DNA from: Phenylobacterium sp. CCH9-H3
GTDB taxonomy: Bacteria; Pseudomonadota; Alphaproteobacteria; Caulobacterales; Caulobacteraceae
Assembly (NCBI RefSeq): GCF_001557235.1
Contig: NZ_LSJI01000103.1
Location: forward strand, 58,717-122,716
DNA: 64,000 nt
Direction of reading: 5' to 3'
A program made the translations under genes and the position numbers. Under the pieces are notes generated by a model. That model saw nothing but the letters and a program-made list of their open reading frames with translations. It did no database searches and had not been told where the DNA came from. This document shows, piece after piece, positions 1 to 64,000 of the stretch. Numbering within the stretch: the stretch's first letter is position 1; every line of letters begins with the position of its first letter.

Positions 1-1150
1 TCGCCTGCGGGCTGCGATGGACGATCTCGCCGACCTCGCCCGTCGGGACGTCGTTGTCGTCGTCGTCGACCACCCGGGTCTCGACATTTATGGCCGGCCT
101 GCCGGCGGAGCCGAGTTTGCGCAGCTGGTCGCCGGGCTTCAGCACCGTCGCCATCGGGGCCATCTCGGTCTGGCCGTAGAAGTTCCACAGCCGCAGGCCC
201 GGAAGCCGCCGCAGCAGTTCCTCGATGATCGCGGTCGGCATGATCGAGGCGCCATAGTAGCCCTTCATGAGCGACGAGAGGTCGCGCCGCTCGAAGTCGG
301 GGTGCCGCAGCAGCGAGATCCAGACCGTCGGCGGGCAGAACAGCTTGGTGATGCGCTCAGCCTCAATGGTCGCCAGCATGGCCGCGGGATCGGGCGCGCG
401 GAGCAGGATGCTGGTGGCGCCCAGGTAGAGGTCAACGCTCAGGAAACAGTCGAGCTGGGCGCAGTGGTAGAGCGGCAGGCAGTGCAGCTCGATGTCGTCG
501 GCTTCCATGCCGCCGTCGACGACGCAGCTCACATACTGGGCGAGAAGGGCGCGGGAGCTGAGCAGGGCGCCCTTGGGCCGGGACTCCGTGCCGCTAGTGT
601 ACATGATCTGCACCGCATCGTCCTCGCTGCGGCCGCACTGGGCCGGCGCCTCGGCGGGGTGGTCGAGCCAGGCGTCGGCCGCAGTCCAGCCCGCCGGGGT
701 TGCGGCGCCCGTGTGGTGCAGGAAGGCCTTCAGGCGGGGCGGCGAGGCCATCAGGGCGAACGCCTCGTCGCATGTGGCGCACAACGCGTCCTCGGCGATC
801 ACGGCGCAGGCGCCCGAGTGGTCCAGGATGTAGGCGACCTCGGTCGGGCCCAGCATGAAGTTGATGGGCGTGAAGACCGCTCCGGCCCGGATGATCGCGA
901 AGCGCAGGATCACATAGCTGCGGTTGTTGTGGGCGAAGACGGCGACCCGGTCGCCTTCGATGACCCCCGCCGCCCGGAGCGCATTCGCCGCCCGGTCGAT
1001 CAGGCCGTCGAGCTCGGCGTAGGTGTCGCGCCGGCCTTCGTAGACCAGCGCCGTCTTCGTGGGCGTGCGTCGGGCCTGCAGGCGCACGACGTCGCTGACC
1101 AGGCGGTTGCGCGCGGCGGCTACCAACGACCGGGTCTGGGGAGAGAACAT
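1..1150 (-). CDS. Acyl-CoA synthetase (AMP-binding), 3' end cut by window edge
   Basis: ANL-superfamily ligase that would adenylate a carboxylic acid and form its CoA thioester in the cytoplasm. The reading frame is open off the left edge; 383 codons are visible. The start at 1150 is preceded by a GGAG ribosome site six bases upstream. The P-loop reads YTSGTESRPKG, the variant seen in FadD3/FadD13-like fatty or aromatic acyl-CoA synthetases, and the adenylate motif reads NFYGQTE, followed by GEVGEIVHRSP. The C-terminal lid domain lies outside the window. The gene diverges from the Rieske oxygenase gene at 1317 across a 166-base region, so both probably share control. The substrate is not readable; an aromatic or side-chain acid is likely from context. 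Confidence 0.9.
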   Translation of the reverse strand, partial: MFSPQTRSLVAAARNRLVSDVVRLQARRTPTKTALVYEGRRDTYAELDGLIDRAANALRAAGVIEGDRVAVFAHNNRSYVILRFAIIRAGAVFTPINFMLGPTEVAYILDHSGACAVIAEDALCATCDEAFALMASPPRLKAFLHHTGAATPAGWTAADAWLDHPAEAPAQCGRSEDDAVQIMYTSGTESRPKGALLSSRALLAQYVSCVVDGGMEADDIELHCLPLYHCAQLDCFLSVDLYLGATSILLRAPDPAAMLATIEAERITKLFCPPTVWISLLRHPDFERRDLSSLMKGYYGASIMPTAIIEELLRRLPGLRLWNFYGQTEMAPMATVLKPGDQLRKLGSAGRPAINVETRVVDDDDNDVPTGEVGEIVHRSPQA

Positions 1151-1261
1151 CTGCGGCTCCTTCGGAGGGGTGGTCGCTGTCGGTCGGCGAGCGGTCTCGG
1201 CGCCCCTTCCGGGTCTTGTTCTTTGCGGCCGAGACGGACCGCGCGGTCTGTTGATCATTGA

Positions 1262-1289
1262 AAAACTATTCCAACTGGTCAATATTTTT
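1262..1289. promoter_or_regulatory. Putative operator A in divergent promoter
   Basis: An AT-rich island in the divergent promoter is centred on CCAACTGG. Its right half, TGGTCAATATTT, matches half-sites at 2444-2469 and 8286-8310. The left arm is a poor match, so the dyad is imperfect. A regulator of the aromatic cluster, perhaps the TetR protein at 12079, is the inferred binder. Confidence 0.4.
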
Positions 1290-1316
1290 CGAAACAAGAT
1301 GAATCGGGAGGACGAC

Positions 1317-2390
1317 ATGCAGGCGCAAGCTAAGGAACGGGAGCGCGGGCGGCCCAGCCGGCTGGCGGATCACACGACGCCGTTTGTCCGCAACGAGTGG
1401 TATGTGGCGGGACTGAGCGACGAGATCGGCCGTGAGCTCGTGGCCCGTAAACTGCTCGGCTTGGAAGTGCTGCTTTACCGTCGCCAGGACGGGACCGCCG
1501 TGGCGCTGCGCAATCGCTGCCCGCACCGTTCGTTCCCGCTGTCCCGCGGGCGATTGGAGGGCGATGTGGTGGTGTGCGGCTATCACGGCCTGGCTTTCGG
1601 CGACGACGGCGCCTGCGTCCGCATTCCCTCGCAGGCGCTCGTGCCGAGCGCCGTCCGCGCCCAGGCGTTCCCGGTGGTCGAGCGCGCGCCGCTGGTCTGG
1701 ATCTGGATGGGCGATCCGGACCGCGCGGATCCGGCGGCCATCCCCGAGCATCCCTGGCTGGAGGCGCCCGACTACGCCTACGTCGGCGGCTACCTGCACG
1801 TGAAGTGCAACTACGTCCGGCTGCACGAGAACGTGCTGGACCTCACCCACTTTCCGTTCCTGCACGGCGAGGCGGTGGGCGACCTGGCTTACGCCCAGGC
1901 GCCGTTCGAGGTCGCGGAGGCGGGGAACTCGGTCCGCATCACGCGGCGGCTGGAAGACCATCCCGTCAACGCCGGCTACGGCGCGGCGATCGGCAACCTG
2001 GGCCACCGGGTGAACCGCACCTCGGAGTCCTGGTTCAAGACCCCGGCCTTCCACGTCGCCCACGCGACCATCGAGGACCTGGAGGGCGGCGTCGGCGGCC
2101 GCGCCGACTTCCATTTCCAGATCCTGCACATGTTCACGCCGGAGACGGCGACTTCCACCCACTATTTCTGGGCCAGCGCCCGCAACGTGGCGATCGACGA
2201 CGAGGCGCTGTCGCAGGCGAGCCGCATGCGGGCGGTGAACACTTTCCTGGAAGACGTCGAGGCTCTGGAGCGGATCGAGGCGATCTGGACCGCCGAGGAG
2301 GACGACTTCGCGGAGGTCAGCGTGACCGGGGATCGCGCGGGCCTGCTGATGCGCCGGATCATCGCCCGCCGCGCTGCGGAGGAGGGCTGA
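1317..2390 (+). CDS. Rieske non-heme iron oxygenase, VanA-like
   Basis: Terminal oxygenase of 357 residues that would hydroxylate or O-demethylate an aromatic acid. The Rieske [2Fe-2S] ligands are C68-P-H70 and C87-G-Y-H90. The mononuclear iron site is visible as ENVLDLTHFPFLH, with H178 and H183 and an aspartate near 175. ATG 1317 is chosen because GGGAGG lies seven bases upstream; an in-frame ATG at 1299 and a longer open frame have no comparable ribosome site. Length and single-subunit form fit the vanillate O-demethylase/toluenesulfonate monooxygenase group. No ferredoxin or reductase gene is nearby; the only candidate in the window is vanB at 45456. It is the first plus-strand gene of the cluster. 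Substrate unknown. Confidence 0.88.
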   Translation: MQAQAKERERGRPSRLADHTTPFVRNEWYVAGLSDEIGRELVARKLLGLEVLLYRRQDGTAVALRNRCPHRSFPLSRGRLEGDVVVCGYHGLAFGDDGACVRIPSQALVPSAVRAQAFPVVERAPLVWIWMGDPDRADPAAIPEHPWLEAPDYAYVGGYLHVKCNYVRLHENVLDLTHFPFLHGEAVGDLAYAQAPFEVAEAGNSVRITRRLEDHPVNAGYGAAIGNLGHRVNRTSESWFKTPAFHVAHATIEDLEGGVGGRADFHFQILHMFTPETATSTHYFWASARNVAIDDEALSQASRMRAVNTFLEDVEALERIEAIWTAEEDDFAEVSVTGDRAGLLMRRIIARRAAEEG

Positions 2391-2443
2391 GGCGTCGCCG
2401 ATCTCGCCGCCAAGAAAATGCACTGACGGAAAAATATGTCCTT

Positions 2444-2469
2444 TTATATTGTCCATCTGGTGAATATAA
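2444..2469. promoter_or_regulatory. Putative operator B, 26-bp near-palindrome
   Basis: The arms TTATATTGTCCA and TGGTGAATATAA match at 10 of 12 positions around a TC centre. The site lies 18 bases before the ATG at 2488 in a 97-base gap, the only AT-rich spot there. Its half-site resembles those at 1262-1289 and 8286-8310, suggesting a common regulator and an internal promoter for the aldolase and downstream genes. Confidence 0.55.
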
Positions 2470-2487
2470 GAATGTGGAGGCGGGCGA

Positions 2488-3174
2488 ATGAACCCGCAGG
2501 CGACGAGCGGGGGAGGCGGTATGAATCCAGCGAGATCCGAGCAGGTCCGATCGGGCGCCGGCGTCGGAGATGATCTGGTCGCCGCCGCGGCCGGCCTCTC
2601 CGCGGCCAGCTTGCACGAGGCGGCGCGCAGGGCCGGCGCTCTACCGGCGGCGCTCAAGCCGGTCGATCCGGCCATGCGCCTCTGCGGCCGGGCCCTGCCG
2701 GTCCGGTGCCCCGCCGGCGACAACCTCTGGATCCACCGCGCGCTGGCCGACGCCGATCCCGGCGAGGTGCTGGTCGTGGAGACCGGCGCGGGCGCGGACT
2801 TCGGCTACTGGGGCGAGATCATGGCGACGGCGGCGATCGCCCGCGGCCTGGCCGGCCTGGTGATCACCGGCGGCGTCCGCGACAGCCTGCGGCTGATCGA
2901 GTTGGGCCTGCCGACCTTCTCGGCCGCGATCAGCATCCGCGGGACGCTCAAGAACCCGGCTGGCGCCGGCGCGGTCGGCGAGCCGGTCCGGATCGGCGAG
3001 GTGGTGGTCCGGCGAGGCGATCTTGTGTTCGGCGACGCCGACGGGGTCGTGGTGCTGGACCCCGAGACTGCCGCCGCCGCCGTGCCCGCCGCCGCTCGCC
3101 GCGACGCGGACGAGGCAGCCATCCTCGATCAGGTCCGCGCCGGCGCGCTCACCCTCGACGTCTACAAGCTCTGA
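2488..3174 (+). CDS. LigK-like 4-hydroxy-4-methyl-2-oxoglutarate/4-carboxy-4-hydroxy-2-oxoadipate aldolase (RraA fold)
   Basis: RraA-fold class II pyruvate aldolase, 228 residues. By family it cleaves 4-carboxy-4-hydroxy-2-oxoadipate to pyruvate and oxaloacetate, the last step of protocatechuate 4,5-cleavage and gallate routes. The segment around GDNLWIHRAL and GYWGEIMATAAIARG aligns by eye with the same region of the LigK at 34876 ([25 protein letters not shown]), and the catalytic Arg-Asp pair is present in TGGVRD. ATG 2488 has GGAGG seven bases upstream; ATG 2521, with its own GGAGG, is an alternative. It ends 16 bases before the hydratase gene, fitting consecutive pathway steps. It is closer to LigK than the two RraA paralogues at 6936 and 7598. 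Confidence 0.82.
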   Translation: MNPQATSGGGGMNPARSEQVRSGAGVGDDLVAAAAGLSAASLHEAARRAGALPAALKPVDPAMRLCGRALPVRCPAGDNLWIHRALADADPGEVLVVETGAGADFGYWGEIMATAAIARGLAGLVITGGVRDSLRLIELGLPTFSAAISIRGTLKNPAGAGAVGEPVRIGEVVVRRGDLVFGDADGVVVLDPETAAAAVPAAARRDADEAAILDQVRAGALTLDVYKL

Positions 3175-3190
3175 CCAACCGGGACCTTTC

Positions 3191-4204
3191 ATGACGATCA
3201 TCGACGCCCACGCGCACCTGGTGGCCCCGGCCGCCCTCTACGCGCACCGCAGCAATCTCGACGTCTCCGGCGGCCAGTACGGCGACCCCTACCGGGCCGT
3301 GGTCAGCGACGCGGACCTGGAGAAATCCGCCGCCCAGAACGTGGCGATCATGGATGCCGTCGGAACCGACGTGCAGGTGCTCTCGCCGCGCCCCTTCCTG
3401 ATGATGAACGGCGAAGCGCGCTGGGAGAACATCACCAGCTGGGTCTGGGACCAGAACGACACGATCGCCCGGACGATCAGGATGCATCCCACCCGCTTCC
3501 GCGGCGTCGGCGCCTTGCCGCAGCAGGCCGGCCGGCCGGTGGAGTCCCTGTTTGACGAGATCAAACGGGTGACCGAGGGCCTGGGGTTCGTGGGCGTCCT
3601 GATCAATCCGGACCCGGGTGAGGGAAACGGCAGGACGCCGCCGCTGGGCGATCCCTACTGGTACCCGCTCTACGAGCGGCTCTGCGAACTGGACCTGCCC
3701 GGCCACATCCACAGCGGCAACTGCTGCAACGGCCGCGAGACCTACGACGAACACTTCATCGCCGAGGAGAGCCTGGCGATCACCTCGATCTACCGGGCCG
3801 GCGTGTTCGAACGCTTCCCGACGCTGAAGCTGATGATCAGCCACGGCGGCGGCGCCATCCCCTATCAGGTCGGCCGCTGGCGCTCGCACCGCGAGATGGC
3901 CCGGGCGGCGGGCAGGATCGCCAAGGACGCGCCGAGCTTCGACGAGGTCCTGAAGCGGTTCTGGTTCGACACGGTGGTGCACAACAAGGGTTCGCTGGAA
4001 CTGCTGTTCGACGTTGTGGGGGCGGACCGCTGCTGCTTCGGCACCGAGCGGCCGGGCAGCGGCGGGGGGATTGATCCCTCGACCGGGCGGCCGTTCGACG
4101 ACCTGAAGCCGGTGATCGAGGGCATCGCGACCCTCAGCGACGCCGACCGGCGGGGCCTGTTCGCGGACAACGCCCGGCGTCTCTTCAACCGGCTGGACGT
4201 CTGA
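3191..4204 (+). CDS. LigJ-like 4-oxalomesaconate hydratase (amidohydrolase-2 family)
   Basis: TIM-barrel metal hydrolase/lyase of 337 residues. The N-terminal metal motif is IIDAHAHL and a mid-barrel motif is ISHGGGAIPYQVGRW. The C-terminal segment GIDPSTGRPFDDLKPVI matches the LigJ at 31933 (GIDPETGQYFDDTKRYI), which favours 4-oxalomesaconate hydratase over the related decarboxylases ACMSD and gamma-resorcylate decarboxylase. It would hydrate the tautomerised ring-cleavage product before aldol cleavage by the gene at 2488. ATG 3191 is chosen as the start of the conserved beta strand; the open frame extends upstream inside the aldolase gene. It is followed seven bases later by the ring-cleavage dioxygenase. 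A substrate other than 4-oxalomesaconate is possible. Confidence 0.78.
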   Translation: MTIIDAHAHLVAPAALYAHRSNLDVSGGQYGDPYRAVVSDADLEKSAAQNVAIMDAVGTDVQVLSPRPFLMMNGEARWENITSWVWDQNDTIARTIRMHPTRFRGVGALPQQAGRPVESLFDEIKRVTEGLGFVGVLINPDPGEGNGRTPPLGDPYWYPLYERLCELDLPGHIHSGNCCNGRETYDEHFIAEESLAITSIYRAGVFERFPTLKLMISHGGGAIPYQVGRWRSHREMARAAGRIAKDAPSFDEVLKRFWFDTVVHNKGSLELLFDVVGADRCCFGTERPGSGGGIDPSTGRPFDDLKPVIEGIATLSDADRRGLFADNARRLFNRLDV

Positions 4205-4211
4205 GGCCGGC

Positions 4212-5228
4212 ATGGCGCGCATCGTGCTCGGCCTCGGTTCGTCCCACACCCCGCTGCTCACCCTGCCGGCGGAGGAGTGGGCGCATCGTGCGGCCGCGGA
4301 CTACGCCAATCCCGAACTCAATCTCTCGGACGGCCGGCGGGTGACTTATGGCGAGCTGCAGGCCGAGGTGGGCGACCGCTACGAGGACGTGGTCTCGGTG
4401 GACGCGCTGCGGCGCAAGGCGGAGCTGAGCCAGGCGGCGCTGGACCGCCTGGCCGATGCGCTGGAGGCCGCGGCGCCCGATGTCGTGGTGATCGTCGGCG
4501 ACGACCAGGAGGAGCTATTCAGCGCCGCCAACCAGCCGGCCATCGCAGTGTTCTACGGAGACGAGGTCGCCACCTCCGACAAGTTCGGCGCCGAGGAGCT
4601 GCCCGACTGGATGCGGACGGTCGGCGAGGGGTACATGATGGACGACGTCCACGTGCTGCCCGGCGCGCCGCGCCTCGCGCTGGACGTGATCCAGGGGCTG
4701 CTGGACCGCGACGTCGACGTCGCGGTCTCGTCCCGGGTCGAGGACGCCAGCAAGGCCGGGTTCGGCCATGCCTACGGGTTCATCGTCAATCGCCTGTTTC
4801 GCGGCCGCCGCATCCCGGTGCTGCCGGTGCTGCTCAACACCTACTACCCGCCCAACGTGCCCAGCGCCTCGCGCTGCCACGACATCGGCCGCGCCCTGAA
4901 AGGAGCCTTGGAGGCGAGCGCCGCCGATCTGCGTGTCGCCGTCATCGCGTCGGGCGGGCTCAGCCACTTCGTGGTGGACGAGGCGCTGGACCGACAGGTG
5001 ATCGAGGGGCTGCAGGAGGGTCGTGCCCACATCCTGCGCGCCATCCCCCGCGGCGCGCTGAACTCCGGGTCGTCCGAGATCCTGAACTGGGTCCTGACCG
5101 CTGGTGCGCTCGAAGGGCTGCCGCTGACCTGGTGCGAATACCAGCCGATCTACCGCACGCCCGCCGGCACGGGCATTGGCGTCGCCTTCGCTGTGTGGGG
5201 CGCTGACATCAGGGAGCCTGCGCAATGA
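4212..5228 (+). CDS. Class III extradiol ring-cleavage dioxygenase (LigB superfamily)
   Basis: Fe(II)-dependent extradiol dioxygenase of 338 residues that would open a catecholic or gallate-like ring. The conserved N-terminal histidine lies in GLGSSHTPLL (H12). Further motifs are VIVGDDQEELF, a GFGHAYGF histidine and ASGGLSHFV, all typical of the LigB fold. Unlike the two-gene LigAB at 29803-31037 it is a single chain, and it is shorter than fused DesB-type gallate dioxygenase; a 3-O-methylgallate (DesZ-like) or other substituted substrate is possible. The stop overlaps the RidA start by four bases (ATGA). This is the enzyme that defines the unknown pathway of region 1. Confidence 0.85.
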   Translation: MARIVLGLGSSHTPLLTLPAEEWAHRAAADYANPELNLSDGRRVTYGELQAEVGDRYEDVVSVDALRRKAELSQAALDRLADALEAAAPDVVVIVGDDQEELFSAANQPAIAVFYGDEVATSDKFGAEELPDWMRTVGEGYMMDDVHVLPGAPRLALDVIQGLLDRDVDVAVSSRVEDASKAGFGHAYGFIVNRLFRGRRIPVLPVLLNTYYPPNVPSASRCHDIGRALKGALEASAADLRVAVIASGGLSHFVVDEALDRQVIEGLQEGRAHILRAIPRGALNSGSSEILNWVLTAGALEGLPLTWCEYQPIYRTPAGTGIGVAFAVWGADIREPAQ

Positions 5229-5614
5229 CCCGTCGAAGCATCGAGGTGGAGGGGTTCAACCACGGCGCCCAGCCGATCCCGGCGGCCTGCCGCGTCGGCC
5301 CGCTGATCATGACCGGCGGCGTCTACGGGCTGGACCCTGCGACGGGGACGATCCCAGACGACGTGGCCAGGCAGGCGCAGCTGATGTTCGCCAACCTTGC
5401 CCGCATCCTGGACGCCGCCGGCGCCGGCCTGGCTGATGTGGCGAAGGTGACCGTCTATGTGAAGATCCCCGAGGCGCGGCCCGCGGTGAACGCCGAATGG
5501 TTGCAGGCCTTCCCAGACCCGGCCTCGCGCCCGGCCCGGCACACCCAGCAGAACGATCATCTCCCGGCGAACATGCTCGTCCAGTGCGACGCCACGGCCT
5601 GGGCGGCGGATTAA
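5225..5614 (+). CDS. RidA/YjgF/UK114 family protein
   Basis: Small 129-residue protein of the RidA fold, which forms trimers and hydrolyses reactive enamines and imines or, in the AmnD branch, deaminates 2-aminomuconate. Seen here are TGGVYGLDP near the N terminus and AKVTVYVKIPEARPAVN, a typical RidA helix-strand segment. The usual active-site arginine region appears as ASRPARHTQQ. It is translationally coupled to the extradiol dioxygenase by a four-base overlap, so it probably acts on the ring-cleavage product or on an amino-substituted intermediate. The exact reaction cannot be read from sequence. Confidence 0.85.
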   Translation: MTRRSIEVEGFNHGAQPIPAACRVGPLIMTGGVYGLDPATGTIPDDVARQAQLMFANLARILDAAGAGLADVAKVTVYVKIPEARPAVNAEWLQAFPDPASRPARHTQQNDHLPANMLVQCDATAWAAD

Positions 5615-5628
5615 GGCGGAGGCAGCTC

Positions 5629-6939
5629 ATGCTCAGCGAAGAGAAGAACCGTCAGCTCACGGAGGTTGGCCCCGGCAAGCCGATGGGCGAGCTTCTGCGC
5701 CGCTACTGGCACCCGGTCGCCGGCGTCTCCGAGTTCGATGCTCGTAGCACAAAGCCGGTGCGGCTGCTGGGCGAGGACCTGGTGCTCTACAGGGACCTGA
5801 GCGGGACCTTCGGCCTCGTCGACCGCCGTTGCCCGCACCGGCGCGCCGACCTCAGCCACGGAATGGTCGAGGCCTGCGGCCTGCGCTGCAACTACCACGG
5901 CTGGCGCTTCGACCAGAGCGGCGCCTGCGTCGAGCAACCCTACGAGGATGTCGCCCATCCCGAGCTGCGGATGCGCGAGAGGATCACCGTCAAGGCCTAT
6001 CCGGTGGAGACCAAGGGCGGGCTCGTCTGGGCCTATCTCGGCCCGCAGCCGGCGCCGCTGCTGCCCGACTGGGAACCGTTCTCGTGGCCGAACGGCTTTG
6101 TCCAGATCGTGATCTCGGAGGTGCCCTGCAACTGGTTCCAGTGTCAGGAGAACTCCATCGACCCGGTCCACTTCGAGTGGATGCACGAGAACTGGGGCCA
6201 GCGCCTGCGCGGAGACGACGGCCCCTACGGCCCCACGCATCAGCAGTTGGCCTTCGAGGAGTTCGAGTTCGGCTTCGTCTACAAGCGGATCAAGGAGGAC
6301 ACCTCGGCCGCGCATCCGAACTGGACCATCGGTCGGGTCTGCCTGTGGCCGAACGGCTTCTTCCTCGGCGAGCACTTCGAATGGCGCGTGCCCATCGACG
6401 ATGAGAACACGCTCAGCGTCACCTGGAAGTTCACGCGCGTGCCGCGCGAGCAGGAGCCCTACGTCCAGACCACCATACCCACCTGGTATGGGCCGGTATT
6501 CGACGAGGCGGGTGAGTGGATCACCAGCCATGTGATGAACCAGGACTTCCTGGCCTGGGCGGGGCAGGGGCGGATCACCGACCGCGCGCAGGAACACCTC
6601 GGCCAGAGCGACCGGGGCATCCTGATGATCCGCAAGCGCTTCTTCGAGGAGATGAAGACCGTGGGCGAGGGCGGTCCCCCCAAGTTCGCGATCCGCGACC
6701 CAGGCCGCAACCGCGCGGTGGAGCTGCCGATGATGGATCGCGAGGCGGTCGTCGACGGCTATACCCAGGCCGAGATCCTGGCGGATCCCCGCAAACGGCT
6801 GATGTTCACCTCGTACGTCTTCCAGGCGGGACAACCCGGCGAGGTGCGCGACCAGTTCGCCGCGGCGATGGGGCTGCAGGCCACAGACTTCTCCGGCCTG
6901 GGCGCCTTGCGCGCAACATCGAAGGCCGAAGCGCAGTGA
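5629..6939 (+). CDS. Rieske aromatic-ring-hydroxylating oxygenase, phthalate 4,5-dioxygenase-like
   Basis: Terminal oxygenase of 436 residues. The Rieske ligands are C68-P-H70 and C87-N-Y-H90, with the tryptophan of YHGWRF following. The mononuclear iron site is ENSIDPVHFEWMH. Length and motifs fit the phthalate dioxygenase/OphA2 branch rather than the shorter VanA branch of the gene at 1317. GGCGGAGG lies about eight bases before ATG 5629. The 3' end overlaps the next gene by three bases. No reductase is encoded beside it, so it must borrow electrons from elsewhere. It may start the pathway by hydroxylating or demethylating the substrate before ring opening. Confidence 0.87.
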   Translation: MLSEEKNRQLTEVGPGKPMGELLRRYWHPVAGVSEFDARSTKPVRLLGEDLVLYRDLSGTFGLVDRRCPHRRADLSHGMVEACGLRCNYHGWRFDQSGACVEQPYEDVAHPELRMRERITVKAYPVETKGGLVWAYLGPQPAPLLPDWEPFSWPNGFVQIVISEVPCNWFQCQENSIDPVHFEWMHENWGQRLRGDDGPYGPTHQQLAFEEFEFGFVYKRIKEDTSAAHPNWTIGRVCLWPNGFFLGEHFEWRVPIDDENTLSVTWKFTRVPREQEPYVQTTIPTWYGPVFDEAGEWITSHVMNQDFLAWAGQGRITDRAQEHLGQSDRGILMIRKRFFEEMKTVGEGGPPKFAIRDPGRNRAVELPMMDREAVVDGYTQAEILADPRKRLMFTSYVFQAGQPGEVRDQFAAAMGLQATDFSGLGALRATSKAEAQ

Positions 6940-7601
6940 CCGGCCTCGTCGCGCGCCTGGCTAAGCTGGACACCTGTTCGGTCTCCGACGCCCTGGACAA
7001 GCTGGGCCTGCCTGGCGCCGTGGTCGGCCTGTCGCCGCTGACCGTCCGCCGCCGCGTCGCGGGCCATGCAGTGACGGTGAAGCTGGGCGCTCCCATGGAA
7101 GGGCTCCCCAAGCGCCACCTCGGCGCGGGCGCCGTGATGGCCGCCGGGGCGGGCGACATCATCGTCGTGGAGCATCGCGGCCGCCTGGATGTCTCCGGCT
7201 GGGGCGGGCTGCTCAGCCGCGGCGCGGTGATGAAGGGCGTGGCGGCGGTCGTCATCGACGGCGCCTGTCGCGACCTGGACGAAAGCTTAGAGCTGGGCCT
7301 GCCGATCTTCGGGCGGGCGGGTGTCCCGGTGACCGCGCGCGGCCGCGTCGCCGAACACGATTTCAACCTGCCCATCACCCTGGCCGGAGTCGCCGTGCGG
7401 CCCGGCGACCTGGTGCTCGCCGACGCAAGCGGCGTCGTGTTCGTCGCGGCCGGCAAGGCCGAGGTCGTCGTGGCTACGGCCGAGGCGATCTTCGCCCGGG
7501 AGCAGCTGATGGCGGCCGACATCGACCGCGGCCGGCCGATCGCCGAGGTCATGGGGGCGGACTACGAAGACATGCTCAAGCATAAGGATGCGGCGCCATG
7601 A
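6936..7601 (+). CDS. RraA-family aldolase/decarboxylase-like protein, paralogue 1
   Basis: RraA-fold protein of 221 residues. GTG 6936 overlaps the stop of the oxygenase gene (GTGA), and it starts at the conserved segment LDTCSVSDALDKLG. Motifs AVMAAGAGDIIVVEHRG and VVIDGACRDLDESLELG carry the Arg-Asp pair needed for divalent-metal pyruvate aldolase or oxaloacetate decarboxylase activity in this family. It differs from the LigK type in having RLDVSGWGG instead of the GYWGE region, so its substrate probably differs. Its 3' end overlaps the following paralogue by four bases (ATGA), suggesting paired synthesis. Confidence 0.8.
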   Translation: MTGLVARLAKLDTCSVSDALDKLGLPGAVVGLSPLTVRRRVAGHAVTVKLGAPMEGLPKRHLGAGAVMAAGAGDIIVVEHRGRLDVSGWGGLLSRGAVMKGVAAVVIDGACRDLDESLELGLPIFGRAGVPVTARGRVAEHDFNLPITLAGVAVRPGDLVLADASGVVFVAAGKAEVVVATAEAIFAREQLMAADIDRGRPIAEVMGADYEDMLKHKDAAP

Positions 7602-8254
7602 GCGACACCCTGGCCGATGACCTGAAGGCGATCGGCGTCACCACCCTGTCCGACGCGCTGGACCGGCTGGCGATCGAGGGGCAGTGCCTGGGCCTCATGC
7701 CGTTCGACCGCGGCATGGCGTTCGCCGGCCGCGCGTTCACGATCCGCATGGTGCCGGTCGGGCTCTCCGGCGGCTCGGTGGGCGACTACATCGACGAGGT
7801 GGCGCCCGGCCAGATCGTCGTCCTCGACAACAATGGCCGGCTCGACGCGACGGTGTGGGGCGACATCCTCACCCTGGTCGCTCACGGCAAGGGCGTCGCC
7901 GGCACGGTCATCGACGGCGTGTGCCGCGACATCGGCCGCAGCATCGAGCTGGGCTACCCGATCTTCGCCCGGGCCAACACGATGCGCACCGGCAAGGACC
8001 GGGTGACCGCCGACGCCTACAACGTGCCGGTCCAGGTCGCCGGCGTACGTGTCGAGCCCGGCGACTGGCTGGTCGGCGACGGGGACGGTGTGGTCGCGAT
8101 CCCCGCGGCCAGGGCCGAGGAGGTGTTGCGCGTCGCGCGCGAGATCGCCGAGGCCGAGGATCGCATCCGAGCCGCCGTGCTCGCCGGCGCCCGCCTCGAC
8201 GACGCCCGAAAGGCCGCCCGATACCACGCGCTGCAGACGCGCGCCGCCGGCTGA
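7598..8254 (+). CDS. RraA-family aldolase/decarboxylase-like protein, paralogue 2
   Basis: RraA-fold protein of 218 residues, with TTLSDALDRL at the N terminus, GQIVVLDNNGRLDATVWGD in the middle and TVIDGVCRDIGRSIELGYP carrying the Arg-Asp pair. It is clearly related to the preceding gene and translationally coupled to it by an ATGA overlap. Two adjacent divergent paralogues could form a hetero-oligomer or act on stereoisomeric or differently substituted 4-hydroxy-2-oxo acids; both ideas are inference. It is the last enzyme gene before the receptor. Confidence 0.8.
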   Translation: MSDTLADDLKAIGVTTLSDALDRLAIEGQCLGLMPFDRGMAFAGRAFTIRMVPVGLSGGSVGDYIDEVAPGQIVVLDNNGRLDATVWGDILTLVAHGKGVAGTVIDGVCRDIGRSIELGYPIFARANTMRTGKDRVTADAYNVPVQVAGVRVEPGDWLVGDGDGVVAIPAARAEEVLRVAREIAEAEDRIRAAVLAGARLDDARKAARYHALQTRAAG

Positions 8255-8285
8255 CGGACCATCATGCCGATGTCCCAAGTCGACC

Positions 8286-8310
8286 TATTAAATTGACCAG
8301 CTGAGCAAGT
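8286..8310. promoter_or_regulatory. Putative operator C upstream of TonB receptor
   Basis: The AT-rich segment after the RraA genes contains AATTGACCA, whose reverse complement TGGTCAATT matches the half-sites at 1262-1289 and 2444-2469. The opposite arm, TGAGCAAGTATTT, is only partly symmetric. It lies 89 bases before the receptor start at 8399. Confidence 0.38.
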
Positions 8311-8398
8311 ATTTCTTGCATCTACAGTCCATGTGATCAAGATGGTGGCCATGACGCCGCGACGTGCGTCAGCCAAAGATCGAGGGGGAGGAATGCGG

Positions 8399-10645
8399 AT
8401 GCGAGCCCAGCTACGGGCGCGGCGAACGGCTGCGCTGCTTGCGACCTGTGCGGCCATGGCTTTGGGGGTCGGCGAAGCCCGAGCCCAGACGTCCGACGCG
8501 ACGCTCGAAGAGGTGATCGTCACCGCCCGGAAGCGAGCCGAGTCGCTTTCCGACGCGCCGGCCACGATCGCGGTGGTCAACGAGGACAAGCTCCGCGCCG
8601 TCGCGGTGACCAGCGCCAACGAATTGAACGGCGTGGTCCCGGGCCTGGTGATGATGGCGGGCGTCGGCGGCGGCCCGGGCGTCACGTTCCGCGGCCTGGG
8701 CTCGAACTCGGCGCTGTTCTCGGTGGAATCGTCAGTCGCCCTGTTCGTGGATGGCGTCTATTCGGCCCATACCCGCGACTACGTCACGCCCATCTACGAC
8801 CTCCAGCGGGTCGAGATGGTGAAGGGCACGCAGGGCACGCTGCTGGGCAAGAACACCACGCTAGGCGCCATCACCATGGTGACGCGCCGGCCGGGCGACG
8901 AGCTGGGTGTGAGCCTGGAAACGAGCTACGATTTCAAGAGCAACACGCCCCGCATCGAGGCGGCCGTCGACCTGCCGATCAACGATCAACTGAAGGCGCG
9001 GATCTCGGGGCTCTTCATCGACGACGGCGGCTATGTCCGCAATCCGTACTCGGGCCAGCAACCCGATACCCGCGACGTCTCCGGGCGGCTCAGCCTGGCG
9101 TGGACGCCCACGCCGGACTTCGACGCCACCTTCATCTACCAGCACGACGACCACGAACAGACCGGACAGCCCCTGGAGGTCCTTCGGGACGCCGTGGTGG
9201 GTCTGACCCTTGCCAATCGAGCGCTGGCGACGGGCCAGACCGACTTCGAAGGGCGGCCCGATCGCCGCAGCGAGAGCGGTTCCGATGCGTTCGGGGCGGG
9301 CGTGCCGGCCGGCCGGACGCCCTACGACAACCAGGTTTCGGACCGCTTCAACCTGATCGCCAACTGGCGGGTCGGCGGCCACACCCTGACCTCCCAGTCG
9401 GCCTATGTGGACTGGCAGGTCGAGCGCCTGAGCGACCTCGACTTCCTGAAGGCGAACCTTCTCAACCTGGGCGACAACGAGAAGAACCAGCAATACTCGC
9501 AGGAATTCCGGCTCACCTCCCCCTCGGAGGGCCGGCTGACCTACGTGGCCGGCGTCTATTATTTCTACAACGACTGGACCCTGAACCGCCTGCTCTACGG
9601 CTACCAGCCTTCGGCGCTCTTCGGCTCGGCGCTCTCGCTCTACAACCAGAAGACCGAAACTATTTCGGCCTTCGGCCAGGCCACCTATGCGCTCACCGAC
9701 AAGCTGAACGCCAGCGTCGGCCTGCGCTACACCAACGAGACGAAGGACGCGACGCTGTTCCGGCCGGCCGGCGCGGGCAACCTCGGCGGGGCCTTCCCCG
9801 CCTATCCCCGCACGAAGCTCACGAACAAGGAGGAGGATGTCGATGGCGACATCGGGCTCCAGTACAAGTTCGAGCCGGGCCGGATGGTCTATGTCTCGGC
9901 GTCCAAGGGTAGCAAGGGCGGCGGTTTCCAGAACTCGCCGACGACGGTGGCCGGCGCGCCGTACACCGGCGAGACCGCCTATACGGTGGAGGCCGGCGGC
10001 AAGTTCGTGTTCGATCGCGCCTCGCTGGACGTCGCCGTGTTCCAGACCACCGTGGAGAACTTCCAGTTCTCCCGCACGGCGGTCGTCGGCAATCCCGGCG
10101 TCGCCCAGACCGTCGTCACGAACCTCGATGTCCGCTCGCGCGGCGTGGAGCTCAATGGCAGCCTGCGGGTGGCCGAGGGGCTCAGGCTGAGTGGCGGGGT
10201 CGTCTACGCGGATTCGATCTTCACCGAGACCGTGCCGCCGGCGCCGGCCGTGCCCGTGGCCGTCGACGGCCTGCGCCAGCCGCGGGCGCCCAAGTGGAGC
10301 GGGAACCTCGACGCCAACTTCAGCCGGCCGCTCACAGACGAGCTGACACTCAATGTGCTGGGCAGTGTCGAGTTCATGTCCAAGACCTACTTCCAACCCA
10401 ATGTGGGCGTGAACCTGAATGCGCCGCTCAGGGACGGCTTCGGCAAGATCAACCTGCGGGTCGCCGTCGAGAACGAGGCGGCGGGCTGGGAGATCGCCCT
10501 GCTCGGCAAGAACCTGACGGATGTCACCGAGCCGCAGTTCGTGACCTCGGTCTCCGGGACGGGAGCCGGCGGCAACACGCCGGCCTGGTATGGGATCGTC
10601 AATCCGCCGCGCTCGATCGTCCTGCAGTTCCGGATCCGGCGCTAG
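8399..10645 (+). CDS. TonB-dependent outer-membrane receptor
   Basis: Outer-membrane beta-barrel of 748 residues for energised uptake of a ligand, probably the aromatic substrate of region 1. The start at 8399 is set by GGGGGAGG seven bases upstream; ATG 8393 would sit too close to it. A signal peptide with a hydrophobic core (ATCAAMALGVGEARAQ) is followed by a TonB box, LEEVIVTARKR. The plug domain shows VEMVKGTQGTLLGKNTTLGA, the usual plug-barrel boundary motif, and the chain ends in aromatic-rich barrel strands with a C-terminal RIRR. It sits directly between the catabolic genes and an MFS permease, implying outer then inner membrane passage of one compound. Confidence 0.92.
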   Translation: MRAQLRARRTAALLATCAAMALGVGEARAQTSDATLEEVIVTARKRAESLSDAPATIAVVNEDKLRAVAVTSANELNGVVPGLVMMAGVGGGPGVTFRGLGSNSALFSVESSVALFVDGVYSAHTRDYVTPIYDLQRVEMVKGTQGTLLGKNTTLGAITMVTRRPGDELGVSLETSYDFKSNTPRIEAAVDLPINDQLKARISGLFIDDGGYVRNPYSGQQPDTRDVSGRLSLAWTPTPDFDATFIYQHDDHEQTGQPLEVLRDAVVGLTLANRALATGQTDFEGRPDRRSESGSDAFGAGVPAGRTPYDNQVSDRFNLIANWRVGGHTLTSQSAYVDWQVERLSDLDFLKANLLNLGDNEKNQQYSQEFRLTSPSEGRLTYVAGVYYFYNDWTLNRLLYGYQPSALFGSALSLYNQKTETISAFGQATYALTDKLNASVGLRYTNETKDATLFRPAGAGNLGGAFPAYPRTKLTNKEEDVDGDIGLQYKFEPGRMVYVSASKGSKGGGFQNSPTTVAGAPYTGETAYTVEAGGKFVFDRASLDVAVFQTTVENFQFSRTAVVGNPGVAQTVVTNLDVRSRGVELNGSLRVAEGLRLSGGVVYADSIFTETVPPAPAVPVAVDGLRQPRAPKWSGNLDANFSRPLTDELTLNVLGSVEFMSKTYFQPNVGVNLNAPLRDGFGKINLRVAVENEAAGWEIALLGKNLTDVTEPQFVTSVSGTGAGGNTPAWYGIVNPPRSIVLQFRIRR

Positions 10646-10651
10646 TCGGCG

Positions 10652-12010
10652 GTGGGCGGCGCATCCTCCCCGCGCGTGCCTGGGGGAGCCTGGTGGGCGG
10701 TCGCGCTCCTCGGGCTCCTCTACGTGCTGTCCTTCGTCGACCGGGTGATCCTGGCGCTGCTGGTCGCGCCGCTGAAGGCGGACCTGGGGGTTTCCGACCT
10801 CCAGCTCAGCCTGCTCTTCGGGCCTGCGTTCGCGGTCTTCTACGCCTTGCTGGGTCTGCCGATCGCCCGGCTGGCCGACCACGGCGATCGCCGCAAGCTC
10901 ATCATCGCCGGCGTGATGCTCTGGGGCGCCGCCACCGTAGCCTCCGGCTTCGTGGGGACCTTCTGGCTGCTCCTGGCGTTGCGGATAGGCCTCGCCATGG
11001 GGGAGGCCGCGCTGACGCCGGCCGCCTACTCGATGATCGGCGACCTGTTTCCCCCCGAGCGCCGCGCGCTGGCCGCCAGCATCTATTCCGCCACGGGCAT
11101 GGCGGGAGCCTCCGGCGCGTACATCCTCGGCGCCGCGGTGGTACAAGCCGTCGACTCCGCGGCCCTGGCGGGCCACGCCCTGCCGCTCGCCAGCTGGCAA
11201 CTGGTGCTGGTGATCGTCGGCGCGCCGAGCCTGCTCGTCGGCCTCGTGTTCGCGCTGACAGTCCGCGAGCCGCCGCGCACCCAGGCGGAGCAGGGCGCGC
11301 CGGGCGCGAGGGAGATCGCCACGTACCTGCGGGCGCGCGCCAGACTGTTCGGGGGGCTGTTCCTCGGCGCCGGCCTGACCCAGGCCGTCGGCTACGCCTA
11401 TTCCGCCTGGGGTCCCGAGCTCCTGCGCCGCCAGTTCGATCTCACGATCCAGCAGGCGGGCTACGCCTTCGGACTGACCGGGCTGCTGGCGGGCTTTGGC
11501 GGCACGCTGGCTGCGCCGCGGCTGACGCGGATCCTCGAGCGACGCGGTCGTCGTGACGCGGTGGCGCTCGGGTCGATGGCCTGCGTCGCGGTCGGCGGAT
11601 CGCTGGCCGTCGCCGCTCCCCTGCAATCGAGCGCGATCGCCTTCCTGGCGATCCACGCCGCCAGCGCCTTCTGCCTCGTGGGCGCTGCGAACAACGTGGT
11701 GGTGGCGTTGCAGTCCCTGGCCCCAGGCCGGATGCGCGCGACCTTCGTGGCGCTGCTCCTGATGTGCATCACCCTGCTCGGCCTGGGGATCGGACCGCCC
11801 GCGGCCGCCGCGATAAGCGCTGCGCTCGATCCGGAGGGTCAGGCGCTGGGTTCCGCCCTCGCGATCCTGGCGCCCGCCGTCGGCTTGCCCGCGCTCCTGC
11901 TCTTCGCCTGGAGTCGCCAGGGTTTCCTTGACCAAGCGGATACCAAGCCGGGGTCTAAACCGACTAGTTGGCCAGGATCGTCGCTTGGCCCGGTGCGTCG
12001 CGAGCGCTAA
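10652..12010 (+). CDS. MFS transporter, spinster-like/aromatic acid permease
   Basis: Inner-membrane permease of about 452 residues with twelve hydrophobic segments. The first helix reads LLGLLYVLSFVDRVILALL and the loop between helices 2 and 3 reads IARLADHGDRRKLII, the MFS signature region. A second half with similar loops follows (APRLTRILERRGRRD). It begins at GTG 10652, six bases after the TonB receptor stop; no strong ribosome site is visible, so translation may be coupled. Substrate is not readable; the operon context suggests the aromatic compound imported by the preceding receptor. Confidence 0.86.
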   Translation: MGGASSPRVPGGAWWAVALLGLLYVLSFVDRVILALLVAPLKADLGVSDLQLSLLFGPAFAVFYALLGLPIARLADHGDRRKLIIAGVMLWGAATVASGFVGTFWLLLALRIGLAMGEAALTPAAYSMIGDLFPPERRALAASIYSATGMAGASGAYILGAAVVQAVDSAALAGHALPLASWQLVLVIVGAPSLLVGLVFALTVREPPRTQAEQGAPGAREIATYLRARARLFGGLFLGAGLTQAVGYAYSAWGPELLRRQFDLTIQQAGYAFGLTGLLAGFGGTLAAPRLTRILERRGRRDAVALGSMACVAVGGSLAVAAPLQSSAIAFLAIHAASAFCLVGAANNVVVALQSLAPGRMRATFVALLLMCITLLGLGIGPPAAAAISAALDPEGQALGSALAILAPAVGLPALLLFAWSRQGFLDQADTKPGSKPTSWPGSSLGPVRRER

Positions 12011-12078
12011 TACCACCGGGAACCGTGCACGACAGGCGGAGGCTCGCGCCGCCCCTGAGCGCCGGTGCGGGGTACGGG

Positions 12079-12813
12079 GTGAAGCGTGTGCGGGCAAAAG
12101 TGAAGAGTGATGCGGAAGCTCCGCCGCGCAAGCGCGAGCGCGCGGTGCAGCAGCGCACCCTCGATACGCGCCGCAAGATCATCGACGCGGCGATCGAGGA
12201 ATTCGCCCGCAACGGCTACGAAGGCGCCTCGACCCGCACGATCGCCACCAACGCGGGGCTGCAGCACACGCTGGTCACCTACCACTTCAACAGTAAGGAA
12301 GGTCTCTGGCGCGAGGCGATCTCCAGCATCCTCGCCCAGTACAAGGCCGCGTTCGATGCGCGGCTGGAGGGGCTGCGAGGGGTCGACGACGCCACGAAGC
12401 TGCGGCTGATCCACGAGGACTTCATCCGCTTCGGCGCCTCCAACCTCGATTTCCACCGGATCATGGCGCACGTCGCCGCAAGCCCAAGTCCACAGCTCGA
12501 CTGGCTGATCGAGGAGTACCTGCGTCATACCTTCGACGCCCGCGCAGAGCTCATCCGAGGGGCCCAGGAGGCCGGGCGCTACGTCGCGGGCGACCCGTAC
12601 CATCTGGAGTACATCTTCATCGGCGCGGTGACGCGGATCTACATGCTGGCGTCCGAGGTCGAGAAGATCATGGGCCGTTCGCCTTTCGACCCCGAGTTCA
12701 TCGAAGAGCATGTCCGCGTCTGCCTGGGCCTGTTCTTCCGCGACGCGCCCGCGCAAGCCGCAAAGCCGGCCGCGATCAAGGTGCGCGGCGGGCGACGTAA
12801 GCCTTCAAGCTGA
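12079..12813 (+). CDS. TetR/AcrR-family transcriptional regulator
   Basis: DNA-binding regulator of about 244 residues. The helix-turn-helix is plain: TRRKIIDAAIEEFARNGYEG, then TRTIATNAGLQHTLVTYHF followed by NSKEGLW. The C-terminal half is a ligand-binding all-helical domain. The start is uncertain: GTG 12079, GTG 12088 and a longer frame inside the MFS gene are all open; 12079 gives a basic N-terminal tail before the HTH. It is the last gene of the plus-strand run and is the most likely controller of the operators at 1262, 2444 and 8286, which is inference. It converges on the peptidase gene at 12866. Confidence 0.85.
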   Translation: MKRVRAKVKSDAEAPPRKRERAVQQRTLDTRRKIIDAAIEEFARNGYEGASTRTIATNAGLQHTLVTYHFNSKEGLWREAISSILAQYKAAFDARLEGLRGVDDATKLRLIHEDFIRFGASNLDFHRIMAHVAASPSPQLDWLIEEYLRHTFDARAELIRGAQEAGRYVAGDPYHLEYIFIGAVTRIYMLASEVEKIMGRSPFDPEFIEEHVRVCLGLFFRDAPAQAAKPAAIKVRGGRRKPSS

Positions 12814-12865
12814 GCCTCGCCTCCAACAAGAGCCGGCGGCCGCCGAGCGCCTCCGGACTGAACAC

Positions 12866-14005
12866 CTAGCGGCGCGGCGCCGGGTCGTCACGGTAGGCTT
12901 TCACGGCACAGCCCGGCCAGGCCGTCGCCTCATAGACGCCGCGGGCGATGGCCCGTGAAAGCACGTCGGCGGCCAGCGCGCCGATGCGGGCCACGTGATA
13001 GGCGCGCGGTTCCGGCAGGTCTTGCCGGCCCGTGGTGAGCGCGAAGACGACGTCCCCATCGAACGGAGCGTGGACCGGCCGGATCGCGCGCGCCATGCCG
13101 TCCTGGGCCATGATCGCCACGCGCTTGATCTCGCCCGGATCGAGGCGGACATCGGTGGCGATGCAGGCGATGGTGGTGTTCTGCCGCGGCTTTGGGTCCG
13201 CCGCCGTCGGCCCCCACTCGTCGGGGCGGGCCGCCAGGCCCTGGACGCCGAGGCCGCCGAATTCGCGCTCCATCTCGTACGGCGCGGCCCAGAAGCTCCT
13301 CGCGCCCGGCGCGACCGTGGAGCCGGCGCTGTTCACGGCCACGATGGCGCCCACCGTGAACCCGTCGGAGCTCACCACGGACGCCGAACCCGTGCCGCCC
13401 TTCAGGCCGCCCGAGAAAGCGCCATAGCCGGCGCCGGCCGTGCCCAGGCCGAAGGTGTCGGAGGCCCGCTCCACGGCCTCGATGCCCAGGCGGCGATAGG
13501 GCGGATCGAGACCCCAGGCCTTGTCGCCGCCGTGCGGCAGGTCGAACAGGATCGCGCCCGGCACGATCGGCGAGGGCGGCACGCCCGGTGGCCGAGGCCC
13601 CGCGCCATAGCCGATCCCCTTCGCGCCCAGCCAGGCCGCGACGCCGTCGGCGGCCGCGAGGCCGTATACAGACCCTCCGGCCAGGACGATGGCGTTGACC
13701 GCATGCACCAGATTCTCGGCGTCGAGGGCGTCGGTTTCGCGGGTGCCCGGCCCACCGCCGCGCACGTCGACGGCGGCGATGGCCGCCTCGTCGGGGAGGA
13801 TGACGGTGACGCCCGTGCGGGCCTTCTCGTCGTGGGCCTGGCCGACCCGGACGCCCGGCACGTCGGTGATCAGGTTGCGAGCGCCCATCCGTCCAGGGAG
13901 AGGCGTCCGCGGCCGCGGCGCAGCCGCCGGCTGGGGCGCGGCCTTCACGGGCTCTGCCGCTGCGGCGGCTGTGACCAGGGACGCCAGCAGAGCGCGACGG
14001 TTCAT
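12866..14005 (-). CDS. P1 family (S58, DmpA/NylC-type) self-processing aminopeptidase, secreted
   Basis: N-terminal-nucleophile hydrolase of 379 residues. The family includes DmpA, BapA beta-aminopeptidases and nylon-oligomer hydrolase NylC, which release N-terminal residues from peptides, beta-peptides or amides after self-cleavage. Seen here: NRRALLASLVTAAAAAEPVKA, a Sec- or Tat-like leader, then ITDVPGVRVGQAHDE, a family N-terminal motif, and near residue 285 the segment QNTTIACIATDV, where an Asn-Thr bond matches the NylC self-cleavage site. The downstream region GDVVFALTTG is also typical. The start at 14005 is chosen because the leader begins there; the open frame runs on to 14446 without a leader. 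It diverges from the XRE-cupin regulator at 14238 across the operator at 14199. The serine nucleophile of DmpA is replaced by threonine. Confidence 0.85.
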   Translation of the reverse strand: MNRRALLASLVTAAAAAEPVKAAPQPAAAPRPRTPLPGRMGARNLITDVPGVRVGQAHDEKARTGVTVILPDEAAIAAVDVRGGGPGTRETDALDAENLVHAVNAIVLAGGSVYGLAAADGVAAWLGAKGIGYGAGPRPPGVPPSPIVPGAILFDLPHGGDKAWGLDPPYRRLGIEAVERASDTFGLGTAGAGYGAFSGGLKGGTGSASVVSSDGFTVGAIVAVNSAGSTVAPGARSFWAAPYEMEREFGGLGVQGLAARPDEWGPTAADPKPRQNTTIACIATDVRLDPGEIKRVAIMAQDGMARAIRPVHAPFDGDVVFALTTGRQDLPEPRAYHVARIGALAADVLSRAIARGVYEATAWPGCAVKAYRDDPAPRR

Positions 14006-14198
14006 CGGATCGTTTCCCTTGCCGCGCCTGGGCGGCCGACCGACGCGGCGCCAGAGCCGCCCACGCTCCGCACCCGCAGCGTAAATCATGGCGCCTTGCC
14101 CGATATCGGAGCAGGCATCGGGCCGCAGTTTCAAGATGTGGGCAAGTCTATTATTTGCCGCCGGTAAGTCGTTGTTAGAGCACGAGCGCGGGTATGCG

Positions 14199-14218
14199 AC
14201 GCTCATGATATTGAGCGT
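14199..14218. promoter_or_regulatory. Regulon palindrome copy 1 (ACGCTCA-N6-TGAGCGT)
   Basis: A perfect inverted repeat with seven-base arms, ACGCTCA and TGAGCGT, around TGATAT. It lies 20 bases before the XRE-cupin start and within the divergent region to the peptidase gene. It shares the core GCTCA-N6-TGAGC with 14816-14835 and 26250-26269, which indicates autoregulation by the adjacent regulator. Confidence 0.7.
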
Positions 14219-14237
14219 GCCTATCGGAGTTTCGAGC

Positions 14238-14786
14238 ATGGACGGCGAAGTCGGACCGCGGCTACGGACGGTCAGGGCGAAGATGGGCCTCAGCCAGCGG
14301 TCGCTGGCGCGCAAGGCCGGCGTGCCGAGCAGCACCGTGTCGCTCATCGAAGGCGGACGCACCAATCCATCGATCGGCTCGCTGAAGCGCCTGCTGGACG
14401 CCGCGGGCCTGTCGCTGGCCGAGTTCTTCAGCTTCGACCTCGCCACCGAGCAGAAGATCTTCTTCCGGCGCGACGAACTGGCTGAAATATCAAGCGGCGA
14501 CGTGTCTTACCGGCAGGTGGGCGCCGGGGCCGGCATCTCGACGCTGCAGATCCTGCACGAGACCTACCAGCCCGGTTCCGACAGCGGGCGAGTGATGCTG
14601 ACCCACGAAGGCGAAGAGGGCGGCATCGTCATCCAGGGGCGCCTGGAGGTCACCGTTGGGCAGCAGACCCGGGTGCTGAAGGCGGGGGAGGCTTATCTTT
14701 TCCAGAGCACGACGCCGCATCGGTTCCGCAATGTCGGCGACGAGGTCTGTGTCGTGGTGAGCGCCTGCACGCCGCCCACCTTCTAG
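14238..14786 (+). CDS. XRE-family regulator with C-terminal cupin domain (PuuR/SutR-like)
   Basis: Regulator of 182 residues. The N-terminal HTH_XRE spans about residues 7-62 (RLRTVRAKMGLSQRSLARKA, then STVSLIEGGRTNPSIGSL). The C-terminal cupin spans about residues 105-180, with HEGEEGGIVIQGRLEVTVG and LKAGEAYLFQSTTPHRF, the usual effector pocket. ATG 14238 has GGAG eight bases upstream; an upstream in-frame ATG at 14205 would place the operator inside the gene. Members of this family often control uptake and degradation of amines or amino acids, PuuR being the putrescine example. Three matching palindromes nearby suggest that it controls itself, the divergent peptidase, the receptor at 15221 and the operon starting at 26174. 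Confidence 0.9.
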   Translation: MDGEVGPRLRTVRAKMGLSQRSLARKAGVPSSTVSLIEGGRTNPSIGSLKRLLDAAGLSLAEFFSFDLATEQKIFFRRDELAEISSGDVSYRQVGAGAGISTLQILHETYQPGSDSGRVMLTHEGEEGGIVIQGRLEVTVGQQTRVLKAGEAYLFQSTTPHRFRNVGDEVCVVVSACTPPTF

Positions 14787-15220
14787 TTGCGCCTTCGGCG
14801 CCTGCGACGGTCTAGGTGCTCAATGGATTGAGCGACCTCGCGAACATCATGTGTAAAAACAGCATCTTACGATGTGAAACAAATAGGCTGGCGCGGCCTT
14901 GAAGTCAGCGCGAAGCTTTCATTGCAATTGTGAGGAACCGCATGCGGACCGCACATATACTTTAGGTGGTTGATGGTCCGAATATCCACAACCGCAGGAT
15001 CTTCGATAACAGCGCAGCCAGGCGCTCGCATAGTCGTTCGCTCCACGACGACGGACTTATGTCGATGCAGCGATGACGCGCCTCTGGGTTACTGATCTCG
15101 ATCGCCAGTCGGCCAAGACCGACGTCTGAACAATGTCCGTCATGCCCGGGAGGGGCCGCCGCGAAGGTGTCAACAGACCGCCAGCAGCGGGTCGAGGGTC
15201 TGCACATTTGGGGGATTGTG
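14787..15220. other. 434-base intergenic region with operator and possible promoter
   Basis: No convincing gene is seen. The palindrome at 14816-14835 overlaps a possible -35 element TTGAGC (14828-14833), with TGTAAA at 14852-14857 as a possible -10, spacing 18. That would leave a transcript leader of roughly 340 bases before the TonB receptor. No terminator or recognised riboswitch fold could be identified by eye. Confidence 0.5.
14816..14835. promoter_or_regulatory. Regulon palindrome copy 2 (GTGCTCAA-N4-TTGAGCGA)
   Basis: The arms GTGCTCAA and TTGAGCGA match at seven of eight positions, with the core GCTCAATGGATTGAGC. It overlaps a candidate -35 box for the receptor gene at 15221, the position expected for a repressor site. 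The spacing of the core is identical to the copies at 14199 and 26250. Confidence 0.68.
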
Positions 15221-17413
15221 ATGAAGCGATATTTCGTCGGGGCCGCCATGGGCGTTCTGGGGTTCGTCAGCGCCCAGCCTTCCAGCGCCCAGACCTCGGG
15301 GACCGGCACGACGGTCGACGAACTGGTCGTCACCGTGCAGAGGCGTGAACAGGCCGCCCAGGACGTGGGCATCGCCTTGTCCGTCGTCTCCTCCGAAGAG
15401 CTGGTCCAACGCGGCGTCACCAACATCAACCAGTTGCAGAACGCCACGCCCAGCCTGGAGGTCGAGCCGGCCTTCGGCGGCGGCGCACCGCAGTTCCGAC
15501 TGCGCGGCGTGGGCTTCTCGGACTACGCCTCCAACAACGCGCCCACCGTCGGCGTCTATGTAAACGAGGTCGCCTACCCGGTCCCGATCATGACCCAGGG
15601 GCTGATCTTCGACGTCGCGCGGGTCGAGGTCCTGCGCGGCCCGCAGGGCACGCTCTATGGCCGCAACACCACCGGCGGCGCGGTGAACATCATCACCAAC
15701 CGGCCGAGCAAGGCGCTGTCCGCCGGCTTCATGGCCGAGTATGCGCGCTTCGACCATCTGCGGGCGGAGGGCTACGTCTCCGGTCCCGTCCTGGGCGACG
15801 CCTTGCTGGCCAGACTGTCGCTGGCGACGGAGCAAGGCGGCGCCTACCAGCACCGCCGCACCACCGGCGAGGAATTGGGCGACGCCGATCGCCTGGCCGG
15901 CCGATTGCTGCTCCAGTACAAGCCGGGCGGGCCTGCGGAAGCGCTGTTCGACGTCCACGCCGGCCGCGATAGGTCGGAGGCGATCGGCCTCTATCTCTTC
16001 CGCGGCTTCACGACGCGCAGCGGCGCCGGCGTCTTCATTCCCGCCGACGCCGACCGCTTCGCCACGGACTGGAAGATCTCGCCCTTCCTGGCGCGCGACG
16101 CCAACCTGCCGCTGGACGCCAAGCCAGGGGTGGACAACGAGACCTGGGGCGCGTCGCTCAACGCGTCCTACGATTTCGGGCCGGCGACGCTGACCAACAT
16201 CGTCAGCTACGACCAGTTGATCCGCCGCCAGTACGGCGACTGGGACTCCAGCCAGTCCATCGAGGCCGACACCTATTTCGGCAGCAAGGTGAACGTCGTC
16301 TCGGACGAACTTCGCCTGACGTCGAGCGAGGAGGGGCCCCTGCACTACGTGGTCGGCGTCTACTATTCCCGCCAGGAGCTGAAGGAGCAGTACTACTCTG
16401 ACTTCCTCGACAACTTCGGCACCTATGCCCGGGTAAACTACGACCAGAAGGTCGAGTCGATCAGCGGCTTCGGCCAGGCCGAGTACGCGTTCAACGAGCA
16501 ATGGAAACTGATCGGCGGCCTCCGCTACGAGCGTGAGACCCGCCACCTGAACGGCTTTGGCTCAGCCTTCGGCGGCGCCCAGGCGCTGCGGCCCACCAAC
16601 GTCTCGACGAAGATGACGCCCCTGACCGGGAAGATTGAGCTGGACTTCAAGCCTGTGGAGGGCGCGCTGATCTACGCCTCGGCGAGCCGCGGGGCGAAGT
16701 CGGGCGGCTTCACCACCTACAACACCGGCAATTCCTCGGCGATCCAGCCGTTCAAGCCGGAGATCCTCCGGGCCTACGAAGTGGGCTTCAAGACCAACCT
16801 CGTTCCGTCGCTACAGGTCAACGGTTCGGCGTTCTTCTATGATTACAAGAACCAGCAGGTGCTCTCGACGGTGTTCACGGCCAACGGCCTGGTGGGCCGC
16901 TTCGCCAATGTGCCCAAGTCCGAGATCTGGGGCGGAGAGCTCGAACTGGTTTTCCACCCGACGCCCGCCTTCGTCCTGACCCAGAACGTCGGCTACAAGA
17001 AGGGCGAGTACAAAGAGTTCTTCGAGGTCGACGCCGGGGCTTCGCGTCTGGCTGGCCGGGAGATCACCGTCGACCGGGCCGGTCAGAAGATCCCCTTCCC
17101 GGCGTGGTCCTATCAGGGCTCCGCGACCTACACCTGGGACCTGGGCGCCTACGACCTCGCCGCCAACGTCAACTACAACTTCCGCGACCGCAACGTGAAC
17201 TTCCTCGGCGTCCGTTACGCGGTGGCCAGTTCCTGGACGGTCAATGGGGATCTCACTCTGCGGCCGCACGACGGTCCCTGGGCGGCGACGATCTTCGGAC
17301 GCAACATCCTGAACGAGAAGTACGACCTGACGCGCAACTTCTTCACCAGCTCGGACATCGCCCAGCCGGCGCGCCCGCGCGAATACGGCGTGCGGCTGGC
17401 GTACGACTTCTAG
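15221..17413 (+). CDS. TonB-dependent outer-membrane receptor of the XRE-cupin regulon
   Basis: Outer-membrane receptor of 730 residues. ATG 15221 follows GGGGGA five bases upstream. The signal peptide (RYFVGAAMGVLGFVSAQPSSAQ) precedes a TonB box, DELVVTVQRRE. The plug ends with VEVLRGPQGTLYGRNTTGGA and the barrel closes with a terminal phenylalanine (YGVRLAYDF), the outer-membrane insertion signal. Its promoter holds a regulon palindrome, and it converges on the ABC transporter operon, so the pair probably brings the same substrate through both membranes. The ligand is unknown; a peptide or amide is inferred from neighbours. Confidence 0.92.
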   Translation: MKRYFVGAAMGVLGFVSAQPSSAQTSGTGTTVDELVVTVQRREQAAQDVGIALSVVSSEELVQRGVTNINQLQNATPSLEVEPAFGGGAPQFRLRGVGFSDYASNNAPTVGVYVNEVAYPVPIMTQGLIFDVARVEVLRGPQGTLYGRNTTGGAVNIITNRPSKALSAGFMAEYARFDHLRAEGYVSGPVLGDALLARLSLATEQGGAYQHRRTTGEELGDADRLAGRLLLQYKPGGPAEALFDVHAGRDRSEAIGLYLFRGFTTRSGAGVFIPADADRFATDWKISPFLARDANLPLDAKPGVDNETWGASLNASYDFGPATLTNIVSYDQLIRRQYGDWDSSQSIEADTYFGSKVNVVSDELRLTSSEEGPLHYVVGVYYSRQELKEQYYSDFLDNFGTYARVNYDQKVESISGFGQAEYAFNEQWKLIGGLRYERETRHLNGFGSAFGGAQALRPTNVSTKMTPLTGKIELDFKPVEGALIYASASRGAKSGGFTTYNTGNSSAIQPFKPEILRAYEVGFKTNLVPSLQVNGSAFFYDYKNQQVLSTVFTANGLVGRFANVPKSEIWGGELELVFHPTPAFVLTQNVGYKKGEYKEFFEVDAGASRLAGREITVDRAGQKIPFPAWSYQGSATYTWDLGAYDLAANVNYNFRDRNVNFLGVRYAVASSWTVNGDLTLRPHDGPWAATIFGRNILNEKYDLTRNFFTSSDIAQPARPREYGVRLAYDF

Positions 17414-17432
17414 GCTTCAATGATCGAGGTCG

Positions 17433-17458
17433 GGGCCGCCGTGGCGATGCGGCGGCCC
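17433..17458. terminator. Hairpin between convergent genes
   Basis: GGGCCGCC and GGCGGCCC form a perfect eight-base stem around a ten-base loop between the convergent receptor and ATPase genes. No long T-run follows. A bidirectional terminator is the likely role. Confidence 0.5.
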
Positions 17459-17474
17459 TTCGATTCCGTGGAAT

Positions 17475-19085
17475 TCAGCCGCCGCGCGCGGCCAGGGCCC
17501 GCTCCAGATTCGGCGTCGCGGCCAGCAGGCTCTGCGTATAGGCGTGCCGGGGGCGCAGGAAGACCTCGTCCGTCGTCCCCTCCTCCACGATCCGGCCGCC
17601 CTGCATCACCGCCACCCGGTGACAGATCGCCCGCACCACGCCCAGGTCGTGGGTCACGAAGAGATAGGACACGCCAAGCTCCTGAGAGAGCCTGGCCAAC
17701 AGCTCCAGCACCTGCGCCCGGACAGTGACGTCGAGGGCGGAGACCGCCTCGTCCAGGACGACCAGCCGCGGCTCGGTGATCAGGGCCCGCGCAATCGCGA
17801 TCCGCTGGCGCTGGCCGCCGGAGAACTGGTGGGGGTAGCGGTCGCCGGCGTCCGGCGGCAGGCCGACCCGCTCCAGCATGGCCTGCACGGCCTCCCGGCG
17901 CGCCGCGCCCACGGGCGGGCGCTCCAAAAGATGGAAGGGCTCGGCGATCAGGTCCTCGACCCGCCAGCGCGGGTCGAAGCTGCCGAAGGGATCCTGGAAC
18001 ACCGCCTGGATCTTGCGTCGCAGCCGGCGCGCCTCGGCCGGTGACGCCGGCGGAAACGGCGCCCCGTCCAGACGGACCTCGCCGCCCTGCAGCGCCTCGA
18101 GGCCGAGCACGGCGCGCAGCAGCGTCGACTTGCCGGAACCGGACTCGCCCACCAGCCCCACCGTCTCGCCGGCCCGGACCGTCAGACTTACGCCATCTAC
18201 CGCGCGGAACGGCTGGGCCCGTCGCCACGGCGACGTTCGGCGGCCCGGATAGGCGCGCACGAGGCTCCGCGCCTCCATGACCGGCGCGTCGTCCGAAGCC
18301 CTTGCCGGCGGCGCGGCCTTGGCCAGCACGGCGTCCTCCGCAAGCTTGCGGGCGTAGGGGTGCGAGGGGTTGCGGAGCAGGACGCCGGTCGGCCCCTGCT
18401 CGACGATCTCGCCCTGGCGCATGATGGCCACCCGGTCGGCCATCTGGGCCACAACCGCCAGGTCATGGGTGATCAGGATGAGCCCGGCGCCGTCCTCGCG
18501 CACCAGGTCCCTCAGAAGATCGAGGATCTGCGCCTGGGTCGTGACGTCGAGCGCCGTCGTCGGCTCGTCGGCGATGAGCAGCCTCGGCTTCGCCGCCATC
18601 GCCATGGCGATCGCCACCCGCTGACGCTGGCCCCCCGAGAGCTCGTGCGGGTAGCGGTCGAGGGGGAACCGGCTGGCGGGAAGTCCCACCCTCTCCAGCG
18701 CCCGGGCGGCCTGCGCCGTCGCCTCCGGCCGGCCCACGCGCCGGTGCAGGGCGATGGACTCGGCGACCTGGTCGCCGATGCGCATCAGCGGATTGAGCGC
18801 CGTCATCGGCTCCTGGAAGACGACGCCCACCCGGCCGCCGCGCACGGCGCGCATCTCCGCTTCGCCGGCGGCCGCCAGGTCCTGGTCGCCGAGAAGGATC
18901 CGCCCGGACATGGTCGCGCCCGGCGGCGACAGGCGTAGGATCGAGAGTGCGGTGATCGACTTGCCGGACCCGGACTCGCCGACCAGACCCAGGATCTCGC
19001 CCGGCTCCACCTCGAGCGACACGCCCTTGAGCAGCTCGGCCTGACCGATCCGGAGTCTCAGGTCCTCAATCCGGAGCAAGGCCAT
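17475..19085 (-). CDS. Peptide ABC transporter ATPase with two nucleotide-binding domains (DppD-DppF fusion)
   Basis: Cytoplasmic ATPase of 536 residues that powers the adjacent permeases. The first domain has Walker A GLVGESGSGKS, signature LSGGQRQRVAIA and Walker B LLIADEPTTALD. The second has GLVGESGSGKSTLLRAVLG, FSGGQRQRIAIARAL and LVVLDEAVSALD. The layout matches GsiA/YejF, in which DppD- and DppF-type domains are one chain. The start at 19085 lies two bases past the stop of the permease gene, with no better upstream start. It is the last gene of the minus-strand operon that begins at 26174. Confidence 0.92.
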   Translation of the reverse strand: MALLRIEDLRLRIGQAELLKGVSLEVEPGEILGLVGESGSGKSITALSILRLSPPGATMSGRILLGDQDLAAAGEAEMRAVRGGRVGVVFQEPMTALNPLMRIGDQVAESIALHRRVGRPEATAQAARALERVGLPASRFPLDRYPHELSGGQRQRVAIAMAMAAKPRLLIADEPTTALDVTTQAQILDLLRDLVREDGAGLILITHDLAVVAQMADRVAIMRQGEIVEQGPTGVLLRNPSHPYARKLAEDAVLAKAAPPARASDDAPVMEARSLVRAYPGRRTSPWRRAQPFRAVDGVSLTVRAGETVGLVGESGSGKSTLLRAVLGLEALQGGEVRLDGAPFPPASPAEARRLRRKIQAVFQDPFGSFDPRWRVEDLIAEPFHLLERPPVGAARREAVQAMLERVGLPPDAGDRYPHQFSGGQRQRIAIARALITEPRLVVLDEAVSALDVTVRAQVLELLARLSQELGVSYLFVTHDLGVVRAICHRVAVMQGGRIVEEGTTDEVFLRPRHAYTQSLLAATPNLERALAARGG

Positions 19086-19086
19086 A

Positions 19087-19941
19087 TCAGCGGCTCCGGT
19101 CGAGCTTGGGGTCGAACAGGTCGCGCAGGCCATCGCCCAGCAGGTTCAGCCCCAGCACGCTGAGCACGATGGCGACGCCCGGGAAGATGGCCAGCCAGGG
19201 TGCGAAGCCGATCAGGGTCTGCGCCTCGTTGAGCATCCGGCCCCAGCTCGGCGTCGGCGGCTGCGCCCCCAGGCCGACGTAGGACAGCGCCGCCTCGGCG
19301 AGAACGCCCATGGAGAACTGGATCGCCCCCTGCACGATCAGCAGGTTGGCGATGTTGGGCAGGATGTGCTGCAGCGAGATCAGGCCCTTGCCCTTGCCCG
19401 CGACGCGCGCCGCCAGGACGTAGTCGCGGGTCCAGAGCGACAGGGCCGCGCCACGGGCCACGCGGGCGAAAACCGGGATGTTGAAGACGCCGATGGCGAT
19501 GACGGCGTTGATCGCGCCCGGCCCCGTCACGGCGGTGATCATGATCGCCAGCAGCAGCGATGGGAAGGCGAAGATCAGGTCGTTCGAGCGCATGACCAGC
19601 TCGTCCGTCAGCCCGCCCTTGGCCGCCGCCAGCAGGCCCAGCGGCACGCCCACGAGCAGGCCCACGCCGGCCGCCACGACCGCCACCGCCAGCGAATTGC
19701 GCGCGCCCACCAGGATCATCGATAGCACGTCGCGCCCGAAGTGGTCCGTGCCGAACCAGTGGGCCGCCGACGGCGCCCGCAGGCGCCCGGCCATGTCGAG
19801 GTCCGCGACGGGATAGGGCGTCCACACCAGCGACAGCAACACCGCGACTACGAACAGTCCCGTCAGGGCCGCGCCCAGCCAGAGCGCCGGCGACGCGCGC
19901 CCGCCGCGCGCCGTGGGACCGGGGATGGTCGCCTCGCTCAC
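19087..19941 (-). CDS. Peptide ABC transporter permease, DppC-like
   Basis: Inner-membrane permease of 284 residues. It begins at GTG 19941, which overlaps the stop of the preceding gene (GTGA). Features of the DppC/OppC group are the N-terminal helix LWLGAALTGLFVVAVLLSLV, the motif HWFGTDHFGRDVLSMIL after the first helix, and the cytoplasmic EAA loop AARVAGKGKGLISLQHILPN. Five to six membrane segments are visible. It pairs with the permease half of the fusion protein at 19938-22478 and with the double ATPase at 17475. Confidence 0.91.
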   Translation of the reverse strand: MSEATIPGPTARGGRASPALWLGAALTGLFVVAVLLSLVWTPYPVADLDMAGRLRAPSAAHWFGTDHFGRDVLSMILVGARNSLAVAVVAAGVGLLVGVPLGLLAAAKGGLTDELVMRSNDLIFAFPSLLLAIMITAVTGPGAINAVIAIGVFNIPVFARVARGAALSLWTRDYVLAARVAGKGKGLISLQHILPNIANLLIVQGAIQFSMGVLAEAALSYVGLGAQPPTPSWGRMLNEAQTLIGFAPWLAIFPGVAIVLSVLGLNLLGDGLRDLFDPKLDRSR

Positions 19942-22478
19942 GCCGATCGCCTTCTCAGGCGCGGGTCGATCGCGGCATAGCCGAGGTCGACCAGGAAGTT
20001 CACCACCACCACGGCGAAGACCAGCAGCACCACGACGCTCTGCACCACGATCAGGTCGCGTTGCGTGATCGCCTGGAAGACCAGGCGTCCGAGGCCGGGC
20101 AGGAAGAACACGTTCTCCACGATCACCGCCCCGGCCAGCAGGAAGGGGAACTGCAGGCCCACGATGGTCAGGGTCGGGATCAGGGCGTTGCGCAGCGCGT
20201 GGCGGTAGACCACCTGGCCTTCGCTGAGCCCCTTGGCGCGCGCCGTGCGCACATAGTCCTCGTCCAGCGTGTCGATCAGGGCGGAGCGCAGCACGCGGGC
20301 CAGGATCGCCGCCTGGGGCAGCGCGAGCGCCAGGGCGGGGAGGAGCAGCGCCTTGAGCGCCGGCCAAGCGCCTGCGTCCCAGCCCGGAAAACCCCCGGCC
20401 GGCAGCCAGCGGAGCCCGACGGCGAACACCAGCACCAGCAGCATGGCGAACCAGAAGTTCGGCATCGCCATGAACACCTGGGTCATGCTCATGGTCACGG
20501 TGTCGGACGCCTGCCCCCGCCGGCGTGCAGCGAAGACGCCGATCGGGAAGGCCACGGCGACGGCGAGGACCAGCGCCATCAGCGCCAGCGGCAAGGACAC
20601 GGCCATGCGCTCGGCGATGAGTTGGCCGACCGGCACGCGGTAGGTGTAGCTGACGCCGAAGTCGCCACGCGCCAGCCCGCCGATCCACTCGAGGTAGCGC
20701 TGCGGGAGGCTCCCATCCAGGCCCATCTGACTGCGCAAGGCGGCCACGGCTTCGGGGTTGGCGTTGAGGCCCATCATGTACGCCGCGGGGTCGCCGGGGG
20801 TCACCTGGATCAGCAGGAAGACCACGCCCGTCGCCGCCAGGAAGGTCAGGGCCAGGGCCAGCAACCGGCCCCCGACATAGGCCGCCCCCAGCCGCAGGAA
20901 CGCGACCAGCGTCAGCGCCCCCAGGGCCACAAGCGCGATCGGGCCGCCCTGGGCTGACGTCCGGCCGGCGCCCGCCGCGGCGGCGGCGGGCGATCCCGGC
21001 TCGTCGAACCAGGCGTCGGCGACGACGTTGGCCTGCACGGGCGAGTCCCGCCAAAGGCCGCGCAGGCGCGAGTCCCAGACGTTCAGCTTGGGGAACTCGA
21101 ACAGGAAGACGTTGACCGAATCCTCGGCGATCCGCCGCTGGACCGCCTTCAGCAGGCCGGTCCGCGTTGGGGCGTCGACGGCCCGGTCCAGCTGCTCCAG
21201 CAGAGCGTCGAACGCGGCGCTGCGGTATCCGAAATAATAGTCGCGGCCATAGATGTCGTAGTCCATCGGCTCGGTGTGCGAGACGATGGTCATGTCGAAG
21301 TTCTTGTTCTTCAGCACCTGGTCCAGCCACTGGGCCCACTCCAGGTTCTCGATGGTCACCCGCACCCCAGCCTGGGCGAGTTGCGCCGCGACGATCTCGC
21401 CGGACCGGCGGGCGTAGCTGGGCGGCGGCAGCTTCAACGTCGTCGTGAAGCCATCCGGATAGCCGGCCTGGGCCAGCAGCGCCTTCGCCCGCGCCACGTC
21501 GTGCGGATAGAGGCCGGTGAGGTCCACATGGTCCGGGTTCTGCGGCGGGAAGTGGCTCCCGATCGGCTGGCCGTAGCCGAACATGGCGCCGTCGATGATC
21601 GCCTTGCGGTCGATGGCGTGGGCCAGGGCGCGGCGGACCAGCAGGCTGTCGAACGGCGCCTTGGCGTTGTTGAGCGCCAGGATCGTCTCGCCTTCCGTGG
21701 CGCCCACCACCACCCGGAAGCGCGGGTCGCGGCGCAGTTCGGCCAGGTTCTCGGGGGCCGGGAAATTGGGATAGGCGTCGATGTTGCCGGCCTTGATGGC
21801 GGCATAGGCGGCCGTCGGGTCCGGGATGAACCGGAACACCACGGCGTTCAGGCGGGGCTGTGGCCCCCAGTAGGTGGGGTTGCGCACCAGCTCGATCGCA
21901 TCGCCCCGTCGCCAGCGGGCGAACCGGAACGGGCCGGTGCCGATGGGGTGGGCGGCGTTGTCGGCGGCGCTCTTCGGCGAGACCATCACCGCATCGCCCC
22001 AACCCAGCAGGTAGATCAGCGAACCGGCGGGATGCCCCAGCACGAGGCGCACCGTCAGGGGATCGATCACCTCGACGCGTTCGATCGGTTCGAAATAGGC
22101 CTTCTGGGCGTTGGCCGAGTCCTTCGCCCGCGCCCGGTCGAGGGCAAACTTCACGACGCCGGCGTCGAACGGCGACCCGTCGTGGAACCGCACGCCGCGC
22201 CGCAGGCGGAAGACATAGATCCGGCCGTCGGGCGAGACGTCCCAGGACTCGGCGAGCGCGGGTTCCACCTGGCCGGCCGGGCCGATCCGCACCAGTCCCT
22301 CGAAGACGTTGCCGTAGACCACCTCGTCGGTCGCCGCGGCCGCGCCGGCGGTGGGGTCGAGGTTCGGAGGCTCGAGAGCCATGGCCAGGCGAAGGGTGTC
22401 TCGGGCCTGGGCGGCGGTCGCCAGCGTCAGCCAGGCCAGCAGCATCGCCACGCCCGCCAGAAGCGTCCTGAACCGCAT
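19938..22478 (-). CDS. Fusion of peptide-binding protein (SBP_bac_5) with DppB-like permease
   Basis: A single uninterrupted frame of 846 residues joins two transporter parts that are normally separate proteins. Residues 1-25 form a signal peptide (MRFRTLLAGVAMLLAWLTLA); about 26-490 are a DppA/OppA-type solute-binding domain (LAMALEPPNLDPT, FRLRRGVRFHDGSPF, PIGTGPFRFARW). An Ala/Gly-rich linker near 490-512 leads to an extra hydrophobic helix (IALVALGALTLVAFL), which would carry the chain back to the cytoplasm. A DppB permease follows, with LLIQVTPGDPAAYM, RTARAKGLSEGQVVYRHALR and NALIPTLTIVGLQFP. ATG 22478 has GGAG about ten bases upstream; GTG 22505 is an alternative. No stop separates the parts. 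The binding domain would be tethered to the periplasmic face of its own channel. Confidence 0.88.
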   Translation of the reverse strand: MRFRTLLAGVAMLLAWLTLATAAQARDTLRLAMALEPPNLDPTAGAAAATDEVVYGNVFEGLVRIGPAGQVEPALAESWDVSPDGRIYVFRLRRGVRFHDGSPFDAGVVKFALDRARAKDSANAQKAYFEPIERVEVIDPLTVRLVLGHPAGSLIYLLGWGDAVMVSPKSAADNAAHPIGTGPFRFARWRRGDAIELVRNPTYWGPQPRLNAVVFRFIPDPTAAYAAIKAGNIDAYPNFPAPENLAELRRDPRFRVVVGATEGETILALNNAKAPFDSLLVRRALAHAIDRKAIIDGAMFGYGQPIGSHFPPQNPDHVDLTGLYPHDVARAKALLAQAGYPDGFTTTLKLPPPSYARRSGEIVAAQLAQAGVRVTIENLEWAQWLDQVLKNKNFDMTIVSHTEPMDYDIYGRDYYFGYRSAAFDALLEQLDRAVDAPTRTGLLKAVQRRIAEDSVNVFLFEFPKLNVWDSRLRGLWRDSPVQANVVADAWFDEPGSPAAAAAGAGRTSAQGGPIALVALGALTLVAFLRLGAAYVGGRLLALALTFLAATGVVFLLIQVTPGDPAAYMMGLNANPEAVAALRSQMGLDGSLPQRYLEWIGGLARGDFGVSYTYRVPVGQLIAERMAVSLPLALMALVLAVAVAFPIGVFAARRRGQASDTVTMSMTQVFMAMPNFWFAMLLVLVFAVGLRWLPAGGFPGWDAGAWPALKALLLPALALALPQAAILARVLRSALIDTLDEDYVRTARAKGLSEGQVVYRHALRNALIPTLTIVGLQFPFLLAGAVIVENVFFLPGLGRLVFQAITQRDLIVVQSVVVLLVFAVVVVNFLVDLGYAAIDPRLRRRSA

Positions 22479-22512
22479 CCAGAGCTGACTCCGCGCCGCG
22501 CCCACGCGCGCG

Positions 22513-23796
22513 TCAGACCTGACGGGTCAAGAGCGCATAGGCCGACAGCGCCATCACCTTGGCCGAGTTCACCATGTCGTCGATCCCCACGTACTCGTCC
22601 GGCTGGTGGGCCAGGTCGAGGATGCCGGGACCGTAGGCGATGCAATCGCGCAGCTTGCCGATACGGTCGATATGCTTCTGGTCGTAGGTGCCCGGCGAGC
22701 AGACGATCTGCGCCGAGCGTCCCATCACCTGTTCCACCGCCTCGCAGGTGAAGCGCACCACCGGCCGCTCGGGCTCGGTCATCGACGGTCGCACCTCGAA
22801 CAGGTCCCGCAGTTTGTAGCGGAAGCCCTGGCGGGTCTGGACGAGGCCATCGAGAAGGCCACGGATCTGGGCCTTCACCTCCTCCAGGTCCTCCTCGATG
22901 AGCAGGCGGCGGTCCAGGACCATTCGGCAGGCGTCCGGCACCACGGGCGCGGGTAGGCCGCCGGTGACGTCCGGCTGGCCGCCGTGAATCGAGTTGATGT
23001 TGAGGGTCGGCGTCCGCGCTCCGTCCGGGACCACCGGCATCGCGGTCTGGTGCGAGGCCAGCGCCGGGAAGATCCGCGCCTCCAGTTCGTCGATCACGGC
23101 CCCCATGTGGCGCACGGCGTTGTCGCCCAGGAACGGCATGGAGCCGTGGGCGATGCGGCCCTCGGTGGTGATCTCCGACCACCAGACCCCGCGGTGCCCG
23201 ATGCACACCCGGTCGACGTTCAGCGGCTCGGGGATGATCACATGGTCGACGCGGGGCTTGGAGAACCAGCCTCGTTCGGCGAGGTAGGCCACGCCGCCGT
23301 AGCCGCCGCTCTCCTCGTCGGCGGTGCCGGAGATCTCCAGCGCGCCCGGCAGGGGAACGCCGGAATCGATCAGCGCCTCGACGGCGATGACCGAGGCCGC
23401 CAGGCCGCCCTTCATGTCGCAGGCCCCGCGGCCATAGACCTTGCCGTCCTTCACCACCCCGTCGAACGGCGGGACGGTCCAACCCTCGCCGACCGAGACC
23501 ACGTCGATGTGGCTGTTGAAGTGCACGCAGGGGCCGGGGCCTGCGCCTTCCCAGCGGGCGATGACGTTGACCCTCGGATAGGCGTCGCTGTCGCCGGGCG
23601 TGCCTTCGGCGCGCACGTACTCCACCTGGAAACCTCGTTTGCGCAGCCGCTCGCCCAGGTATTCGGCGCAGGGCCGGTAGGCGTCGCCGGGCGGGTTGAT
23701 CGTCGGGAAGCGGATCAGGTCGCGGGTCAGGGCCACCACGTCGTCGGTGCGGGCCTCGATGGACTTCAGCAGGGCGGCTTCGGCGGGGTGGGACAT
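22513..23796 (-). CDS. M20 family metallopeptidase (ArgE/DapE/carnosinase-like)
   Basis: Cytoplasmic zinc peptidase or deacylase of 427 residues. Metal and catalytic motifs are HFNSHIDVVSVGEGW, GRGACDMKGG, the glutamate pair in SGTADEESGG, and a late histidine in SPGTYDQKHIDRIG. A dimerisation (lid) domain occupies the middle. ATG 23796 follows an AGG eight bases upstream; TTG 23799 is an unlikely alternative. Family members hydrolyse N-acyl amino acids, succinyl-diaminopimelate or dipeptides including beta-alanyl peptides. Its position before the peptide transporter and after an aminotransferase fits intracellular cleavage of an imported dipeptide or N-acyl amine. No signal peptide is seen. 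Confidence 0.9.
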   Translation of the reverse strand: MSHPAEAALLKSIEARTDDVVALTRDLIRFPTINPPGDAYRPCAEYLGERLRKRGFQVEYVRAEGTPGDSDAYPRVNVIARWEGAGPGPCVHFNSHIDVVSVGEGWTVPPFDGVVKDGKVYGRGACDMKGGLAASVIAVEALIDSGVPLPGALEISGTADEESGGYGGVAYLAERGWFSKPRVDHVIIPEPLNVDRVCIGHRGVWWSEITTEGRIAHGSMPFLGDNAVRHMGAVIDELEARIFPALASHQTAMPVVPDGARTPTLNINSIHGGQPDVTGGLPAPVVPDACRMVLDRRLLIEEDLEEVKAQIRGLLDGLVQTRQGFRYKLRDLFEVRPSMTEPERPVVRFTCEAVEQVMGRSAQIVCSPGTYDQKHIDRIGKLRDCIAYGPGILDLAHQPDEYVGIDDMVNSAKVMALSAYALLTRQV

Positions 23797-23859
23797 CAAG
23801 GAACCTGTGGACTGGGAAGATGGTCGGCGCGGCGAGGAACGGTCGTGGTCGGCTTGCCG

Positions 23860-25188
23860 TCAAGCGATGGTCGCGAGCACCTCCCGCAGCAGGCTCACCA
23901 TTTCGTCGATCTGGCCGGGTTCGACGATCAGCGCCGGGGACAGGGCCACGATGTCGCCGGTCACGCGCACCAGCAGGCCGCGATCGAAGCAGGCGTGGTA
24001 GACGTCCTGGCCCCGCTCTCCTGGCGCGCCTGGCCGGGACTCGAGCTCGATGCCGGCCACCAGGCCGATGTTGCGTATATCGATCACATGGCGTGCGTCG
24101 CGCAGGGAATGCACGGCGTCCTCGAACGTCGCCTCCAGGCCCGCCGCCCGTTCGAACAGGCCTTCGTCGCGATAGGTGTCCAGCGTCGCCAGACCCGCCG
24201 CGCAGGCCAGCGGATGGCCGGAATAGGTGTAGCCGTGGAACAGCTCGATGGGCGCGTCGGCCTCGCTCATCAGGGTGTCGTGGATGTGCTGGCGCACGCC
24301 CACCGCGCCCATGGGCACCAGACCGTTGGTGATCCCCTTGGCCATGGTGACGAGATCGGGCTGCACCTCGAAGCGGGCGGCCGCGAAGGGCGCCCCCAGC
24401 CGGCCGAAACCGGTGATCACCTCGTCGAAGATCAGCAGGATGTCGTGCTTGTCGCAGAGCGCGCGCAGGCGCTGCAGATAGCCCACGGGCGGCGCCAGCA
24501 CGCCGGTGGAGCCGGCCACCGGCTCCACGATCACCGCGGCGATCGTCGAGGCGTCGTGCAGGGCGACGATCCGCTCCAGGGCGTCGGCCAGTTCGGCGCC
24601 GTGCTGGGGTTGACCGCGTGAGAAGGCGTTTCGCGCCAAGTCGTGGGTGTGCGGCAGATGGTCGACGCCCGCCAGCAGCGTGCCGAAGTACATCCGGTTT
24701 TTGACGATGCCGCCCACCGAGATGCCGCCGAAGCCGACCCCATGATAGCCGCGCTCCCGACCGATCAGGCGGGTCTTGGAGGCCTTGCCCCTCGCCCTCT
24801 GGTAGGCGAGCGCGATCTTCAGCGCGGTGTCGACCGCCTCGGACCCCGAGTTGGTGAAGAACACGTGGTCCAGGTCGCCCGGCAGCAGGCCCGCGACGCG
24901 CGAGGCGAACTCGAACGCGCGCGGATGGCCGAGATTGAAGTTGGTGGCGTAACCCATCTGGGCCGCCTGCTGCTGGACCGCCTCGACGATCCGGGGGCGG
25001 TTGTGGCCCGCGTTCACGCACCAGAGGCCGGCGACGGCGTCCAGCACCTTGCGGCCGTCCGGCGTGAAGTAGTGCATGCCGTCGGAGCGATCGACCATCT
25101 TGGGGGCCGCCTTGAACCGCCGGTTCGGCGTGAACGGCATCCAGTAGGCGTCGAGCGAGTTGGGGACGGCGGTCGACAGGTGGTTCAT
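23860..25188 (-). CDS. Class III omega-amino-acid:pyruvate aminotransferase, BauA-like
   Basis: PLP enzyme of 442 residues. Extended motifs match beta-alanine:pyruvate aminotransferase: YWMPFTPNRRF at the N terminus, VFFTNSGSEAVDTALKIA, RGYHGVGFGG, IAAVIVEPVAGSTGVLAPP, ILLIFDEVITGFGRLG with the PLP aspartate, and MAKGITNG with the Schiff-base lysine. HGYTYSGHPLACAAG is also typical. It would transfer the terminal amino group of beta-alanine or a longer omega-amino acid or amine to pyruvate, giving the semialdehyde. The start overlaps the hydrolase stop by ATGA. The next step would need an aldehyde dehydrogenase, and one lies at 28139. Confidence 0.9.
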   Translation of the reverse strand: MNHLSTAVPNSLDAYWMPFTPNRRFKAAPKMVDRSDGMHYFTPDGRKVLDAVAGLWCVNAGHNRPRIVEAVQQQAAQMGYATNFNLGHPRAFEFASRVAGLLPGDLDHVFFTNSGSEAVDTALKIALAYQRARGKASKTRLIGRERGYHGVGFGGISVGGIVKNRMYFGTLLAGVDHLPHTHDLARNAFSRGQPQHGAELADALERIVALHDASTIAAVIVEPVAGSTGVLAPPVGYLQRLRALCDKHDILLIFDEVITGFGRLGAPFAAARFEVQPDLVTMAKGITNGLVPMGAVGVRQHIHDTLMSEADAPIELFHGYTYSGHPLACAAGLATLDTYRDEGLFERAAGLEATFEDAVHSLRDARHVIDIRNIGLVAGIELESRPGAPGERGQDVYHACFDRGLLVRVTGDIVALSPALIVEPGQIDEMVSLLREVLATIA

Positions 25189-26174
25189 GCCGGCTCCTTG
25201 GCCGCCGCAGGGGCGGCGGGGGTCTGGGCTTTCAGAAAGGCGGCGACGTCCGCCGCGGACCGGTCGGGGATTTCCAGCTGCGGCAGGTGGCCCGCGTCGG
25301 GATAGGTGATCAGCTTTGCGCCGGGGATGGCGGCGGCGAACTTGCGGCCGCTTTCCGGCTTGATGATCACATCCTGGTCGCCGTGCAGCACCAGGGTCGG
25401 CACGGCGATCTTGCCGAGCACCGCCGCGGTCGCGGCGCTGTGCTGACCGGGCTGCATGCTCATCAGGATGTCCCGATGGCCGGGCGCGCGCTGCACCTCG
25501 ACCCAGCGGTCCACGAAGGCCGGCGTGATCAGCGACTTGTCGACCACATCGGCCTTCAGCGCCGCCGAGGTGAGGGGCCGGGTGTCGATGTGCTTGAGCA
25601 GGAAGACGCCCACCGGCGACTGCAACAGGCGGAACGCCAGCGGCGGCTTGGTGAGCGTGGAGGCGGGCCAGCCCGCGGCGTCCACCAGCACCAGGGCGTT
25701 CAGCCGCCGGGGATGCCGGACGGCCACCTGCCAGGCGACGCCGCCGCCCATGGAGTTCCCGGCGATCGCGAAGGGCGGCAGGTCGAGCTTCGCCGCCAGG
25801 GCGTCCACCAGGTCGGCGTAGTTGCCAGGGCTGGGCTGATAGTCGGCCGGCGCGCGGGTCAGGCCGTGGCCCGGCAGGTCGATAGTGATCACCCGGAAGT
25901 CGGGCGACAGCCGCTGGATCCAGCGGTCCCAGGTCAGGAAGGAGTCGCCGTAACCGTGGACCAGCATGATCACCGGCTTCGCGGGATCCCCGTCGTCCCG
26001 GTAGTGCATCCGCACGTCGCCCGGCAGGTCGGCGAACTTCGAGGTCGGTCCAGCATACTTCGCGTCCAGCCGCGCATAGGGAATGTCGGGCCGATTCAGG
26101 ACGAGGCCCGCGACGACCACCAACACCGCCAGCACGGCGACGATCACGCTCAGCACCACGCCCATCTTGGCCAT
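25185..26174 (-). CDS. Membrane-anchored alpha/beta hydrolase
   Basis: Alpha/beta-fold hydrolase of 329 residues. One N-terminal helix (VVLSVIVAVLAVLVVVAGLVL) anchors the domain, which would face the periplasm. The oxyanion region is MLVHGYGDSFLTWDRW, the nucleophile elbow is AGNSMGGG with serine, an acid lies in VLHGDQDVIIKPE, and the catalytic histidine is in DAGHLPQLE. ATG 26174 follows GGAGGG; longer frames lack a ribosome site. As first gene of the operon behind the palindrome at 26250-26269, it may open an ester, lactone or amide before uptake. The exact substrate cannot be told. Confidence 0.87.
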   Translation of the reverse strand: MAKMGVVLSVIVAVLAVLVVVAGLVLNRPDIPYARLDAKYAGPTSKFADLPGDVRMHYRDDGDPAKPVIMLVHGYGDSFLTWDRWIQRLSPDFRVITIDLPGHGLTRAPADYQPSPGNYADLVDALAAKLDLPPFAIAGNSMGGGVAWQVAVRHPRRLNALVLVDAAGWPASTLTKPPLAFRLLQSPVGVFLLKHIDTRPLTSAALKADVVDKSLITPAFVDRWVEVQRAPGHRDILMSMQPGQHSAATAAVLGKIAVPTLVLHGDQDVIIKPESGRKFAAAIPGAKLITYPDAGHLPQLEIPDRSAADVAAFLKAQTPAAPAAAKEPA

Positions 26175-26249
26175 GCACCCTCCACGCGACCGTTTTCGAC
26201 GCCCGAAAAAGACTCTATCGCTCCGGCGACCGCGTCCCAACCGGGTTAA

Positions 26250-26269
26250 GTGCTCAATCCCTTGAGCAC
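26250..26269. promoter_or_regulatory. Regulon palindrome copy 3 (GTGCTCAA-N4-TTGAGCAC)
   Basis: A perfect inverted repeat with eight-base arms GTGCTCAA and TTGAGCAC around TCCC. It lies 76 bases before the hydrolase start, in the gap after the LeuB-like gene, so it should control the operon from 26174 down to 17475. Core and spacing equal those of the copies at 14199 and 14816. Confidence 0.75.
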
Positions 26270-26285
26270 CGGCATCGTACGGGCG

Positions 26286-27398
26286 TCAGGCGATCTCCAG
26301 CTGCCGCAGGACCGCGTCGGTCATCGCCGTGGTGGAGACCGCCGTTGCGTCGGGCGCCGCGATGTCCGCGGTGCGCGCGCCGGCGGCCAGCGCCCGGCGC
26401 ACCGCCGCGTCGAGCCGGTCTGCCGCCTGCGGGGCGTCCATCGAATGGCGCAGGCACATGCCGAAGGAGAGGATGGTCGCCAGCGGGTTGGCGATCCCGC
26501 GCCCGGCGATGTCCGGCGCCGAGCCATGCACCGGCTCGTAGAGCGCCTTGCGCCGACCCTGGCTGTCCGCCGCGCCCAGGGAGGCCGACGGCAGGAGGCC
26601 CAGCGATCCGGTGAGCATGGCCGCGGCGTCCGAAAGGATGTCGCCGAACAGATTGTCCGTCACGACGACGTCGAACTGCTTGGGCCGCCGCATGAGCTGC
26701 ATCGCGCAGTTGTCGGCGTACATGTGGCTGAGTTCGACGTCAGGATAGTCGGCGGCCACACGGGTGGCCATGGCGCGCCAGAAGGCGCCCGTCTGCATGA
26801 CGTTGGCCTTGTCCACCGAACAGACCCGGCGCCCGCGGCCGCGGGCGATGTCGAAGGCGGCGCGCACCACCCGCTCGACCTCGATGGACGTGTAGGCCTG
26901 GGTGTCGTAGGCGCGGCTGACCCCGGCCCCCAGGTCCTCGACGCCCCGCGGCTCGCCGAAATAGACCCCTGCCGTCAGCTCGCGGATGATCAATATGTCG
27001 AGCCCCTCGACGAACTCGGGGCGCAGGCTGGAGGCCGCCACAAGCTCCGGATAGCAGAGCGCGGGCCGCAGGTTGGCGAACAGGTCCATGTCCTTGCGCA
27101 GGCGCAGCAGGCCCGCTTCCGGACGCAGGGCGATCGGCTGGCGGTCCCAGGCCTCGCCGCCCACCGCGCCGAACAGCACCGCATCCGCGGCCAGGGCCAG
27201 GGCCACCGTCTCTTCGGTGATGGGGACGCCGTGGGCGTCGATCGCCGCGCCGCCGACCAGGGCCTCTGAAACCACGACCTTGCGGCCCAGCTCGCGCTCG
27301 AACCAGCGCACGATGCGCAGGGTCTCGGCGACCACCTCCGGGCCGATGCCGTCGCCCGGCAGGACCAGCAGGCGGAACGGCTCAGATGCAGCGCCCAC
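26286..27398 (-). CDS. 3-isopropylmalate dehydrogenase-like protein (LeuB family)
   Basis: Decarboxylating beta-hydroxyacid dehydrogenase of 370 residues. Family motifs are [73 protein letters not shown] and [12 protein letters not shown], close to true LeuB. GTG 27398 overlaps the end of the SDR gene by 17 bases. True leuB genes usually sit with leuC and leuD, which are absent here; it is cotranscribed with a dehydrogenase pair in a catabolic block. It may be the biosynthetic enzyme or a paralogue acting on a tartrate- or malate-like acid; sequence alone favours LeuB chemistry. Confidence 0.82.
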
Positions 27399-28128
27399 CG
27401 TCCACCTCCATGGCGACGCCGGTGATCATCGAGGCGTCGTCGGAACAGAGGAACGCGGCGGCGGCGCCCATGTCTGCGGGCGTGGAGAACCGGCCGAGCG
27501 GAATGGAGGCCAGGAACTTGGCCCGCATCTCCGGGGTGTCTTCGCCCATGAAGGTCGCCAGCAGCGGCGTGTCGCCCGCGACCGGATTGATCGCGTTCAC
27601 CCGCACCTGGAACGGCGCCAGCTCGACCGCCATGGCCCGAGTGGCCGTGATCATCCAGCCTTTGGAGGCGTTGTACCAGGTCAGGTTCGGCCGCGGGCTG
27701 ACCCCGCCCGTCGACGCGACATTGAGGATGGCGCCGCGGCGGGCCGCCTTCATGGCCGGGACCAGATGCCTGGCCGTGAGATAGACGGATTTCACGTTGA
27801 CCGCCCAGATGCGGTCGAAGTCCGCCTCCGACAGGTCGTCGAGCGGTTGCGGCGTGTGGCCGACGCCGGCGTTGTTGACCAGGACGTCCACCCTGCCCAG
27901 GGCCTCCTGGACCTGACCCGCCATCACCGTCACCGCCGAGTCGTCGGAAACGTCCGCCCGCACCGCGATGACGCCGTCACCCAGTTCCGAGGCCAGCGCC
28001 TGCGCCGCGGCCAGGTTGAGGTCCACGATGGCGACCCGGGCGCCTTCGGCCACGAACCGGCGCACGATGCCCTCGCCGAAACCCGACGCCCCGCCGGTCA
28101 CGATCGCCGTCCTGCCCGAAAGCCGCAT
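27382..28128 (-). CDS. Short-chain dehydrogenase/reductase
   Basis: NAD(P)-dependent classical SDR of 248 residues. The cofactor motif is [12 protein letters not shown], followed by the aspartate of VAIVDLN that favours [13 protein letters not shown], and the catalytic set with ASTGG and WYNASKGWM (Tyr-x-x-x-Lys). The C terminus [12 protein letters not shown] is typical. ATG 28128 follows GAGAGGGG; ATG 28146 would overlap the ALDH gene further. It lies between the ALDH and LeuB-like genes in one operon and would oxidise or reduce an alcohol/ketone; substrate unknown. Confidence 0.88.
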
Positions 28129-28138
28129 GCCGCCCCTC

Positions 28139-29596
28139 TCATCCATGCTGCGCCGCCACGGTCTTCAGCACGGTGAAGCCGTACAGCGCCTCGAAACCCT
28201 TCTCCCGCCCGTGACCCGAGCGGCCGACCCCGCCGAAGGGCAATTCGACGCCGCCGGCCGCGCCATAGTTGTTCAGGAAGACCTGCCCGGCGCGCAGCCT
28301 GCGGGCCATTCGGAACAAGCGGTCGGCGTCCCGGGTCCAGACGCCGGCCACCAGGCCAAAGGGCGTGCCGTTGGCGATCCGCACGGCGTCCTCTTCGCTG
28401 TCGAAGGGGATCACCACCTGCACCGGCCCGAAGATCTCCTCCTGGGCCAGCCGATGGTCGGGCGCGACATCGCCGAACACCATGGCCGGCAGGTAGTGGC
28501 CGCCGCGGGGCGCATCGGCGACGACCTGACCTTCGCCGATCAGGGTGAGTTCCCGCCGGGCGACTTCGACGAAGCCCTCGATCATGGCCTTCTGCCGGGC
28601 GCTGATGATCGGGCCCAGGTCCAGATCAGCCCGCGCCGGCCCGGACCGCAGCACCGCGAACCGTTCCCTGAGACGGGTCGCGACCTGATCGTAGACGCCG
28701 CGCTGGACCAGGATCCGTGAGCCCGCCGAGCAGGTCTGGCCAGCATTCTGGATGCCCGCGTTGACCAGGGAGGGCAGCGCCCGCTCCAGGTCGGCGTCAT
28801 CGAAGACGATCTGGGGCGACTTGCCGCCAAGCTCCAGAGTGACCGGCACGGCGTTGCGCGCAGCCGCCGCCTGGATCGCCGCACCGACGGCGCTGGAACC
28901 GGTGAAGGAGATATGGTCGACGCCCGGGTGTCCCGCGAGGTGCGCGCCGGCCGCCGCGCCCGTCCCCGGGACCACGTTCAAGGCGCCCGCCGGAAGCCCC
29001 GCCTCGGTGGCGATGCGCGCGAAGGCCAGCGCGGTCAGCGATGCCTGCTCCGCCGGCTTGAGCACCGCGGCGTTGCCCACGGCCAGGGCCGCCACGACCG
29101 AGCGCCCGATGATCTGCATCGGATAGTTCCAGGGGATGATGTGCCCCGTCACGCCGTGGGGCTCGCGCAAGGTGAAGACCGTGTAGCCCGGCAGGTAGGG
29201 GATGCTCTCGCCGTGCAGTTTGTCCGCCGCCGCGCCGTAGTACTCGAGGTAGCGGGCGAGGGCCACGACGTCGGCGCGCGCCTGCTTCAGCGGTTTGCCG
29301 ACGTCCAGCGCCTCCAGCTCGGCCAGCCGGTCGGCCTGGGCCAGCACGGCCCGGCCGATCTGCGTCAGCACCCGGCCACGCTCGGCCGCCGACAAAGCGC
29401 CCCATTCCGACGACAGGGCGCTCCGGGCCGCGCTCACCGCTGCGTCGACATCGTCGGCTCCGCCGGCCGCCAGGCGGCCGACGATCTCTCCGGTGGACGG
29501 GTCCTCGACCGGCAGGGTCTCACCGCCTGATGCGCCCCGCCAGCGGCCCCCGATGAAGAGGCCCTCATGCGCGAAATCCAGATCCACTCGACGCAC
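28139..29596 (-). CDS. NAD(P)-dependent aldehyde dehydrogenase
   Basis: ALDH of 485 residues. Conserved parts are the NAD-binding IIPWNYPMQIIGRS, the glutamate in LELGGKSPQIVFDDAD, the catalytic cysteine in NAGQTCSAGSR, EEIFGPVQVV and ELPFGGVGRSGHGREKG. It begins at GTG 29596 and is first of a three-gene operon with an SDR and a LeuB-like enzyme. Similar proteins include gamma-aminobutyraldehyde and betaine aldehyde dehydrogenases, so it could oxidise the semialdehyde made by the aminotransferase at 23860; this is inference, since no regulon palindrome precedes it. Confidence 0.88.
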   Translation of the reverse strand: MRRVDLDFAHEGLFIGGRWRGASGGETLPVEDPSTGEIVGRLAAGGADDVDAAVSAARSALSSEWGALSAAERGRVLTQIGRAVLAQADRLAELEALDVGKPLKQARADVVALARYLEYYGAAADKLHGESIPYLPGYTVFTLREPHGVTGHIIPWNYPMQIIGRSVVAALAVGNAAVLKPAEQASLTALAFARIATEAGLPAGALNVVPGTGAAAGAHLAGHPGVDHISFTGSSAVGAAIQAAAARNAVPVTLELGGKSPQIVFDDADLERALPSLVNAGIQNAGQTCSAGSRILVQRGVYDQVATRLRERFAVLRSGPARADLDLGPIISARQKAMIEGFVEVARRELTLIGEGQVVADAPRGGHYLPAMVFGDVAPDHRLAQEEIFGPVQVVIPFDSEEDAVRIANGTPFGLVAGVWTRDADRLFRMARRLRAGQVFLNNYGAAGGVELPFGGVGRSGHGREKGFEALYGFTVLKTVAAQHG

Positions 29597-29802
29597 TCCC
29601 GGCCCCGACCGCCGTCTGATTGGGTCGCCGCCGCCGCGGGTTCAAGCGGAAACTCCAGGGCCGACGAGGGCGGGACCGAGAAATCGCGCCGATTGCCGAC
29701 GCTCGGTCAGCCTTGCCACGAGAACACGGCAGGCTGATCCCGCGCCAGGCTTCGCGCTGGATGACGAGGCAGGGGAGGTGACCGTGTCGCGGCGCCCCGC
29801 GA

Positions 29803-31932
<2,130 letters not shown>

Positions 31933-31936
<4 letters not shown>

Positions 31937-32961
31937 CGGCCCTGGCTCTTCAGGATGGCGTCGAGGCGCGGATAGACCCGCCGGGCGTTGGCTTCGAACA
32001 CCTTGTGCTTGTCGGCCGCGCTGATGGGCAGGGCGTCGATGTAGCGCTTGGTGTCGTCGAAGTACTGGCCGGTCTCGGGATCGATCCCGCGGACGGCGCC
32101 GACCATCTCCGAGCCGAACAGGATGTTGTCGACGTCGATGACGCGGAACAGCAGGTCGATGCCGGGCTGGTGGTAGACGCAGGTGTCGAAGAAGACGTTC
32201 TTCATCACGTGCTCGCGCAGCGGCGGCCGCTTCAGCATGTCGGCGAGGCCCCGGTAGCGGCCCCAGTGGTAGGGCACCGCCCCGCCGCCGTGCGGAATGA
32301 TGAAGCGGAGCGTCGGGAAATCCTTGAAGAGGTCGCCCTCCAGGAACTGCATGAAGGCGGTGGTGTCGGCGTTGATGTAGTGCGCGCCGGTGGCGTGGAA
32401 GTTGTGGTTGCACGAGCCCGAGACGTGGATCATCGCCGGCACGTCCAGCTCGACCATCTTCTCGAAGAACGGATACCAGGACCGCGCCGTCAGCGGGTCG
32501 CTGGTCCAGTGCCCGCCGGAGGGGTCGGGGTTGAGGTTACAGCCCACGAAGCCCAGCTCGGTGACGCAGCGCTCAAGCTCGGCGATCGAGTTCTCGATGC
32601 TGACGCCCGGCGACTGGGGCAGCTGGCAGACCCCCGCGAAGGTGTCGGGGAAGAGGTCGACCACGCGCTTGATCAGGTCGTTGCATCGCCGCGTCCAGGC
32701 CTGGCTGACCGCCTCGTCGCCAACGTGGTGGGCCATGGTGGAGGCGCGCGGGCTGAAGATCGTGAAGTCGCCGCCGCGCGCCTTGATCAGCCGCAGCTGG
32801 TTCTTCTCGATGGTCTCGCGGATCTCGTCATCGGAGATGTCGGGATAGGCGGGGTCGATGTCGCTCCTCGCCTTGAAGGCCGCCTTCTGGGCGTCGCGCC
32901 AGGCGTCGTGCGGCGCGGGCGCGGTCGTGTAGTGGCCGTGGCAGTCGATGATCAGGGTCAT
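31933..32961 (-). CDS. ligJ: 4-oxalomesaconate hydratase
   Basis: Metal-dependent hydratase of 342 residues that adds water to 4-oxalomesaconate, giving 4-carboxy-4-hydroxy-2-oxoadipate for LigK. Motifs are LIIDCHGHYTTAP, GFVGCNLNPDPSG, IPHGGGAVPYHWGR and GSEMVGAVRGIDPETGQYF, characteristic of LigJ. Four-base overlaps join it to the DUF1932 gene upstream and ligI downstream. A shorter-range paralogue lies at 3191. Confidence 0.94.
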
Positions 32962-33782
32962 CTCGGCTTCTCGTTGATGGCGTCCAGCATGGCGGCGAGA
33001 TCGGGCGACAGCGCGTCGCTGTGGCCGGCGGCCCAGTCCTGGCGCGCGGCGATGGCCCGGCTCATGAGGCCCGCGACGCCGGCCTCCTCGACCGTGCGGG
33101 CCGCCTCACGCATCTCCTCGGCGCGGCGGGTCCCGTGCTCGAGGCTGCGCGAGATCATGTACTGGGCGGTCCTGTTCCAGTCGGGCAGCGGCAGCAGGTC
33201 GGACAGTGAGTCCAGCACCACCTGCTCGACGCCGTAGTGGCGGGCCGCGAGCATGGATTCGGTCAACAGGGCCTCGATCCCCTTGATCATCACCGACCGG
33301 CACAGCTTGGTCGCTGCGGCCTGGCCGATGGTGTCGGAGTAGGCCGTCGCGCCCGCGAACCCGAGGCGGTGGGCGGCCTTCAGGAAGTCGCGCGCGTGCG
33401 GCCCGCCCAGCAGCATCGGCGAGGCGATCCGCTTCGGCCCGATCGGGCTCATGACGGCGGCCTCGACATAGCGGCCGCCGGCCGCTGCGATAGCTTCGGC
33501 GGAGGCGATCTTCTGACTGGGCGAACAGGAATTCAGGTCCAGGAAGAAGGCGCCGTTCAGCGGTCCCACGGACTGGGCCGCGGCGAGGTCCTGGTCGGCG
33601 GTGACCGCGCTGACGATCAGGTCGGCGTCGCGCACCGCGTCCGGCGCGTTCTCGGCCCTTCGAACGCCCGATGGAACCTCGACGCTGAAGGCTATGTCCC
33701 AGGCGGCAAGCTCTGCCTTGCCTGCGAGGTCCTCGGCCAGGGTCTGGCCGACCTCGCCGAACCCGATCAGGGCGACGCGCAT
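32958..33782 (-). CDS. 6-phosphogluconate dehydrogenase-like NAD(P) oxidoreductase with DUF1932 domain
   Basis: Predicted beta-hydroxyacid-dehydrogenase-like protein, 274 residues. The Rossmann loop is ALIGFGEVGQTLAEDL; the substrate segment reads DLNSCSPSQK; AATKLCRSVMIKGIEAL carries the likely catalytic lysine; the C-terminal DUF1932 part includes HGTRRAEEMREAA. It is locked into the lig operon by four-base and one-base overlaps with ligJ and ligU. No step of the published protocatechuate 4,5-cleavage route requires it, since LigC already supplies the dehydrogenase. It could act on a side product or an alternative substrate; function unknown. Confidence 0.82.
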   Translation of the reverse strand: MRVALIGFGEVGQTLAEDLAGKAELAAWDIAFSVEVPSGVRRAENAPDAVRDADLIVSAVTADQDLAAAQSVGPLNGAFFLDLNSCSPSQKIASAEAIAAAGGRYVEAAVMSPIGPKRIASPMLLGGPHARDFLKAAHRLGFAGATAYSDTIGQAAATKLCRSVMIKGIEALLTESMLAARHYGVEQVVLDSLSDLLPLPDWNRTAQYMISRSLEHGTRRAEEMREAARTVEEAGVAGLMSRAIAARQDWAAGHSDALSPDLAAMLDAINEKPR

Positions 33783-34876
33783 CACGCGCCACCCCAGACG
33801 CCGGCCGGCACATGGACTTCGCCGCGCATGAGGCGGCGGCAGGTGCGCAGCAGGGCCGAGCGGCGGACCTTCACCGCGCCGTCCTCCAGTGCCACGTCCA
33901 TGGCGACGGTGAAGAACCCCGTGGGGTGTTCGACCTCCAGCTCGGAAACCGCCTCGACGTCGGCGATCCCGGCCACCTCGGCGGCGACGGAGCCCGGCGT
34001 CACGCAGGCGGTGGCGACGCTCACCGCGCCGAACACGCCGATGGCCTCGTGCACCCGGTGCGGGATGAAATTGCGTGTACAGACGGCGCCGCCATGCTGG
34101 GCCGGCGCGACCAGGCACATCTTCGGCACGGTCTTTTTCGCCACGTCGCCCAGGTTCATCCGCGGCCCGATCTGCAGCCGGATCGCTTCGACGCGGGCCT
34201 TCAGCTCGTCGTCGGCCTCGAGCTCTTCCGGGGTTTCGTAGCCGGTCTTCCCGAAGTCGGCGGCGCGCATCACGACGACCGGCATGCCGTTGTCGATGGC
34301 GGTAAGCTCGATCCCGCCCACGACGTCGCGGGCGTTTCCCGTGGGCAGCAGGGCGCCGCAGGTCGAGCCCGCCACGTCCAGAAAATCGATGGGCACGGGC
34401 GCCGCCGCGCCCGGCACGCCGTCGATCCGCGCCTCGCCGTCGTAGCGCACGCGCCCGCCGGGTGTCTGGATCGTCGCGACCGCCAGGCTCCGGGTGTTGA
34501 GCATGTTGATGCGCACGCGGGTCTCGCCGTCCTGCGCGGCGATGAGGCCCTCCTCGATGGCGAACGGCCCGACGCCGGCCAGCAGGTTGCCGCAGTTCTG
34601 GCCGGCGTCGATGCGCGGCTCGTCCACCACGGCTTGCAGGAACAGGTAATCCACGTCGGCGTCGGGATGCGTAGCCGGCCCCACGACGGCGATCTTGCTG
34701 GTCAGCGGGTGCGCGCCGCCCATCCCGTCGATCTGACGCGCGTCGGGCGAGCCCATGGCGGCCAGCAGCACGGCGTCACGGGTGGCGACGTCAGTCGGGA
34801 GGTCCCTGGCCTGGAAATACAGGCCCTTGGACGTGCCGCCGCGCATCACCGTGCAGGGGATCGCCGTCTGGACCAT
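33782..34876 (-). CDS. ligU: 4-oxalomesaconate tautomerase (PrpF family)
   Basis: PrpF-fold isomerase of 364 residues, related to GalD and LigU, which moves the double bond of 4-oxalomesaconate before hydration. Motifs are IPCTVMRGGTSKGLYF, IDGMGGAHPLTSKIAVV, DAGQNCGNLLAGVGPFA and TGFFTVAMD. ATG 34876 overlaps the ligK stop by one base (TGATG), the same arrangement as with the DUF1932 gene downstream. Longer frames upstream lie inside ligK. Confidence 0.92.
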   Translation of the reverse strand: MVQTAIPCTVMRGGTSKGLYFQARDLPTDVATRDAVLLAAMGSPDARQIDGMGGAHPLTSKIAVVGPATHPDADVDYLFLQAVVDEPRIDAGQNCGNLLAGVGPFAIEEGLIAAQDGETRVRINMLNTRSLAVATIQTPGGRVRYDGEARIDGVPGAAAPVPIDFLDVAGSTCGALLPTGNARDVVGGIELTAIDNGMPVVVMRAADFGKTGYETPEELEADDELKARVEAIRLQIGPRMNLGDVAKKTVPKMCLVAPAQHGGAVCTRNFIPHRVHEAIGVFGAVSVATACVTPGSVAAEVAGIADVEAVSELEVEHPTGFFTVAMDVALEDGAVKVRRSALLRTCRRLMRGEVHVPAGVWGGA

Positions 34877-35559
34877 CAGGGCGCCTCGTCCACCCACTTC
34901 AGGCCCTTTTCGGCCAGGCGCTCCCGCATCTTGTAGAGGTCCAGCCCCAGGACGCCGGCCTCGAGCTGGGCGCGCTTGTCGATCTCGTTCGCCTCGCGCT
35001 GACGGGCCTTCTCGGCGACGGCTTGGGCCTCCTCCCGCCGCACCACGCAGACCCCGTCGTCGTCGGCCACGATCACGTCGCCGGGGTTCACCAGCGCGCC
35101 GGCGCAGACGAGAGGCAGGTTCACGTTGCCCAGCGTCTCCTTGACCGTGCCCTGGGCGTAGACGGTCTTCGACCAGACCGGGAAGTCCATCTGCGTCAGC
35201 ACGGCCACGTCGCGCACGCCGGCGTCGATCACCAGGCCCCGCACGCCGCGCGCCTTCAGCGACGTGGCAAGCAGGTCGCCGAAGTAGCCGTCCTCGCAGG
35301 GGCTGGTCGGCGCCACCACCAGGACGTCACCAGGTTTGCATTGCTCCACCGCCACGTGGATCATCCAGTTGTCGCCGGGCGCCACCTCGCAGGTGACCGC
35401 CGAACCGGCTATGCCGCAGGGCCGGTAGATCGGCCGCATGTACGAGGCCAGCAGGCCCTTGCGGCCCTGGGCTTCGTGCACGGTCGCGACACCGTAGCCG
35501 GCCAGGGCGTCGATCGCGGCAGTGTCGGCGCGGCGGATGTTGCGGACGACCAGGCTCAT
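34876..35559 (-). CDS. ligK: 4-carboxy-4-hydroxy-2-oxoadipate/HMG aldolase
   Basis: RraA-fold class II aldolase, 227 residues, that yields pyruvate and oxaloacetate, the last step of the route. Motifs are [54 protein letters not shown] and [12 protein letters not shown] with the Arg-Asp pair. It lies between ligC and ligU. A close relative is at 2488 and two more distant RraA proteins at 6936 and 7598. Confidence 0.93.
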
Positions 35560-35570
35560 GCGGGCGGCTC

Positions 35571-36512
35571 CTAGAGCAGGCTCTTCTCGATGACGTCGAG
35601 GGTCCGGTAGGCCGGCAGCACCTGGGTCACCGAGCCGTTGGGTTCGCGGCCTTCGCGGATGGCGGCGAGGAACTCCCGGTCCTGCAGCTCGATGCCGTTC
35701 ATGGACACATCGACGTTGGAGACATCGATCGGCTGCTCCTTGCCGTCCACCAGGTCGTCATAGCGGGCGACGTAGGTGCCGTTGTCGCAGATGTAGCGGA
35801 AGAACGTCCCCAGCGGCCCGTCGTTGTTGAACGAGAGGCTGAGCGTGCAGACGGCGCCCGACGGGACCTTCATCTGGATCGACATGTCCATGGCGATGCC
35901 CAGCTCCGGATGCAGGGGCCCCTGCACTCCGCGGGCGACGCTGATCTCCTCGCCGGTCTGATAGGCGAACAGGTCCACGGTGTGGGCCGCGTGGTGCCAC
36001 AGCAGGTGGTCGGTCCAGCTCCGCGGCTGGCCCAGCGCGTTCAGGTTCTTGCGCCGGAAGAAATAGGTCTGCACGTCCAGCTGCTGGAGCTTCAGTTCGC
36101 CGGCGGCGATGCGCTTGTGGATCCACTGGTGGGACGGGTTGAAGCGCCGGGTGTGGCCGGCCATGGCGACGAGCCCCGTGCGCCTGGCGGTCTCGGCCAG
36201 CCGCTCGGCGTCGGCGAGATTGTCGGCCATCGGGATCTCGACCATCACATGCTTGCCGGCCTCCAGGCATTGGATCGCCTGGGCGGCGTGGATCGGGGTG
36301 GGCGTGGCCAGGATCGCCGCCTCGACACCTGGCTGCGCCAGCGCTTCGGCGAGGTCCAGCGTCCAATAGGGGATACCGAACCGCTCGGCCGTCGCCTGCG
36401 TGGCTTCGGCGACACCGCCGGCGAGGCCCACCACCTCCGCGTCGGAAATACTGGCCAGGGCCTCCAGGTGCTTGGCGCCGAACGCGCCTTCGCCGGCCAC
36501 GATCACTTTCAT
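35571..36512 (-). CDS. ligC: 4-carboxy-2-hydroxymuconate-6-semialdehyde dehydrogenase
   Basis: GFO/IDH/MocA-family NADP dehydrogenase of 313 residues that oxidises the hemiacetal of the ring-opened product to 2-pyrone-4,6-dicarboxylate. The N-terminal Rossmann motif is [30 protein letters not shown] and [12 protein letters not shown] with [15 protein letters not shown] follow. ATG 36512 is preferred to the TTG codon two residues upstream. It follows pobA by six bases and precedes ligK, keeping substrate order in the operon. Confidence 0.93.
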
Positions 36513-36518
36513 TCGCAA

Positions 36519-38907
<2,389 letters not shown>

Positions 38908-38950
38908 GGTTTCCTCCTCGCCCTGCCTCTCGTGGGCCGGTGGCGTGGGA

Positions 38951-39775
38951 TCAGCGGCGGTAGGCGGCGAGGCCTGGCTTGTAGCTCTTCTCGTCGATGA
39001 ACTGACGGATACCCTCCTTGCGACCTTCGCTCTTGTCGAGGTGGTTGGCCGCTTCCTGGCGGACGACCAGATAGTCCTCGGCGTCGTCGTAGGTCATATC
39101 GACCACGCGCTTGAACGCGTCCTTGGCCGCCTTCAGGGTCACCGGGTTCTTGGCCAGCAGCACGTCGGCGAGCGCCCGGACGCGACCGCGCAGATCCGCC
39201 AGTGGGACGGACTCGTTGACAAGGCCGAGCTCCGCCGCCTTCTGGCCGCCCAGCAGCTCGCCGGTGAGGATGTAGTACATGGCCTGGCGCTGGTTCATCA
39301 GCTGCTCGACCACCTTGGTCGCGCCGCCGCCGGGAAGAATGCCCCAGTTGATTTCGGACAGGCCGAACTGCGCCTCGTCGGCCGCAATCGCCAGGTCGCA
39401 GGCGAATAGCGGGGCGAACGCGCCGCCGAAGCACCAGCCATTGACCATGGCGATGGTCGGCTTCTCGAACCAGCGCAGGCGCCGCCACCAGCCGTAGCTG
39501 TCGCGTTGCGCCCGCCGGGTGGCCATGTGGCCCTTGGCCTCGGTCTCGCGGAAGTACTCCTTGAGGTCCATGCCCGCGGAGAAGGACGTCCCTTCGCCGG
39601 TCAGCACCAGCACACCGCAGCGGTCGTCGTCTTCCAGATCGTCGAGGACGTCGTGCATCACCCGGTTGAGGGTGGGGTTCATGCAGTTGCGCTTCTCGGG
39701 CCGGTTGAGCGTCACCCAGGCGACGCCGTTTTCGAACTCGACCTTGACGACGCCCTCGTAGGGTTCGGTGGACAT
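38951..39775 (-). CDS. p-Hydroxycinnamoyl-CoA hydratase/lyase (feruloyl-CoA hydratase/lyase)
   Basis: Crotonase-fold enzyme of 274 residues that hydrates feruloyl- or coumaroyl-CoA and splits it into vanillin or 4-hydroxybenzaldehyde plus acetyl-CoA. Long matches to HCHL/Ech are VTLNRPEKRNCMNPTLNRVM, FSAGMDLKEYFRE, PTIAMVNGWCFGGAF, FGLSEINWGILPGG with the catalytic glutamate, and GLVNESVPL. It lies between the aldehyde dehydrogenase gene and the transporter on the same strand, so acid uptake, cleavage and oxidation are linked. Confidence 0.93.
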   Translation of the reverse strand: MSTEPYEGVVKVEFENGVAWVTLNRPEKRNCMNPTLNRVMHDVLDDLEDDDRCGVLVLTGEGTSFSAGMDLKEYFRETEAKGHMATRRAQRDSYGWWRRLRWFEKPTIAMVNGWCFGGAFAPLFACDLAIAADEAQFGLSEINWGILPGGGATKVVEQLMNQRQAMYYILTGELLGGQKAAELGLVNESVPLADLRGRVRALADVLLAKNPVTLKAAKDAFKRVVDMTYDDAEDYLVVRQEAANHLDKSEGRKEGIRQFIDEKSYKPGLAAYRR

Positions 39776-39797
39776 GGCTGTTCCGTTTCTTGCGATA

Positions 39798-41270
39798 TCA
39801 GATGGGGAAGTGACCGGGCTGGGTCTCGACGGTGATCCAGCGCAGGTCGGTGAATTCGGCGATGCCCGCCTTGCCGCCGAAGCGGCCCCAGCCGCTGGCC
39901 TTCACGCCGCCGAACGGCATCTGGGCCTCGTCGTGCACAGTGGGTCCGTTAACGTGGCAGATGCCGGACTGGATCTGCCGGGCGACCCGGAGGCCGCGGG
40001 CGATGTCGCGCGTGAAGACGGCGGCCGACAGGCCATAGTCGGTGTCGTTGGCGACGGCGACCGCCTCCGCCTCGTCCTTCACGCGGACGATGCTGACGGT
40101 GGGCCCGAAGGATTCCTCGGCGTAGATGGCCATGCCGGGCGTGACGCGGTCGAGCACCGTCGCCGACATCAGCACGCCGTCGGCCTCGCCGCCGGCGACG
40201 ATCTGCGCGCCCTTGGCGACGGCGTCGTCCACCAGGGCCTGCACCCGCGTGGCGGCGGCCTTGTCGACCACGGCGCCCAACGGCGTCTTGGCTTCCAGCG
40301 GGTCGCCGGCGACGAGGGTGCGGGCCTTCGCCGCGAACATCTCGACGAAGGCGTCGGCCACGGCGTCGACCACGACGATCCGCTCGGTCGACATGCAGAT
40401 CTGGCCCTGGTTCATGAAGGCGCCGAAGGCGGCGGCTTTCACCGCCTCTGCCAGGTCGGCGTCCTCCAGCACGATCAGCGGGGCCTTTCCGCCCAGCTCC
40501 AGCAGGACCGGCTTCATGTGCTCGGCGCCGAGACGGGCGATGATCTTCCCGACCTTGGTGGAGCCCGTGAAGTTGACCCGCCTCACGGCCGGGTGCGCGA
40601 TCAGGGCCTCGACCACGGCCGGCGCGTCGGCTGGGGCGTTGGTGATGACGTTGAGCACGCCCGGCGGCAGGCCCGCGTCGCGAAACGCCTCGCCGATCAG
40701 GCGGTGGGTCCGAGGGCAGATTTCCGAGGCCTTCAACACCACGGTGTTGCCGCAGGCGAGCGGCGTGGCGACGGCGCGGACCCCGAGGATCACGGGCGCG
40801 TTCCAGGGCGCGACGCCCACGACCACGCCCACGGGCTGCCGGATGGCCATGGCCATGCAGCCCGGCTTGTCCGAGGGGATAACCTCTCCCGCGATCTGGG
40901 TGGTCATGGCCGCGGCCTCGCGGATCATTCCCGCGGCCAACATCACGTTGAAGCGGGCCCAACCCTCGGTGGCGCCGATCTCCTCGCGCATGGCCGACAC
41001 GAAGGCGTCCGCCAGGGCCTCGAGCCGGTCGGCGGCGCGGGACAGGAGTGCGCGGCGCGCGCTCGGGCCCAGTTCGGACCAGGCAGGGAAAGCCTTGGCG
41101 GCGGAGTGGGCGGCGGCGCGGGCGTCGTCAGGCGTCGCCGCCGCCGCGCGGGTGGCTACGGCGCCGGCGATCGGATCGAGGCGGTCGAACGTGGCGCCGT
41201 CGGCGGCCGTCACGTCCTGGCCGTCGATCAATAGGGCGAGGCGCGGCTTGGCGGCGATCTGGTCCATCAT
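39798..41270 (-). CDS. Vanillin/4-hydroxybenzaldehyde dehydrogenase-type ALDH
   Basis: ALDH of 490 residues. Motifs are GVAPWNAPVILGVRA, LLELGGKAPLIVLEDADL, NQGQICMSTERI with the catalytic cysteine, EESFGPTVSI and FGGVKASGWGRFGG. These fit vanillin and salicylaldehyde dehydrogenases. GGAGGA precedes two consecutive ATG codons at 41270 and 41267. It opens the minus-strand run vdh, hydratase/lyase, transporter, pobA, lig genes, and diverges from the MarR gene at 41433. It would oxidise vanillin to vanillate for VanAB or 4-hydroxybenzaldehyde for PobA. Confidence 0.88.
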   Translation of the reverse strand: MMDQIAAKPRLALLIDGQDVTAADGATFDRLDPIAGAVATRAAAATPDDARAAAHSAAKAFPAWSELGPSARRALLSRAADRLEALADAFVSAMREEIGATEGWARFNVMLAAGMIREAAAMTTQIAGEVIPSDKPGCMAMAIRQPVGVVVGVAPWNAPVILGVRAVATPLACGNTVVLKASEICPRTHRLIGEAFRDAGLPPGVLNVITNAPADAPAVVEALIAHPAVRRVNFTGSTKVGKIIARLGAEHMKPVLLELGGKAPLIVLEDADLAEAVKAAAFGAFMNQGQICMSTERIVVVDAVADAFVEMFAAKARTLVAGDPLEAKTPLGAVVDKAAATRVQALVDDAVAKGAQIVAGGEADGVLMSATVLDRVTPGMAIYAEESFGPTVSIVRVKDEAEAVAVANDTDYGLSAAVFTRDIARGLRVARQIQSGICHVNGPTVHDEAQMPFGGVKASGWGRFGGKAGIAEFTDLRWITVETQPGHFPI

Positions 41271-41325
41271 GCTCCTCCGGGACGGCCGCCGGCGAGATCG
41301 TTGGGCGCTCGCGGCTGACGAATAG

Positions 41326-41355
41326 GTATATGACATAACAATAATTGAGTGTCAT
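41326..41355. promoter_or_regulatory. Putative MarR operator, divergent promoter
   Basis: GTATATGACATAA at 41326-41338 matches 12 of 13 bases of the left arm of the palindrome at 41923-41935, and ATGACA pairs with TGTCAT at 41350-41355. It lies between the vanillin dehydrogenase and MarR genes, the expected place for control of both. Confidence 0.55.
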
Positions 41356-41432
41356 CATCTAAAAGCGTCGGGACGGCGCAGGCGCCGCGTGGCGCGCGTG
41401 GGTTGGCAAAGAACGAGAGAAGCCAAAGGGAA

Positions 41433-41921
41433 ATGAGCAAGTCGCGTCTTCAGGCCGCCGCCGCCCGCGAGGCGGCTGATCCCCAGTCACCCGGCGTCGC
41501 GCTGGGCGGACTCGACGCGCAAGTGGGCTTCATGCTGCGTCTGGCGCAGGTGGCCGTGTTCAAGGATCTGATCGAGGCCCTGCGGCCATTCGGCCTGCGC
41601 CCCACCGACTTTTCGGTGCTGCTGGTCATCGAGGCCACCCCCGGTCTGAAGCAGCAGGCGGTGGGCGAGGCGCTCAGCATTCAGCGGCCGAACCTGGTGA
41701 CGATCATCGACCAACTGGAAGGTCGCGGCCTGGTGAAACGGGGCGCGGCTCCGGGCGACCGGCGGTCGTACGCCCTGGCTCTGACGCCGGAAGGCGAGAA
41801 GCTGCTGGCGGGCGCCAAGGCGGCGCACGGCGCGCACACCGAGCGGGTGACCGCCGCTCTGGGCGACATGGACAAGCACATGGTGCTGGAGGCCTTGACC
41901 CGCATCGCCAGGATGGCTTGA
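41433..41921 (+). CDS. MarR-family regulator, FerC/HcaR-like by context
   Basis: Winged-helix regulator of 162 residues. The core reads LRPTDFSVLLVIEATPGLKQ, GEALSIQRPNLVTIIDQLEG and RGLVKRGAAPGDRRSYALAL, the last being the wing with the DRR motif. ATG 41433 follows AAAGGGA; a longer frame starts at 41349 but would overlap the operator. It lies between the vanillin dehydrogenase and CoA-ligase genes, and operator-like sites flank it on both sides. In Sphingobium, FerC of this family represses ferulate genes and responds to feruloyl-CoA; the same role here is inferred. Confidence 0.85.
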   Translation: MSKSRLQAAAAREAADPQSPGVALGGLDAQVGFMLRLAQVAVFKDLIEALRPFGLRPTDFSVLLVIEATPGLKQQAVGEALSIQRPNLVTIIDQLEGRGLVKRGAAPGDRRSYALALTPEGEKLLAGAKAAHGAHTERVTAALGDMDKHMVLEALTRIARMA

Positions 41922-41952
41922 CGTATATTACATAATAGTTATGCAATATACG
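41922..41952. promoter_or_regulatory. 31-bp near-perfect palindrome, probable MarR operator
   Basis: CGTATATTACATAA and TTATGCAATATACG match at 13 of 14 positions around TAG, starting directly after the MarR stop codon and ending 65 bases before the CoA-ligase start. Part of it recurs at 41326-41338. Strong symmetry and position indicate the operator for the ligase gene. Confidence 0.75.
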
Positions 41953-42017
41953 AAGAGCGCGCGCTGAAGCGACGCGCCACGGAAACGCCATAGGGAGGCG
42001 GCGGCGCGCCGCGCCAC

Positions 42018-43589
42018 ATGATGGACGAAGCCCGAGCGGCGCACGTCGACGGACCGGCCAGGCTCGCGCGCCATGTTCGCGAGGCGCCCGGCAAACTGGC
42101 GTGTGTCGACCTGGGCTCGGACCGGCGCCTGACCTATGCGGAGCTGGACGCCTGGGTCGATCGTTGCGCGGCCTGGCTGGAGGCCGAGCTCGGCGAGCCA
42201 GCCGGCGAGCGCGTCGCGACCCTTGCGCGGAACAGCGTCGACGTCCTCGCCCTGCAGTTCGCCTGCGCCCGCATCGGCGCGATCTTTCAGCCCCTGAACT
42301 GGCGTCTGCCCGGGCCGGAGCTGGCGGTGCTGGTGGACGACGCCGGCCCGAGGTTGCTGGTCTACGATCCCGAGTTCGCGGCGGCGCTGCCCGCGCTGGC
42401 CCGGTTCGCGGCCCTGGAGAGGGTGGCCTTCGACGACGGCGCGAGCGGGTTCCGCGCCCGCGCCGCGGCGGCGCCCGCGCGCCCGGTCCGGGCCGCGCCC
42501 GCGCCCGACGAGGCGCCGGCGACCCTGCTCTACACCTCCGGCACCACGGGACGGCCGAAGGGCGCGATGATCTCCGAGCGGAATGCGCGCGCCTGCGCTG
42601 AAAGCTTCTCGAGCGTCGGGCGCGTCGGACCGGACGCGGTCTTCCTCTGCGACGCGCCAATGTTCCATACGGTAGGCCTCTACGCCGTCTGCCGCACGAC
42701 GCTGCACATGGGCGCCACGCTCCTGATCTCGCCGCGGTTCGAGCCGGGTGTAACGCTGCGCCGCCTATCGGACCCGGAGCTCGGGATCACCCACTATTTC
42801 TGCGTGCCCCAGATGGCGCAGATGATCCGGCAGGAGCCCGACTTCTCGCCCGTGGGCCTGCGGCGGCTGACCGCTCTCTGCACCGGCGGGGCGCCGATTC
42901 CGGCGGCGGTGATCCACCGCTGGGTCGACGACGGGGTGATGCTCATCGACGGCTACGGCATGACCGAGTGCGGCACCGTGCTCGGGATGCCGGTGGGCGA
43001 CCTTGCCGTGGTCCGCGCGAAGGCCGGTTCGGCCGGCCGACCGGCGCCCGGTGTCGCTGTGCGCCTGGTGTCGCCCGACGGGCGCGATGTGGCCGACGGC
43101 GAGGTCGGGGAGTTGTGGCTCAAGGGCGAAAACATAACGGCCGGCTACTGGGCGCGGCCCGAGGCGACGTCCGAGACCTTCTGCGACGGCTGGCTGCGGA
43201 CGGGCGACGCCGCGCGGCGGGATCCCGACGGCTTCTACTATCTGGTGGACCGCTGGAAGGACATGTTCATCTCGGGCGGCGAGAACGTCTATCCGGCCGA
43301 GGTAGAGGCCGCGATCCTCGAGATGGACGACGTCTCCGAGGTCGCCGTCGTCGGCGCCCCTGACGCCCGCTGGGGCGAGACGGGCGTGGCCTATGTCGTC
43401 CCCGCGCCGGGTGCGGTCGTCACGGCCGAGGCCGTGCTCGCCCACTGCCGCGCCCGTCTCGCCGGCTTCAAGCGCCCGCGCGCGGTGGACATCGCCGCGG
43501 CCCTGCCGCGCACCGGCTCGGGCAAGGTGCGGAAGGATCTCCTCCGCGCCCGCGCGGCGTCCGAGCACGCGCCCTCCGCGCCAGCCTGA
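42018..43589 (+). CDS. Acyl-CoA synthetase, probable hydroxycinnamate-CoA ligase
   Basis: ANL ligase of 523 residues. The P-loop is LLYTSGTTGRPKGAMIS, the adenylate motif is DGYGMTECGTV, the hinge region is LRTGDAARRDPDGFYYLVDR with WKDMFISGGENVYPAEVE, and the catalytic lysine lies in LPRTGSGKVRKDLL. It would activate ferulate, 4-coumarate or caffeate for the hydratase/lyase at 38951. It is not the FerA type of ADP- or ligase-fold enzyme used in some sphingomonads. Two ATG codons at 42018 and 42021 are possible; GGGAGG lies rather far upstream (about 18 bases). The MarR operator lies just before it. Confidence 0.85.
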   Translation: MMDEARAAHVDGPARLARHVREAPGKLACVDLGSDRRLTYAELDAWVDRCAAWLEAELGEPAGERVATLARNSVDVLALQFACARIGAIFQPLNWRLPGPELAVLVDDAGPRLLVYDPEFAAALPALARFAALERVAFDDGASGFRARAAAAPARPVRAAPAPDEAPATLLYTSGTTGRPKGAMISERNARACAESFSSVGRVGPDAVFLCDAPMFHTVGLYAVCRTTLHMGATLLISPRFEPGVTLRRLSDPELGITHYFCVPQMAQMIRQEPDFSPVGLRRLTALCTGGAPIPAAVIHRWVDDGVMLIDGYGMTECGTVLGMPVGDLAVVRAKAGSAGRPAPGVAVRLVSPDGRDVADGEVGELWLKGENITAGYWARPEATSETFCDGWLRTGDAARRDPDGFYYLVDRWKDMFISGGENVYPAEVEAAILEMDDVSEVAVVGAPDARWGETGVAYVVPAPGAVVTAEAVLAHCRARLAGFKRPRAVDIAAALPRTGSGKVRKDLLRARAASEHAPSAPA

Positions 43590-43635
43590 ACCCCGGGGCC
43601 CCACACCTTGACAGACGACGCGCGCCCGCAAGGAT

Positions 43636-43643
43636 TGTATACA
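43636..43643. promoter_or_regulatory. Putative GntR/VanR operator TGTATACA
   Basis: A perfect eight-base palindrome in TTGTATACAT, 20 bases before vanA and next to its ribosome site. FCD-type GntR regulators bind sites of this kind, and one is encoded at 44719 immediately after vanA. Confidence 0.5.
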
Positions 43644-43663
43644 TTGGCGACAGGAGACGCCCG

Positions 43664-44713
43664 ATGACCGCCCGGCCGACTTTTCCCCTCAACGCCTGGT
43701 ACGCCGCCGCCTGGGACGCGGAAGTGAAGCGCGAGCTGCTACCGCGCACGATCTGCAACAAGAAGATCGTCCTGTATCGCAAGGGGAACGGCGAGGCCGC
43801 CTGCCTTGAAGACGCCTGCTGGCATCGGCTGCTCCCGCTGTCGATGGGCAAGCTGCGGGGCGACGACGTTCAGTGCGGCTATCACGGTCTTGTATTCAAT
43901 GCTCACGGCCGCTGCGTGCGGATGCCCTCGCAGGAGACGATCAACCCGTCGGCCTGCGTGCGCAGTTTCCCGATCGTGGAGAAGCACCGCTTCGTCTGGA
44001 TCTGGCCGGGCGATCCGGCGCTGGCCGACCCGGCCCTCGTGCCCGACCTGCACTGGAACCACGACCCGGCCTGGGCGGGCGACGGCAAGGTGATCCACGC
44101 CGAGTGCGACTATCGCCTGATCGTCGACAACCTGATGGACCTGACCCACGAGACCTACATCCACAGCACGTCGATCGGGAATGAAGCCGTGGCCGAGGCG
44201 CCGTTCGACGTCACGTGCGGCGACAAAACCGCCATGGTCACCCGCTGGATGATCGACATCGACCCGCCGCCGTTCTGGCGCCAGCAGCTGGGCAAGCCCG
44301 GCAACGTCGACCGCTGGCAGATCATCCGCTTCGAGGCCCCCTGCACGGTCGCCATCGACGTGGGCGTGGCGCCGGCCGGGACGGGGGCGCCTGAAGGCGA
44401 CCGCAGCCAGGGCGTCAGCATGGTGGTGATCAACACCATCACGCCGGCCACCGAGAAGACCTGCCATTACTTCTGGGCCAACGTCCGCGACTACCGGCTG
44501 GGCGAGCAGATGGTGACCACCCAGATCCGAGAGGCGATCACCAAGGTGTTCGCCGAGGACGAGGCGATCGTGGAGGCCCAGCAGCGGGCGATCGACGACC
44601 ACCCGGACCACGTCTTCTACAATCTCAACATCGACGCCGGCGCCATGTGGGCCCGCCGTCTGATCGACCGCATGATCGACGCCGAGCAGCCGGCTGCGAT
44701 GGCGGCGGAGTAG
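43664..44713 (+). CDS. vanA: Vanillate O-demethylase oxygenase subunit
   Basis: Rieske monooxygenase of 349 residues that removes the methyl group of vanillate as formaldehyde to give protocatechuate. Rieske ligands are C52-W-H54 and C71-G-Y-H74, and the iron site is NLMDLTHETYIH. The N terminus FPLNAWYAAAWDAEV and the phrase FVWIWPGDPALADPALVP closely resemble VanA. GGAG precedes ATG 43664. It is followed by the GntR gene and then vanB, an interrupted vanAB arrangement. Confidence 0.9.
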   Translation: MTARPTFPLNAWYAAAWDAEVKRELLPRTICNKKIVLYRKGNGEAACLEDACWHRLLPLSMGKLRGDDVQCGYHGLVFNAHGRCVRMPSQETINPSACVRSFPIVEKHRFVWIWPGDPALADPALVPDLHWNHDPAWAGDGKVIHAECDYRLIVDNLMDLTHETYIHSTSIGNEAVAEAPFDVTCGDKTAMVTRWMIDIDPPPFWRQQLGKPGNVDRWQIIRFEAPCTVAIDVGVAPAGTGAPEGDRSQGVSMVVINTITPATEKTCHYFWANVRDYRLGEQMVTTQIREAITKVFAEDEAIVEAQQRAIDDHPDHVFYNLNIDAGAMWARRLIDRMIDAEQPAAMAAE

Positions 44714-44718
44714 GGGCG

Positions 44719-45444
44719 ATGTCCCGGACCCTTTCGGCGCTGCTCAAATTGCGCGACCTGATCCTCAGCGGCGAACTGGCGCCCGGCCAGCGGCTGCAGG
44801 AACTGGCGGTGGTGGATCGCCTGAACGTCTCGCGCACGCCGGTGCGCGCGGCGCTGGCGCGGCTGCAGGAGGAAGGGCTGGTCGAGGCCGTCCCGTCGGG
44901 CGGCTACGCGGTGCGCGCCTTCTCGGAGGAGGAGGTCGACGAGGCCATCGAGCTGCGGGGCGTGCTGGAAGGCCTGGCGGCGCGGCTGGCGGCCGAGAAG
45001 GGCGCGGCCCCCGAGCGTCTCGCACCGCTCAAGGCCTGCCTGGCCGAGATCGACGCCGTGCTGGGCGCGACACGGCTCAGCGAGGCCGACTTCGAGCGCT
45101 ACGTCGAGCTGAACGAGCGCTTCCATGCCAGGCTCACGGCGCTGGCCGACAGCCCGATGGTGGCCCAGCAGATCGCCCGGGCCTATGCGCTGCCGTTCGC
45201 CTCGCCCAGCGGCTTCGTGATGGCCCAGGCGGCCCAGCCGCAGGCGCGTCACATCCTGGCGGTCGCCCAGGACCAGCACCGCTGCGTGCTCGAGGCCGTC
45301 GAGAGGCGGGAGGGCGCCCGCGCCGAGGCGATCATGCGCGAGCACGCTCGCCTCGCCCGCCGCAACCTGGAACTGGCGATGCGCGACCAGGCCGCCCTGC
45401 GCCAGGTGCGCGGCGCGGCCCTCATCGCTCCCCGCCGCGCCTGA
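44719..45444 (+). CDS. vanR: GntR-family regulator with FCD domain, VanR-like
   Basis: Regulator of 241 residues. The N-terminal winged helix (about 5-70) reads LRDLILSGELAPGQRLQELA and LNVSRTPVRAALARLQEEGL. The C-terminal FCD domain (about 75-225) is all-helical, with ELRGVLEGLAARLA and metal-type histidines in LNERFHARLT and DQHRCVLEAVERRE. ATG 44719 follows GGAG and lies five bases after vanA. Its place between vanA and vanB, and the TGTATACA site before vanA, make it the probable vanillate-responsive repressor. Confidence 0.84.
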   Translation: MSRTLSALLKLRDLILSGELAPGQRLQELAVVDRLNVSRTPVRAALARLQEEGLVEAVPSGGYAVRAFSEEEVDEAIELRGVLEGLAARLAAEKGAAPERLAPLKACLAEIDAVLGATRLSEADFERYVELNERFHARLTALADSPMVAQQIARAYALPFASPSGFVMAQAAQPQARHILAVAQDQHRCVLEAVERREGARAEAIMREHARLARRNLELAMRDQAALRQVRGAALIAPRRA

Positions 45445-45455
45445 AGGACTTCACG

Positions 45456-46460
45456 ATGCGCTACGTCGACCACTGGGACACCGTCGTCGTCACCGCCGTC
45501 CGCGACCTGACCCCACAGGTGCGCGAGATCACGCTGGAGACGCCCTGGACCGCGGCGCACGCGCCCGGCGCGCATATCGACGTGGAGGTGCCGATCGACG
45601 GCCGGCCCGACACCCGGTCGTATTCGCTGGTGGGTGAGGGCGCCGGCGCCCCGCGCCGGATCGCCGTGAAGGCCGAGCCCAGCTCGCGCGGCGGGTCGCG
45701 CTACATGTGGTCGCTGCAGCCGGGCGCCCGGCTGAAGGTGACGCCGCCTTCGAACAGCTTCGAACTGTCCTTGGAGCCTGCGCCGTATCTGCTCGTCGCG
45801 GGCGGGATCGGCGTGACGCCTATCGTCGGCATGGCCGGCGTCCTGGCCCGCCGAGGCGCGGACGTGGCCATGCTGTACGCCGGCCGAAGCCGGGGCGAGA
45901 TGGCCTACCTCGGCGAGTTGGCCTCGGCGCTGGGCGACCGGCTGAAGGTGTTCGCCGACGACGAGGCGGGCGGCCCGCCGGACCTGGCGGCGGCGTTCGC
46001 GGCGCTGGCGGCGGATGCGCAGGCCTATGTCTGCGGGCCCGCCCCGATGCTGGACGCCGCCCGCGCGGCCTGGGCCGCGGCCGGCCGGCCGGCCGCGCGC
46101 CTGCGGTTCGAAACCTTCGGCTCCAGCGGCGCCCACCCGAACGCCGCCTTCACGGTGCGCGCGCCGGGGCTGGGCGTCGAGGTCGAGGTGCCTCCGACGC
46201 GCTCGATGCTGGACGCGCTGCTCGACGCCGGCGTCGAAGTGCTGGCCGACTGCCGCCGCGGCGAGTGCGGCCTCTGCGCGGTGGACGTGGTGGCGGCGGA
46301 CGGCGTCATCGACCACCGCGACGTGTTCCTCAGCGAGGGCCAGCGCCAAGAGGGGCGGAAGATCTGCGCCTGCGTCTCGCGGGTGGCCGGCGGTGTGATC
46401 ACCATCGAGGCGCCCTGGCGCGGCGATGTGTCCATCACCCCTAGCAAGGTGTTCGGCTGA
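45456..46460 (+). CDS. vanB: Vanillate O-demethylase reductase subunit
   Basis: Oxidoreductase of 334 residues that passes electrons from NAD(P)H through flavin and a plant-type [2Fe-2S] cluster to VanA. The flavin domain has RSYSLVG and the nucleotide domain has LLVAGGIGVTPIVGMAG and AYVCGPAPMLDA. The C-terminal ferredoxin ligands are in DCRRGECGLC with a final cysteine in KICACVSR. It starts 12 bases after vanR. It is the only Rieske reductase in the window and could also serve the two oxygenases of region 1. Confidence 0.92.
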   Translation: MRYVDHWDTVVVTAVRDLTPQVREITLETPWTAAHAPGAHIDVEVPIDGRPDTRSYSLVGEGAGAPRRIAVKAEPSSRGGSRYMWSLQPGARLKVTPPSNSFELSLEPAPYLLVAGGIGVTPIVGMAGVLARRGADVAMLYAGRSRGEMAYLGELASALGDRLKVFADDEAGGPPDLAAAFAALAADAQAYVCGPAPMLDAARAAWAAAGRPAARLRFETFGSSGAHPNAAFTVRAPGLGVEVEVPPTRSMLDALLDAGVEVLADCRRGECGLCAVDVVAADGVIDHRDVFLSEGQRQEGRKICACVSRVAGGVITIEAPWRGDVSITPSKVFG

Positions 46461-46477
46461 CAGCTTCGCTGTTGTCG

Positions 46478-46492
46478 GTTATGCTTCATAAC
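46478..46492. promoter_or_regulatory. Inverted repeat GTTATG-CTT-CATAAC
   Basis: A perfect dyad with six-base arms, 65 bases before the AraC start and after vanB. It resembles 52949-52963 (12 of 15 bases in the reverse orientation) and contains the GTTATG element of the MarR palindrome. A regulator site is likely; the binder is unknown. Confidence 0.45.
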
Positions 46493-46556
46493 AATTCTGG
46501 AGGATGCGCGCCGGTCAGAAGCGACTCCAGGTCGCCGGCCGGTGGGAAAGGGACCG

Positions 46557-47501
46557 ATGCTGCAGGAGGGCCTGGCGCAGGACGCCGCCCATGACCGCAT
46601 GGTGGTGCGGGGGCTGGACGCCTGGAACGGCGTGATCAACGGCGCGTTCGAGAACCTCACCATCGACGCCACGTGCGACGGCTTTGAAGGCGCGATCGAC
46701 ACGCGCCGGTTCGGCGGGCTCGACCTTTCGCGGATCGCCTCCAGCCCGGCGCTCGTGCGGCGCCATCGCCCGTCGGGCGGCGGCGGACCCGGCCGCTACT
46801 TCAAGCTCCACATCCAGGAAACCGGCTCAAGCCTGAACGTCCAGGACGGCCAGGAGGCGGTGCTGGGGCCGGGCGACCTGATGCTGTGCGACTCGTCGCG
46901 CCCCTACAGCATCCGTTTCGATGCGCCCAACCGCATGCTGGTGCTGCGCCTGCCGGAGGATCGTGTCGCCGCACGGTTCGAGGACCCGGACGCCCTGGTC
47001 GGCCGCCGCCTGGGCGTCGAGAGCCTGGGCGCCTCGCTGCTGTCGGCCTTCGTGCACAACCTGTGGACCGCGCCGGCCGCCAACGACGACGAGGCCGACT
47101 GCGAGGGCCCGCTGCTGGACGCGGCCCTGAATCTGCTCGCGGCGGCGAACGGCTTCGCGCCAGCCGCACCGACGGCGCAGGCGAGCTGCCCGCGCCAGCG
47201 GATCCGCCGCTTCGTCGACGAGCACCTCACCGACCCGGAGCTCAGCGTCACCGGCGTCGCCCGCGCCCTGGGGCTCAGCCCCCGCTACGTGCAGATGGCG
47301 TTCGCCGAGATCGCCACCACCCCCCTGGCCTATATCCGCCGCCGGCGGCTGCAACTGGCGGCCCAGCAACTCCGCCGCCAGGGCGCCGGGTGCAACATCA
47401 CCGAGCTGGGCTTTAGCCTGGGTTTCAACGACCTCAGCCACTTCAGCCGCGCCTTCAAGGCCCGCTACGGCGTCGGCCCGCGCGAGTACCGGGCCGCCTG
47501 A
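46557..47501 (+). CDS. AraC-family transcriptional activator (FeaR/AraC_binding_2 type)
   Basis: Regulator of 314 residues. The N-terminal effector domain (about 20-190) shows the cupin-like LGPGDLMLCDSSRPYSIRF of the AraC_binding_2 group that includes FeaR. The C-terminal DNA-binding domain has RIRRFVDEHLTDPELSVTGV, LGLSPRYVQMAF and GFSLGFNDLSHFSRAFKARY. ATG 46557 follows AAAGGGA; GTG 46542 is possible. It precedes the receptor and the aryl-alcohol/aldehyde dehydrogenase genes on the same strand and probably activates them. Confidence 0.88.
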   Translation: MLQEGLAQDAAHDRMVVRGLDAWNGVINGAFENLTIDATCDGFEGAIDTRRFGGLDLSRIASSPALVRRHRPSGGGGPGRYFKLHIQETGSSLNVQDGQEAVLGPGDLMLCDSSRPYSIRFDAPNRMLVLRLPEDRVAARFEDPDALVGRRLGVESLGASLLSAFVHNLWTAPAANDDEADCEGPLLDAALNLLAAANGFAPAAPTAQASCPRQRIRRFVDEHLTDPELSVTGVARALGLSPRYVQMAFAEIATTPLAYIRRRRLQLAAQQLRRQGAGCNITELGFSLGFNDLSHFSRAFKARYGVGPREYRAA

Positions 47502-47619
47502 CGACAAAAGGAGCCCGCCGGTTCGCGGCTGTGAAAGTCGACTTCGCGCCTGGCCAAGCGCCGGCCGGGCCGCAGTGCTCTCCTCAAGGCAACGAGAATG
47601 CCGAGGGGGAGGTCTACGA

Positions 47620-50199
47620 ATGGCTCGCAAGCTGTCGCTCAAGTCCCTGCTGATCGCCGCGTCGGCGCTGCCCATGGCGGCGCCCGGCGTGTCCTGGTCG
47701 CAGGAAGCCGCGCTGGAGGAGGTGGTCGTCACCGCCCAGAAGCGGGCCGAGAACCTGCAGGACGTGCCGATCACGATTTCTGCGTTTACGTCGAGCGCGC
47801 TGCAGGAACGCGCCGTCGGCAACGTCGCCCAACTCTCGAACCTGGCTCCGAACGTCAACCTGGACGCCGGCACGCCGTTCTCGGGGTCGCCATCGGTGCT
47901 GTCGGCGTTCGTGCGCGGCATCGGCTCGGACGACTTCGCCTTCAACATCGACCCCGGCGTCGGCATCTATCTCGACGGCGTCTACCTGGCCCGCACGGTG
48001 GGGGCGAACCAGGACCTGCTCGACGTGGAGCGGGTCGAGATCCTGAAGGGCCCGCAAGGCACCTTGTTCGGCCGCAACACCATCGGCGGCGCCATCTCGA
48101 TCGTGACCCGCGACCCCGGCGACCAGTTCAGGTTCACGGGCGACGTGACCGCCGGCAGCCACAAGCTGCTGCAGGCGCGCGGCAGCGCCGACGTCCCGCT
48201 GGGCGAGAACCTGGCGGCCGCGGTCACGTTCGGCGTCAAGAGCCGGGAGGGCGTCGTCAAGCGGGTCCCGTTCAACGATCCCCGGGCCCGCAACAGCGCC
48301 TCCTTCACGGCCTTTCCCTCGTCCGGATACGACACGGCCGAGCGCGAAGGCGGCGAGAACGGCTGGAACCTGCGCGGCAAATTGAAGTGGACCGGCGACG
48401 CCACCAAGGTCGTGGTGACCGGGGACTACACCCGCGAGGACAGCAGCGGCCTGGCCAACACCCTGCTCACGACGACGGAATTCGTGCCCGGCAACTTCGC
48501 CGGGACGACCAACCTGCCGGGCACGGCCTTCGATCCGACCGCGACGACCGGCTTCCTGTTCGCCGGCCTCTACAACTTCTGCATCGGCTCCACCCAGGCC
48601 CAGATCGCGGCGCGGAACGCCCAGGCGCTGTGCGGCGTGCGTGGAACGCAGGTCCGCCCTGGCCTGCGCGTGCCGTCCATCGCGGGCGTCAACGTCGACG
48701 GTAATCCGAACAACGATCTGCTGCCGTTCGACGGCCGGTTCGTCACCGGCGATCCCGACCGCAGCTACGCCACGGGCAACAGCTTCTCCAAGATGAGCAA
48801 TTGGGGCGTGGCGGCGACGGTCGAGCACGAACTCACCGACGACATCACGCTGAAATCAATCAGCGCCTACCGTGACCTGAGCTGGCGCAGCGGCATGGAC
48901 GCCGACGGGTCGTCCCTGAACGTGCTGCAGCTCAGCTTCGACATGCAGCAGTGGCAGCTCAGCCAGGAGGTCCAGGTGCTGGGTTCGGCCTTCGACGACA
49001 GGCTGCGCTATGTGCTGGGCGGGTACTACTTCAAGGAGAAGGGCAGCCTGCACGACTTCGTCACCTTCGACGAAGGGCTGCTGCAGGTCGACGGGCCCAA
49101 TGACCTGAAGACGGAGAACTACGCCGTCTTCGGCCAGATCGACTGGCGGATCAGCGAGCTGATCGGAATCACGGTCGGCGGCCGCTACACCAAGGAGAAG
49201 AAGGATTTCGAGGGCGGCCAGCAGGACCTCAACGGACTGAACTACAAGCTCTTCGGCTGCTCGGACGCCGATGGAAACATCACGCCGGGCGGACCCTTCC
49301 CGCTGGCGCCGGTCCCTTGCCAGCCGGCCCTGGGCTACCCGAACCCCGCCAACCCGGTGCAGGTCTATGTGCCCGGCGTGAACCACAAGGAATTCAGCGA
49401 TTTCTCGCCGAAGGTCGGCGTGCAGCTGCACCCGAGCGACGAGGTGATGGTCTTCGCGAGCTGGTCCAAGGGCTACAAGACCGGTGGGTGGACCACGCGC
49501 CTGACCAACCCGCAGCCCATAGCGCCCGACTTCGACGAGGAGAAGGCGACCACCTGGGAGGCCGGCTTCAAGACGCGCCTGTTCAACCGTCGGCTGCAGT
49601 TGAACGGCGCGGTCTTCACGACCGATTACAACGGCATCCAGCTCAACTTCCAGCAGGGCACCTCGCCCACGATCCGCAACGCCGGCAACGCCCGGATCGA
49701 CGGGGCGGAGCTGGAGGCGGTGGCCACGCCGCTGGCGGGCCTGACCCTCAACGCCTCGGTCGGCTGGCTTGACGCGCGCTACACTTCGGTCCTGCCGGGC
49801 GTGCTGGCGGTCAGCGGCCCCAACCCGTTCCAGGCGGGCACGTTCAAGGGCGCGCCGCTGCCCAAGACCCCGGACTGGAAGCTCAACTTCAGTCCCCGCT
49901 ACGAGTTCGAGGCGCCCGGCGGCGGTCGCGTGACCCTCCTCGGCGACTGGACCTATGTGTCCAGCGTCTGGAACGACTCCCAGCGCAGCTACGCGCTGAA
50001 GCGGCCCGGGGTCCATCTCCTGAACGCGAGCGCAACCTACGAGGAGCCGAACGGCGCCTGGTCGGTGGCGATCGGCGGGACCAACCTCGGCGATGAGCGC
50101 TACGTGACCACCGGCGGGCTCAACGTGGCCGCCGGCCTGGCGTTCGGCTCCTACAGCCGGCCGCGGGAAGGCTACGTCCGCTTCGGCATGAAGTTCTGA
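47620..50199 (+). CDS. TonB-dependent outer-membrane receptor
   Basis: Outer-membrane receptor of 859 residues. ATG 47620 follows GGGGAGG. The signal peptide (SLKSLLIAASALPMAAPGVS) is followed by a TonB box, LEEVVVTAQKR, the plug motif VEILKGPQGTLFGRNTIGGA and a C-terminal barrel ending REGYVRFGMKF. An insertion with cysteines (residues near 320-345 and 545-570) lengthens the extracellular loops. The aldehyde dehydrogenase gene starts two bases after its stop, so the ligand is probably an aryl alcohol, aldehyde or lignin fragment. Confidence 0.92.
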   Translation: MARKLSLKSLLIAASALPMAAPGVSWSQEAALEEVVVTAQKRAENLQDVPITISAFTSSALQERAVGNVAQLSNLAPNVNLDAGTPFSGSPSVLSAFVRGIGSDDFAFNIDPGVGIYLDGVYLARTVGANQDLLDVERVEILKGPQGTLFGRNTIGGAISIVTRDPGDQFRFTGDVTAGSHKLLQARGSADVPLGENLAAAVTFGVKSREGVVKRVPFNDPRARNSASFTAFPSSGYDTAEREGGENGWNLRGKLKWTGDATKVVVTGDYTREDSSGLANTLLTTTEFVPGNFAGTTNLPGTAFDPTATTGFLFAGLYNFCIGSTQAQIAARNAQALCGVRGTQVRPGLRVPSIAGVNVDGNPNNDLLPFDGRFVTGDPDRSYATGNSFSKMSNWGVAATVEHELTDDITLKSISAYRDLSWRSGMDADGSSLNVLQLSFDMQQWQLSQEVQVLGSAFDDRLRYVLGGYYFKEKGSLHDFVTFDEGLLQVDGPNDLKTENYAVFGQIDWRISELIGITVGGRYTKEKKDFEGGQQDLNGLNYKLFGCSDADGNITPGGPFPLAPVPCQPALGYPNPANPVQVYVPGVNHKEFSDFSPKVGVQLHPSDEVMVFASWSKGYKTGGWTTRLTNPQPIAPDFDEEKATTWEAGFKTRLFNRRLQLNGAVFTTDYNGIQLNFQQGTSPTIRNAGNARIDGAELEAVATPLAGLTLNASVGWLDARYTSVLPGVLAVSGPNPFQAGTFKGAPLPKTPDWKLNFSPRYEFEAPGGGRVTLLGDWTYVSSVWNDSQRSYALKRPGVHLLNASATYEEPNGAWSVAIGGTNLGDERYVTTGGLNVAAGLAFGSYSRPREGYVRFGMKF

Positions 50200-50201
50200 A
50201 C

Positions 50202-51689
50202 ATGGACGCCGACATCAGCTGCGCGCCCGACGGTGTGGCGCCCCTCCTGGCCGAGGCCGATTGGCGCGGACGCCTCTATTCGGGGGGCTGGATCGAGGGC
50301 CGCGGCGGGCTGATCGACGTCGTCGAGCCCGCCACCGGGATGGTCCTGACGCAGGTCGCCCGCGCCGACCGGGGCGACGTCGCCGTCGCGGCGGCGTCCG
50401 CCCGGGCCGCCCAGCCCGCCTGGGCGGCGCTGCCGGCCGATGCGCGGCAGGCGGTGCTGCTGGAAGCCGCCGCGATCCTCGCGGGCAGGGCGGGGGAGCT
50501 GGCGGACTGGATCATGCGCGAGACCGGCTCGGTGGCCGCCAAGGCGGCGGTCGAGCTGGAGCATGCCGCCGGATTCGTGCGCCAGGCCGGCGCCATGGCG
50601 ACCGAGCCGCAGGGCCTGCTGCTGCCGTCCGCGGACAGCCGGCTCAGCATGGCGCGCAGGGTTCCCCTGGGCGTGGTGGCGGTGATCTCGCCGTTCAACT
50701 TCCCGCTGGTGCTGTCGATCCGCGCCGTGGCGCCGGCGGTGGCGGCCGGCAATGCGGTAGTGCTGAAGCCCGACCCGCGGACGCCGGTGAGCGGCGGGTT
50801 CCTGATCGCCCGCGCGTTCGAGGCAGCGGGCCTGCCGCCAGGCCTGCTGCACGTCCTGCCCGGCGACGCCGAGGTGGGCGACGCCCTCTGCCGCGACCCG
50901 AACGTCGCCATGGTGGCCTTCACCGGCTCCACCGCCGCCGGGCGCAAGGTGGGCGAAGTCGCGGGCGCGCACCTGAAGAAGGTGGCGCTGGAGCTGGGCG
51001 GCAAGAACGCCCTGATCGTGCTGGACGACGCCGACCTGGACATCGCCGCCTCGAACGTGGCCTGGGGCGCCTGGCTGCACCAGGGGCAGGTCTGCATGAC
51101 CACGGGCCGGGTGCTGGTGCAGCGGGCGCTGCACGACGGCCTGGTGGCGCGGCTGGTGGACAAGGCCGGGCAACTTCCGGTGGGCGATCCGGCGGTGTCC
51201 GCGCTGGGCCCGCTGATCAGCCCGGCGCAGCGCGACCGGGTCCACGCGATCGTGCAGGACAGCCTGGCGGCGGGCGCCAACCTGGCGGCTGGGGGGACCT
51301 ACCGGGACCTCTTCTACGCGCCGACCGTGCTCACCGGCGTGCAGCCGGGCATGCGGGCGTACGACGAGGAGATCTTCGGCCCCGTGGCCGTGGTCACGGC
51401 CTTCGACGACGACGCTGAGGCGGCGGACCTGGCGAGCCGCGGGGACTACGGGCTTTCGGCCGGAATCATCAGCGGCTCGGTCGGCCGCGCGATGCTGCTG
51501 GGCGAGCGACTGGCGGTCGGCCACCTGCACATCAACGACCAGACCATCGAGGCCGGGCCGCATTCGCCGTTCGGGGGCATGGGCGCCTCGGGCAACGGCA
51601 GCCGGATCAGCGGGCCCGCCAATCTGGACGAATTCACCACCTGGCGCTGGACGACGGTGAAGACCGCGGCCACGCCCTATCCCTTCTAG
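50202..51689 (+). CDS. Benzaldehyde-type aldehyde dehydrogenase
   Basis: ALDH of 495 residues similar to benzaldehyde dehydrogenase XylC and vanillin dehydrogenases. Motifs are [52 protein letters not shown] with the catalytic cysteine, [10 protein letters not shown] and [15 protein letters not shown]. It lies two bases after the receptor gene and eight bases before an alcohol dehydrogenase, so alcohol to aldehyde to acid conversion is implied. Confidence 0.88.
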
Positions 51690-51697
51690 GAGCGGGC

Positions 51698-52798
51698 ATG
51701 CAGATCACCGCCGCGGTCGTCCGCAGCCGCTCGGGTCCGTTTCGTCTCGAGACCCTGGACATCGAGGCGCCGCGCGAAGGCGAGGTGCTGGTCCGCGTGG
51801 TCGCCACGGGCGTCTGCCACACCGACATGGTCATGCGCGACCAGGATCTCCCGACGCCGCAGCCGGTGGTTCTGGGCCATGAAGGGGCCGGTGTGGTCGA
51901 GCGGGTGGGGCCGGGGGTGACCAAGGTGGCGCCGGGCGACCACGTGGTGATGACCTTCAACTCCTGCGGGGGCTGCCCGTCGTGCCGCAACCACGCGCCG
52001 GCCTACTGCCACGAGTTCTTCCCGCGGAACTTCATCGGCGTAAGGCCGGACGGAAGCTCGGGCCTCTCCAGGGACGGCGAGGCGATCCACGCCAACATCT
52101 TCGGCCAGTCGTCGTTCGCGACCCATGCGCTCTGCCACGAGCGCAATGCGGTCAGGGTCCCGCGCACGGCGCCTCTGGCGATCCTGGGGCCGCTGGCCTG
52201 CGGGGTGATGACCGGCGCAGGCGCGGTGATGAACGCGCTGAACGTCGAGGCCGGACGGTCGCTGGTCGTGTTCGGCGCGGGCGCGGTGGGTTTGAGCGCG
52301 ATGCTGGCCGCCGAGGCAGTGGGCGCGGGGCCGATCACCGTGGTGGACATCAACCCGACGCGCCTGGAACTGGCGCTGGAGCTCGGGGCCGACCATGCGC
52401 TGGACGCCCGCCGCGGCGGTGTGGTCGAGCGCATTCGGGAGATCACCGGGGCCGGCGCCGAATATACGCTGGACACCACCGCGAACCTGACGGTGATGCG
52501 CCAGGCGGTCGACGCGCTGGCGCCGCGGGGGATCTGCGGCCTGGTCGGCGCCTCGCGGATGGGCGACGAACTTCGCCTGGACGCGGTGTCGCTGATGAGC
52601 GGCGGCCGGGTGGTCCGTGGGGTCGTCGAAGGCGACGCCGATCCCGACGTCTTCATCCCGCGCCTGATCGAGCTGTATCAGGCGGGGCGCTTCCCCTTCG
52701 ACAGGCTGATCACCTTCTACCCGTTCGAGGCGATCGACCAGGCGGTGGCCGACGGCGAGGCCGGGCGGGTGGTGAAGCCCGTCGTCCGCATGGGCTGA
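51698..52798 (+). CDS. Zinc-dependent aryl-alcohol dehydrogenase (XylB-like)
   Basis: Medium-chain dehydrogenase of 366 residues. Catalytic zinc ligands are in [10 protein letters not shown] and [10 protein letters not shown]; the structural zinc cysteines are in [15 protein letters not shown]. The NAD fold motif is [13 protein letters not shown], with an aspartate in [12 protein letters not shown] that favours NAD. It matches benzyl/aryl-alcohol dehydrogenases. GGAG precedes ATG 51698. It is last in the receptor-ALDH-ADH run and would supply aldehyde to the preceding enzyme. Confidence 0.9.
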
Positions 52799-52948
52799 CC
52801 GCGGCTCCGGCCCAACGACCGTCGAGCGGCGTCCTGCAGGGGCGGGCCGCACAGCGGGGCTGTGGCGCGGCTGCAACATCGTTCGGCGAAATTCACGGTG
52901 ACGCTCTGTCGCAATTGCCGCCGCGCGAAAAACAGCGCCTCAATAATA

Positions 52949-52963
52949 GTTAGCAGGCATAAC
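52949..52963. promoter_or_regulatory. Putative operator GTTA-N7-TAAC
   Basis: An AT-rich spot 62 bases before the receptor at 53025 carries GTTAGCAGGCATAAC. Read on the other strand it agrees with the dyad at 46478-46492 at 12 of 15 bases. The same regulator may act on the AraC gene and this receptor. Confidence 0.38.
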
Positions 52964-53024
52964 AGTTATCCGCGCGACGTCACGTAGCGGAAGGCCCAAG
53001 AACAGCCTGCGCGGAGGAAACACG

Positions 53025-55313
53025 ATGTCCAAGCCCAAGGCTGGAAGCGACGCCGGCTGCCTGACCGTCGGCGGCCTGTTCCTGGCGATGGCCGCCGTGG
53101 CGGCGCCAGCGCCCGCCGCCGCGCAGGCGAGCGGCGAGACGGCCCAGATCGAGGAGGTGGTCGTCACGGCCCGCAAGCGCGAGGAGCGGTTGCAGGACAC
53201 GCCGGTGGCGGTGACGGCGCTGGCGGGCGAGGCCCTGGCGGCCCGCGGCGTCGACAGCGTCGACCAGATCGCCAAGTTCGCGCCCAGCATCCGCTTCGAC
53301 GGCGCCGCGGCCTTGAGCGGCGGCAACTACAACGCCACGGTCTTCATCCGCGGCGTGGGCCAGAACGACTTCGCGATCTTCAGCGATCCGGGCGTCGGCA
53401 TCTACGTCGACGGGGTCTACTACGCCCGTTCGATCGGGGGCACGGTGGATGCCTTCAACGTCGGCCGTATCGAGGTCCTTCGCGGGCCGCAGGGCACGCT
53501 GTTCGGCAAGAACACCATCGGCGGCGCCGTCGTGATCACCACCGCCCAGCCTGGGCGCGAGCCGGGCGGCCAGATCGAGGTGACCACCGGGCGCTACGAC
53601 CGGCTCGACGTGAAGGCGCACGTGGACCTGCCGCTGGGCGAAAACCTCTTCGCCCGCATCTCGGCGGCGCACCTGGGCCGCGACGGGTACGGTAAGCGGC
53701 TGAGCACGGGAGACGACCTGGGCGACCGCAACGCGAACGCCATCCGGGCCCAGTTGCACTGGGACGCCTCGGAGACGGTGACAGTGGACTTCGCCGCCGA
53801 CTACACCCGCGCCCGCGAGAACTCGGCGCCGCAGAAGGCCCTGGTGATCGGCGCGGCGCCCGGTTTCGTCATCGGGCCGTTCCTCGGCAACTTCAACACG
53901 TTCGTCGCGCCCGGCCTGGGCATCACGGCGCCCAACGGCGCGCCGACGCTGAACGCCTCGTTCCTCACCGATAGCCCCTTCACCACCTACGGGACGGGGC
54001 CGAACGTCAACGATCTGGACCTCTGGGGCGCGTCCGGCACGGTGAACTGGGACCTCGGCTCGGTGTCGGTGAAGAGCATCACCGCCATTCGCGGCCTGAA
54101 GGCCACCTTCGCCCGCGACGGAGACAATTCGCCCTTCACCTTCCGCGAGACCTTCAACCACGACGTCCAGGCGCAGGTCAGCCAGGAGTTGCAGTTCAAC
54201 GGCACCGGGTTCGACGACCGCCTGACCTGGGTGGCCGGCCTCTACGGCTTCCGCGAGCGGGGCACGGATTCGGGCTTCGCCAAGCTGGCGCTGGGGTTGG
54301 CGCCCGGCGTCTCACCGCCCCCCTTCAGCCCCTCGGCCTCGGTCTACACGCGCGTCGTCGGCAAGACCTACGCCGCCTTCGCGCAAGGCAGCTTCGCCCT
54401 GACCGACCAACTGAGCGCCACCGTCGGCGCGCGTGTGAACCGCGACGAGAAGACCTACTACCTGGACCACCGTCGCATCCGGGACGGCGGGATCATCGCC
54501 AACCTGACGCGCAAGGGCTCATGGGACTCGTTCACGCCCAAGGTGGGCCTGGAATACAAGGCGACGCCTGACGCGCTGCTTTACGTCTCCGCGGGCAAGG
54601 GCTTCAAGAGCGGCGGCTTTAACGCCCGGCCGCTCAACGACGCCTCCGAGGTCACCGAGTACCAGCCCGAGACGCTGTGGACCTACGAGGGTGGCGTGAA
54701 GACCGCCTGGCTCGATCGCCGGCTGATCCTCAACCTCGCGGGCTATTTCAGCGAGTACAAGGACATCCAGGTCACGGTGAACCAGACGCCCCGCAACTTC
54801 GTGGCCAACGCCGCGGCGGGCGAGGTGAAGGGCGTGGAGTTCGAAGCCCAGGCCAAGCCGTCCGCCGCGTGGGACTTCAACCTGGGCGTCGGCTACATGG
54901 ACGCGGAATACACCTCCGTCGGTCAGGGTCTGGGCGCCGGACAGGTCCTGCCCATCACGGTCGCCACCCACTTCGTGAAGGCGCCCAAGTGGACCGCCAA
55001 CGCCGGCGTCCAGTATACGCACGAGCTGTCTTCGGGCGCGCGGGTCGTCGCTCGCGGCGACTGGAGCCACTACAGCACCGTCTACAACGACGTCGCCAAC
55101 GATCCGGACCTGACGCAGAAGGCCTACGACCTGTTCAGCGCGCGCCTGAGCTTCACCACGGCGGACGGCAAGTGGCAGGCCGCGGTGTTCGGGACCAATC
55201 TCTCGGACGAGCGGTACATGGTCTCCGGTAACGCCTCGTCGGGCTTCGGCCTGAAGGAGGCCAGCTTCGGCCGGCCGCGGGAGTGGGGGGTGAGCCTCAG
55301 CCGAACCTTCTGA
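53025..55313 (+). CDS. TonB-dependent outer-membrane receptor
   Basis: Outer-membrane receptor of 762 residues. ATG 53025 follows GCGGAGG. A signal peptide (VGGLFLAMAAVAAPAPAAAQ) precedes the TonB box IEEVVVTARKRE. The plug motif is IEVLRGPQGTLFGKNTIGGA and the chain ends WGVSLSRTF. The 226 bases before it hold the GTTA-N7-TAAC site and a small AT-rich promoter. It converges on another receptor gene across a strong hairpin. Substrate is not readable. Confidence 0.92.
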   Translation: MSKPKAGSDAGCLTVGGLFLAMAAVAAPAPAAAQASGETAQIEEVVVTARKREERLQDTPVAVTALAGEALAARGVDSVDQIAKFAPSIRFDGAAALSGGNYNATVFIRGVGQNDFAIFSDPGVGIYVDGVYYARSIGGTVDAFNVGRIEVLRGPQGTLFGKNTIGGAVVITTAQPGREPGGQIEVTTGRYDRLDVKAHVDLPLGENLFARISAAHLGRDGYGKRLSTGDDLGDRNANAIRAQLHWDASETVTVDFAADYTRARENSAPQKALVIGAAPGFVIGPFLGNFNTFVAPGLGITAPNGAPTLNASFLTDSPFTTYGTGPNVNDLDLWGASGTVNWDLGSVSVKSITAIRGLKATFARDGDNSPFTFRETFNHDVQAQVSQELQFNGTGFDDRLTWVAGLYGFRERGTDSGFAKLALGLAPGVSPPPFSPSASVYTRVVGKTYAAFAQGSFALTDQLSATVGARVNRDEKTYYLDHRRIRDGGIIANLTRKGSWDSFTPKVGLEYKATPDALLYVSAGKGFKSGGFNARPLNDASEVTEYQPETLWTYEGGVKTAWLDRRLILNLAGYFSEYKDIQVTVNQTPRNFVANAAAGEVKGVEFEAQAKPSAAWDFNLGVGYMDAEYTSVGQGLGAGQVLPITVATHFVKAPKWTANAGVQYTHELSSGARVVARGDWSHYSTVYNDVANDPDLTQKAYDLFSARLSFTTADGKWQAAVFGTNLSDERYMVSGNASSGFGLKEASFGRPREWGVSLSRTF

Positions 55314-55418
55314 CGGAGGCTCGTCCCCTCGACATGTAGAGCGCCTCGGCCGTCGGCGTCCCGGCGGCCGAGGCGGCCGAGGCGGCTGCGCGGGGTCGCC
55401 AACCCTTCCACGACTGCA

Positions 55419-55449
55419 GGGCTCCCACGGCGGCGTTCCGTGGGAGCCC
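55419..55449. terminator. Bidirectional hairpin terminator
   Basis: GGGCTCCCACGG and CCGTGGGAGCCC form a perfect 12-base stem with a seven-base loop in the 165 bases between two convergent receptor genes. No T-run follows on either side. Confidence 0.7.
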
Positions 55450-55478
55450 CTGGCCGGAGGTTTCGAAGGTCGGGGAGA

Positions 55479-58142
55479 TCAGAAGCTCTGCCCGAAGCGA
55501 ACTCCAAAGAACTGAGGCTTGACCGGGAAGGCGCGGGACGAGCCTGAGCAGAAGGTGATCGAGCAGAAGGTGTTGCGGGTCACCAGGCCGCGGCGGTCGA
55601 AGGCGTTCTGGATGAAGGCGCTCAGTTTCCAATTGTCCTTCCTCACCCCGGCCGAGAAATCGAAGGTGACGAAGCCCGAGGTGTTGCCCAGCAGCGCGTT
55701 GTTGAAGACGTTCAGATCCTGGGTCGCGCCGGTCTGGTAGAGGGCCGCCCCCTGGAAGTAGGCGTCGTAGTCGCCGAACTCGGTGTCGTAGCGGATCGAC
55801 GTCGTGCCCTTGAACTTGGGCTGGCGGGGCAGGCGGGTGCCGTCGGCCGCCGCGACCTGGGGCGTCGGCGGGCTGGAGCCGGGCACCGTCGCGCCCAGCG
55901 TGCAGGTGGACAGCTGCGAGATCGACATGGTCGTCGTGTTGAGCGCGAAGTTGCAGAAGTTGCCGTCCAGCGCCGCGTCGTTGTAGGCGCCGGACGAGGA
56001 GATGGTGAACTTGTCGAGCTTCAGGTCGGCGTCGTACTCGACCCCATACACCCGGGCCTTGCCGGCGTTGCCGGTCATGCCGGCGCCTTGGGCCCCGGAG
56101 ACGACGACCGAGTACTGGATCCCGTCCCAGACCTCGTAATAGACCGCGGCGTTGAAGCGGAAGACGTCGCCCCAGACCGTCTTGACGCCCAACTCGTAGT
56201 TGGTGAGCTCTTCCGACTTGAAGGGCGGAACGGTCGCGACACCGATGTTGCGGATGCGCAATGGGCGGTTGAAGCCGCCAGGACGGAAGCCCGTCGAGTA
56301 GTTGGCGTAGACCATCTTCGACGGCGTGATCTGCCAATCGAGCGCGATCTTGTGCGTCTCGCCCTTCTCGTCGTAGCGGCCGACCTGGTCCGCCGCGGCG
56401 AAGTTCGAGTTCAGGCATTGCAGGCGTTCATCCGGCAGCGGCAACGTGCAGCCGAACGTCCCGGTCGGGACATAGAGGGACGTGGTGGTGTTGCGGGCCG
56501 AAGCCATCACCCCGCTGAAGCCCTTGGTGCGGTAATCCGTCCAGAAGTAGCGGATGCCGGCAGTGAGCTTGAGGGTGTCGGTGATGTTATAGTGGCCTTC
56601 GGCGAAGACCGCCTTGTCGTGATAGATCTGATTGGTCTCGCTGATATAGAAGCCGTCCTGCTTCACGGCCGGCGACCCCAGCACCATGGTGCCGCCATTG
56701 GCGACCGGGATGCCGAAGCCGGCGGGGTTGCTGTCGCCGCCGCCCGCCTGGGTGTAGCCCACGATCTGATCCAGGCCGCGGGTGGCGTAGTAGCTGTTAT
56801 TCTCCTGCTTCTGCCAGTGGTAGAACGCGCCCGCCGTCACGTCGAATGGCCAGTCCTTGGGCGTGCTGATCCGGAACTCTTGTGTAAACTTGTCCCGGTA
56901 GGTCAGGCCGTGGAAGTACTGCTGCGGATTGAGGAGCTTCGTGCATTGCAACGTCGCGCCTGAACCCGTGCAGCCGCTCTTGTCGAAGAACTGCAGATAG
57001 TTCTCATAGCCCGGTCCGAAGCCATCGTAGGTGACGGTGTAATAGGTGTAGTCGTTGAGCAGCTTGGTCTTGCGCTGGTGGTAGCCGGTGGCCGAGACCA
57101 CCTCCCAGTCGCCGATGTGGCCATGGACGGACAGCGCCGCCTGGTACCACTTGTCGTCGTTTTCGGTGACGTCGTAGTCGTGGACCTCAAGGTCGCCGAC
57201 GCGCGGGTCGAAGCCAAAATAGCCCTTGGACTTCTGATGCTGCGCGGTGATCTGGGGGGTGACCTCCCAGCCGGGCGCGATCTCCCACAGCGCCTGGAAG
57301 CGCGCGCCGTATTCGCGGATCGTGTTGTAGTCGTCCTTGGCGAGCGCGGAGTTGTCGAGCGTGAAGGACGTCGCCGGATTGTCGTCGCCCAGGTTCAGCG
57401 TGGCCGAGCGGCCGTCGTTGAACTTGCCGTTGTTGGGCGTGTTGTCGACGTAGCCGCCCTCCCTGCGATAGTAGGCCATCGCCCGGACGGCGATGGAGTC
57501 GGTGACGGGCGCATTGGCGTAGCCCTCGATCTGGCCGCCGAGGTCGCCGGCGCCGTACTTGTTGGCCTCGAGGTCGTAGCCGTATTCGGTCAGGCCAAGC
57601 TTGGGCTTGTTGGTGATGAACCGGATCGTGCCTGCCAGCGAACCCGCGCCGTAGAGCGTGCCCTGCGGGCCGGACAAGGCCTCCACGCGCTCCAGGTCGT
57701 AGACGTGGATGTCCGGCACGCCCGTGCCGGTGATCGGAATGTCGTCGAGATAGTAGCCCACGGAGGCGTAGTTGCCTCCGGCCGGCACGATGCCGCGGAA
57801 ATAGGCCGTCTGCCGCCCCGGCCCGAGTCCCGCGAACGAGACCGACGGCAGTAGCGTAATGAGGTCGGAAAGACCCTTCACCTGCCGTTCCTGCAGCCTC
57901 TCCGGGCTGAGCGCCTGCATCGAGATCGGCACCTTCTGCACGCTCTCCGACTTGCGCGTGGCGGTGACGATGACTTCGCCGATGAAGGCGCCCTCGGCGG
58001 CGTCGGCGCTGGCGTCCGCCCCGCTGGCGGCGGCTGAGGTCTGTGAAAGCGCCGGTGTGGCGACGGCGAGAGGCGTCAACGCCGTCGTGGCCGCGAGTAA
58101 GCAAAGGATGCGCGTCTTCTTGAGCGCCGTTGGATTTATCAC
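55479..58142 (-). CDS. TonB-dependent outer-membrane receptor
   Basis: Outer-membrane receptor of about 887 residues. A signal peptide (ILCLLAATTALTPLAVATPA) is followed by a TonB box, IGEVIVTATRKSE, and the plug boundary VEALSGPQGTLYGAGSLAGT, a variant without the usual GRNTxGG. It ends in FFGVRFGQSF with the terminal phenylalanine. The start is uncertain: GTG 58142 lies 11 bases after GGGGGA, while the open frame continues to an ATG at 58238. It diverges from the TPR-sulfotransferase gene, a pairing that points to a shared task. Confidence 0.88.
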   Translation of the reverse strand: MINPTALKKTRILCLLAATTALTPLAVATPALSQTSAAASGADASADAAEGAFIGEVIVTATRKSESVQKVPISMQALSPERLQERQVKGLSDLITLLPSVSFAGLGPGRQTAYFRGIVPAGGNYASVGYYLDDIPITGTGVPDIHVYDLERVEALSGPQGTLYGAGSLAGTIRFITNKPKLGLTEYGYDLEANKYGAGDLGGQIEGYANAPVTDSIAVRAMAYYRREGGYVDNTPNNGKFNDGRSATLNLGDDNPATSFTLDNSALAKDDYNTIREYGARFQALWEIAPGWEVTPQITAQHQKSKGYFGFDPRVGDLEVHDYDVTENDDKWYQAALSVHGHIGDWEVVSATGYHQRKTKLLNDYTYYTVTYDGFGPGYENYLQFFDKSGCTGSGATLQCTKLLNPQQYFHGLTYRDKFTQEFRISTPKDWPFDVTAGAFYHWQKQENNSYYATRGLDQIVGYTQAGGGDSNPAGFGIPVANGGTMVLGSPAVKQDGFYISETNQIYHDKAVFAEGHYNITDTLKLTAGIRYFWTDYRTKGFSGVMASARNTTTSLYVPTGTFGCTLPLPDERLQCLNSNFAAADQVGRYDEKGETHKIALDWQITPSKMVYANYSTGFRPGGFNRPLRIRNIGVATVPPFKSEELTNYELGVKTVWGDVFRFNAAVYYEVWDGIQYSVVVSGAQGAGMTGNAGKARVYGVEYDADLKLDKFTISSSGAYNDAALDGNFCNFALNTTTMSISQLSTCTLGATVPGSSPPTPQVAAADGTRLPRQPKFKGTTSIRYDTEFGDYDAYFQGAALYQTGATQDLNVFNNALLGNTSGFVTFDFSAGVRKDNWKLSAFIQNAFDRRGLVTRNTFCSITFCSGSSRAFPVKPQFFGVRFGQSF

Positions 58143-58617
58143 GGTTTTGATATCCCCCAAAAACTTGACCCTGAACTCCTCCCGACTCGGCTTGCTGCTT
58201 GTTTTGCTTTGAATTGCTTCGCGCGGCGCATCCTCCAAACGCCCTCGCGCCCGATTTCGGGTCTAAGCAAGACACAGATTTTTGACGCCGAAGATAAAAT
58301 CTCCAGCCTGACTATTGTTCGCGCGACAAGCGCGAGAACTATATTGAATCAATCAGAAGTATCGCGGATGCAGCACTCCGCGATGTGGTCCCAATTCTGA
58401 TTGGCTGAGCGACCATCAGCACTGTCAAGCGCGTGACCGTCTGAAACCTCCGTTGCGCCCGGCGTGACGGTGCTGTGACGGCAACGCGTGTCCTAAAATT
58501 GAGCGCCGGCGCCCAACGGGCTTGCGATGGCGGGCCGACAGCCGCGCTGGCGGCCCCGCAGGTTGATCGGGACTCGGGCCCGCGTCCCGATGCGGCGCGC
58601 AGGACAAGGACGCCGCC
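58143..58617. other. 475-base divergent intergenic region
   Basis: No gene is supported apart from a possible longer N terminus for the receptor. The AT-rich part contains a dyad ATTGA-A-TCAAT at 58343-58353 and nested inverted repeats at 58350-58403. Promoters for the receptor and sulfotransferase should lie here. Confidence 0.5.
58350..58403. repeat. Nested inverted repeats in divergent promoter
   Basis: Outer arms CAATCAGAA (58350-58358) and TTCTGATTG (58395-58403) pair perfectly over nine bases. Inside them ATCGCGGA (58361-58368) and TCCGCGAT (58377-58384) pair perfectly over eight around an eight-base loop. The unit could be a cruciform, an RNA hairpin in a leader, or two operators. Confidence 0.6.
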
Positions 58618-60702
58618 ATGTCGATCTCGCCGCCCGCACCCGACGCGCCTTCGCTGCAAACCGCGCTGGCCGAGGCCGCCGCACTTCTGGAGGTCGATCC
58701 GCAAGGCGCGCTGGCCCGCGCCGAGGCGACGATCGACGCGGCGCCGGGGCTTCCAGCGGCGGAACTGCTGGCCTGTCAGGCCCTGCGGCGGCTGGGCCGG
58801 CTGGAAGCTGCGCTCGCGCGTCTCAACGTGCTGGCGCGCGATCACGCGCGCGTGCCGGCTGTTCAATGGGAGCTGGCGCAGGCCGCGAGCGAGGCCGGCC
58901 AAGGCCGACAAGCGATCGCGGCGCTGAACACCCTCACCCGCCAGCAGCCGACGGTGGCCGGCGGGTGGTTCCTGCTGGCGAAGGAATTGCGGAAGGCGGG
59001 CCGAAGCGGGGAGGCCTGGCGCGCCGATCTGTCCGGCGTGCACGCGTCATCGCACGATCCAGATCTGTTGCGGGCGGCCGTGGCGATGAACGAGGGTCGC
59101 CTGGAGGACAGCGAAGCCCTCGTGGCGGCGCGGCTCCGGCAGCTGCCCGACGACCCGCCGGCGCGGCGCCTGCTGGGCGAGATCCACTGGCGGCGGGGCG
59201 ACATGACCGAGGCGCTGGCGCAGTTGGAGCGGGCCGTGCAGGCGGCGCCGGGCTTCGACCTGGCGCGCGACTTCCTCATCCGCCTCCTGATCCAGACCAA
59301 CCGCCTGCCCGAGGCGCTGGAACACGCCGAGACCCTGGCCGGCTCTCCCATCAAGAGCCCCGGCTACGAGCTGGTCCGCGCCTCGGTGCTGGTCCGGCTG
59401 GGCTTGCAGGAGGAGGCGCGCGAGATCTACGAACGGCTGCTGGCGCAGCATCCGGACCACGCGCAGGTCTGGCAGAACCTGGGCCATGTCCTGAAGACCT
59501 TGGGCAGGCAGCCGGACGCCGTCCACGCCTACCGCCAGGCCGTGACGCACCAGCCGACCATGGGCGAGGCCTGGTGGAGCCTCGCCAACCTCAAGACCGT
59601 CAAGCTAGACGCCGCGGACGTCGCCGCGATGGAGGCGGCGCTGAGATCGCTGGCGCCGCGGACGGACGAGCGTGCGGAGGATGTGTTCCATCTGCACTAT
59701 TCCCTGGGCAAGGCGCTGGAGGACGCGAAGGACTACGCCGCTTCGTTCCGCCACTACGACCAGGGCGCCCGCCTGCGCCGCGCCATGGTGCTGCACGACC
59801 CCGACGCCTTCGGCGCCGAAGTGGCGGCTGCGGCGCAGACCTTTTCGGGCGCGTTCATCGCCGAGCTCGGGCCCGGCGGCTGCCCGGCGGAAGACCCCAT
59901 CTTCATCGTCGGCCTGCCGCGCTCGGGGTCGACCTTGGTGGAGCAGATCCTCGCCAGCCACAGCCAGGTGGAAGGCACGATGGAACTGCCGGACATGATG
60001 ATGATCGCCAGCCGCCTGCAGTCGCGGGTGGACCAGGGCGAGTTCCCGGACTTCCGCGCCATGGTCGCTTCGCTGACGCCTGCAGACCGCCTGCGGTTGG
60101 GCGAGGAGTATATGGAGCGCACGCGCGTCCACCGTCGGACGGACAAGCCGCGGTTCATCGACAAGATGCCCAACAATTGGCAGCACGTCGGCCTCATCAG
60201 GCTGATCCTGCCCAAGGCGAAGATCGTCGATGCGCGCCGCCATCCGCTCGGGTGCTGCTTCTCGGGCTGGAAGCAGCATTTCGCGCGTGGCCAGGCCTTC
60301 TCGTACGACCTCGCCGAGATCGGGCGCTATTACCGCGACTACGTGGCGCTGATGGCGGCGTACGACGAGGCCTCTCCGGGCGCCGTGCGCCGGGTGATCT
60401 ACGAGCACATGGTGGAAAACACCGAGGACGAGGTCCGCCGGTTGCTCGATGACCTCGGCCTGCCGTTCGAACAGGCGTGCCTGGAGTTCTACAACAACGA
60501 CCGCGCCGTGCGCACGGCCAGCTCCGAGCAGGTCCGCCGGCCGATCTTCACGGACGCGGTCGAGCACTGGAAGAACTACGAAACCTGGCTCGGCCCCCTG
60601 CGCGCCGCGCTAGGGCCGGTGGTCGGCGCCTATCCGGATCCGCCGTCGGATTGGCGGGCGTGGCTGGGCCTTGACGCCGCGCCGTCCCCGGGTGCTGGCT
60701 AG
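58618..60702 (+). CDS. TPR-repeat protein with C-terminal sulfotransferase domain
   Basis: Protein of 694 residues. Residues 1 to about 370 are tetratricopeptide repeats (for example RLLGEIHWRRGDMTEALAQL and VWQNLGHVLKTLGRQPDAV). The C-terminal part, about 420-680, is a Sulfotransfer_3 domain with the PAPS 5'-phosphosulfate loop FIVGLPRSGSTLVEQIL and the 3'-phosphate region VDARRHPLGCCFSGWKQHF. It would move sulfate from PAPS to a hydroxyl or amine of an unknown acceptor; TPRs may bind a protein. No signal peptide is seen. A divergent TonB receptor shares its promoter region. Confidence 0.88.
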   Translation: MSISPPAPDAPSLQTALAEAAALLEVDPQGALARAEATIDAAPGLPAAELLACQALRRLGRLEAALARLNVLARDHARVPAVQWELAQAASEAGQGRQAIAALNTLTRQQPTVAGGWFLLAKELRKAGRSGEAWRADLSGVHASSHDPDLLRAAVAMNEGRLEDSEALVAARLRQLPDDPPARRLLGEIHWRRGDMTEALAQLERAVQAAPGFDLARDFLIRLLIQTNRLPEALEHAETLAGSPIKSPGYELVRASVLVRLGLQEEAREIYERLLAQHPDHAQVWQNLGHVLKTLGRQPDAVHAYRQAVTHQPTMGEAWWSLANLKTVKLDAADVAAMEAALRSLAPRTDERAEDVFHLHYSLGKALEDAKDYAASFRHYDQGARLRRAMVLHDPDAFGAEVAAAAQTFSGAFIAELGPGGCPAEDPIFIVGLPRSGSTLVEQILASHSQVEGTMELPDMMMIASRLQSRVDQGEFPDFRAMVASLTPADRLRLGEEYMERTRVHRRTDKPRFIDKMPNNWQHVGLIRLILPKAKIVDARRHPLGCCFSGWKQHFARGQAFSYDLAEIGRYYRDYVALMAAYDEASPGAVRRVIYEHMVENTEDEVRRLLDDLGLPFEQACLEFYNNDRAVRTASSEQVRRPIFTDAVEHWKNYETWLGPLRAALGPVVGAYPDPPSDWRAWLGLDAAPSPGAG

Positions 60703-60900
60703 CCTGGTGGCTGCGAGTCGAAGAAATAGGCGCCTACCGCGCCATTTCCGTCGCCTCACTGCCGAATTGCGCTGCAGTGGTGTGTGCCGTCGTGAAATTG
60801 GACGGACCGTCGTTGACCAAGCTGGGCCACTGACGATCCCCCTGGCTTCCGGGCGGTCGGTGAAAGCGTCTTTCCGGACCGGCAGGGGGGTGATGTCGAG

Positions 60901-62730
60901 ATGAACGTCCCGCAAAGCGATGTTGGCGCCGCAGAGGGCGACCAGGCCGGCGCGGGGCGAGCGCAGCGACCACCTGCCGTCGGCCGCGCCAAGGTTGGCG
61001 CGTTTCGCAAGCTGGCGTTGGTGGGCCTTCTGCTCGCGGGTGTGTTCTCGGCTCCGGTGGTCGTGGCGCAGGGAAGCGGCAAGACGCTCGGTCCCGACCC
61101 GGTGGACTGGGAAGAGACGGACCAGGGCATTCCGGTCACCGACACGCTCACCAGGGACAAGTGCGCCGGCTGTCACGCCGCCGACGCGAAAGGCAACCTG
61201 ACGCGCATCTCCTGGGTGCGTTCCACGCCGGAGGGGTGGGCCCAGACGATCAAGCGCATGGTCAAGCTGAACGGGGCGGTGATCGAGCCCGACGAGGCGC
61301 GGAGGATCGTGCAGTACCTGGCGACGCAACACGGCCTCGCGCCGGAAGAAGCCAAGCCGGTGATGTACTTCGCCGAGAACCGCATCATCGACGAGACCAG
61401 CATCCCCAACGCGACGGTCCGCAACGCCTGCGCCGCCTGCCACGCCTTTGCGCAGCCGCTGTCGTCCCGCCGCAGCAAGCGCGAGTGGGCCCTGCTGCAG
61501 AACATGCACGTGGCGCTCTATTCGCAGGCCGAGATGCAGTATTTCCGGCCATCGCCAGGCGCGCCGAACGGCCCGGACGGCAAGCCGCTGTTGCCCGCCC
61601 AGGTCGCGCTGAACTGGCTCACGGAGAAGGCGCCGCTTCACACGCCGGAATGGGCCGCCTGGGCCCCGCGGATCCGTTCGCCGCGTCTGGAGGGCAAGTG
61701 GCTGGTCTCCGCGACGCTGCCGGGCAAGGGGCGCTATCTGGGCGAGATGACGATCAGCCCGGGCCGGGAGCCCGACAAGTTCGTGACTGTGACGAAGCTG
61801 CGCTCGCTCCAGTCCGGCGCCGAGATCACGCGCAAAGGGCAGGGCGTCGTCTACGGCGGCTACAGCTGGCGTGGCGGCTCCGACGCGGGGGGCGCCAGCC
61901 AGCCTGACGATCCGAAGAAGGCCAGCCGCGAGGTCATGTGGTTCGCGCCGGATCTCAAGATGGCGCAGGGCCGCTGGTACTGGGGCGCCTACAACGAATT
62001 CGGCTTCAACGTGACCCTGACCCGGGCGTCGGCCGATCCGACGGTGGCCGCGGTCACGCCCTCTGCGCTGAAGACCGGCTCGAAAGGCGTCGCCGTGCAC
62101 ATCTACGGCGATGCGCTGCCCCAGAAGGTGCTGCCCCAGGACGTGGACATGGGCGCCGGGGTGACCGTGACCAGGATCGTCTCGGCGAACCCGGGCGAAC
62201 TGATCGTCAGCGTCGACGTGGCCGAAAAGGCGACGCCCGGCCATCGCGACGTCGGCGTGAAGGGCTCGGTGCTGGTGAAGGCGCTGCCGGTCTACGACAA
62301 GGTCGACTACCTGAAGGTGACCCCGGAAACGGGGATGGCTCATCTCGGCGGCATCAAGTTCGAGAAGGGCTACGAGCAGTTCGAGGTCGTAGGCTACGCC
62401 AACGGTCCGGACGGCAAGCCCAAGACGGACGACGACGTGCCCGTCGGACCGCTGCCGGTGACCTGGAGCCTCGATGAGTTCCACACGGTCACCTACGACG
62501 ACGACAAGACCTACGTGGGAGACCTGAGCCCGAACGCCTTGTTCATCCCGTCCACGGAAGGCCCCAACCCGAAGCGCCGCTTCAGCCGCAACAACTACGG
62601 CGAGGTATGGGTCGTCGCGACCGCAAAGGACGCCAAGGACAAGTTCGGCAGGCCGCTGGTCGGCAAAGCCTATCTCGTCGTCACCGTGCCGACCTACCGG
62701 CGGTGGGACCACGCGGAGTTGTCCAAATGA
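60901..62730 (+). CDS. qhpA: Quinohemoprotein amine dehydrogenase alpha subunit (diheme cytochrome c)
   Basis: Periplasmic subunit of 609 residues of the enzyme that oxidises primary amines to aldehydes using a cysteine tryptophylquinone in the gamma subunit. A basic N-terminal tail of about 35 residues and a helix (KLALVGLLLAGVFSAPVVV) form the export signal. Two heme c motifs, CAGCH near residue 87 and CAACH near 181, bind the hemes. The remaining length is beta-rich, as in the known alpha subunit. ATG 60901 is the only ATG before the signal. The stop overlaps the start of the radical SAM gene (ATGA), the qhpA-qhpD order known in Paracoccus and Pseudomonas. Confidence 0.9.
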   Translation: MNVPQSDVGAAEGDQAGAGRAQRPPAVGRAKVGAFRKLALVGLLLAGVFSAPVVVAQGSGKTLGPDPVDWEETDQGIPVTDTLTRDKCAGCHAADAKGNLTRISWVRSTPEGWAQTIKRMVKLNGAVIEPDEARRIVQYLATQHGLAPEEAKPVMYFAENRIIDETSIPNATVRNACAACHAFAQPLSSRRSKREWALLQNMHVALYSQAEMQYFRPSPGAPNGPDGKPLLPAQVALNWLTEKAPLHTPEWAAWAPRIRSPRLEGKWLVSATLPGKGRYLGEMTISPGREPDKFVTVTKLRSLQSGAEITRKGQGVVYGGYSWRGGSDAGGASQPDDPKKASREVMWFAPDLKMAQGRWYWGAYNEFGFNVTLTRASADPTVAAVTPSALKTGSKGVAVHIYGDALPQKVLPQDVDMGAGVTVTRIVSANPGELIVSVDVAEKATPGHRDVGVKGSVLVKALPVYDKVDYLKVTPETGMAHLGGIKFEKGYEQFEVVGYANGPDGKPKTDDDVPVGPLPVTWSLDEFHTVTYDDDKTYVGDLSPNALFIPSTEGPNPKRRFSRNNYGEVWVVATAKDAKDKFGRPLVGKAYLVVTVPTYRRWDHAELSK

Positions 62731-64000
62731 CCAGCATGGCGTCGATGGCGGCGGTCAAGTATCGCCGCGGCGAGCTGCACGAGTTCCAGGCGGCGGGCCA
62801 GGACTTCATCTACCTCGTCGCCGCCGGCGCGATCTTCGCGCTCGACGAGGGCGCCAGCGACGTGCTGCGGCGCCTAGGCGAGCGGGGGATGTCGCACGCC
62901 GAGCTGGTCGACGCCCTGGTCGTTCACGGCCATGCGCGCGGCGACGCCGAGGAGCTGATCGGAGAGCTTCGCTACGTCCGCGGGATCGTCGCCGACACGG
63001 TGACGCCGCTGGCGGCGGAGGGGCCCACCAGCCCGCCGGCCGACTTTCCGCTCCAGGCTCTGGTGCTGAACATCACCAACCAGTGCAACCTCGCCTGCAC
63101 CTACTGCTACGAGTTCGGCGCCGACAAGATCGCCACGCCCGCAGGCAAGCCCAAGTACATGACGCTGGAGACGGCGACGGCGTCGGTGGATTTTCTGCTG
63201 GCGCAGTCGGCCGGCCGCCAGTCGGTGCACATCACCTTCTTCGGCGGCGAGACGCTGATGAACTTCAAGCTCCTGCGCCAGGTCGTGGAGTACGCGCGCG
63301 AGCGGGTTGCGAAGCAGGGCCGAGCCATCGGCTTCAGCCTCACCACGAACGCCACCCTGCTCACCGACGAGATCATCGACTTCCTCGCCGAGAACGAGAT
63401 CGGCGTCACGGTCAGCATGGACGGGCCGCCCGACCTGCAAGACAAGCGCCGCGTCGACAAGCGGGGGCGTGGGACCTACCGCATCATCGAGCCCAAGCTG
63501 CGCAAGCTGATCGCCCGGCACAATACCCGCGCGATCACGGCCCGGGTCACCCTGACCGACGGCGTCACCGACGTGGTGCGGATCTATCGCCATCTGAAGG
63601 ACGACCTGGGCTTCGACGAGGTCGGCTTTGCGCCGGTCACCAACAGCGGCGACCAGGCCTACGCGCTCGACAATCGCGGCATGGACGGGGTCGTGGCCGA
63701 CTTCCACCTGCTGGCCAACGAGTGGCTCGAATACGCCTTGCGGGGCCAGCGGCACGGCTTCTCCAACGTCAGCGAGACCATCGGCGAGCTGATCCAGGGC
63801 GCGAACAAGTCGCATCCCTGCGGCGCGGCGATCGGCCTGCTCGGCGTCAGCCCGTCGGGGGACCTGTCGCCCTGCCACCGGTTCACGGACGCCGACACCC
63901 ACAGCCTGGGACACGTCTCCAGCGGCGTCGACTCGGCCAAGCGGGAGGACTTCCTGGCCCGCGGTCACGTCAGCGCCAAGTACGAGTGCCAGAGCTGCTG
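62727..64000 (+). CDS. qhpD: Quinohemoprotein amine dehydrogenase maturation radical SAM protein, 3' end cut by window edge
   Basis: Radical SAM enzyme that makes the intra-chain Cys-to-Asp/Glu thioether links in the gamma subunit QhpC. The frame is open off the right edge; 424 codons are visible. An N-terminal domain of about 90 residues resembles the PqqD-type peptide-recognition element. The radical SAM cluster is C120, C124 and C127 in TNQCNLACTYCYEFG, followed by TFFGGETLMN and LTTNATLL. Further cysteines in SHPCGAA, SPCHRF and the final YECQSC belong to the SPASM-like auxiliary clusters. The start overlaps the qhpA stop by four bases. Confidence 0.92.
   Translation, partial: MTSMASMAAVKYRRGELHEFQAAGQDFIYLVAAGAIFALDEGASDVLRRLGERGMSHAELVDALVVHGHARGDAEELIGELRYVRGIVADTVTPLAAEGPTSPPADFPLQALVLNITNQCNLACTYCYEFGADKIATPAGKPKYMTLETATASVDFLLAQSAGRQSVHITFFGGETLMNFKLLRQVVEYARERVAKQGRAIGFSLTTNATLLTDEIIDFLAENEIGVTVSMDGPPDLQDKRRVDKRGRGTYRIIEPKLRKLIARHNTRAITARVTLTDGVTDVVRIYRHLKDDLGFDEVGFAPVTNSGDQAYALDNRGMDGVVADFHLLANEWLEYALRGQRHGFSNVSETIGELIQGANKSHPCGAAIGLLGVSPSGDLSPCHRFTDADTHSLGHVSSGVDSAKREDFLARGHVSAKYECQSC

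Follow-up and report, generated by a model that had tools for sequence, protein, structure and literature searches.

Which compound is served by a locus in which copies of the palindrome GCTCA-N6-TGAGC accompany a regulator, a TonB receptor and an operon of hydrolytic and transport genes? In the window, by which we mean the whole 64-kb stretch of DNA analysed here, the original prediction had placed a 13-kb coregulated locus (12866..26269) for the uptake and cleavage of a peptide or amide. Coregulated uptake and cleavage of an amide is well supported by genomic copies and by linkage elsewhere, and the amide is most likely pantetheine or pantothenate. A peptide is probably the wrong substrate, since neighbouring genes, the nearest S58 relative of solved structure and panC loss all point to pantetheine/pantothenate. 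Our reading, which we consider probable, is that a PuuR-like XRE-cupin regulator acts through these operators to control a locus that scavenges and degrades vitamin B5 amides, namely CoA-derived pantetheine and pantothenate. The gene identities called at the outset are right, with corrected starts for the regulator (14238), TonB receptor (15221), S58 protein (14005) and hydrolase (26174), and with the solute-binding protein of the predicted ABC transporter found as part of an 846-aa fusion with a permease. The 13-kb extent did not hold: the gene set runs on to 29596, and an ALDH-SDR-LeuB-like (pantoate-type) operon had been overlooked. The features are as follows.

12866..14005, minus strand: S58/P1 amidase, 379 aa, proposed ThnT-like pantetheine hydrolase (Pfam Peptidase_S58, 1.2e-57)
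14201..14216, no strand: palindrome 1, GCTCATGATATTGAGC, between the S58 and regulator genes
14238..14786, plus strand: XRE-cupin regulator, PuuR-like, 182 aa (Pfam HTH_3/HTH_31 and Cupin_2)
14818..14833, no strand: palindrome 2, GCTCAATGGATTGAGC, 5' of the TonB receptor gene
15221..17413, plus strand: TonB-dependent receptor, 730 aa (Pfam plug and barrel)
17475..19085, minus strand: ABC ATPase with two ABC domains, Opp/Yej type, 536 aa
19087..19941, minus strand: putative second permease, 284 aa, GTG start, assigned by position within the Opp-type operon
19938..22478, minus strand: fused solute-binding protein and permease, 846 aa (Pfam SBP_bac_5 and BPD_transp_1)
22513..23796, minus strand: M20 amidohydrolase, NF009558 family (729 bits, cut-off 428), proposed pantothenase
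23860..25188, minus strand: omega-aminotransferase, AptA family, beta-alanine:pyruvate type (NF052567, 740 bits, cut-off 500)
25185..26174, minus strand: alpha/beta hydrolase, 329 aa, with an N-terminal hydrophobic stretch (Pfam Abhydrolase_1)
26252..26267, no strand: palindrome 3, GCTCAATCCCTTGAGC, 5' of the hydrolase-aminotransferase-M20-ABC operon
26286..27398, minus strand: LeuB-like beta-decarboxylating dehydrogenase, proposed 3,3-dimethylmalate dehydrogenase
27382..28146, minus strand: short-chain dehydrogenase (SDR), proposed pantoate 4-dehydrogenase
28139..29596, minus strand: aldehyde dehydrogenase (ALDH), proposed aldopantoate dehydrogenase (Pfam Aldedh)

An exact-pattern search of the 64 kb found the three palindromes, each inside the 20-bp interval claimed for it (14199-14218, 14816-14835 and 26250-26269), and no fourth copy in the window, as had also been claimed. 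Order-1 simulations of 64 kb gave a mean of 0.10 exact copies, and three copies in 0 of 300. With one mismatch allowed, the window holds 4 sites against 3.0 expected, which is chance level, and its 7 families of 5-mer inverted repeats with three copies in 13.4 kb are unexceptional beside the 1-7 seen in 15 simulations. The three palindromes stand above chance because they are conserved in relatives. All of them recur at matching places in two other Phenylobacterium genomes, G001 and G290, together with the genes. The search for conserved linkage elsewhere was mainly favourable. The position equivalent to palindrome 1 is occupied in L001, and by GCTCAGGATATTGAGC in L002; that of palindrome 2 is occupied in both, and that of palindrome 3 in G001 (L119) and G290 (L158). 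Sites and genes are shared with Brevundimonas too, with one site there. A single exact palindrome lies 5' of ALDH in L007, L008, L011 and L181, where that gene opens the orthologous operon, an ALDH-SDR-LeuB-like-M20-XRE series.

Many unrelated copies would have spoken for accident, and here the outcome was again mainly favourable: the nearest genome (G001, 5.8 Mb) has 13 exact sites, 10 of them outside the cluster, which is about chance, with approximately 5.5 expected from the window's base composition. The absence of the exact palindrome from 7 of the 12 close loci counts against the regulon reading. An initial, stricter pattern had few matches among relatives; GCTCAW-N4-WTGAGC gave 23 matches in 12 genomes, 8 of them inside clusters, versus 14 for the reversed control. 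Separately, a second conserved element resembling AGAAAAGGACTTGTT lies 5' of the aminotransferase or ALDH gene in many relatives among the matches listed. An RNA element was set aside, as the window contains no Rfam match at gathering score.

The regulator is of the same XRE-cupin type as that of the E. coli PuuR putrescine regulon, and both loci contain an aminotransferase and an aldehyde dehydrogenase. The likeness has its bounds: the window regulator scores 146 bits against NCBIfam PuuR (equivalog NF007408), below the curated cut-off of 211, and the ALDH scores 352 bits against PuuC, below the cut-off of 850. A relative of the window's aminotransferase (at least 56% identity) shares the regulator's locus in 69 of 80 cases. 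That the regulator binds the palindromes is our inference, as is the direction of control.

The S58 protein carries an NRR-type putative export signal (judged by eye). Among solved S58 proteins it is closest to ThnT, its best PDB match (3.7e-58, 200 bits), with no close match to DmpA (8e-4); it also matches nylon hydrolases at 125 and 71 bits. On these PDB matches, DmpA/BapA-type beta-peptides and nylon oligomers were set aside as substrates. At the alignment column that we take to be the self-cleavage site with its Thr nucleophile, Thr is present in 21 of 21 aligned relatives, with NTT in 17 and ATT in L166-L168 and L170; a ThnT chain has NTT at this site too. According to an excerpt of one report, ThnT degrades the pantetheinyl group to cysteamine (PMC6097109). 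Whereas ThnT serves antibiotic assembly in thienamycin biosynthesis, the window's S58-type Thr hydrolase has an apparent export signal and lies in an uptake locus. Twelve stretches with an S58 gene and no other close cluster gene (L174, L176, L183, L185-L192 and L194) count against a fixed link; two of them come from the panC-lacking genomes G400 and G302. A plasmid search with the S58 protein returned 3 records and nothing useful, and one with the LeuB-like protein returned no records.

Pantothenate degradation was described in Pseudomonas by Goodhue and Snell in the 1960s, with enzymes EC 3.5.1.22, 1.1.1.106, 1.2.1.33 and 1.1.1.84. To our knowledge the pathway is known as activities only, its genes unnamed. 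The window has a linked candidate enzyme for each of the four steps, plus one for removal of beta-alanine, and the reaction types form the same series: hydrolysis of an amide, oxidation of an alcohol, oxidation of an aldehyde and a beta-decarboxylating oxidation. It differs in organism, and in that genes, transport and operators can be proposed. The compound would cross the outer membrane through the TonB receptor; pantetheine would be split into pantothenate and cysteamine by the exported S58 hydrolase, and the fused Opp-type ABC importer would carry the product into the cytoplasm. There, M20 may cleave pantothenate to pantoate and beta-alanine, the AptA-type transaminase may convert beta-alanine to malonate semialdehyde, and the SDR, ALDH and LeuB-like enzymes may take pantoate through aldopantoate and 3,3-dimethylmalate to 2-oxoisovalerate. 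The pantothenase protein is called unknown in an excerpt of a 2023 paper (PMC10393543), and among the matches listed our literature search found neither a gene-level account of pantothenate breakdown nor a TonB receptor for B5.

Not every candidate fits equally well. The kinetics of Pseudomonas pantothenase indicate an acyl-enzyme, so a metallo-M20 enzyme is a poor fit for this role. Nor is the M20 family confined to pantothenate, since relatives that are 61-68% identical also have racemase or hydantoinase genes nearby, in L108, L112 and L114. The aminotransferase passes the curated AptA cut-off. A C. crescentus omega-transaminase active on beta-alanine is presumably AptA itself. Excerpted text on that enzyme reports high activity on beta-alanine and action on beta-amino acids (PMC3281772). 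The LeuB-like protein lies above the cut-off for 3-isopropylmalate dehydrogenase LeuB (TIGR00169, 469 vs 353 bits). A second LeuB copy is present in 8 of 9 related genomes with the LeuB-like gene, and stands beside a LeuD-type gene in all 6 loci examined; the cluster copy is thus a paralogue, and a housekeeping role in leucine synthesis was rejected.

The adjoining operon (26286-29596) lies directly behind the same palindrome in Brevundimonas. M20, SDR, ALDH, LeuB-like and AptA-like genes occur together in L003-L008 and L019, and several related genomes have the SDR near M20, S58 or panBC. In L004, and in G424 (L181, with S58 some 200 bases further), every gene of the window's set but the alpha/beta hydrolase lies in one contiguous run. 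A relative of the TonB receptor is present in 11 of 12 close loci. The fusion of solute-binding protein and permease, with an extra hydrophobic segment (514-532) between the two domains, recurs in matches named Phenylobacterium, Caulobacter and Brevundimonas. Against the set as a unit, no close M20, SDR, ALDH or LeuB-like gene was found at the Novosphingobium loci L009 and L010, which have a single LeuB-type gene, 51% identical.

Linkage also extends to pantothenate synthesis. S58 directly adjoins panC in 4 of 77 genomes having both (G319, G331, G343 and G412). G360 has the run aminotransferase-panB-panC-SBP/permease-ATPase-S58, and G352 the run aminotransferase-panB-panC-M20-SBP/permease-ATPase, where M20 adjoins panC. 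M20 adjoins panB-panC in G253 as well, a neighbourhood that is weak alone because a hydantoinase gene lies on its other side. The panC gene is missing from 8 of 12 cluster genomes, versus 13 of 149 in our sample of the family Caulobacteraceae. By Fisher tests, which ignore phylogeny and in which genome gaps can mimic panC loss, the 13 panC-lacking genomes are enriched in S58 (12/13, p=0.015), strong S58 (10/13, from 52 genomes, p=0.0016) and M20 (6/13, p=0.0004). Genomes with strong S58 and no M20 show no enrichment of panC loss (4/40 vs 9/109, p=0.75).

A locus for beta-alanyl peptides or beta-peptides of the carnosine type would use S58 as a DmpA/BapA-type beta-aminopeptidase and AptA to take off the amino group of beta-alanine. 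The S58 family does include beta-aminopeptidases, an Opp-type importer fits dipeptides, the C. crescentus transaminase accepts beta-amino acids, and M20 matches beta-Ala-His dipeptidase weakly (3.8e-7, far behind DapE-type enzymes). Set against the gulf between the DmpA and ThnT scores, the panB/panC linkage and panC loss, and with the ALDH-SDR-LeuB-like module left without a role, we regard this as distinctly unlikely. Catabolism of nylon-type polyamide oligomers, by a NylC-type S58 hydrolase with the aminotransferase and ALDH as 6-aminohexanoate enzymes, is very improbable: the nylon hydrolase matches are exceeded by that to ThnT, and neither the panBC linkage nor the LeuB-like enzyme would have a reason.

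The locus might instead free pantothenate and beta-alanine, through S58 and M20, for CoA synthesis only, with no carbon catabolism. The SDR, ALDH and LeuB-like paralogue are oxidative, and cells without panC would lack the enzyme to rejoin free pantoate and beta-alanine, which makes such a purpose unlikely. It does accord with the aminotransferase-panB-panC runs and with panC-lacking G395 and G404, which keep TBDR-SBP/permease-ATPase-S58 and have no M20 match at 1e-100; these two genomes also count in favour of the B5 reading. Excerpts of two papers report, in line with it, bacterial cleavage of supplied pantothenate with reuse of its beta-alanine (PMC10393543), and provision of beta-alanine by the R. 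etli beta-alanine synthase gene amaB (PMC7142369). One point counts against B5 catabolism, namely that strains without panC would be consuming a vitamin on which they depend.

Scavenging together with degradation of B5 amides is the reading we retain. A wider form of it, which is possible and to which we give somewhat less than even weight, treats CoA debris as a dedicated nutrient. It would be stripped by the TonB receptor, a periplasmic hydrolase of pantetheine, the phosphatases PhoD and PAP2 (in Brevundimonas) and, in certain strains, a quinoprotein that resembles methylamine dehydrogenase and acts on cysteamine, and the cell would salvage and burn B5 alongside loss of B5 synthesis. As in the mau operon, L001 and L002 have heavy-chain-like, MauE-like, MauD-like and light-chain genes, here between S58 and the regulator, with the L001 light chain and MauE above Pfam cut-offs; the window has none. 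The L009 heavy chain, at 150 bits, falls below the methylamine dehydrogenase cut-off of 454, so the substrate is likely another amine, perhaps cysteamine.

If the B5 reading is true, the locus provides candidate genes for the vitamin B5 breakdown pathway, and candidates for the outer-membrane receptor and the ABC importer that take up B5 compounds. It would also offer a possible reason why Brevundimonas and Phenylobacterium have lost B5 synthesis, and vitamin-destroying bacteria would matter for cross-feeding.

The interval 12866..26269 had been proposed as a regulon for the uptake and breakdown of a peptide or amide. Its gene content stands, and the proposal had overlooked an operon beyond it, in which LeuB-like, SDR and ALDH genes overlap by a few bases. 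From left to right, the cluster comprises:

P1-type hydrolase (S58), minus strand
XRE-cupin regulator (XRE), plus strand
TonB receptor, plus strand
ABC ATPase, minus strand
permease, minus strand
fused binding protein-permease (SBP/permease), minus strand
M20 amidohydrolase (M20), minus strand
AptA-type aminotransferase (AT), minus strand
alpha/beta hydrolase (25185-26174), minus strand
palindrome 3
LeuB-like dehydrogenase, minus strand
SDR, minus strand
ALDH, minus strand

At 19938-22478, an Opp-family binding protein is joined to a permease through an extra hydrophobic segment. This fusion recurs in matches named Phenylobacterium, Caulobacter and Brevundimonas; in certain other genomes, such as that of L116, each part is matched by an open frame of its own. 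Just past the cluster, a LigB-type dioxygenase and an amidohydrolase (29803-32961) perhaps mark an aromatic-breakdown neighbourhood.

Searching related genomes largely bore out the linkage: most of the gene set recurs across 12 close loci, defined by a regulator at least 65% identical to that of the window (L001-L011 and L019; 12 of 80 regulator loci). A TonB receptor relative is found in 11, missing in L011, which is truncated at a contig end. AT occurs in ten, missing in L011 (contig end) and in L002, whose genome carries it on another contig (L158). M20 is present in nine (10 of 12 genomes counting L158) and the ALDH-SDR-LeuB-like trio in eight (10 of 12 genomes counting L119 and L158). S58 occurs in 11 of the 12 genomes and lies in or adjoining the cluster in ten; it stands away from the cluster in G291 (at L154), and none was found anywhere in the G296 genome. 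The alpha/beta hydrolase was seen in Phenylobacterium loci only (window, L119, L158), with a 52% match in L002. Across all 80 regulator loci, an AT relative at least 56% identical shares the locus in 69; seven have a 30-32% relative and four have none. L004 holds a second XRE-cupin gene (4693-5238), 55% identical and divergent from ALDH. The SDR of L195 (16694-17436) shows up as two tblastn pieces of 93% and 58% identity, perhaps an assembly problem.

The three palindromes of the proposal were recovered by an exact search for GCTCA-N6-TGAGC (14201, 14818 and 26252), with no fourth copy anywhere in the 64-kb window. Order-1 simulated sequences contained 0.10 copies on average, and 0 of 300 reached three. 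With one mismatch allowed, the window count is at chance (4 found vs 3.0 expected), and seven families of 5-mer inverted repeats reach three copies per 13.4 kb, vs one to seven in 15 simulations. Because these two counts are unexceptional, the case for the palindromes rests on conservation. The nearest genome is G001 (Phenylobacterium sp. GW715_bin.37; locus L001), whose compared cluster proteins are 91-100% identical to those of the window. A scan of its 5.8 Mb returned 13 exact palindromes, where ~5.5 would be expected at the base composition of the window and the reversed control pattern gave 3; three of the 13 lie within the cluster and ten outside. The longer form GCTCAW-N4-WTGAGC has four matches in G001, three of them in the cluster, and 23 over the 12 cluster genomes (control 14), eight of them inside clusters.

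All three sites recur in G290: two flank the regulator on both sides (L002, 7480 and 8095) and one precedes hydrolase-AT-M20-SBP/permease-ATPase (L158, 8573). L007 and L008 (both Brevundimonas by title), L011 (Bordetella MAG by title) and L181 each have one exact palindrome before ALDH, there the first gene of ALDH-SDR-LeuB-like-M20-XRE; none was found before ALDH in the window. Exact copies are absent from L003-L006, L009, L010 and L019, seven loci of the close set of 12. A matrix from the strong sites gave weaker copies between XRE and AT (L003, L005, L009, L010) and before AT (L007, L008), with scores of 14-19 that overlap off-target matches in the same loci. A near-palindrome such as GTTCAATATAATGAAC, a pattern picked after some of its sites had been seen, lies 10-90 bases upstream of 12/80 regulator genes, vs 4/4000 stretches of 80 bases drawn at random from these loci. 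Separately, a conserved AGAAAAGGACTTGTT-like element upstream of AT or ALDH (L003-L008, L015, L022, L053, L065, L080) could be a -35 region plus an activator site. A long leader of ~390 bases (14834-15220) runs from palindrome 2 to the TonB receptor start, with no Rfam match at gathering score.

Of the predicted "peptide or amide" substrate, the amide is retained and narrowed to a probable pantetheine/pantothenate by the ThnT match, panB/panC linkage and panC loss. The best solved relative of S58 is ThnT (3.7e-58), compared with 125 and 71 bits for nylon hydrolases and 8e-4 for DmpA. A review passage describes ThnT as degrading the pantetheinyl group to cysteamine (PMC6097109). Judged by eye, an N-terminal RR-type signal is present in 11 of 21 aligned S58 copies (window, L001, L004, L009, L153, L157, L165, L171, L172, L184, L193); it was not seen in L166-L168 and L170, all adjoining panBC, though L165 also adjoins panBC. 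No other close cluster gene was found near S58 in 12 stretches read (L174, L176, L183, L185-L192, L194).

M20 matched at 1e-100 in 16 of 289 genomes of the class. Among the 15 besides G001 (12 read at up to 20 kb; G248, G036 and G118 at 4-kb loci only), S58 adjoins M20 or lies <1 kb away in five (L099, L108, L110, L111, L113), a transporter binding protein or permease is near in nine (L104, L107, L110, L111, L113, L115-L118), and SDR with ALDH in two (L116, L118). Since racemase or hydantoinase genes are near M20 in L108, L112 and L114, its specificity may extend beyond pantothenate, and pantothenase is a candidate role.

S58 directly adjoins panC in G319, G331, G343 and G412 (the last with the SDR too), four of the 77 genomes with both in a 149-genome family sample. 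AT adjoins panB in G319, G343 and G360, the last with the run AT-panB-panC-SBP/permease-ATPase-S58. M20 adjoins panC in one of nine sample genomes with both, G352, in the one-strand run AT-panB-panC-M20-SBP/permease-ATPase, and also adjoins panB-panC in G253. Cut-offs were exceeded by AptA in G319, G352 and G360, panB in G412, G352 and G360, and panC in G412 and G352; panC of G319, G331, G343 and G360 exceeds the Pfam cut-off. The panB of G319, G331 and G343 was identified solely from tblastn matches, and in G319 the aligned stretch crosses a stop.

panC is absent from 8/12 cluster genomes vs 13/149 family genomes. With p values that take no account of phylogeny or assembly gaps, the 13 panC-less family genomes have S58 at 1e-60 in 12 (p=0.015) and M20 in six (p=0.0004), and ten of them are among the 52 with a strong S58 match (p=0.0016). 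Strong S58 without M20 shows no excess of panC loss (4/40 vs 9/109, p=0.75), so the signal tracks M20 and the uptake cluster more than S58. G395 and G404 have neither panC nor M20 (searched at 1e-100) and retain the TonB receptor, SBP/permease, ATPase and S58, as would be expected of a vitamin-salvage version. G400 and G302, also without panC, have S58 but lack the receptor, SBP/permease and ATPase as neighbours. Brevundimonas diminuta requires pantothenate for growth, and no panC match was found in the genome of ATCC 11568 (G296). In a table passage, this strain's row has zeros where other Brevundimonas have ones, under column headings outside that passage (PMC7142369).

Between S58 and regulator, L001 and L002 carry methylamine-dehydrogenase-like heavy-chain, MauE-like, MauD-like and light-chain genes; the same four are matched in L009 and L010. 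In G339, heavy chain, MauD and light chain adjoin TonB receptor, S58, ALDH, SDR and M20. None were found in the window. The L009 heavy chain falls far under the methylamine dehydrogenase cut-off (150 vs 454 bits). Pantetheine cleavage would yield the amine cysteamine, which we infer to be the natural candidate substrate. PhoD-type and PAP2-type phosphatase genes in L005, with relatives in L006, L008, L019 and L181, would suit phosphorylated substrates.

The pathway of Goodhue and Snell reportedly runs from pantothenate through pantoate, aldopantoate and dimethylmalate to 2-oxoisovalerate, and the linked enzymes of the cluster supply the same reaction types. The LeuB-like protein of the window is above the LeuB cut-off. 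A second copy, 50-62% identical, occurs in eight of nine genomes with the cluster copy (11 genomes searched, a set that leaves out G290) and adjoins a LeuD-type (Aconitase_C) gene in all six loci examined (L144-L147, L149, L151), which would leave the cluster copy free for another 3-alkylmalate, e.g. 3,3-dimethylmalate. The roles of the individual enzymes, step by step, are proposals.

A 2023 paper reports bacterial cleavage of added pantothenate with reuse of the beta-alanine, and states that the pantothenase protein is unknown (PMC10393543). No gene-level account of pantothenate breakdown was found in the literature searched, which left out most subscription papers. The original observation is confirmed and extended, to a cluster whose substrate is quite probably pantetheine/pantothenate.
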